Shown here: positions 1-20,146 of the stretch, one piece after another
Numbering within the stretch: the first letter of the stretch is position 1
How the letters are laid out: each line of letters begins with the position of its first letter
Source of the DNA: a virus
IMG/VR virus record: IMGVR_UViG_3300020408_000056
Location: 1 to 20,146 of that record
Strand: one strand, 5' to 3'
DNA length: 20,146 bases
Translations under genes and position numbers: made by a program
Notes under the pieces: generated by a model
The model's database searches: none
What the model was told of the DNA's origin: nothing
The model's input: the letters and a program-made list of their open reading frames with translations, nothing else

Positions 1-171
1 ATCGTTGAATCACTAGATCTAAGTGATTTGAGAGACTTCAACCTCCGTCAGAAGTCTGCTCTCACAACAGTCATGAAGGAGGCACAGTTGAATGACAATG
101 GTGCCAATAACCAAAGTTGCGTTGTGATGGAGGTAGATCGCGTAAAAAAGCAGACGACCTTGACACTCTGA
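1..171 (+). CDS. 5'-truncated zero-frame part of the adenine methyltransferase gene
   Basis: Frame 1 is open from the window edge to TGA at 169-171 (56 residues, beginning IVESLDLSDL and ending DRVKKQTTLTL); its start lies upstream of the window. No domain can be recognised in this short piece. I read it as the amino-terminal frame of the methyltransferase that continues in the -1 frame, because a slippery heptamer at 144-150 joins the two frames and the downstream frame has no good start codon of its own. Without a frameshift, translation ends about seven codons after the slip site. Alternatives are a separate upstream gene overlapping the methyltransferase, or a homopolymer sequencing error in the run of six A. 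Confidence 0.6.
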   Translation: MVESLDLSDLRDFNLRQKSALTTVMKEAQLNDNGANNQSCVVMEVDRVKKQTTLTL

Positions 172-1523
172 AGAAGCAGACTGTCAAGGCACTTCTGGAA
201 TCGATTCCTCTGACCATGTTCTACATTATCCGTAGTGGTCAGAACGTGTACTCAATCAATGATGTGATCGGATCCCATATCTATCCATCTGTTACTGGTG
301 ACAATGAGGGTATTCTCTCTGAAGTTATCTCAAAGAATCCTCACAGTGTAGAACTCCTGACTCGTCGGATTGGTTTGGTGACGAACAGCATCCAGAAGAG
401 CATGAGGGAGTCAGTCTCCAAGACTATTGATAGTCTGTCGGTCTCATCTGAGATTCAGAGATCGATTCCTGCACAGTTGCTTGACAATATGATCAATGAC
501 TGTCAAGATATGAGCAGCACCTACATGTTCGGTGATCCCAGTGGTTCTCACTCTGCTCGACTCCTGGAACATGGTATTGATCCCAACAGTCTCACTGTTT
601 GGGAGAGTTGCGATAGTCATCGCAGTCGTGTAGGATATATTGATAATCAGATCAACGTCGTTGCCGCCCATCCAGACATGAAGTTCACCGCCATCCTTGC
701 CAATCCTCCATATCAGGATCCGACCAAGAAGGCACGGAACAATAAACTGTGGACCAAGGTGGTTGAGCAGCATCTGGATATGGTTGCTCCTGGTGGTGAC
801 ATGTGTGAGGTCACTCCTGCATCTGTGTTGGGTAACACGGGTAAGGGTAAGAAGTTTATGCAGTTGTTCTCTACGATCTACAACCTCAAACTCATTGACT
901 ACACTGCTGATGATTACTTCACTGAGGGTGTAGATATCTGTCGCTGGCATCTGGTGAATGAACCCTATCAGGGCAAGACTACTGTGATTACTCATGATGG
1001 AACCTTCTCCTGGGATCTCCGTGATGGTCTGCCTGTCTTTGGTGATGCTGCTCTCAAGCACTCTATTCTGGAGAAGATTGCAAACTCAAACCATTCTCGT
1101 ATTCCTTTGAAGATTGGTCAGGAGATTGCCAATGAGGATTATGTTCCTGATGGTAAGTATGAGGTATTTAAGACAGGCAACAAAGTTGCTCGTACAAATG
1201 TGCTTCCTACCACTGGTGATGTTTTGAAGTTCATCGTACCGTTCTCCAGCACATATAAGAAGAGGTTTGTCTCTAATGGATTTGTGGGTATGCTTAATGT
1301 GTGGTGTCCTATTGCTTCGGAAGAAGAAGGTTCGCGTCTTAGTGCAATCTTTGACAATCCGATCATTCAGTTTTTTGTGGAAAATTATAAAAGGACTTCG
1401 GGATTTACTCCTGCTATTAAGAATGCGGAAGTACCTGACATCACGAACTATGAGAACCTACATGAGCAATTTGGTTTTACAGCAGAAGAACTGAACTACC
1501 TGGAGAGATCCAATGTCATCTAA
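117..1523 (+). CDS. N6-adenine (amino) DNA methyltransferase, NPPY type
   Basis: This is probably a SAM-dependent DNA methyltransferase of the gamma/Eco57I-like amino group. The frame reads 468 residues from a TTG at 117. The catalytic motif IV (ILANPPYQ) sits at about residues 196-199, followed by a motif seen in this family (PGGDMCEVTPASVLG, about 225-240). A poor motif-I-like stretch, GDPSGS, lies some 55 residues before NPPY. The carboxy-terminal half is a likely target-recognition region. The start is unclear: the TTG has no ribosome site, and the first ATG in frame is at 216. I think translation enters at 150 by -1 frameshifting from the frame ending at 171. The stop overlaps the next gene by 11 bases. 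The enzyme class is fairly sure, the target site unknown. Confidence 0.75.
   Translation: MRCDGGRSRKKADDLDTLKKQTVKALLESIPLTMFYIIRSGQNVYSINDVIGSHIYPSVTGDNEGILSEVISKNPHSVELLTRRIGLVTNSIQKSMRESVSKTIDSLSVSSEIQRSIPAQLLDNMINDCQDMSSTYMFGDPSGSHSARLLEHGIDPNSLTVWESCDSHRSRVGYIDNQINVVAAHPDMKFTAILANPPYQDPTKKARNNKLWTKVVEQHLDMVAPGGDMCEVTPASVLGNTGKGKKFMQLFSTIYNLKLIDYTADDYFTEGVDICRWHLVNEPYQGKTTVITHDGTFSWDLRDGLPVFGDAALKHSILEKIANSNHSRIPLKIGQEIANEDYVPDGKYEVFKTGNKVARTNVLPTTGDVLKFIVPFSSTYKKRFVSNGFVGMLNVWCPIASEEEGSRLSAIFDNPIIQFFVENYKRTSGFTPAIKNAEVPDITNYENLHEQFGFTAEELNYLERSNVI
129..189 (+). promoter_or_regulatory. Candidate -1 programmed ribosomal frameshift signal (dnaX-like)
   Basis: Four parts are seen in the expected order. 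A Shine-Dalgarno-like GGAGG lies at 129-133 with no start codon placed to use it. The slippery heptamer A AAA AAG lies at 144-150, in register with the zero frame (GTA AAA AAG), 10 nt after GGAGG. A 7-nt spacer (151-157) follows. The hairpin then pairs 158-165 with 182-189 (8 bp), has one C-C mismatch (166/181), pairs 167-170 with 177-180 (4 bp) and closes with loop AAGAAG. A -1 slip moves ribosomes from frame 1 into the frame open to 1523, giving ...DRVKK-ADDLDTLKK.... This matches the known E. coli dnaX arrangement (upstream SD, A AAA AAG, hairpin). Function is inferred. Confidence 0.7.
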
Positions 1524-1929
1524 GAATCGTCATAATCAACAGCATGGGTCTACTATTGAACGCTCTGATGAGCGGATCAGTCAGACTGCGGAGGTCTTCA
1601 CTCCTCTTGCTCTGGTAGAACAGATGATTCGAGAGATTCCTGTGTCTCAACTTGAGGATCCTGAGTCTAAGTTTATGGACAACTGTGCTGGTAGTGGTAA
1701 CTTCCTTGTTTGTATGTGTGATGCACTGCAGGAATATCACAGCAGAGATCACATTATCAACAACATGCTCTATGCTGTGGAGTTGATGGAAGATAACCAT
1801 AAAGAGATGTGCAGGAGACTTGGTGTTCCTGTAGATCACCCACACTTTGTCTGTGCAGATGCACTTCAGTATCATTACAGGTTTGATGGAACCACAGGAC
1901 CCATCACAGTAGATCAATTCCTGGTATAA
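1513..1929 (+). CDS. Short N6-DNA-methylase-like protein with SAM-binding motifs only
   Basis: The 138-residue protein resembles the amino-terminal half of the N-6 DNA methylase family (HsdM/type II). SQTAEVFTP is at about residues 22-30, SAM-binding motif I (DNCAGSGNF) at 56-64, an acidic motif II region (YAVELMEDNHK) follows, and a motif III-like CADAL comes near residue 116. It stops before the place where the catalytic NPPF/Y motif would come, so it cannot be a complete methyltransferase. ATG 1513 has GGAGA just upstream and overlaps the NPPY-bearing gene by 11 bases. It may be a truncated paralogue, or it may supply the SAM site to the upstream protein as a split enzyme; the second idea is inference. 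Confidence 0.7.
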   Translation: MSSKNRHNQQHGSTIERSDERISQTAEVFTPLALVEQMIREIPVSQLEDPESKFMDNCAGSGNFLVCMCDALQEYHSRDHIINNMLYAVELMEDNHKEMCRRLGVPVDHPHFVCADALQYHYRFDGTTGPITVDQFLV

Positions 1930-1936
1930 TATTCGT

Positions 1937-3190
1937 ATGCATATGAGTTCAATGCAACTTCGTCCCCACCAGGCAGAAGCACTTGATGTCATGGACACTA
2001 AGTCCAAAGGCACTGTGGTGGTCCCTACTGGTGGGGGCAAAACATTTATTGCCATTGCTGATGCAATGCGTGAGATGAACAAGATGGAGGGTTGTAAGAC
2101 TATTGTTGTAGTTGCTCCTCGTCTCTTGCTTGCTCGTCAACTGTCTAAAGAGTTTACCCAGCACATCAATAATGCTGCTGTCCTTCATGTCCACTCTGGT
2201 GGTCATGATCTTCCATACCATTGCACCACTGATCCCAGCATGATCAGTAAGTGGGATTATCACACTACTTGTCATAAGTTAATTTTTACTACGTATCATT
2301 CGCTTCATCGTATTCAAGAATCTAAAATAGTTGTAGACTGCATCTATTTTGATGAAGCGCACAACTCCGTCAAAAAGAACTTCTTTGGTGCTACCAGGCA
2401 TTACGCTTCTGCTGCTCGCCGCTGCTATTTCTTCACTGCTACTCCTAAGTATTCTGCCACTGTTAAAAAACATGGTATGAATGACAGTGTGTTTGGTGGG
2501 ATTATCTACAATGTTCCTGCCCCACGCTTGATCAAGAATGGTTCTATTCTTCCCCCGAAGATCAATGCAATCACAATTCCTGCTGTTCGTGAGAAGAGTG
2601 TTGATGAGGCAGCACTGCGGGATTGTATGACTCTGTTGAAGACTCTTCGTAGTGAAGATCACATGCAGAAGGTCTTGATTGCTGCTCCTAATACTACTGT
2701 GTTGGGCAACATGATTATTAAAACCACCTTCCTTCAAGAGGCAAGGAAGATGGGGTATGATATTTTGTGGATAACTAGTAGGCAGGGTGCATTCCACAAC
2801 TACAACAAAATTAGTCGTGAGAAGTTCTTCTCTCTTGTTCGTGAGTATGGTGATCAACCTGACAAAAAGTTCATTGTTATTCATTACTCTATTCTGAGTG
2901 AGGGTATCTCTGTTCCTGGTCTCACATCATTAGTTCTGATGCGTCAGATGAATGTTATTGAGATGTGTCAGTCTGTCGGTCGCGTTCTCCGTCTACATCT
3001 TGATGATGTCAAGAGAATACAACAAGGACAACTTACTCCAGGTAAACTGGAAGACTACAAGAAGTCCTTTGGACTTGTTCATGTCCCTGTCTACAGCAAT
3101 GTTGGCATCTCTACAGTCAAGCGTCTGCAGGATGTAGTAAATACAGTGTTTGTAGAGGGACAACCAGCAATTAGTACAGTAAAACGATGA
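1937..3190 (+). CDS. SF2 DEAH-box helicase/translocase (ResIII-like)
   Basis: A 417-residue superfamily 2 helicase with a complete motor. A Q-motif-like region (LRPHQAEAL) is at 8-16, Walker A VPTGGGKT at 29-36, motif Ia around APRLLLARQL, Walker B DEAH at 139-142, motif III FTATP about 30 residues later, and motif VI QSVGRVLR at 345-352. It is related to the Res subunit of type III and other restriction systems and to phage UvsW-like helicases, but no nuclease domain is visible. It begins 7 bases after the methylase fragment and ends in a 4-base overlap (ATGA) with the next gene, so it is co-translated with the methylase block. Its role could be replication, recombination or a reduced restriction-modification machine. 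Confidence 0.85.
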   Translation: MHMSSMQLRPHQAEALDVMDTKSKGTVVVPTGGGKTFIAIADAMREMNKMEGCKTIVVVAPRLLLARQLSKEFTQHINNAAVLHVHSGGHDLPYHCTTDPSMISKWDYHTTCHKLIFTTYHSLHRIQESKIVVDCIYFDEAHNSVKKNFFGATRHYASAARRCYFFTATPKYSATVKKHGMNDSVFGGIIYNVPAPRLIKNGSILPPKINAITIPAVREKSVDEAALRDCMTLLKTLRSEDHMQKVLIAAPNTTVLGNMIIKTTFLQEARKMGYDILWITSRQGAFHNYNKISREKFFSLVREYGDQPDKKFIVIHYSILSEGISVPGLTSLVLMRQMNVIEMCQSVGRVLRLHLDDVKRIQQGQLTPGKLEDYKKSFGLVHVPVYSNVGISTVKRLQDVVNTVFVEGQPAISTVKR

Positions 3191-3621
3191 GTTATTCAGT
3201 TGAGCGTAAAGCATATCCATTCATCAAAGGAATCCGATGGGATCATGTTGATAGGCAGAGAGAGATAGAAGATGCTGAAGGAACCTATGAAGATAGGGGA
3301 GACACAAGTTTACTTGTAAACTGTGGATACTCTGAACCAGGTCTTCTACAGAACATCCTTATTCAAATGCAGAGGATTAATTATGGTACGTTCCATATGT
3401 ACTATAGTAAATTTAATGAAGGAGAAACTGGTGGGTGGCATGCAGATGACATGGATGTCCTAATTATTCCATCAATGGGTAGAATCAAGTATTTGTTTGA
3501 CATTGATGGTAAAATAGAAGAGGTTACTCTTCAACCAGGGGATGCCCTTTACATTGATAAAGGAACTCCTCACTCTGCGGTTCATCTTGAACCCAGGATT
3601 ACTTGCAGTTTTTGTGAATAG
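3187..3621 (+). CDS. Cupin/JmjC-like Fe(II)/2OG oxygenase
   Basis: The 144-residue protein has the metal site expected for a double-stranded beta-helix oxygenase: HAD (H85, D87) in GGWHADDMD, then GDALYIDKGTPHS with distal H129, and R137 eight residues later as candidate 2OG-binding residue. The GDALYIDKG.PH wording is like the cupin_4/JmjC-type hydroxylases. It is shorter than most cellular members, consisting of little more than the core fold. The start ATG overlaps the helicase stop by 4 bases. The substrate is unknown. A metal-dependent non-oxygenase cupin is the main alternative. Confidence 0.65.
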   Translation: MSYSVERKAYPFIKGIRWDHVDRQREIEDAEGTYEDRGDTSLLVNCGYSEPGLLQNILIQMQRINYGTFHMYYSKFNEGETGGWHADDMDVLIIPSMGRIKYLFDIDGKIEEVTLQPGDALYIDKGTPHSAVHLEPRITCSFCE

Positions 3622-3622
3622 C

Positions 3623-3844
3623 ATGGAAAAAGAGTGGAAGGAAGTTTACAACTTCTATAAAGACACTAAAGAGGGATTTGTGACCAAAGATGGTTATGCT
3701 GCCATCCCAGTTGCAGGTCGCAAATCTTTAGTTATCTGCTATAATGGACAGATACTGAAGACGTGTCAGAATGAAAAGTCTGCACGTAGCTTCATTAAAA
3801 AACACAGCACACAATCGAGGAGGGGTACTGTTTTTATAAGATGA
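3623..3844 (+). CDS. Small basic protein of unknown function
   Basis: Seventy-three residues (MEKEWKEVYNFYKDTKEGF...), rich in Lys and Arg, starting one base after the previous stop and ending in an ATGA overlap with the next gene. An upstream extension in the same frame would overlap the oxygenase by about 80 bases and was not taken. No domain is recognised. Its length, charge and tight packing fit the small unknown genes of T4-like cyanophages. Confidence 0.6.
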   Translation: MEKEWKEVYNFYKDTKEGFVTKDGYAAIPVAGRKSLVICYNGQILKTCQNEKSARSFIKKHSTQSRRGTVFIR

Positions 3845-4032
3845 AATCAAAGTTTATCTATGTTTCGCCTATTAGTGCGGACGCACGTATCTTCTTTGAG
3901 ATGGACATGAATCTTCTTCATTCTTGTAAGGTCAAGAGTGAAGACACTGATCAGTATCATGTCGAATCCATCACTAAACAGCAGTTTAGTGTTAACAAAC
4001 ATAATGATTTTAATTGGAGGATTGAACAATGA
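3841..4032 (+). CDS. Small protein of unknown function
   Basis: Sixty-three residues starting MKSKFIYVSPIS. It is joined by 4-base ATGA overlaps to the genes on both sides, which supports translational coupling. No membrane segment, signal peptide or known motif is visible. A GGAGG at 4017-4021 near its 3' end serves the next gene. Confidence 0.6.
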   Translation: MKSKFIYVSPISADARIFFEMDMNLLHSCKVKSEDTDQYHVESITKQQFSVNKHNDFNWRIEQ

Positions 4033-4250
4033 TGAACGCTAATCCACATCCTGATACTTTGGTAAGTATCACTTGTGATAAAGAGGGTTTGAAGACCATG
4101 ATTCAGGCAGCAATTGCTGCAATCCGATCTACTGATGAGTGGAACTTTGGTGATGAGTATGATGTCGATGTCACACCATATCATGAGATGCGAGATTCTT
4201 TGATTGCGAAATATAAATCAGTATATGGGAATGAAGAATTCATTGTATAA
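4029..4250 (+). CDS. Small protein of unknown function
   Basis: Seventy-three residues (MMNANPHPDTLVSITCDKEGL...). ATG 4029 lies 7 bases after GGAGG and overlaps the previous stop; ATG 4030 is not in frame. The last base of its TAA is the first base of the next ATG. It is acidic in the middle (DEYDVDV) and predicted soluble. Function is not recognised. Confidence 0.6.
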   Translation: MMNANPHPDTLVSITCDKEGLKTMIQAAIAAIRSTDEWNFGDEYDVDVTPYHEMRDSLIAKYKSVYGNEEFIV

Positions 4251-4738
4251 TGATAGAAGAGTTTTTTACAACAGATGATCTTGTTGAATACATGACCTTA
4301 CTCTTAAAGGTCTCTTTAGCAAGACCAGAATTATGCAAAGACTACAAGAATAGTTCTTTAAGTCGGTCATGCTTTGCCACACTAAATCTTCTCGATTTAC
4401 AACATGGTGATAAGTTTTATAACTATATTGGCAAACTTAAAGATGATGCTGAATTGTCTGCTGAATGTAAGTTGCAATATTATTATCTGCATCTGGTAGA
4501 CTATTCAAATGGTGGAGTTATGACTCCACATAAACATGACCACAACGAAGATTTTAGTTTTATTCTATATTTGAACGATTGTGACGATGGTCACACAGTT
4601 CTAAATTTATCTAATCCTTGTAAAATAAAACCAGACAAGGGTAAAGTATTATTATTTTCTTCGGATATTGTTCATCAATCAGAGTATTCAAAAACAAAAC
4701 AAGTTTTGGTTGGTGGTTTAAGACGTTTACAGGAGTAG
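4250..4738 (+). CDS. 2OG-Fe(II) oxygenase family protein
   Basis: The 162-residue protein carries PHKHDHNEDFSFILYLND near residues 93-110, the usual first metal-binding strand of phage 2OG oxygenases followed by the hydrophobic YLND strand. Later it has GKVLLFSSDIVHQSEY with distal H142 and K150, which could bind 2OG. Which residues form the facial triad is unclear, because the run is H94-K-H96-D-H98-N-E100; H98/E100 or H94/H96 are both possible. The HKH..DF..I.YLN wording is repeated in the gene at 5502, so the two are probably paralogues. The substrate is unknown. Confidence 0.65.
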   Translation: MIEEFFTTDDLVEYMTLLLKVSLARPELCKDYKNSSLSRSCFATLNLLDLQHGDKFYNYIGKLKDDAELSAECKLQYYYLHLVDYSNGGVMTPHKHDHNEDFSFILYLNDCDDGHTVLNLSNPCKIKPDKGKVLLFSSDIVHQSEYSKTKQVLVGGLRRLQE

Positions 4739-4739
4739 T

Positions 4740-4925
4740 ATGGATTCGAGCAAACATGAAAAACGTAAAGATGCATTCTACATCTTCTATGAGAGTATAC
4801 TGAAACCTGATCATGAATTGCGCCAGGACGCACATGATCAGAGTTGCTATCATGAATTGTTGGAATGGAGATCTGAAATTATCGAATATCTTGATAGACG
4901 CCGTAATGACGAATTTTATTCCTAA
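4740..4925 (+). CDS. Small charged protein of unknown function
   Basis: Sixty-one residues (MDSSKHEKRKDAFYIFYES...), highly charged and probably helical, with carboxy terminus DRRRNDEFYS. It starts one base after the previous stop and overlaps the following oxygenase gene by 20 bases if that gene starts at 4906. No known domain is seen. Confidence 0.55.
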   Translation: MDSSKHEKRKDAFYIFYESILKPDHELRQDAHDQSCYHELLEWRSEIIEYLDRRRNDEFYS

Positions 4926-5505
4926 TAAACACTCCCACCCAGAAGAAGGGTATGTCCCATACGAAACTGATCATTTTATCAAGGATTGGGTCATACCCTT
5001 TTTGCATGTATCCATAACTGATTGGGAAGATAAAAGAGAGCAATTGCTCAATCTTTTTGATAGGTTTTGTGAAGGAAGAATTGAAAACATAGGAGAACAG
5101 TGGACAGATTATCATAAAGAATCTCACTACCATTATCTGGTTGAGAATATTTTGTTTGATGATCTTTGCAATGCTGTGTCTGCATTGGGGTTTGAAAATA
5201 AAACCCCTAGAGTTGATACTGCATGGTATCAGATTTATAATCAAGGACAGCATCATGCCCCACATAACCATGGATTTGGTGGCATAAGTTTTGTTGTTTT
5301 TGTAGAGTATGATCCCAAGATACACCTACCTACAACTTTTGTGGCACCATTTTTGAGCATGAAGGATGGAAACGTTCTTGAATATGAACCAGCAGATGTA
5401 AAAGAAGGATCAATGATTCTCTTCCCCTCCGCTCTCATGCACTATGCTCCAACAAATCAAAATGACGTAGATAGAACAGTTCTTGCTGGTAATCTCAGAA
5501 TATGA
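4906..5505 (+). CDS. 2OG-Fe(II) oxygenase family protein
   Basis: A 199-residue protein if ATG 4906 is used (MTNFIPNKHSHPEEG...). The same frame opens further upstream, but those residues would lie fully inside the previous gene and look like shadow sequence. The metal region is HHAPHNHGFGGISFVVFVEYD (H116-H122), followed by GSMILFPSALMHYAP with distal H179 and R190 as candidate 2OG-binding residue. PHNHG followed by a gap and FVEY matches the 2OG-FeII_Oxy_5-like proteins common in T4-like cyanophages. It ends with an ATGA overlap. The substrate is unknown. Confidence 0.7.
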   Translation: MTNFIPNKHSHPEEGYVPYETDHFIKDWVIPFLHVSITDWEDKREQLLNLFDRFCEGRIENIGEQWTDYHKESHYHYLVENILFDDLCNAVSALGFENKTPRVDTAWYQIYNQGQHHAPHNHGFGGISFVVFVEYDPKIHLPTTFVAPFLSMKDGNVLEYEPADVKEGSMILFPSALMHYAPTNQNDVDRTVLAGNLRI

Positions 5506-6275
5506 ATCTTACTAAACAACAAGAGCAATATATTAAGAGACTTGCAGATCGTCTTGGTGTTGATCCAGAGACCCGTCTTGATGAGATAATTAGTGATGAA
5601 TACATGCGGACGTTCCGACCAGCGGAGACTGGAACTGAATGTCCCACTGTAGATCATATTGAGGATGATTATTATAAGGATAAAAGAGACTATGAAACGT
5701 TCTCCTTTATGGGGAATACAATTTACAGAGCTTACAACATATTCACGTCTCATGTTCTGAATGAATTGGAAGAGGAGATTGATGATGAACTTAGATCTCC
5801 CAATAAATGGGATAGGAGTGTGGAGGTCACTCAAGGATTGTCTGCTAGGAAGTTGAAGTATAGGGTTAGTTGGTTCATATTCTTCAGTGAGATAAAAAAA
5901 CATCTTTATAGATATGCCAAGTTAACAAACAATAAAAAGATTCTTGAGTATAAGATTGCATCTTACTGGGCAAAAAGAATGAAGGGAAATACTGAGGAAG
6001 ATTATGAACAGGAATTGTATATAAATTATAGAAATACACATAAGCATGAGGATTTTGATCTTGGGATGATATTTTATCTCAACAATCCCTCTAGGATATA
6101 TGGAACTTTAATTGAGAATGATAATAAAGAAATTATTTTGCCAGGGGATACTAATTCTTTATTGATACATCATTCTGATGTTAATCATGCTCCTGTTATG
6201 CCACAACCAATTGTTGCTAATAAGGCACACAGATGTGTAATCGTAATTGATTTTAAACACGAGTCCAAACTATGA
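5502..6275 (+). CDS. 2OG-Fe(II) oxygenase-like protein with extra N-terminal region
   Basis: The 257-residue protein has an oxygenase-like carboxy-terminal half: THKHEDFDLGMIFYLNN (H180, H182, D184), then LPGDTNSLLIHHSDVNHAPV with distal H229 and R244. The first 130 residues are acidic and of unknown type. The carboxy-terminal part resembles the gene at 4250 (shared HKH..DF..I.YLN), suggesting duplication. ATGA overlaps join it to both neighbours. Whether the triad is H180/D184 or H182/D184 cannot be settled by eye. Confidence 0.6.
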   Translation: MNLTKQQEQYIKRLADRLGVDPETRLDEIISDEYMRTFRPAETGTECPTVDHIEDDYYKDKRDYETFSFMGNTIYRAYNIFTSHVLNELEEEIDDELRSPNKWDRSVEVTQGLSARKLKYRVSWFIFFSEIKKHLYRYAKLTNNKKILEYKIASYWAKRMKGNTEEDYEQELYINYRNTHKHEDFDLGMIFYLNNPSRIYGTLIENDNKEIILPGDTNSLLIHHSDVNHAPVMPQPIVANKAHRCVIVIDFKHESKL

Positions 6276-6505
6276 ACTCTAGCGAACGTATTAAATACTT
6301 TAGTATAGTAAATAAAATCAACAGGGGTGAGTTTGATAAACTCACAGAGGATGAGATGACACTGCTACAAAAAGATCCTTCATTCTTAACGGGCATGAAG
6401 AAGTCCAGAGAAAAAAAGGATCTTCTTCGTAAAAGTAGTCAGCATCATGGTACTATTGAGGAGATACTATTTGAACTTGACTTGTCAAAGACCCTGTATA
6501 AGTGA
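6272..6505 (+). CDS. Small protein of unknown function
   Basis: Seventy-seven residues (MNSSERIKYFSIVNKINRGEFDKL...), charged and likely all-helical. Its start overlaps the preceding oxygenase stop by 4 bases. It is followed by 27 bases before the HNH gene, the first clear gap in this operon. No known domain is seen. Confidence 0.55.
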   Translation: MNSSERIKYFSIVNKINRGEFDKLTEDEMTLLQKDPSFLTGMKKSREKKDLLRKSSQHHGTIEEILFELDLSKTLYK

Positions 6506-6532
6506 TAAAATGTCCTTAAACAAATAACTTGT

Positions 6533-7009
6533 ATGGAGCATTTAAAAATTCAACCACACCAAACGGTTCTGGTTCTCAATTCAAGTTATGAACCAATTAA
6601 TTTTACTAATTGGAAGCGAGCAGTAGTTCTTGTTTTAAAGGAGAAGGTTCAGGTTCTATCAGGAAGAGTAGTAAGACTTCTTAATTACATAAAAGTTCCT
6701 ATCAGGAGTTTTATGTCAAATCGCCCAACACGTAGTATGATATACAAGAGAGATAAAAACTCTTGTCAATATTGTGGGGCAACAACCAAACTTACTATAG
6801 ACCATGTAATTCCTCGTAGTAAAGGCGGAGAAGATTCGTGGGAAAATTTAGTTGTTGCATGCTCTTCTTGCAACGTTAAAAAAAGCGATAAAATGCTTGA
6901 ACAAACAAACCTTAAATTGAGGAAACAACCCAGAGCACCATATAGCACAGTTGCTATTGATTTAGCAGAATCAAGTGTTGATGAGTGGAGAGAGTATAGT
7001 TACACCTAG
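6533..7009 (+). CDS. HNH endonuclease of the cyanobacterial type
   Basis: The 158-residue protein has a full HNH/zinc module: C78-x2-C81 (SCQYCG), D90-H91 (TIDHVIPRSKGG), the Asn of SWENLV, and C110-x2-C113 (CSSCN). The amino-terminal part (VLVLNSSYEPINFTNWKRAVVL) is the signature of a chromosomal HNH family found widely in cyanobacteria, so a host origin is likely. It could act as a homing-type nuclease, in host DNA degradation or in packaging; the sequence does not say which. The ATG follows a 27-base gap with no strong ribosome site. Confidence 0.85.
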   Translation: MEHLKIQPHQTVLVLNSSYEPINFTNWKRAVVLVLKEKVQVLSGRVVRLLNYIKVPIRSFMSNRPTRSMIYKRDKNSCQYCGATTKLTIDHVIPRSKGGEDSWENLVVACSSCNVKKSDKMLEQTNLKLRKQPRAPYSTVAIDLAESSVDEWREYSYT

Positions 7010-7017
7010 GAGATATT

Positions 7018-7572
7018 ATGTTTTATCGTAAATTGAATCGACAATTTGTCATTGATCATTATCAAAAAACTGGGAGCAAGATAGAGTATGGCATTGATAC
7101 TCCTTTGGGTTTTATGGGAATTAAGTATTCCTATGTTACAACTCCTCAGGACGAGGAACTATACCGCGTCGTTCCTGCTCGTGACCGCGACAACTGTACA
7201 TTATCCGTGATGGAGTTGAATTATAAGATTCCTCCACATACTGATAGTGATATTGAAGCAATTATCAATTTTTATATTAGAACTGATAGATGTATTACTC
7301 AGTTTTACTATCCAAATAATAACCCTGAAGCAGTTGCTGAGGGTGTAGATGCTCAAACAGATGGTGCAGTGTTCCATGAAGGACATATGAAAAAATCTGT
7401 TAGATTCATGGCACATCCTGGTGATGCATATTTGCTTGATGTATCAAAACCACACTCAGTTATTCCTACAGAACCTGGACTGACTGATCGTCGTTGTATT
7501 TGTATGCAACTTCTATATAAATCATTTGATGAAGCAGTAGAAATGTTACAGGAGACAGGGTATCTTGATTGA
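7018..7572 (+). CDS. 2OG-Fe(II) oxygenase family protein
   Basis: A 184-residue protein with a normal HxD metal motif, PHTDSD (H74, D76), followed by GDAYLLDVSKPHSV with distal H146 and DRR at 157-159 as candidate 2OG-binding arginines. The stretch ITQFYYPNNN fits the strand after the metal motif. AGGAG at 7007-7011 lies 6 bases before ATG 7018. The stop is overlapped by the next oxygenase gene by 8 bases. The substrate is unknown. Confidence 0.7.
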   Translation: MFYRKLNRQFVIDHYQKTGSKIEYGIDTPLGFMGIKYSYVTTPQDEELYRVVPARDRDNCTLSVMELNYKIPPHTDSDIEAIINFYIRTDRCITQFYYPNNNPEAVAEGVDAQTDGAVFHEGHMKKSVRFMAHPGDAYLLDVSKPHSVIPTEPGLTDRRCICMQLLYKSFDEAVEMLQETGYLD

Positions 7573-8107
7573 AGTATTTGACGATTATTTGGGTCCAGTA
7601 GAACATGATCGTTTGTGTAGTTACTTTATGGGTAACTATGACAAAGGAGATATTGCTAATTCATGTTGTTGGATATTCAATGCTGGAGTTAGTCAACCAG
7701 GTGATGGTCACTTTCAACATATTCATCAGTTGTTCTCATCCCATCAAATCATTAGTCCTGCATGGTCATTAGTAGAACCAATTATCGCTAAAGAAGAAGC
7801 AATTGCCATTGCTAGAGTAAAGGCAAATATGCTGGTTAGAACACCCGAAGTGGAAGTTTTTGATGATTGTTTTCATTGTGATTTTGATTGTTCAATGTCA
7901 CACATGAACACTGCAATCTATTATATCAATACCAATAATGGATTTACCTTATTTGAGGATGGAACAAAGGTTGAGAGTGTAAGTAATAGGTTGGTAAGAT
8001 TTCCTTCAAACCTGAAGCACACTGGGTCTACCTGTAGTAATGCTGATCGTAGAATTTTGATCAATTTTAACTACTTTACTGAGAGATGTTTACAACAAAA
8101 CAATTAG
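7565..8107 (+). CDS. 2OG-Fe(II) oxygenase family protein (TTG start)
   Basis: A 180-residue protein with a typical short-chain P4H-like layout: IEVFDDYLGP at the amino terminus, FHCDFD (H104, D106), MNTAIYYINTNNGFTLF, RFPSNLKHTGS with distal H152, and R162/R163. The TTG at 7565 is chosen because the conserved FDDYL segment precedes any ATG, and AGGAG at about 7550-7554 is well placed. The HxD...H...R set is complete, so it should be active. It overlaps the radical SAM gene by 22 bases. Confidence 0.75.
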   Translation: MIEVFDDYLGPVEHDRLCSYFMGNYDKGDIANSCCWIFNAGVSQPGDGHFQHIHQLFSSHQIISPAWSLVEPIIAKEEAIAIARVKANMLVRTPEVEVFDDCFHCDFDCSMSHMNTAIYYINTNNGFTLFEDGTKVESVSNRLVRFPSNLKHTGSTCSNADRRILINFNYFTERCLQQNN

Positions 8108-8931
8108 AGTTTCATGTGACTCATACATGCAACTTTAGTTGTCAGGGTTGCTCTCACTATTCTAACCATGGTCATTCTGGAACAATATCGGTAGATGTTG
8201 CTAGAGAGTGGCTATATACTTGGAGTAGGAGAGTCAAACCAAAAAGATTTGTAATACTTGGTGGAGAACCAACATTACATAAAGATTTAGTTGATATGGT
8301 GTATATGATCAGGTTGATGTATCCTGATCCCTACACTAATATTGATTTAGTATCAAACGCAAGTTTTTTACATAATCATCCACAATTACCTGTAGCATTA
8401 AAGGCAACAAATACAACCCTAGCAATATCGATACACAGTACGAAGCATAAAGATTATGCTAGGAAGTTCAAGAAGGGATATCAACTAGCAAAGTCATGGA
8501 GGCATGATCTTGGTGTTGTGGTAGAATTCTGGGACTTTACTAATGAACATTGGATTCCACAATACAGGGGATTTGGTAGTTCGATGTTACCTTTTGAGGA
8601 TCAAAATCCAAAAGAGAGTTGGAATAAATGCATATCAAAAAATGCATTGCAACTACATGAGAATAAACTTTGGAAGTGCCCACCTTTAGCGTATCTTCCA
8701 ATGCAAAAGAAAAAGTATGATTTAAGTTCTAAATGGGATCCATACCTAGAATACAAACCATTAGAACCTGACTGTACTGATGCAGAACTCAAAGAATTTT
8801 TGTCAAGAGAGGACGAATCATATTGTTCAATGTGTCCTGCAAATCAAAGACCAATCATAAAGGAAGACCCTACATTACCAGTTAGTTATTGGGAGAAGAA
8901 GTATGATCACATGGGGAATATCATCGAATAG
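8086..8931 (+). CDS. Radical SAM enzyme with extra C-terminal cysteines
   Basis: The 281-residue protein has the radical SAM 4Fe-4S motif CxxxCxxC (C15, C19, C22: TCNFSCQGC) and the SAM-binding GGEPTLHKD near residues 61-69. The carboxy-terminal third has further cysteines (C182, C198, C230, C247, C250, including CSMC), like SPASM/twitch auxiliary cluster regions used by peptide- and small-molecule-modifying enzymes. It starts within the preceding oxygenase gene and ends 29 bases inside the carbamoyltransferase gene, so the three are clearly co-expressed. Reaction and substrate are unknown. Confidence 0.85.
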   Translation: MFTTKQLEFHVTHTCNFSCQGCSHYSNHGHSGTISVDVAREWLYTWSRRVKPKRFVILGGEPTLHKDLVDMVYMIRLMYPDPYTNIDLVSNASFLHNHPQLPVALKATNTTLAISIHSTKHKDYARKFKKGYQLAKSWRHDLGVVVEFWDFTNEHWIPQYRGFGSSMLPFEDQNPKESWNKCISKNALQLHENKLWKCPPLAYLPMQKKKYDLSSKWDPYLEYKPLEPDCTDAELKEFLSREDESYCSMCPANQRPIIKEDPTLPVSYWEKKYDHMGNIIE

Positions 8932-10327
8932 TCACAATGCTGCTCTTGCAGTATTTTGTAACGATTCTTTGATGTTCGCTAGTGAGAGTGAACGATTTAG
9001 TAGGATAAAGAATGATCCCAATATTGACGAACATTTAATATTCCATGCTCTGCAATATGGAGAACCTGATCTTATCTGTTGGTATGAGAAACCATGGAAG
9101 AAGAAGTTAAGGCAGTTACGTTCTGGTCAAGGATTGGGTGAAAAGAATTTTACCAAGTATTTTGATTGTAAGCACAAGTTCTTTGATCATCATTACTCTC
9201 ATGCTTGTGCTGGATATTTTACGAGTAAGTATAGGAATTGTGCTGTCTTAGTTGTTGACGCGATTGGTGAGAGCACCACTATGAGTATTTGGTCAGCTGG
9301 TGGTAATAGATTGCATTTAAGATATAAATTGGAATATCCTAATAGCGTTGGTCTATGGTACTCTGCCATGACTCAAAGAATAGGATTAAAACCAAATGAG
9401 GATGAATACATTCTCATGGCGCTATCTTCCTATGGTGACAGGACTAAACTTACATCTAAAATATTGAATGATCTGATTGGTATTGACTTCCAAGCAAAAC
9501 GTAATCTTCATAGAGGTTGTTTGGATTGGGCACCAGGTGAGTCTGATGAAGATATTGCTGCAGCAACTCAACATGTGTATGAAGTCTTGTTTGCTAATGC
9601 GTTAAAGAAAGCAAGAGAGTTAGTTGGTAGTAATAAATTGGTATTGACTGGTGGATGTGCTTTGAATTGTGTAGCAAACTCAAAAGCATATGATTTTTTT
9701 GATGATGTTTGGATAATGCCTGCTCCAGGAGACTCTGGATCTGCTATTGGTGCTGTACTAGCACATACGCGGAAGAGAATAAAATTCTCTCCCTACTTGG
9801 GATATAAAATACCACATGAGGAGAAGAATAGGACCATTGTTGATCATTTAAACAATCATCATGTGTGTGGTTTAGCAAGAGGTAGAGCAGAATTTGGACC
9901 AAGAGCACTTGGTGCTCGGAGTTTAATTGCTAATCCAATGCATCCTGGAATTAAAGAGATAGTTAATGGCATAAAAGAAAGACAACCTTACAGACCATTC
10001 TCTCCAATGGTTCCCATAGAGTATGCTTCTAAGTATTTTGATATGCATCAAGACTTAGTGGAGAGTCCATTTATGCAATATGCCATTAAGTGTAAAAAAC
10101 CAGAGTTATTGCATGGTGTTGTACATGTTGATAATACAAGCAGAGTTCAAACTGTGAAAAAATGTGATGCACCTAAACTGCATGATTTGCTAATGAGATG
10201 GAAGCATGTTAGTGGACATCCTGTTCTTTTAAATACTAGTTTAAATGTCAAAGGACAACCAATTCTTAATGATAAGTATGATGTTAAACTGTGGTCGGAG
10301 AAACATGGGATAAAGGTATTCTCATGA
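8903..10327 (+). CDS. NodU/CmcH-type O-carbamoyltransferase
   Basis: The 474-residue protein shows the Kae1-like metal/carbamoyladenylate site (DHHYSHA; H96, H97, H100), TGGCALNCVANS, the PGDSGSAIGA strand, and the carboxy-terminal YrdC-like/Carbam_trans_C signature FGPRALGARSLIANP, with PVLLNTSLNVKGQPI near the end. Family members move carbamoyl from carbamoyl phosphate to a hydroxyl group of sugars, antibiotics or, in some viruses, 5-hydroxymethylcytosine. It is shorter than the usual 550-600 residues but has both halves. ATG 8903 has GGAG about 8 bases upstream and overlaps the radical SAM gene. The acceptor here is unknown. Confidence 0.9.
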   Translation: MITWGISSNSHNAALAVFCNDSLMFASESERFSRIKNDPNIDEHLIFHALQYGEPDLICWYEKPWKKKLRQLRSGQGLGEKNFTKYFDCKHKFFDHHYSHACAGYFTSKYRNCAVLVVDAIGESTTMSIWSAGGNRLHLRYKLEYPNSVGLWYSAMTQRIGLKPNEDEYILMALSSYGDRTKLTSKILNDLIGIDFQAKRNLHRGCLDWAPGESDEDIAAATQHVYEVLFANALKKARELVGSNKLVLTGGCALNCVANSKAYDFFDDVWIMPAPGDSGSAIGAVLAHTRKRIKFSPYLGYKIPHEEKNRTIVDHLNNHHVCGLARGRAEFGPRALGARSLIANPMHPGIKEIVNGIKERQPYRPFSPMVPIEYASKYFDMHQDLVESPFMQYAIKCKKPELLHGVVHVDNTSRVQTVKKCDAPKLHDLLMRWKHVSGHPVLLNTSLNVKGQPILNDKYDVKLWSEKHGIKVFS

Positions 10328-11031
10328 ATTTTTTAGAATTAGAAGATAAACCTTCGGGTCCGTTTATGGATCAAGATACAAAGCAGTTGTATCAAAAAAA
10401 TCTAAAATCACAACCATCAAATTGGAGATATAGAGATAAAGTAGTACAATATACTTTAAATTCTCATAATTATAGGACAAAAGAGTTCCATATCATACCT
10501 TGGGCAGAGTCTGTGGTTATATTTGGTTGCTCTTATGTGTTTGGGATTGGTGCTGCACTTGATGAGACTATAGCAGCACAATTGAGTTCTATTATAAAAA
10601 GACCAGTCATAAACATGGGAGCACCTGGATCAAGTGCCACATTCTCATTATACAATTCTTCTATATTGAGAAAGGAATGTCCTAAACCAGCGGGCATAGT
10701 CTTTGGTTGGACATCTGCTGCAAGATGCACATTATTTTTAAAGAATAGCACAGTACATTGTGGTTCTTGGATGGAAGATGTTGGTGGGTTGGGAAAAGCT
10801 TGGAGAAGGTTTGATAGTAATGCGTATACACATTTGAATTTTACAAGACAATGTGCTCAACAGATGTGGGATGATACTCCATACGCAGACTTTACATTGT
10901 TCCCATCAAATAGATCTATGATTAATTGCCCCTACATAAAACAAATTGATTATGGTAGAGATTGTTGCCATCCTGGTGTAAAGACTAATGAACAAGTTGC
11001 TACTGTTATTGCAGAACAATTAAACCTATGA
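10324..11031 (+). CDS. SGNH/GDSL-like hydrolase or acyltransferase
   Basis: A 235-residue protein. Block I appears as FGCSYVFGIG, where the serine after cysteine would be the nucleophile. The oxyanion Asn region is INMGAPGSS, and the carboxy terminus has DCCHPGVKTNEQVA, matching the Asp-x-x-His block of SGNH enzymes. Many such enzymes remove or add acyl groups on glycans. ATG 10324 is chosen for its 4-base overlap with the carbamoyltransferase stop; an earlier ATG in frame would add 11 residues inside that gene. It closes the modification operon. Substrate unknown. Confidence 0.75.
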   Translation: MNFLELEDKPSGPFMDQDTKQLYQKNLKSQPSNWRYRDKVVQYTLNSHNYRTKEFHIIPWAESVVIFGCSYVFGIGAALDETIAAQLSSIIKRPVINMGAPGSSATFSLYNSSILRKECPKPAGIVFGWTSAARCTLFLKNSTVHCGSWMEDVGGLGKAWRRFDSNAYTHLNFTRQCAQQMWDDTPYADFTLFPSNRSMINCPYIKQIDYGRDCCHPGVKTNEQVATVIAEQLNL

Positions 11032-11059
11032 TACAATATCATCAGTCTATCTAAGGTAT

Positions 11060-11200
11060 ATGACTGAAAGAACTTACACTAAAACTGATAGTAAAGGTCG
11101 GGAAGAAGTCTGGTCTTGGGATGAGACTCCCGAGGTTGTAGCAGCAATCAAACAACTACATGAAACTGTGAGGAAAAATAATGAAGCTCTTAACTCTTGA
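11060..11200 (+). CDS. Small protein of unknown function
   Basis: Forty-six residues (MTERTYTKTDSKGREEVW...), ending LHETVRKNNEALNS. AAGG at 11053-11056 precedes the ATG. The 3' end overlaps the next gene by 20 bases. Its composition is protein-like (Trp pair, amphipathic carboxy-terminal helix). No known domain is seen. Confidence 0.5.
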   Translation: MTERTYTKTDSKGREEVWSWDETPEVVAAIKQLHETVRKNNEALNS

Positions 11201-11399
11201 AGATTATCAGGCAGCAGGTGAAACCTTCTGGCCAAAGTACTGGTACGTTGCCAAAGAACTTGGTGAAGATGCTAGGGCAGAGGATATTCTAAAAGTTATG
11301 GAAGCAGTCGGTGGTGTTGCACTGAAACTTGCTTTGGAAAAGAAAGAAGGACCTTTTGGATTTAACAAAAAAGATGACGGAACAACAGACGAAGACTGA
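11181..11399 (+). CDS. Small protein of unknown function
   Basis: Seventy-two residues (MKLLTLEDYQAAGETFWPKYWY...), acidic tail DDGTTDED. It resembles small proteins I associate with T4-like cyanophage genomes near talC, but no function is known to me. It overlaps the next gene by 26 bases. Confidence 0.6.
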   Translation: MKLLTLEDYQAAGETFWPKYWYVAKELGEDARAEDILKVMEAVGGVALKLALEKKEGPFGFNKKDDGTTDED

Positions 11400-11691
11400 G
11401 ACCCAACGTAAACCTACTATTTTGGATTCTCTTGGACCTAATCCTACCATTGAGAAGAATATTCCTGAGGATGTTGTCTGGATTGATGACGCTTTTTATA
11501 TTAAAAAGACACGCTTTGGTCTCTATACTAGTGTTGTAAAAGCACCCATTTATGGTGCTCACTTCCTCACAGGTGGCACTGAGGATGGAGTTCTTCAAAT
11601 GACACGATGGCATCTTAAGTGTCTACAGGAAGGCACTATGCAGGACTATACTCGTGTTGTAAATAATGGAGTTGTTGGAGGCAAGTTGTGA
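11374..11691 (+). CDS. Hypothetical cyanophage protein
   Basis: 105 residues from ATG 11374 (MTEQQTKTETQRKPTILDSLGP...). The conserved-looking core is EDVVWIDDAFYIKKTRFGLYTSV. A longer reading from TTG 11329 would lie wholly inside the preceding gene and is less likely. Its stop is overlapped by a GTG-started 26-residue frame. Function is not recognised. Confidence 0.6.
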   Translation: MTEQQTKTETQRKPTILDSLGPNPTIEKNIPEDVVWIDDAFYIKKTRFGLYTSVVKAPIYGAHFLTGGTEDGVLQMTRWHLKCLQEGTMQDYTRVVNNGVVGGKL

Positions 11692-11768
11692 GGAAACTAA
11701 TTAATAAAGTCAGAGACTTTATTCAAAAGATTAGAAGTAGAAACCGTGATCCATTTATTTACAAATGA
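11688..11768 (+). CDS. Very small basic protein (26 aa)
   Basis: GTG start at 11688 overlapping the preceding TGA (GTGA), and a stop overlapping the next ATG (ATGA). The peptide is MRKLINKVRDFIQKIRSRNRD followed by five residues, strongly basic and amphipathic. The exact 4-base junctions on both sides are the main support. It is too short for homology judgement. Confidence 0.4.
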   Translation: MRKLINKVRDFIQKIRSRNRDPFIYK

Positions 11769-11908
11769 CACAATACAACTTTGAATATACTACGCTTGAT
11801 GAGCGTATTGAACAGTTAGAGACTCGTGTGCGTGAATTGGAAAATATCATTGACAAAATCGCACCGCCCAAATATAATCTTGAAAACTATTCCCTTGGAG
11901 ACAAATGA
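11765..11908 (+). CDS. Small coiled-coil protein (47 aa)
   Basis: MTQYNFEYTTLDERIEQLET is followed by a heptad stretch (LDERIEQLETRVRELENIIDKI) typical of a short coiled coil, then PPKYNLENYSLGDK. ATGA overlaps join it to the 26-residue frame before and to talC after, so it is translated with talC. Its GGAG near the end is talC's ribosome site. Confidence 0.6.
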   Translation: MTQYNFEYTTLDERIEQLETRVRELENIIDKIAPPKYNLENYSLGDK

Positions 11909-12564
11909 AGATCTTCCTTGACACTGCAGATACTGAAGAAGTCCGTAAATATTTTGCATCGGGACTTGTTGATGGTGTCACTACCAACCCTTCCCTGATT
12001 CGCAAGGCGGGTCGTGATCCTGAGGAAGTATATCAGGAGATGATTGATATTGGTGTGCCTGATGTCAGCATGGAAGTTGTTGGCACAGTGGGTGAAATGT
12101 ATAACGATGGTGTTCGCCTTGCTGAGAAGTTTGGTACTGCTGCCACTATCAAACTCCCCTGCACCCCAGATGGTCTTATGGTCTGTAAAGATTTGACCAA
12201 ACTGGGTATCAAAACTAATGTAACTCTTGTCTTCTCTGTTGCACAGGCAGTGATGGCAATGAAGGCAGGTGCAACCTATCTGTCTCCTTTTGTTGGACGT
12301 TGCAATGACAACTCCTTCAGTGGTGTTGAATTGGTTCGTGCTATCGCAACTTGTCGTTCTGTCCATGGCATGAAGACTGAAGTGCTTGCTGCATCTCTGC
12401 GTGATGCACATCATGTCTCTCGCTGCTTCATGTATGGTTCTGACATTGTTACCATGCCAACCAAAGTGTTCAACGCAATGTATGACAGTGTGTTGACTCG
12501 TGAGGGACTTGCTATCTTCCAACGTGATTATGAAGCATCTCTTGAGGCATTGAACGATGTATGA
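11905..12564 (+). CDS. talC: Transaldolase, TalC type
   Basis: The 219-residue (beta/alpha)8 enzyme of the short transaldolase/fructose-6-phosphate aldolase family acts in the pentose phosphate pathway. It shows FLDTADTEEVRKY at the start, GVTTNPSLI at 24-32, the Schiff-base lysine K83 in TIKLPCTPDGL, NVTLVFSVAQA, and YLSPFVGR. Length is normal for the family. TalC is a known auxiliary metabolic gene of cyanophages, where it helps shift host carbon flow to pentoses and NADPH; gnd at the end of this window acts in the same pathway. GGAG precedes ATG 11905. The gene overlaps the next one by 8 bases. Confidence 0.95.
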   Translation: MKIFLDTADTEEVRKYFASGLVDGVTTNPSLIRKAGRDPEEVYQEMIDIGVPDVSMEVVGTVGEMYNDGVRLAEKFGTAATIKLPCTPDGLMVCKDLTKLGIKTNVTLVFSVAQAVMAMKAGATYLSPFVGRCNDNSFSGVELVRAIATCRSVHGMKTEVLAASLRDAHHVSRCFMYGSDIVTMPTKVFNAMYDSVLTREGLAIFQRDYEASLEALNDV

Positions 12565-12739
12565 AGAACTAAATTGTTTTGAAGAAGCATTGAAACACTT
12601 TGGAACTAGAGTCGAAGTTGTCTGCGCTTTGGAACTTGGTGGTAGACTCGATCCTGAGGATGCCTATCAGATGATCAAAGATGAGATGAAGGAACTCAAA
12701 AAGTGTCGTAAACAGTTTAACAAGAACAATGACTGCTAA
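12557..12739 (+). CDS. Small protein of unknown function
   Basis: Sixty residues (MYEELNCFEEALKHFGTRVEV...), mostly helical with a Lys-rich carboxy terminus. It overlaps talC by 8 bases and the next gene by 11, so it sits in the talC operon. No domain is known to me. Confidence 0.6.
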   Translation: MYEELNCFEEALKHFGTRVEVVCALELGGRLDPEDAYQMIKDEMKELKKCRKQFNKNNDC

Positions 12740-13001
12740 AATCTATGAGTCACCTGATGGTGGCAAAACAGTATATGTTCGTGAGCAGGGTGGGACTGAA
12801 CGTACTCAGATCTACCCTGATCTCATGAATGAGGTGCAGGCAACATCACCATATAATGATGGGTGGACACAACAGTTCTACAGAGAACAGTGGCCACCTT
12901 ATGTACCCGATGGGTTCAAAGATAAATATGAGAACTACCAAGCAGTTCTTGATGATGGTTGGGAGTTTACTGGTGATGGATTCTGGATTAAATGTACTTG
13001 A
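12729..13001 (+). CDS. Hypothetical cyanophage protein
   Basis: Ninety residues (MTAKIYESPDGGKTVYVREQGG...). It has a GKTVYVREQGG hairpin-like start and many aromatic residues in the second half (GWTQQFYREQWPPYVPDGF). It is the last gene before the late-promoter candidate and the fibre genes. Function is not recognised. Confidence 0.6.
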   Translation: MTAKIYESPDGGKTVYVREQGGTERTQIYPDLMNEVQATSPYNDGWTQQFYREQWPPYVPDGFKDKYENYQAVLDDGWEFTGDGFWIKCT

Positions 13002-13007
13002 TAAATA
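13000..13007 (+). promoter_or_regulatory. T4-type late promoter candidate
   Basis: GATAAATA differs by one base from the T4 late consensus TATAAATA. It lies in the 33-base gap before the first fibre-like gene, with an AAAGGA ribosome site at 13015-13020 downstream. Placement in front of virion genes fits gp55-type late transcription. Confidence 0.5.
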
Positions 13008-13034
13008 AGTAAATAAAGGAAGTATGTTTGTAAA

Positions 13035-13598
13035 ATGGCAGCAATATTAACCGCCAACGGCATTGAATTTAATGATGGGACATCCTTAACGTCAAAATAT
13101 TCTGTTTTGGCACAGAATTCTGTTGCGGTATTTTATCAATCTGCCGCACCTACTGGATGGACACAGGTTACTGCACATAACGATAAAGCACTCCGTTTAG
13201 TCAATGGAACTGGTGGTGGGTTTGGTTATGGTGGAGTAGCAGGAGCAGGTGGTAATACTTTTAGTCAGGTATTTCCATCAAGCACCTCAAGTTTGTCTGT
13301 TTCTTATAATTCAACAGTTCCCGTATCAGGAACTGTTGGTGGTCACTCTCTATCAGTATCTGAGATCCCAGACCACACTCACAGTTCTGGTGTTGGTGGT
13401 GGAGCTGTTGCTGCTAGTGGTGGTAGTACATTTAGAGTTCCTGGTACTAACCAATCTGGTGGTGTTGTATCACCTCAAGGTATTGGTCAAGCGCACTCAC
13501 ACCCTTGGAGTGGATCTATCAACTTTAATGTTAGTGGATCTGGTTCTCTTGACATGAGACTTCAGTATATCGATGTAATTATCTGCAGTTTTAGTTGA
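13035..13598 (+). CDS. Tail fibre/collar-like virion protein (copy 1)
   Basis: A 187-residue, Gly/Ser/Thr-rich beta protein. It has a short adhesin-like start (AAILTANGIEFNDGTSL), the collar-like APTGWTQ...KALRLVNGTGGG segment, and HxH metal-type motifs DHTHSSG and AHSHPWSG, as in T4-like fibre tips and tail collar proteins. It ends with LQYIDVIICSFS. A late-promoter candidate lies directly upstream. It is probably trimeric and part of the virion surface, possibly in receptor contact. It is paralogous to the next gene. Confidence 0.75.
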   Translation: MAAILTANGIEFNDGTSLTSKYSVLAQNSVAVFYQSAAPTGWTQVTAHNDKALRLVNGTGGGFGYGGVAGAGGNTFSQVFPSSTSSLSVSYNSTVPVSGTVGGHSLSVSEIPDHTHSSGVGGGAVAASGGSTFRVPGTNQSGGVVSPQGIGQAHSHPWSGSINFNVSGSGSLDMRLQYIDVIICSFS

Positions 13599-13599
13599 T

Positions 13600-14148
13600 A
13601 TGGCAAGATTAACCGCTAGCGGAATTCAGTTTGATCTCCTAAATCCATCTGATGCTATAACTAGTTTTTACTGGATATATCCCGCAGGAACCAAAAAACT
13701 ATTTTATCAGTCAACAGCACCTACTGGTTGGACTCAAGATGCTTCGCAGGGTAATAAAGCACTGCGAGTTGTAAATGGGTCTGGTGGTGGAACTGGTAAT
13801 ACAACAAATTGGACATCAGTGTTGCAATCATCTAATACCATGAGTGTCAATATCTCTGGTACTTTTCCGATTAGTGCATCACTTGGTGGTCATACATTAT
13901 CATTAACACAATTAGCAAACCATACACATACTTTACTTGTTGGACCAGCATCTGGTGCAACTGCTACACCATTTAGTAGTTCTGGAACAACATTTGCTCA
14001 AAATGGATCAGTTGCAACTGGTGGTACTGGTGGTGGCGGTGCTCACTCACACCCATTCTCAGGAAGCGCATCAATCAATGAGACTGCAAGTTTAAATGTA
14101 AGTATGGCGGTTCAATATATTGATGTTATATTGTGCTCATTGAACTAA
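13600..14148 (+). CDS. Tail fibre/collar-like virion protein (copy 2)
   Basis: A 182-residue paralogue of the preceding gene, starting one base after its stop. It keeps LTASGIQFD, APTGWTQ, NKALRVVNGSGGG, NHTHTLL, GAHSHPFSG and VQYIDVILCSLN, while the middle part differs strongly. The pattern is conserved ends with a variable middle, as expected for host-contact proteins under selection. It has no own promoter, so it is co-transcribed with copy 1. Confidence 0.75.
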   Translation: MARLTASGIQFDLLNPSDAITSFYWIYPAGTKKLFYQSTAPTGWTQDASQGNKALRVVNGSGGGTGNTTNWTSVLQSSNTMSVNISGTFPISASLGGHTLSLTQLANHTHTLLVGPASGATATPFSSSGTTFAQNGSVATGGTGGGGAHSHPFSGSASINETASLNVSMAVQYIDVILCSLN

Positions 14149-14151
14149 ATA

Positions 14152-14160
14152 TGGTATAAT
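14152..14160 (+). promoter_or_regulatory. Extended -10 promoter (TGGTATAAT)
   Basis: TGGTATAAT gives a perfect -10 hexamer (14155-14160) with TGn extension and no good -35. It lies in the 32-base gap after the second fibre gene. Start would be near 14167, a few bases before GGAGAG and ATG 14181. Confidence 0.55.
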
Positions 14161-14180
14161 TATTTTACATTGGAGAGATT

Positions 14181-14513
14181 ATGGCGAAACTTGAGGTTGG
14201 TAAATTTTGTCCTTTGATTGGTAAAGATTGTATTGGTCTTGAGTGTTCCTGGTATACTCAAATCAGAGGCATGAATCCTCAGACAGGAGAACCTGTTGAT
14301 GAATGGGGGTGTGCAGTTACCTGGATGCCAATGTTGTTAATTGAGAATTCAAATCAGCAACGATCTACAAGTGCTGGTGTAGAATCTTTTAGAAATGAGA
14401 TGGTGAAGGCAAATGAGACTAACATTAGTGTGTTATCCTCTGCAGCACAAATGCTCCATGAAGCAAGAACTCCTAAAGTAATTCCAGCACAAGTCGAAGA
14501 GGTGGACACATGA
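14181..14513 (+). CDS. Four-cysteine protein of unknown function
   Basis: The 110-residue protein has an amino-terminal cysteine set C10, C17, C22 and C44 (KFCPLIGKDCIGLEC...EWGC) that could hold an Fe-S cluster or zinc. A helical carboxy-terminal part follows (SFRNEMVKANETNISVL). I have seen this protein type often in marine phages but know no proven function. GGAGAG lies 9 bases before the start. It overlaps the coiled-coil gene by 4 bases. Confidence 0.7.
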   Translation: MAKLEVGKFCPLIGKDCIGLECSWYTQIRGMNPQTGEPVDEWGCAVTWMPMLLIENSNQQRSTSAGVESFRNEMVKANETNISVLSSAAQMLHEARTPKVIPAQVEEVDT

Positions 14514-15556
14514 ACGTAACTAAATTTACTCTTATTGAAGCAGATAAGTATATTTCAATAAATGATCAGGGTATCTGGTTTACAGATGAAGATTGGCCAT
14601 TTGCTGATATTGAGCATCTTTGGGCAATTCAATGGAAGGATGATGGAACTCCTGAAGGATTAGGTCATATTGAATATGATTCATCAGATAGAGAAAATGA
14701 TCCTGCTTGTAGGCAACATATTGATAAGTATGTGAAGCATTGGCAAGATAAATTTGAAACTGTTGAGGCAGAGAGGATTGCTGCTGAGAAGGAACAAGAG
14801 AAGAACGCATTCTCTTGGGCAGAGGCAATGCAAGAATTAGAGACTCAAATGGAGGAGATGCAGAAGCGTCACCAAGAGACTCTAGATGCTGTAAATTGGG
14901 AAGATCAGCAGGTACAGAAGAGACTGCAAGATCAGATGGATGAAATGCAGCAAAGACATGAAGAGAATCTTGCTGAATTAGAGCGTGATCGTGAGATTAC
15001 GATGGCAGAAGTTAGTGAGATGAGAATGCTTCATGATGTAAATTTGTCTGAAGTTGAATCTGACTATCAAAAAGATCTGGCAAACATGGCAGAAGATCAT
15101 GAAGCACAGATGGAGAGTGTACAAAGAACAATTGAAGAGACACATGATGCATTCTTCTATGCTCAAGACTCTGTAGAGAATTCTCTTGGTGAAATGTCTA
15201 CGGAAGGAGCATTTGATCAGACAGAATTTGAGAATGTGACTGTATTTGATGCCAATCTTGATGGTAGTTTGTTTGATGATGCAGTTATTGAAGAAGTGGA
15301 TGGTGAAGATATAAACTCTGTCAGTTCTTCTCTTGAAGGTGATGTTGATGAAATCTTACACATAGATGATGAGGAAGATGAAGAGAAATCTCAGTTGGAA
15401 GTAGATTTATCTATTTTGGACAATGAGTTTAACTTGGAGATGATGTTTGATGACACTCCAGATGAGCAGGTTGTGGATGAGATTGAGAAATTGATTGATG
15501 ATACTGACAATAGTGACGACTCCGAAGTACCTGATGCTGAAGTACCCGACAAATGA
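14510..15556 (+). CDS. Acidic coiled-coil protein, function unknown
   Basis: A 348-residue protein in three parts. Residues 1-75 form a compact domain (TKFTLIEADKYISINDQGIW...). About 76-220 is a long coiled coil with four repeats of an EMxxRHxExxL-like unit. Residues 221-348 are very acidic (many Asp/Glu, DDEEDEE) and likely disordered. The amino-terminal domain resembles small marine-phage proteins seen near fibre genes, so a role in virion assembly or as a scaffold is possible but not shown. ATGA overlaps join it to both neighbours. Confidence 0.65.
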   Translation: MNVTKFTLIEADKYISINDQGIWFTDEDWPFADIEHLWAIQWKDDGTPEGLGHIEYDSSDRENDPACRQHIDKYVKHWQDKFETVEAERIAAEKEQEKNAFSWAEAMQELETQMEEMQKRHQETLDAVNWEDQQVQKRLQDQMDEMQQRHEENLAELERDREITMAEVSEMRMLHDVNLSEVESDYQKDLANMAEDHEAQMESVQRTIEETHDAFFYAQDSVENSLGEMSTEGAFDQTEFENVTVFDANLDGSLFDDAVIEEVDGEDINSVSSSLEGDVDEILHIDDEEDEEKSQLEVDLSILDNEFNLEMMFDDTPDEQVVDEIEKLIDDTDNSDDSEVPDAEVPDK

Positions 15557-16704
15557 ATGAGCAATTGATTAAGGACAATTATTTGGTTGTTCCTAACTTT
15601 ATATCATCATCTAGATCAAAAGAATTATCACAGAGTTATAATGAATATGTAACAACCCATGAGATGGGTGAGGATCCACAGGTTCCTGGTTGTTTTACTG
15701 CAAAGATGGATTATATACCATTTTTGGAGTTACTTATTGAAAAATCAATGACTGTTACACAGTTGGTAGGGGAAACAGTCCTACCAACTTATTCTTATGC
15801 CAGGATATATGGTCATGGTGATGTACTAAAAGACCACACAGATAAACCAGAGTGTGAAATATCACTAACTATCAATCTTGATTGTGATGAAGTTTGGGAT
15901 ATCCACATAACCAAACCAGATGGTGTGGTAAAAAATGTGTCACTAGAACCTGGTGATGCTATGATATATCTTGGATGTAGTGCTTCTCATGGTAGAAAAC
16001 CATTTGTAGGTAATCACTGTACTCAAGTATTCTTACATTATGTTAGAAGTAATGGAGTACATTTTGAGAGTTACTTCAATAAAAATCATCGTTATGTGCA
16101 TGATCCTGTGAAGGTAAAAAAAGAACCCAAACCTGTAGTTGTCTCCAATAATGCTTTAGCAGAGTATATCAAGATCTATGATAATATACTCACTCCTGCA
16201 GATTGTGAGATTATATTGCAGGAATATGCAGAGTGTGATCTCTGGAAACCTGCATCAGTGAGTGCTGATAGTATTGAAAACCGTGAGGTTAGAAATTGTG
16301 ATACTATTGGTGTATCATTACCAGAACTATTGACAACAGAGACTAGACGTACTATTGACAGGATCTTCTTTAAATCTTGTTGTGCAGTTGCTCAAAAGTA
16401 TATGAGTGACTTCCCACACTGCATAGTAAAAGAAGATACTGGATACGATTTGCTCAGATATAATGCTGGTGGGTTCTACTCTGAGCACTGTGATAGTTTT
16501 AAAGAGATGATGAGATCAGTCTCGGTAATCTATTCTTTGAATGATGATTATACGGGTGGTAACGTCGCATTTTTTAATGGTGAGATTGAGATTGCGATAC
16601 CTGCAGGTAGTGTAATTGTCTTCCCATCAAACTTTATGTACCCTCATCAAGTTCTACCAGTTCTAGATGGAACTAGGTATTCCATGGTGACATGGTTAAA
16701 ATAA
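15553..16704 (+). CDS. Tandem two-domain 2OG-Fe(II) oxygenase
   Basis: A 383-residue protein with two oxygenase cores. Domain 1 (about 1-180) has LKDHTDKPE (H95, D97) and SASHGRKPF (H146), but no Arg or Lys at the usual place after H146. Domain 2 (about 205-383) is a prolyl-4-hydroxylase-like core with YSEHCDSF (H312, D314), MYPHQVLP (H365) and R375, a complete set. A linker rich in Lys and Pro joins them. It starts in a 4-base overlap with the coiled-coil gene. Substrate unknown; peptidyl hydroxylation is the usual reaction of the closest family. Confidence 0.8.
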   Translation: MNEQLIKDNYLVVPNFISSSRSKELSQSYNEYVTTHEMGEDPQVPGCFTAKMDYIPFLELLIEKSMTVTQLVGETVLPTYSYARIYGHGDVLKDHTDKPECEISLTINLDCDEVWDIHITKPDGVVKNVSLEPGDAMIYLGCSASHGRKPFVGNHCTQVFLHYVRSNGVHFESYFNKNHRYVHDPVKVKKEPKPVVVSNNALAEYIKIYDNILTPADCEIILQEYAECDLWKPASVSADSIENREVRNCDTIGVSLPELLTTETRRTIDRIFFKSCCAVAQKYMSDFPHCIVKEDTGYDLLRYNAGGFYSEHCDSFKEMMRSVSVIYSLNDDYTGGNVAFFNGEIEIAIPAGSVIVFPSNFMYPHQVLPVLDGTRYSMVTWLK

Positions 16705-16715
16705 TATAGTATAAT
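16687..16715 (+). promoter_or_regulatory. Sigma-70-like promoter
   Basis: GTGACA (16687-16692; 5 of 6 to TTGACA), a 17-base spacer, and TATAAT (16710-16715). The -35 is inside the end of the two-domain oxygenase gene. It drives the small gene at 16735, which has GGAG upstream. Confidence 0.75.
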
Positions 16716-16734
16716 ACTACAAAATGGAGTAATT

Positions 16735-16965
16735 ATGGCACTGTCCGACTCAGTTAAAGAATCTCTTGAAGATGCATCAGCATCTCTCCGCAATGCTCTT
16801 GCATTTGCTGCTCGTGGTGAAAAACCACATGTGTGTAAGGGGATTGCTGAAATGATCGCCAACATTGATAACCTCACCACAATTGAAGACATCTTTGATA
16901 AGTTGGATAATCGTAAAGATGGTGACTCTGGAAGGTGGGGTCCATTGACTGACTTAGGTGAGTGA
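16735..16965 (+). CDS. Small protein of unknown function
   Basis: Seventy-six residues (MALSDSVKESLEDASASLRNAL...), helical, with a Gly/Asp-rich end (DGDSGRWGPLTDLGE). It stands directly behind a strong sigma-70-like promoter with GGAG 7 bases before ATG, so it should be an early gene. Confidence 0.65.
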   Translation: MALSDSVKESLEDASASLRNALAFAARGEKPHVCKGIAEMIANIDNLTTIEDIFDKLDNRKDGDSGRWGPLTDLGE

Positions 16966-17026
16966 GTCTTTACAAAACATAATTCAAATCTTAAGCGATC
17001 CCAAAGACAATCCAAATCTGGCATAG
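16958..17026 (+). CDS. Possible 22-residue peptide
   Basis: GTG at 16958 opens MSESLQNIIQILSDPKDNPN plus two residues, overlapping the previous gene by 8 bases. It reads like real helical protein, but is too short to be sure. Another tiny frame (ATG 17030 to 17074, 14 residues) follows and overlaps the next gene's start. Either may be a coupling ORF or a gene remnant. Confidence 0.25.
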   Translation: MSESLQNIIQILSDPKDNPNLA

Positions 17027-17066
17027 ATAATGTTAGAATTTGAAGACATCAGCAAACGAGGCACTT

Positions 17067-17276
17067 ATGATTAACCTGCATCAGAAGTACAACCATTACC
17101 TGCATACTGATAAAAAACTAGATATTCAAAACATTGACGAGAGAGTTCTCGGATATGGTTGGACTGATGATGGTAAGGATCTTACAGGTTACTACGTCCA
17201 TACGGAGAACCATCGTTTGTATTTTAATCTTAAGGATCAATACGTTCGCAAAGAAGTTTGGGATGAGGTAGCATAG
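17067..17276 (+). CDS. Small protein of unknown function
   Basis: Sixty-nine residues from ATG 17067 (MINLHQKYNHYLHTDKKLDIQ...). The frame extends to a TTG at 17040, but the ATG with CGAGG upstream is preferred. It is rich in Tyr and His. No known domain is seen. Confidence 0.55.
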   Translation: MINLHQKYNHYLHTDKKLDIQNIDERVLGYGWTDDGKDLTGYYVHTENHRLYFNLKDQYVRKEVWDEVA

Positions 17277-17300
17277 ATAGTATATACGACTTACTAAGCA

Positions 17301-17690
17301 ATGGATAAAAATGAATTGCTCAGCAAAGTTGGACTTCTATGCATTAAGTTAACTTCTGATTACAGAAGGGAGACTCTCTGGAAACTCACTAGGATCATTG
17401 ATCAAACTGGTGGATCTTCCAGAGATATTGAATTAAAAAAGAAAGAGTTAGAGTCTAACTTTGATATTGGTTCTTTTATTGTTGACTGCGACAATAGAAA
17501 GTACTTTAAAATTGTGCAGATCCTGGATGAGGATGAGTATAAAACTCATGCTTTTGTTGGATTTGCTGATGGAGTGGTTTATAAACCAAGGAATGATCAC
17601 TCTGCCAATAGAAAACTTGGTTGGGATCTTGATCTATGCATACGAGTGTGTGATTGGAGAGGATTCTACCTTAATAAAGATCCTAAATGA
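17301..17690 (+). CDS. Hypothetical protein
   Basis: 129 residues (MDKNELLSKVGLLCIKLTSDYR...). It has a helical start, then a beta-type region (IGSFIVDCDNRKYFKIVQIL, THAFVGFADGVVYKP) and a Trp-rich end. No strong ribosome site is seen. The next gene follows after 6 bases and has a similar beta/Trp-rich style, but I see no clear homology between them. Confidence 0.6.
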   Translation: MDKNELLSKVGLLCIKLTSDYRRETLWKLTRIIDQTGGSSRDIELKKKELESNFDIGSFIVDCDNRKYFKIVQILDEDEYKTHAFVGFADGVVYKPRNDHSANRKLGWDLDLCIRVCDWRGFYLNKDPK

Positions 17691-17696
17691 GCAACA

Positions 17697-18074
17697 ATGG
17701 GACTATTTGATCAAAAATCACAATTACATGACACCATTCTAAACCACTATGATCTTGGTGCTGGATGGTATAAGAGACAATTAGAGACTAGAGCTATCAC
17801 TGGTTCACCATTCTGTAGGATATTCTTTTTAGATCCTGTAGGACAAATGTGGTTAATTGATAGTGATGGGACACATGACTTCTCCGAAGAAGATGGTCAA
17901 TTTAAATGGGTGAAGAATGGTAATCGTGGTAGATGCAAACCATTTTACTTCTCAGGTAAAGTAACAGTATATCCAAGTAAGTGGGACTGTTACTATGCAC
18001 CTTACCCTGAATGTAGACTTTTATTTCGTAACGGCATTCTAGAAGTGGTCACTCATATAAAGAAGTATGTGTAA
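17697..18074 (+). CDS. Hypothetical protein
   Basis: 125 residues (MGLFDQKSQLHDTILNHYDLGAG...), rich in aromatic residues and Gly, probably mostly beta (FCRIFFLDPVGQMWLIDSDG). It follows the previous gene after 6 bases and is the last gene before a 138-base non-coding stretch. Function is not recognised. Confidence 0.6.
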   Translation: MGLFDQKSQLHDTILNHYDLGAGWYKRQLETRAITGSPFCRIFFLDPVGQMWLIDSDGTHDFSEEDGQFKWVKNGNRGRCKPFYFSGKVTVYPSKWDCYYAPYPECRLLFRNGILEVVTHIKKYV

Positions 18075-18085
18075 ATGTTTAGTTA

Positions 18086-18100
18086 TGTGTGAATCACACA
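18086..18100 (+). repeat. Perfect dyad TGTGTGA-A-TCACACA
   Basis: A 7-base inverted repeat around one A, in the 138-base gap. It has no T-run, so it is not a standard terminator. It lies about 30-45 bases before the TATAAT at 18131 and could be an operator. Flanking AAATGTTTAGT and AAATGTTAGT form a weak direct repeat. Confidence 0.4.
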
Positions 18101-18122
18101 AATGTTAGTAAATTAACATAAA

Positions 18123-18140
18123 CTGTACTATATAATACAG
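18123..18140 (+). promoter_or_regulatory. -10 element inside an 18-base near-palindrome
   Basis: CTGTACTATATAATACAG is palindromic except for one base pair and contains TATAAT at 18131-18136. No good -35 is seen. It is the likely promoter of the gene at 18213; the palindrome could be a repressor or activator site, or may simply form a hairpin. Confidence 0.45.
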
Positions 18141-18151
18141 AATATTGGGTT

Positions 18152-18168
18152 AGGAGGTTGCCATGTAA
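18152..18168 (+). promoter_or_regulatory. Start-stop element: AGGAGG, 5 nt, ATG-TAA
   Basis: A perfect Shine-Dalgarno (18152-18157) and well-spaced ATG (18163-18165) are followed at once by TAA (18166-18168). The real gene 45 bases downstream has a very similar initiation region (AAGGAG, 5 nt, ATG). AUG-stop elements are known to hold ribosomes and affect downstream expression; a role here is inference. Confidence 0.5.
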
Positions 18169-18212
18169 GATCGGTTATCTACATCATGACTTACTAATGT
18201 GAAGGAGTTACC

Positions 18213-18410
18213 ATGCATAATTTAATTTCTTACAATCAACTAGCAGGATGGAAGCAATTTGAAGAGACCGTTGAACGTGCAAATGCAGTGGAGGATGCAA
18301 TCAATGATTACTTTGAATGTTTGATCGAGTGTGATGACGATCAACCGACTTGCAAGAGAATCTGTAAACAGATTCTGGCTGATAAGACTCTAGACACCAA
18401 ACTAATATGA
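18213..18410 (+). CDS. Small four-cysteine protein
   Basis: Sixty-five residues (MHNLISYNQLAGWKQFEETV...). The second half has ECLIECDDDQPTCKRIC, four cysteines that could bind a metal or form disulfides. AAGGAG lies 5 bases before ATG. A strong terminator follows 28 bases after the stop, so this gene forms a one-gene unit with the upstream promoter and start-stop element. Confidence 0.65.
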   Translation: MHNLISYNQLAGWKQFEETVERANAVEDAINDYFECLIECDDDQPTCKRICKQILADKTLDTKLI

Positions 18411-18438
18411 TCTAATTACAATCTTTTATGTCTTCTTG

Positions 18439-18467
18439 CCCCCTTGACTATATGTCAGGGGGGTTTT
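18439..18467 (+). terminator. Rho-independent terminator
   Basis: A 10-bp stem pairs 18439-18448 (CCCCCTTGAC) with 18454-18463 (GTCAGGGGGG), with one T-G wobble, loop TATAT, then TTTT. It ends the gene at 18213-18410. Confidence 0.9.
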
Positions 18468-18472
18468 ATAAT
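18444..18472 (+). promoter_or_regulatory. Sigma-70-like promoter inside the terminator
   Basis: TTGACT (18444-18449; 5 of 6) lies in the 5' arm of the terminator, the spacer is exactly 17 bases, and TATAAT (18467-18472) is perfect. Transcription would start near 18479, about 17 bases before the next ATG. Confidence 0.7.
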
Positions 18473-18495
18473 GGGCAAACACCATGTGAGAAGAC

Positions 18496-18744
18496 ATGCA
18501 ACCTTGGGAACGTATTGAGCAAAAACTCAAAGATATTGAGGATAAGATCGAAGACATTCGCAGAGATGTGAACTCCTGGAGACCTGCTGAATGGGAATCA
18601 TACTACGAGAATGACCCATTTGCAAATAAGACTGATAAGGAGAAGCAACGTGAGTATACCCTGGCAGAACATCGATATGAAGGCATGAGGGCACAACTTG
18701 ATCTCACTGGTGATGTAGACCTTGACTATTGGTACGGAACATGA
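18496..18744 (+). CDS. Small helical protein of unknown function
   Basis: Eighty-two residues (MQPWERIEQKLKDIEDKIED...). The first 25 residues form a likely coiled coil, and the rest is charged, ending LDYWYGT. It is first in the unit read from the promoter within the terminator and overlaps the next gene by 4 bases. Confidence 0.65.
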   Translation: MQPWERIEQKLKDIEDKIEDIRRDVNSWRPAEWESYYENDPFANKTDKEKQREYTLAEHRYEGMRAQLDLTGDVDLDYWYGT

Positions 18745-18929
18745 ATCCTGACAACATAGAACTGGAGACAATGAATAGATCTTTTGAGTATGAAAAACTT
18801 GCTCGTGAGATTGATAGTGTTGATGATGTAAAGACGCTTCGTAATGTGGCAAAGTCTTACGCTAAACTATTCCTAAAACAGAAGGAGACTGTAGCATCTA
18901 TAGCAAAGATGAAGATTGATGAGTTGTAG
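18741..18929 (+). CDS. Small helical protein of unknown function
   Basis: Sixty-two residues from ATG 18741 (MNPDNIELETMNRSFEYEKL...), in an ATGA overlap with the previous stop. Helical and charged; no domain known. An earlier TTG at 18729 is less likely. Confidence 0.6.
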   Translation: MNPDNIELETMNRSFEYEKLAREIDSVDDVKTLRNVAKSYAKLFLKQKETVASIAKMKIDEL

Positions 18930-18971
18930 TTGCTCACTATGATACATATGATAGAATCAGAGGGAATTCAA

Positions 18972-19193
18972 ATGAATCCAATGTTCGACAAGCATCAATG
19001 GGGACTGATCCTCCGTGCTCTTCGTGAGCGTCGTGGGCATGAGATGTGTGGTACTAAATGGTATCAGGAATATTCTGACATGATCATTGCAATTGAGAAT
19101 GGCATGAGCAATATTACCGAAGCAACTGAAGACGATTGGGAAGATTTTTGGTCTAGTGACTCACGAGAACTCACTTCAAATAACATGTATTGA
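18972..19193 (+). CDS. Small protein of unknown function
   Basis: Seventy-three residues from ATG 18972 (MNPMFDKHQWGLILRALRER...), chosen because GAGGG lies 8 bases upstream. The frame opens earlier, at TTG 18930 with ATGs at 18939 and 18948, but these lack a ribosome site. The carboxy terminus is acidic with Trp (EDDWEDFW). Function is not recognised. Confidence 0.6.
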   Translation: MNPMFDKHQWGLILRALRERRGHEMCGTKWYQEYSDMIIAIENGMSNITEATEDDWEDFWSSDSRELTSNNMY

Positions 19194-19224
19194 TATGGTG
19201 ACAAATACCTAATTAAATTGAATC

Positions 19225-19233
19225 TGCTATAAT
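19225..19233 (+). promoter_or_regulatory. Extended -10 promoter of gnd (TGCTATAAT)
   Basis: TGC plus a perfect TATAAT (19228-19233) in the 66-base gap before gnd, with no convincing -35. Transcription would start near 19240, about 20 bases before the ATG. Confidence 0.6.
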
Positions 19234-19259
19234 ACATACATTGACAACAGTTGGCACTT

Positions 19260-20146
19260 ATGAAAGTTGGAATGATTGGACTTGGACGGATGGGAGAGGG
19301 TATGTCCCGCCGTCTTATCAAAAACGGACACGAAGTACATGGGTATCGCAACAACTATAAAAAATCTGAAGAGCAATTTGAGAAGGGTTATATCAGTGGA
19401 TGTACCACTTCTATTGAAAATCTTGTTCAAGTAGTTCATCAGCAGGATGGTCTCGTTGGCAGTTCTCCTGGTGTATTCATGATGGTTGTGCCAGCAGAGA
19501 CCGTAGAGGACACTATCGATGAGCTATTACAGTTTTGTGTGGAAGGAGATATTATTATTGATCATGGCAATAGCAATTTTAAGGACTCTCGCAGGAGGGC
19601 AGAACGGTTATCTAAACTTGGCATCGCGTATCTTGACTGCGGTACTAGTGGTGGTGTTTACGGTCTGGAGCGTGGATACTGCCTTATGGTTGGTGGTGCA
19701 GATCATGCAGTATCCGCCTGCCGTCCAATCTTTGACGCACTCGCACCAGGTATTGACGCTGCCCCACGAACAAGTAACGGAGATTATATCCAATACCCTG
19801 AAGAGCATGGATGGATCCTTGCTGGCGGTCCTGGAGCAGGTCACTTCGTAAAGATGGTGCATAATGGTATCGAGTATGGTATCATGCAGGCATATGCTGA
19901 AGGATTTAACATCCTACACGAAGCAAATGCAGGTTCCAAGTATGTCAAAGCAGGAGATGCAGAAGTTGCCCCGATGGACAACCCTGCCGATTATCAGTAC
20001 GACATTGACGTTGCTAAGGTTGCTGAGTGTTGGCGTCGTGGTAGCGTGGTTGGCAGTTGGTTGCTTGACCTTACCGCTACTGTATTACGCAGCGATAGAG
20101 AGCTTAGCAAGTTCGATGGGGGAGTATCAGACAGTGGTGAGGGTCG
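19260..20146 (+). CDS. gnd: 6-phosphogluconate dehydrogenase, decarboxylating (3' end beyond window)
   Basis: The first 295 codons of a 6-phosphogluconate dehydrogenase, which oxidises 6-phosphogluconate to ribulose 5-phosphate and makes NADPH or NADH. It shows the GxGxxG dinucleotide site IGLGRMG near residues 6-12, DHGNSNFKDSRRR, the substrate motif CGTSGGVYGLERG, and GPGAGHFVKMVHNGIEYG with catalytic lysine K198 and N202. The sequence is open to the window edge with no frameshift. It resembles the shorter GndA/YqeC-like type known in cyanophages and cyanobacteria. Together with talC it points to phage control of the host pentose phosphate pathway. It has its own promoter. Confidence 0.95.
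   Translation, partial: MKVGMIGLGRMGEGMSRRLIKNGHEVHGYRNNYKKSEEQFEKGYISGCTTSIENLVQVVHQQDGLVGSSPGVFMMVVPAETVEDTIDELLQFCVEGDIIIDHGNSNFKDSRRRAERLSKLGIAYLDCGTSGGVYGLERGYCLMVGGADHAVSACRPIFDALAPGIDAAPRTSNGDYIQYPEEHGWILAGGPGAGHFVKMVHNGIEYGIMQAYAEGFNILHEANAGSKYVKAGDAEVAPMDNPADYQYDIDVAKVAECWRRGSVVGSWLLDLTATVLRSDRELSKFDGGVSDSGEG

What the first reader, a model, noticed from the sequence alone, without database searches (positions are those of the whole stretch)
129..189. Complete dnaX-like -1 frameshift signal in a phage DNA methyltransferase gene
The sequence shows GGAGG, exactly 10 nt, A AAA AAG in zero-frame register, a 7-nt spacer and a 12-bp hairpin with one mismatch and a 6-base loop. The upstream frame closes at TGA 169-171, while the -1 frame is open for the NPPY methyltransferase, which has no good start of its own. 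E. coli dnaX uses the same layout. Here it would set the ratio of a short protein to a full methyltransferase, giving a fixed low dose of the enzyme. I do not know of this control being described for a cyanophage methyltransferase.
Basis: partly seen in the sequence, partly recalled or inferred. Interest (0 to 1): 0.85.

Follow-up and report, generated by a model that had tools for sequence, protein, structure and literature searches.

The report
Ribosome frameshift site in phage enzyme
In a group of viruses of photosynthetic bacteria, one gene carries a conserved signal that probably makes some ribosomes slip back by one base, so that the gene yields both a short DNA-motor protein and a long motor-plus-DNA-methylating protein, and evolution has repeatedly swapped which of the two needs the slip.

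Summary
A_AAA_AAG (144-150), with GGAGG 10 nt upstream and a hairpin 7 nt downstream, joins a helicase-like ORF (cut by the contig start) to an Eco57I-like methyltransferase in the -1 frame. I found 24 other contigs with this junction; with the window, 25 share A_AAA_AAG. Eleven are split as here, the methyltransferase exactly in -1. Fourteen are one continuous frame, and in all fourteen the -1 frame stops one codon after the slip, as in E. coli dnaX. The form changes at least three times on the tree. Slip codons and the upstream GAG are synonymously frozen, and the hairpin shows compensatory changes. Five close relatives without an in-phase heptamer are continuous; four of them were folded there and show no such hairpin. 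Sequencing error is excluded in practice. Best reading: programmed -1 ribosomal frameshifting yields a ~590-aa helicase-like protein and a ~1,040-aa helicase-methyltransferase fusion, whose predicted fold best matches a Type ISP restriction-modification enzyme. No translation was measured. A new member of a known kind, with striking reversible polarity.

The parts
1..171 (+). 3' end of the zero-frame ORF (helicase-like N-terminal module), cut by the contig start; stop TGA 169-171
   Evidence: matches the helicase profile at positions 535-582; complete in relatives such as L002, L003 and L036
129..133 (+). Shine-Dalgarno-like GGAGG, 10 nt before the heptamer
   Evidence: GGAG in 24 of 25 heptamer-bearing junctions, GAGG in the other, L038
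144..150 (+). slippery heptamer A_AAA_AAG, zero-frame register
   Evidence: shared by 25 of the 30 contigs of the closer family
158..189 (+). 3' stimulatory hairpin: arms 158-170 and 177-189, loop 171-176, 7-nt spacer
150..1523 (+). -1-frame ORF from the codon after the slip: helical, coupler-like segment, then Eco57I-like N6 methyltransferase (NPPY); stop 1521-1523
1513..1929 (+). conserved neighbour: 138-aa N6-methyltransferase-like protein whose start overlaps the methyltransferase's end (not part of the signal)

Best explanation
Programmed -1 ribosomal frameshifting. Ribosomes translating the helicase-like ORF reach A_AAA_AAG. The GGAGG pairs with the 16S tail and the downstream hairpin resists unwinding; both hold the ribosome while tRNA-Lys(UUU) re-pairs one base back on AAA_AAA. 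Ribosomes that stay in frame stop 6 codons later and release a ~590-aa helicase-like protein. Ribosomes that slip make a ~1,040-aa helicase-coupler-methyltransferase fusion. In continuous relatives the same signal works the other way round: the slipped ribosome stops after one codon and makes the short protein. A small indel just 3' of the heptamer swaps the roles without losing either product. Shown: anatomy, conservation, covariation, frame relations, selection in the main clade. Inferred: that slippage happens, its rate, and that both proteins have a function.
For: All 25 heptamer-bearing junctions have it in zero-frame register; 11 are split with the methyltransferase exactly -1 (457 codons after the slip), 14 continuous with a -1 stop after exactly one codon. 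With the slip, the product aligns without a gap at the site for the main clade and L038. At least three form changes by parsimony. Over 17 non-redundant sequences the 12-codon window starting 6 codons before AAG has the lowest synonymous ratio, 0.39, of 1060 (other widths in the Against line). Of 21 invariant-Lys columns only 3 are codon-invariant, two being the slip codons; the rare CGG (6% of Arg) and GCG (7% of Ala) are used before the GAG. Hairpin: 92.2% of 204 cells paired, both-side changes in 6 of 12 pairs, slid controls 20-42% paired; four relatives without an in-phase heptamer do not fold there (z -0.23 to +1.16, two with the same stretch). In the split main clade, codons 1-22 after the slip, before any ATG, show 7-8 synonymous differences on ~17 sites against 2 nonsynonymous on ~49, and L006, L038, L058 and L181 have no ATG/GTG/TTG upstream in that frame. 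In four picocyanobacterial genomes only tRNA-Lys(UUU) was found. The slip lies in a low-confidence linker, residues 548-584 of L008.
Against: No protein or ribosome data, and none seen in an isolated phage: MA01 and S-CAM7 0910CC49, the isolates whose junction I looked at, lack the in-phase heptamer. In the L058/L059/L060 group nonsynonymous changes outnumber synonymous ones (dN/dS 0.36-0.87), so function there is less certain, and parts are recombinant. Between distant split members the post-slip codons differ by 16-21 nonsynonymous changes. L010, L059 and L060 have weaker hairpins (z -1.5 to -1.8). The synonymous dip is lowest only at 12 codons: at 9 it is second to a stretch 534 codons upstream (0.30 against 0.26), and at 15, 20 and 25 other stretches are lower (site 0.51-0.59 against 0.42-0.52); in the main clade alone it is never the lowest (0.48 against 0.35 at 12) and at 15 and 20 is not among the ten lowest. 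In the hairpin test the number of pair types is not beyond shuffles (62 of 500 reach it). One distant continuous relative, L071, has an in-phase A_AAA_AAG near the junction without GGAG and with a weak fold (-4.7 kcal/mol), so the heptamer alone can occur there without the rest.
Confidence: 0.88

Rival explanations
1. Transcriptional slippage at the A6 run makes a minority of mRNAs with an extra A, which join the frames without ribosomal slipping.
For: A run of six A is present in all 25 heptamer-bearing junctions.
Against: Polymerase slippage needs no reading phase, GGAG or hairpin, yet these are kept, the hairpin with covariation. The review passage I saw describes bacterial slippage on runs of nine A or T (PMC5009743).
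Confidence: 0.05
2. The methyltransferase is a separate gene started internally (ATG at codon 23 after the slip) or by coupled re-initiation; the slip is irrelevant.
For: S-CAM7-type relatives encode the two modules as separate, overlapping genes. An ATG lies 23 codons after the slip in the main split clade and L038.
Against: The ATG has no Shine-Dalgarno-like sequence in the 14 bases shown before it and, in the main clade, lies after codons under purifying selection. S-CAM7 splits after the coupler-like segment, not before it. Internal initiation explains neither the heptamer nor the -1 stops of the continuous forms.
Confidence: 0.03
3. A frameshift mutation that inactivated the gene in the split forms.
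For: High dN/dS in the L058/L059/L060 group.
Against: Split members of the window clade keep low dN/dS after the slip (0.08-0.20 in six pairs); an open 457-codon frame in all 11 split contigs, always at the same site and in the same direction.
Confidence: 0.03
4. Sequencing or assembly error at the homopolymer.
For: Only assembled contigs are available; no reads could be mapped.
Against: The split form occurs in ten other contigs whose names carry ten different dataset numbers, and the continuous forms have the same six A: the frame difference lies 3' of the run, not in its length.
Confidence: 0.01

Closest known systems
E. coli dnaX (tau/gamma) -1 frameshift cassette
   Same: A_AAA_AAG in the zero frame, Shine-Dalgarno-like element within 9-14 nt, 3' stem-loop, -1 stop after one codon in the continuous forms, short and long products sharing the N-terminus (dnaX features from PMC5009743 passages).
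   Different: Not a DNA polymerase subunit gene: a phage helicase-methyltransferase. Here 11 of 25 carry the reversed polarity. Efficiency unknown.
Bacterial dnaX genes with reversed roles (candidate: the Chlorobium case named in PMC5009743)
   Same: Long product made by the shift, zero-frame stop near the site; [quoted passage not shown]
   Different: Here both polarities occur among close relatives of one phage gene family, with at least three changes on the tree.
IS3-family -1 frameshift signals (IS911 and others; PMC4066793 passages)
   Same: Same heptamer class with Shine-Dalgarno-like element and hairpin.
   Different: No transposase; gene family and products differ.
Type ISP restriction-modification enzymes (LlaBIII, PDB 4xqk)
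   Same: Best Foldseek match of the predicted fusion: SF2 helicase, a helical segment, then an N6 methyltransferase in one chain.
   Different: TM-score to the query only 0.28; no Mrr nuclease found; expression apparently split by frameshifting.

Membership tests
Bacterial dnaX-type -1 programmed frameshift signal | X_XXY_YYZ heptamer in zero-frame register | tested here: met
   window and the 24 other contigs of the set
Bacterial dnaX-type -1 programmed frameshift signal | Shine-Dalgarno-like element 9-14 nt upstream | tested here: met
   GGAG in 24 of 25, GAGG in L038; 9-11 nt between it and the heptamer (for L005, L006, L007 and L036 the script picked another complement and the GGAG, 11 nt away, is read from the alignment); range from PMC5009743
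Bacterial dnaX-type -1 programmed frameshift signal | conserved 3' stem-loop close to the slip site | tested here: met
   spacer 7 nt in split forms, 8 (11 in L059/L060) in continuous forms
Bacterial dnaX-type -1 programmed frameshift signal | two products sharing the N-terminus, measured shift efficiency | not testable with these tools
   no translation data; only frame geometry
dnaX gene family (clamp loader subunit) | homology of the coding sequence to dnaX | tested here: not met
   Pfam, PHROGs and NCBIfam give helicase-like and methyltransferase families and weak chance hits, no clamp-loader family
Type ISP restriction-modification enzyme | SF2 helicase-like ATPase and N6 methyltransferase in one chain | tested here: met
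   phrog_16 and phrog_3689, PF07669, folds; Pfam helicase families stay below their cut-offs
Type ISP restriction-modification enzyme | N-terminal Mrr-family nuclease | tested here: inconclusive
   no Mrr hit in Pfam; weak GIY-YIG similarity in 3 of 37 members (best E 0.014, below cut-off), not supported by fold search
Type ISP restriction-modification enzyme | coupler domain | tested here: inconclusive
   a helical segment follows the slip; not compared on its own
Type ISP restriction-modification enzyme | target-recognition domain | not tested
   not examined
Eco57I-like methyltransferase (PF07669) | profile match above the curated cut-off, NPPY motif | tested here: met
   28 bits against 25.3; NPPY

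The most novel reading that the evidence does not exclude
A frameshift module with reversible polarity that sets the ratio of motor-only to motor-plus-methyltransferase subunits in a phage-encoded Type ISP-like enzyme. Because both products are made either way, small indels just after the heptamer have swapped which one needs the slip at least three times. The signal was retuned to match: GGAGGT in 6 of 11 split forms (two lineages: window/L002/L003/L013 and L058/L181) and in 0 of 14 continuous ones, with a shorter spacer and, in L058 against L059, a stronger hairpin. If the N-terminal segment is a nuclease, as its weak GIY-YIG-like motifs hint, the ratio would be of restriction to modification subunits.
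Probability: 0.45. Interest if true: 0.78.

Novelty: new member of a known kind. Interest (0 to 1): 0.62.

Why it matters
It would be a natural experiment in frameshift evolution: close relatives that differ by one base in whether the long protein needs the slip. It lets one test directly whether selection acts on having both products rather than on one of them, and whether stimulators are retuned after a polarity swap. It also suggests that a phage controls subunit stoichiometry of a restriction-modification-like enzyme by decoding. In the listings and passages I saw there was no report of this for a cyanophage methyltransferase; subscription papers and preprints were not searched.

Tried and rejected
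Homopolymer error: rejected, because both forms have six A and the split form recurs in ten other contigs. Conservation of the heptamer as a mere Lys-Lys motif: rejected, because only 3 of 21 invariant-Lys columns are codon-invariant and two are these. Frameshifting in the whole family: rejected. MA01, L114, L121, L122 and L126 are continuous without an in-phase heptamer (L126 has AAAAAAG in another register), and the four of them that I folded show no such hairpin. Of 36 distinct helicase-end sequences outside the 24 loci, one, L071, has an in-phase A_AAA_AAG within 40 codons, without GGAG, with a weak fold and with a -1 stop after 8 codons.

N-terminal nuclease: the first ~115 residues carry a GIY-YIG-like pattern (the motif reading is mine, from recall), but Pfam is below its cut-off (3 of 37 members, best E 0.014) and neither fold search of the N-terminal model lists a GIY-YIG protein among the rows shown; left open. 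A sequence search of the Protein Data Bank with the full-length profile found nothing at E 0.01; the N-terminal profile gave one chance-like hit, E 1.4. Cellular relatives: a scan of species genomes with the helicase profile matched 41 stretches and confirmed none. In one search the L018 control stretch was about 12 codons too far 3'; one search repeats it in register. One search's tRNA pattern was too strict and was replaced; one match with a CTT anticodon-like string (L342) was not accepted as a tRNA by ARAGORN.

Searches for prior reports. I saw passages of PMC5009743, PMC3711429, PMC10885494, PMC4066793 and PMC1564403, and only search listings of the others. PMC10885494 says that methyltransferases are among genes known to contain a frameshift, without naming the system in the passages seen.

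Full report
What is in the window. The window is a 20,146-base virus record that begins inside a gene. The described elements are present exactly: GGAGG 129-133, ten bases, A_AAA_AAG 144-150 in zero-frame register, seven bases, and a 12-pair hairpin with one mismatch and a six-base loop at 158-189; the zero frame stops at 169-171 and the -1 frame runs to 1523. GGAG-N11-AAAAAAG occurs once against 0.01 expected, while AAAAAAG alone is common. The hairpin has z -3.65. The -1 frame is an Eco57I-like N6 methyltransferase. Among isolates the best matches are Synechococcus phages MA01, MA10, ME01 and MC09 at 43.5% identity; of the 35 matching records I fetched three, MA01 and two S-CAM7 records.

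Relatives. Four family scans of viral contigs and one DNA pattern scan gave many loci, most repeating the same contigs. Counting distinct contigs with a methyltransferase profile score above 600 bits, I have 30: the window, 28 other viral contigs and MA01. Twenty-five of the 30 carry an in-phase A_AAA_AAG at the junction; MA01, L114, L121, L122 and L126 do not and are continuous. A wider look at 36 further distinct helicase ends (those five included, L121 as a copy of L114) found one more in-phase heptamer, in L071, without GGAG and with a weak fold. The rest of the analysis uses the 25, of which 17 were kept for rates (L003 stands for the window and L013, L006 for L005, L009 for L014, L011 for L012, L015 and L016, L058 for L181).

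Two forms, one signal. In 11 of 25 (window, L002, L003, L005, L006, L007, L013, L036, L038, L058, L181) the methyltransferase lies exactly in the -1 frame, with 457 codons after the slip; the zero frame stops after 6 codons, or 0 in L038. In 14 of 25 (L004, L008-L012, L014-L017, L023, L031, L059, L060) helicase and methyltransferase are one frame of 1,048-1,085 codons counted from the previous stop, and the -1 frame stops after exactly one codon, through GTC TGA, GTC TAA or GAT TGA. The continuous forms thus have the dnaX layout and the split forms its mirror image. The difference is a one-base indel just 3' of the heptamer in the main clade, and four bases between L058 and L059, not a change in the A run. 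Counting the re-read base, the slipped product aligns without gaps at the site with the main-clade continuous proteins.

History. On a nucleotide tree of 21 of the 25 sequences, whole gene without the junction, parsimony needs three changes of form. In the methyltransferase-only protein tree L004 (continuous) nests among split forms, and L060's N-terminus resembles that of L038, so recombination has occurred and the count is approximate. L114, L122 and L126 carry a related methyltransferase behind a more divergent helicase part and have neither the in-phase heptamer nor the hairpin.

Selection on the signal. Over 17 sequences, the 12-codon window starting six codons before AAG has the lowest synonymous ratio, 0.39, of 1060 windows. 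This depends on width: at 9 codons the site is second (0.30 against 0.26 for a stretch 534 codons upstream), and at 15, 20 and 25 codons other stretches are lower (site 0.51, 0.56, 0.59; lowest 0.42, 0.52, 0.50). In the main clade alone it is low (0.48 at 12) but never the lowest, and at 15 and 20 codons it is not among the ten lowest. What is telling is which codons are frozen: GAG at -6, a codon ending in A at -2, AAA and AAG, while the codons between vary. Only 3 of 21 invariant-Lys columns and 3 of 14 invariant-Glu columns are codon-invariant. The residue before GAG changes between Arg, Met and Ala, yet its codon ends in G (CGG, ATG, GCG; AGA in L038), although CGG and GCG are 6% and 7% of their families' codons. 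Sixteen of 17 genes have no other in-phase A_AAA_AAG; L059 has two more.

The hairpin. On an alignment of 18 of the 25 sequences (17 distinct rows), 92.2% of 204 cells pair, against 20-42% when the partner is slid, and 6 of 12 pairs show both-side changes. No shuffle of 500 reaches the observed number of such cells, 2 reach the number of such pairs, and 62 reach the number of pair types; relatedness inflates such counts. Single folds give z from -5.1 to -1.5 in 13 heptamer-bearing junctions and -0.23 to +1.16 in four relatives without the in-phase heptamer, two of them with the same stretch. Split forms have a 7-nt spacer, continuous ones 8 (11 in L059/L060).

Why the slip rather than a restart. 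In the split main clade the first in-frame ATG is codon 23 after the slip. Codons 1-22 differ by 7-8 synonymous changes on about 17 sites but only 2 nonsynonymous on about 49 in four pairs, all across the same two subgroups and so not independent; this suggests that they are translated in the -1 frame. Four split contigs have no ATG, GTG or TTG before the slip in that frame; the other seven have one TTG without an evident Shine-Dalgarno sequence. Between distant split groups the same codons differ by 16-21 nonsynonymous changes, so this argument rests on the main clade. L058, L059 and L060 show more nonsynonymous than synonymous differences.

Can the host slip? In Synechococcus WH7803, RCC307 and SynAce01 and a Cyanobium, a tRNA pattern search followed by ARAGORN finds one tRNA-Lys each, anticodon TTT, and none with CTT; the pattern could miss an unusual gene. 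The host of this phage is inferred from Synechococcus phage relatives. PMC5009743 (passages) states that E. [quoted passage not shown] PMC4066793 (passages) lists A_AAA_AAG among the most efficient heptamers in E. coli.

What the proteins are. The upstream ORF matches phrog_22930 and a phage helicase family, phrog_16; Pfam helicase families stay below their cut-offs. The prediction for the continuous L008 protein (mean pLDDT 75.5, pTM 0.60) puts the slip (Lys 582-583) in a low-confidence linker, 548-584, just before a helical segment and the methyltransferase. The best Foldseek match is the Type ISP enzyme LlaBIII (E 7.9e-18, but TM-score 0.28 to the query and rmsd 17, so domains match better than their arrangement); the helicase part matches RadD and other SF2 motors at Z about 24. 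S-CAM7 0910CC49 encodes the same modules as two overlapping genes, split after the helical segment. So the modules exist fused, as neighbours, or apparently joined by frameshifting. Whether the N-terminal 115 residues are a nuclease is open.

Verdict. Programmed -1 frameshifting is by far the best explanation, though untested at the bench. The 'fixed low dose' reading should be replaced by 'two products at a ratio set by the signal', probably not low. Kind known, gene new, with an unusually clear record of polarity swapping.

Noticed in passing
window 1513-1929: A 138-aa protein with N6-methyltransferase motif I but no NPPY seen in its sequence (phrog_4376). A relative was found in 28 of 29 loci searched, S-CAM7 and MA01 included; it overlaps the methyltransferase's end in the 18 heptamer-bearing loci with a hit and lies further on in some others. 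L060, the miss, ends nearby. A half methyltransferase kept beside a whole one.
   Followed up: partly
L058, L059, L060: Nonsynonymous codon differences outnumber synonymous ones over much of the gene (159 against 57 in L058-L059), with signs of recombination at the N-terminus; fast protein change or relaxed constraint.
   Followed up: partly
L008:3237-3614 and 36 relatives: N-terminal ~115 residues share a GIY-YIG-like pattern (IY, G-x-G-[QE]-T, RH, K, invariant D and E), below Pfam's cut-off and without fold support.
   Followed up: partly
L071:6638-6644: A distant continuous relative has an in-phase A_AAA_AAG near the helicase end without GGAG and with a weak fold; -1 stop after 8 codons. 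Chance, or an independent start or remnant of such a signal.
   Followed up: partly
window 1937-3190: A second SF2 helicase gene (phrog_16) lies just downstream; similar sequence was found in 22 of the 29 loci searched (in L066 upstream and partial).
   Followed up: no
window 11905-12564 and 19251-20144: Transaldolase-like and 6-phosphogluconate-dehydrogenase-like ORFs (named from recall of their sequences), as in cyanophages.
   Followed up: no

Follow-up and report, generated by a model that had tools for sequence, protein, structure and literature searches.

The locus described here raises the question of what a radical SAM enzyme, a carbamoyltransferase, and an SGNH-fold protein, encoded by overlapping genes, accomplish for a virus. 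The window, namely the whole stretch of 20,146 nucleotides that was analyzed, is a contig of a T4-like cyanophage, a marine virus of photosynthetic bacteria. A preliminary description proposed a phage modification pathway directed at DNA, a virion glycan, or a host surface sugar. As discussed below, the most likely target of the cassette is not the viral DNA but the sugars of a glycan, either made by the virus or present on the host surface, which it would decorate.

Organization and conservation of the cassette

The genes are listed in Table 1. Four frames overlap in the order 2OG oxygenase, radical SAM enzyme, NodU-type carbamoyltransferase (CTase), and SGNH protein, and the overlaps of 22, 29, and 4 bases, respectively, are all present as first described. 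Note that the last of these presumes an ATG start at position 10,324 for the SGNH protein; a longer frame from a GTG at 10,291 is also present. The overlaps suggest that the four genes may be translated as one unit. Within the 20 kb window we identified no gene for a glycosyltransferase or for nucleotide-sugar metabolism, which counts against a role of the cassette in glycan modification. An Rfam search revealed no wcaG RNA near the cassette in either the window or the relatives searched.

Table 1. Positions of the cassette genes and their neighbors in the window
Feature	Coordinates	Strand	Length and basis
Probable second 2OG-Fe(II) oxygenase-like protein, wider neighborhood	7018..7572	+	HxD...H...R; overlaps the 7565..8107 oxygenase
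2OG-Fe(II) oxygenase-like protein, facultative cassette neighbor	7565..8107	+	PHROG 81, PHROG 274; HxD...H...R
Radical SAM, twitch-type, SpeY-like probable sugar/cyclitol dehydrogenase	8086..8931	+	281 aa; PF04055; Cys pattern; Foldseek SpeY
NodU/TobZ-type O-carbamoyltransferase (predicted)	8903..10327	+	474 aa; PF16861, PF02543; PHROG 1601; PDB matches; tree
SGNH-fold hydrolase or acyltransferase (predicted)	10324..11031	+	AlphaFold2 model, Foldseek, invariant residues

The radical SAM and SGNH genes occur together in all 58 related contigs, which are distinct IMG/VR contigs extending down to ∼64% identity in the radical SAM protein. The CTase gene lies between them in 48 of these contigs and is missing in 10, and in most of the 58 the radical SAM and CTase genes still overlap by 23-35 bases. 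Because it recurs so widely with the overlap retained, the arrangement is not due to chance. The first oxygenase, which matches PHROG 81 (2OG oxygenase, E 4.6e-5) and PHROG 274 (E 3.8e-37) and displays the HxD...H...R pattern, lies within 60 bp of the radical SAM gene in 30 of 47 loci and is absent or moved in the remaining 17. The gene preceding it, whose product has no family match in Pfam or NCBIfam, is a conserved neighbor in most related loci. The four-gene set envisaged at the outset thus holds for the radical SAM/SGNH pair, whereas the CTase is dispensable and the oxygenase, its overlap with the radical SAM gene notwithstanding, is not a fixed member. A scan of genome contigs for the radical SAM protein yielded only three loci, and one of these resides on a phage contig within a Rhodobacteraceae MAG.

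The coming and going of the CTase and the oxygenase might indicate that the genes share no pathway and that each serves its own purpose, their proximity simply reflecting a variable region in which accessory genes accumulate. Indeed, in one contig (G033) the CTase is accompanied by two SGNH genes at a distance from any radical SAM gene, and second paralogues of the radical SAM and SGNH genes are present in other gene orders. This explanation is unlikely in light of the unbroken radical SAM/SGNH linkage and the length of overlap kept with the CTase gene. Nevertheless, given that the CTase and the oxygenase are missing in some lineages and that the CTase in G033 lies apart, a single linear pathway is unproved. 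A phage-encoded modification pathway as such is well supported by the co-conservation of the genes and by the intact catalytic residues described below.

The radical SAM and SGNH proteins

The radical SAM protein, assigned to PF04055 with an E-value of 1.3e-10, contains a CX3CX2C motif (Cys 15, Cys 19, and Cys 22) in its radical SAM core and a twitch domain with four auxiliary-cluster cysteines (Cys 182, Cys 198, Cys 247, and Cys 250), all of which are invariant in 40 homologues. Its AlphaFold2 model has a pLDDT of 92.4. In Foldseek searches the best match, and the only one of full length, was SpeY (7wzv/7x0b), with an E-value of ∼1e-10 and a TM-score of up to 0.71; the runners-up covered only the core or fit poorly, with E-values at least 1000-fold weaker. 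In sequence searches of the PDB, too, SpeY ranked first (E 3e-7 with a single sequence and 1.4e-13 with a profile). Assignment as a BlsE-like enzyme was considered and dropped, for the PDB match 7wzv is SpeY, and BlsE (7vob) is a weak match confined to the core.

The relatives of the radical SAM protein are found among sugar genes. Nine loci carry a homologue of the inosamine-phosphate amidinotransferase StrB1 (1bwd, E 7e-59), eight of which also encode a DegT-type protein, and glycosyltransferases are likewise present in the phage clusters having the StrB1 homologue and DegT-like aminotransferases. Three loci adjoin genes for GDP-mannose 4,6-dehydratase and a GDP-fucose-synthase-like epimerase. 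The planctomycete relatives include a GT2-radical SAM fusion, neighbors of a cytidylyltransferase and GT29, and a polysaccharide cluster. One relative of 246 kb harbors the triad, the StrB1 cluster, and a dehydratase-linked radical SAM gene in the same contig, and in pelagiphage Mosig a radical SAM gene annotated as MoaA overlaps a CTase gene, next to that for a DegT aminotransferase. On the basis of the SpeY-like fold of the model and this gene context, it is suggested that the radical SAM protein may oxidize a sugar or cyclitol hydroxyl. The order put forward in the preliminary description, in which an oxygenase could form the hydroxyl and the radical SAM enzyme could then remodel it, is conjectural.

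The SGNH gene is not recognized by Pfam, PHROGs, or NCBIfam, a Pfam scan of 32 homologues provided no confident family, and a PDB sequence search with its profile gave no match. The AlphaFold2 model (pLDDT 93.5), however, retrieves solely SGNH/GDSL-type enzymes as its top Foldseek matches. Ser 70, Gly 99, Asn 111, Asp 213, and His 216 are invariant in the 32 homologues, so that the fold contains the catalytic Ser, Gly, Asn, and His; block I reads GCS in most of them and GDS in some. The protein is a predicted hydrolase or acyltransferase.

Many twitch/SPASM radical SAM enzymes act on peptides, and the cassette could conceivably modify a protein instead, with the oxygenases hydroxylating a tail fiber or a small peptide, the radical SAM enzyme and the CTase modifying it further, and the SGNH protein cleaving or deacylating it. 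Several oxygenase-like genes flank the cassette, and small fiber-like genes lie downstream. A comparable set is found in crocagin biosynthesis (the dioxygenase CgnC, the SGNH-fold CgnD, and the carbamoyltransferase CgnI), and CgnD, the crocagin hydrolase (PMC10070186), is among the top Foldseek matches of the SGNH model. It is but one of many SGNH matches at similar E-values, however, and the full-length match of the radical SAM protein is SpeY rather than a peptide maturase. Considering also the sugar genes surrounding the radical SAM relatives, and that no ribosomal precursor peptide, which in a crocagin-like pathway would be accompanied by binding proteins of the CgnB/CgnE type, was noticed on inspection, we regard peptide modification as quite unlikely.

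The carbamoyltransferase and the question of DNA

Both domains of the CTase score well above the Pfam cut-offs, namely Carbam_trans_N (PF02543, E 4.3e-40, 138.6 bits versus 24) and Carbam_trans_C (PF16861, E 4.9e-46, 156.8 bits versus 27). The protein also matches PHROG 1601 (E 1e-89) and, in the PDB, NovN, GdmN, and TobZ. Its metal- and ATP-site residues, consisting of the HHxxH motif (His 96, His 97, and His 100) and a late aspartate (Asp 277), are invariant in 18 diverse sequences, as are Gly 332, Pro 333, Arg 334, and Leu 336 of the GPRALG motif, which has the sugar/antibiotic-type form GPRALGxRS (here GPRALGARS). By sequence, it is a NodU/TobZ-type enzyme and a predicted O-carbamoyltransferase.

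The preliminary description placed emphasis on hydroxymethylcytosine in DNA. In such a scheme the CTase would carbamoylate a hydroxymethylated base (5hmC to 5-carbamoyloxymethylcytosine), and the oxygenase, radical SAM, and SGNH proteins would act on that base. Replication-linked genes sometimes modify DNA, and the nearest relatives of the CTase outside the cassette are flanked, in about 70 of the 75 loci, by a primase gene on one side and a DnaB-type helicase gene on the other, a setting in other phages with no obvious sugar context that counts against the glycan reading. A phage 5hmC carbamoyltransferase, the MetaGPA enzyme, has been proved (PMC8670742). The clade of this validated enzyme also contains CTases of Xp15 and of Acinetobacter and Bacteroides phages, and the CTase of the window falls outside of it with support of 100/100 and a separating branch of 3.29; a forced union was rejected (p-AU 0.008). 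Whereas members of the 5hmC clade have a thymidylate synthase or dCMP hydroxymethylase nearby, a search of 15 contigs from the window lineage, which may be fragments and the longest of which is 246 kb, revealed neither (PF00303). Both were likewise lacking from 17 of the 18 records whose CTases are primase-linked or related to these, and no C5-methyltransferase was found in 16 contigs. Finally, two of the three specificity residues lost by the 5hmC clade are retained, namely Gly 421 and Arg 423 (TobZ numbering, PMC8670742; equivalence assigned by motif position), both of which are changed in the validated enzyme (GPRALCNTT). The third, Trp 408, is Leu in the window CTase and Ile in the validated enzyme. 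The emphasis on DNA is thus unsupported by the tree, the motif, the neighborhood, or the gene families present. We know of no precedent for a SpeY-like radical SAM enzyme or an SGNH protein in DNA modification, and consider this alternative very improbable.

Proposed function and relationship to known systems

From the original list of targets, a sugar is better supported, since the full-length match of the radical SAM protein is SpeY and its relatives reside among sugar genes. We consider it probable that in T4-like cyanophages the cassette tailors a glycan by oxidation, carbamoylation, and deacylation or acylation. As for the reactions, their order, a common substrate, and the location of the glycan, we infer the following. 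The SpeY-like enzyme would most likely generate a ketone by oxidizing a sugar or aminocyclitol hydroxyl, the CTase would carbamoylate a second hydroxyl, either on that residue or elsewhere in the same glycan, and the SGNH enzyme would remove an acyl group from it or transfer one to it. The resulting structure may decorate a phage-made virion glycan or a host-surface glycan modified during infection. A bolder proposal, which we advance as rather doubtful, is that cyanophages employ aminoglycoside-like chemistry to furnish a glycan of the virion or the host with aminocyclitol-type residues that are carbamoylated or guanidinylated. The steps would be radical oxidation as by SpeY, amidination like that of StrB1, DegT-type amination, and carbamoylation resembling that of TobZ, the window representing the oxidation-carbamoylation branch.

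The sugar clusters of cyanophages have been characterized as possibly "stuffer" DNA (PMC3037559), and in at least one paper a cyanophage carbamoyltransferase was described as a pyrimidine-synthesis enzyme (PMC9146016). Among the papers searched, none dealt with a cyanophage carbamoyltransferase together with a radical SAM enzyme. That the cassette is co-inherited, its catalytic residues are intact, and its radical enzyme is SpeY-like argues for a selected, specific glycan chemistry in these abundant marine viruses. It bears on the reason for the many sugar genes in cyanophages, and points to concrete enzymes by which these phages may modify glycans of the virion or the host surface.

SpeY, the twitch radical SAM dehydrogenase of the spectinomycin pathway (7wzv/7wzx/7x0b), shares with the phage protein its full-length fold, the CX3CX2C motif, the four auxiliary cysteines, and a CP-x5-(L/M)P-x-Q stretch, at an identity of 18%; unlike SpeY, the phage gene is overlapped by those for the carbamoyltransferase and the oxygenase. 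The CTase has both Pfam domains, HHxxH, and GPRALGxRS in common with TobZ, NovN, GdmN, and NodU, but is shorter (474 versus ∼550-700 residues), lacks the tryptophan of TobZ, and falls in a separate clade of phage enzymes. With the MetaGPA and Xp15-type enzymes it shares a superfamily and probably the chemistry (carbamoyl phosphate and ATP to O-carbamate), differing in clade, specificity residues, and the thymidylate synthase homologue, which was not found in the window lineage. The "LPS" clusters of P-SSM2 and S-SSM7 with their Nol-like carbamoyltransferases (PMC3037559) likewise belong to T4-like cyanophages, and the CTases of P-SSM2 and S-SCSM1 adjoin sugar-nucleotide and tail-fiber genes; the "LPS"-cluster enzymes are, however, distant (25-30% identity) and, in the records examined, not linked to radical SAM and SGNH genes. 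The StrB1-radical SAM-DegT cluster of Synechococcus phage S-SCSM2R and its IMG/VR relatives has a homologous radical SAM enzyme (40-46% identity) and overlapping genes, with amidinotransferase, aminotransferase-like, and glycosyltransferase genes where the window has those for the CTase and the SGNH protein.

The cassette and its conservation

The boundaries of the oxygenase, radical SAM, carbamoyltransferase, and SGNH genes proposed in the preliminary description were confirmed, with successive overlaps of 22, 29, and 4 bases. The radical SAM and carbamoyltransferase assignments are borne out by Pfam. Family searches, Pfam among them, gave no match for the SGNH gene, and its assignment is confirmed instead by structure. 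The AF2 model of the protein (pLDDT 93.5) has only SGNH/GDSL-type enzymes as its top Foldseek matches, and Ser 70, Gly 99, Asn 111, Asp 213, and His 216 are invariant (32 homologues).

Coordinates of features in the window and in related loci (L-numbers)
Feature	Location	Remark
Methylase-like frames, then helicase	117-3190	two frames (Eco57I, N6_Mtase); ResIII/DEAD
Oxygenase-like or cupin genes	3187-8107, 15553-16704	starts 3187, 4250, 4813, 5502, 7018, 7565, 15553
Oxygenase-like gene beside the cassette	7565-8107	matched by PHROG 274
Radical SAM	8086-8931 (+)	
Carbamoyltransferase	8903-10327 (+)	
SGNH	10324-11031 (+)	
Transaldolase	11905-12564	PF00923
6-Phosphogluconate dehydrogenase-like frame	19251-20144	
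StrB1-like cluster	L002:13417-17084	
DegT-type protein	L189:13858-14448, L002:13417-14004	~196 aa
Glutamine riboswitch aptamer	L189:609-655	RF01739, cyanophage contig
Carbamoyltransferase split by in-frame TAA	L142 (G029 66436-67807)	relative
Carbamoyltransferase with two SGNH genes	L199:8905-12181	contig G033
GT2 glycosyltransferase-radical SAM fusion	L219:7721-9514	planctomycete

The window corresponds to a 20,146-base virus record of IMG/VR. Its transaldolase and 6-phosphogluconate dehydrogenase-like frame, together with the D1 (PsbA) and D2 (PsbD) proteins seen in the sequences of relatives, identify it as a T4-like cyanophage. Methylase-like and helicase frames lie at its start; PMC3037559 reports an N6A-methylase and a helicase for 14/16 cyanophages. 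Some of the approximately seven oxygenase-like or cupin genes in the window lack any family match, and the PHROG 274 label of DNA endonuclease V looks wrong for the oxygenase-like protein encoded at 7565-8107.

Viral contigs were scanned using the radical SAM and carbamoyltransferase sequences, and 58 proved to carry a window-type radical SAM enzyme (64-99% identity). In every one an SGNH gene lies 3' of the radical SAM or carbamoyltransferase gene. The carbamoyltransferase is positioned between the two in 48, overlapping the radical SAM gene in 45 of these, and in the other ten (L162-L165, L169, L170, L173-L176) the radical SAM gene adjoins the SGNH gene with no carbamoyltransferase. Of the 47 contigs that extend far enough upstream, only 30 have the oxygenase 60 bp or less from the radical SAM gene. 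The proposed four-gene set thus recurs in other phages as a stable radical SAM-SGNH core with the carbamoyltransferase as a frequent partner and the oxygenase as an optional one. The contigs come from related phages, and therefore inheritance contributes to the linkage. Many also carry a second radical SAM paralogue, whose gene order differs in that it is flanked by an oxygenase and one other gene. The split carbamoyltransferase of L142 possibly reflects decay or an assembly error. A GTDB contig in a Rhodobacteraceae MAG (L117) displays the gene order of the window phage and is thus probably a misbinned phage contig.

Relationship to the DNA-acting carbamoyltransferases

DNA was one of the targets originally suggested, and the preliminary description called for a phylogeny comparing the carbamoyltransferase with DNA-acting and sugar-acting clades. 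The validated 5hmC carbamoyltransferase of PMC8670742 served as the reference sequence. Genes for thymidylate synthase or dCMP hydroxymethylase lie near those of its relatives in Xp15, Acinetobacter, and Bacteroides phages. A 57-sequence tree unites these four enzymes in a 100/100 group, the branch of which measures 3.29 changes per column, whereas the window clade (98/95) falls elsewhere, within a group of phage carbamoyltransferases. A forced union of the two was rejected with a reduced sequence set (p-AU 0.008), which argues against a DNA-acting affiliation. Because of its long branches and the lack of a root, the tree demonstrates separation but does not identify the sister clade. The DNA-modifying enzymes are set apart at TobZ positions Trp 408, Gly 421, and Arg 423 (PMC8670742). 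By motif position, Gly 421 and Arg 423 are retained in the window enzyme (GPRALGARS) but replaced by Cys and Thr in the validated one (GPRALCNTT). At position 408, the window enzyme has Leu and the validated one Ile. Fifteen contigs of the window lineage yielded no thymidylate synthase family member and 16 contigs no C5-methyltransferase; all are possibly fragments. The one long relative examined in this respect carries ThyX instead.

Sugar-gene neighbors of the radical SAM family

The radical SAM gene clusters with that of a StrB1-like protein in S-SCSM2R and in eight IMG/VR loci (L187-L190, L192-L195). In the PDB, this protein most closely matches the inosamine-phosphate amidinotransferase StrB1 (1bwd, E 7e-59; next 3e-37). 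A short DegT-type protein, about half the usual family length, accompanies eight of the nine. Oxygenases and glycosyltransferase-like genes are also part of the clusters, as are, in some, a nucleotide-sugar dehydrogenase and an epimerase. The eight IMG/VR clusters and that in L002 resemble aminocyclitol chemistry. In three further loci (L191, L206, L207), the radical SAM gene lies 5' of genes for GDP-mannose 4,6-dehydratase and an epimerase resembling GDP-fucose synthase; one of the three loci also has a GT11. One 246-kb contig (G028) carries the three-gene cassette, a StrB1 cluster, and a dehydratase-linked radical SAM gene; another of 249 kb (G033), from a cyanophage, has a StrB1 cluster and, elsewhere, a carbamoyltransferase between two SGNH genes, near psbA and psbD and without an adjacent radical SAM gene. 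The family also occurs in 8/392 planctomycete genomes, with one member fused to GT2, two near cytidylyltransferase-GT29 fusions, and one in a polysaccharide cluster. In pelagiphage Mosig, a MoaA-annotated radical SAM gene overlaps a carbamoyltransferase gene, with a DegT aminotransferase gene alongside.

A putative glycan pathway and its known counterparts

Most likely, the cassette modifies a glycan on the virion or on the surface of the infected host. The radical SAM enzyme would oxidize a sugar or cyclitol hydroxyl, the carbamoyltransferase would carbamoylate a hydroxyl, and the SGNH enzyme would remove or move an acyl group. The analysis established the folds, the active-site residues, the gene linkage, and the family context; we infer the substrate, the reaction order, and the glycan location. 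Among the weakest points of this model, the 20-kb window contains no recognized glycan-building genes. Another is that the nearest non-cassette carbamoyltransferases (L023-L097; ∼46-54% identical to that of the window) lie between primase and DnaB-type helicase genes in ∼70/75 loci. A thymidylate synthase homologue was found in just 1/18 records, mostly from this group.

Cyanophage carbamoyltransferases and "LPS" clusters were already known (PMC3037559), and one such enzyme was assigned to pyrimidine synthesis (PMC9146016). None of the papers searched links a carbamoyltransferase with radical SAM in cyanophages. In Foldseek, the AF2 model of the radical SAM enzyme (pLDDT 92.4) best matches SpeY (7x0b, 7wzv, 7wzx), a twitch radical SAM dehydrogenase according to its PDB entry, with TM up to 0.71 over ∼280 columns and E about 6e-11 to 4e-10. 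The runners-up, viperin and MoaA, are core-only or poor fits and at least 1000-fold weaker. The sequence profile likewise places SpeY first (E 1.4e-13) and weakly reaches the twitch dehydrogenase BtrN. In spectinomycin biosynthesis, SpeY oxidizes a carbinol. BtrN oxidizes an aminocyclitol. It is SpeY that the window enzyme resembles both in fold and in sequence profile.
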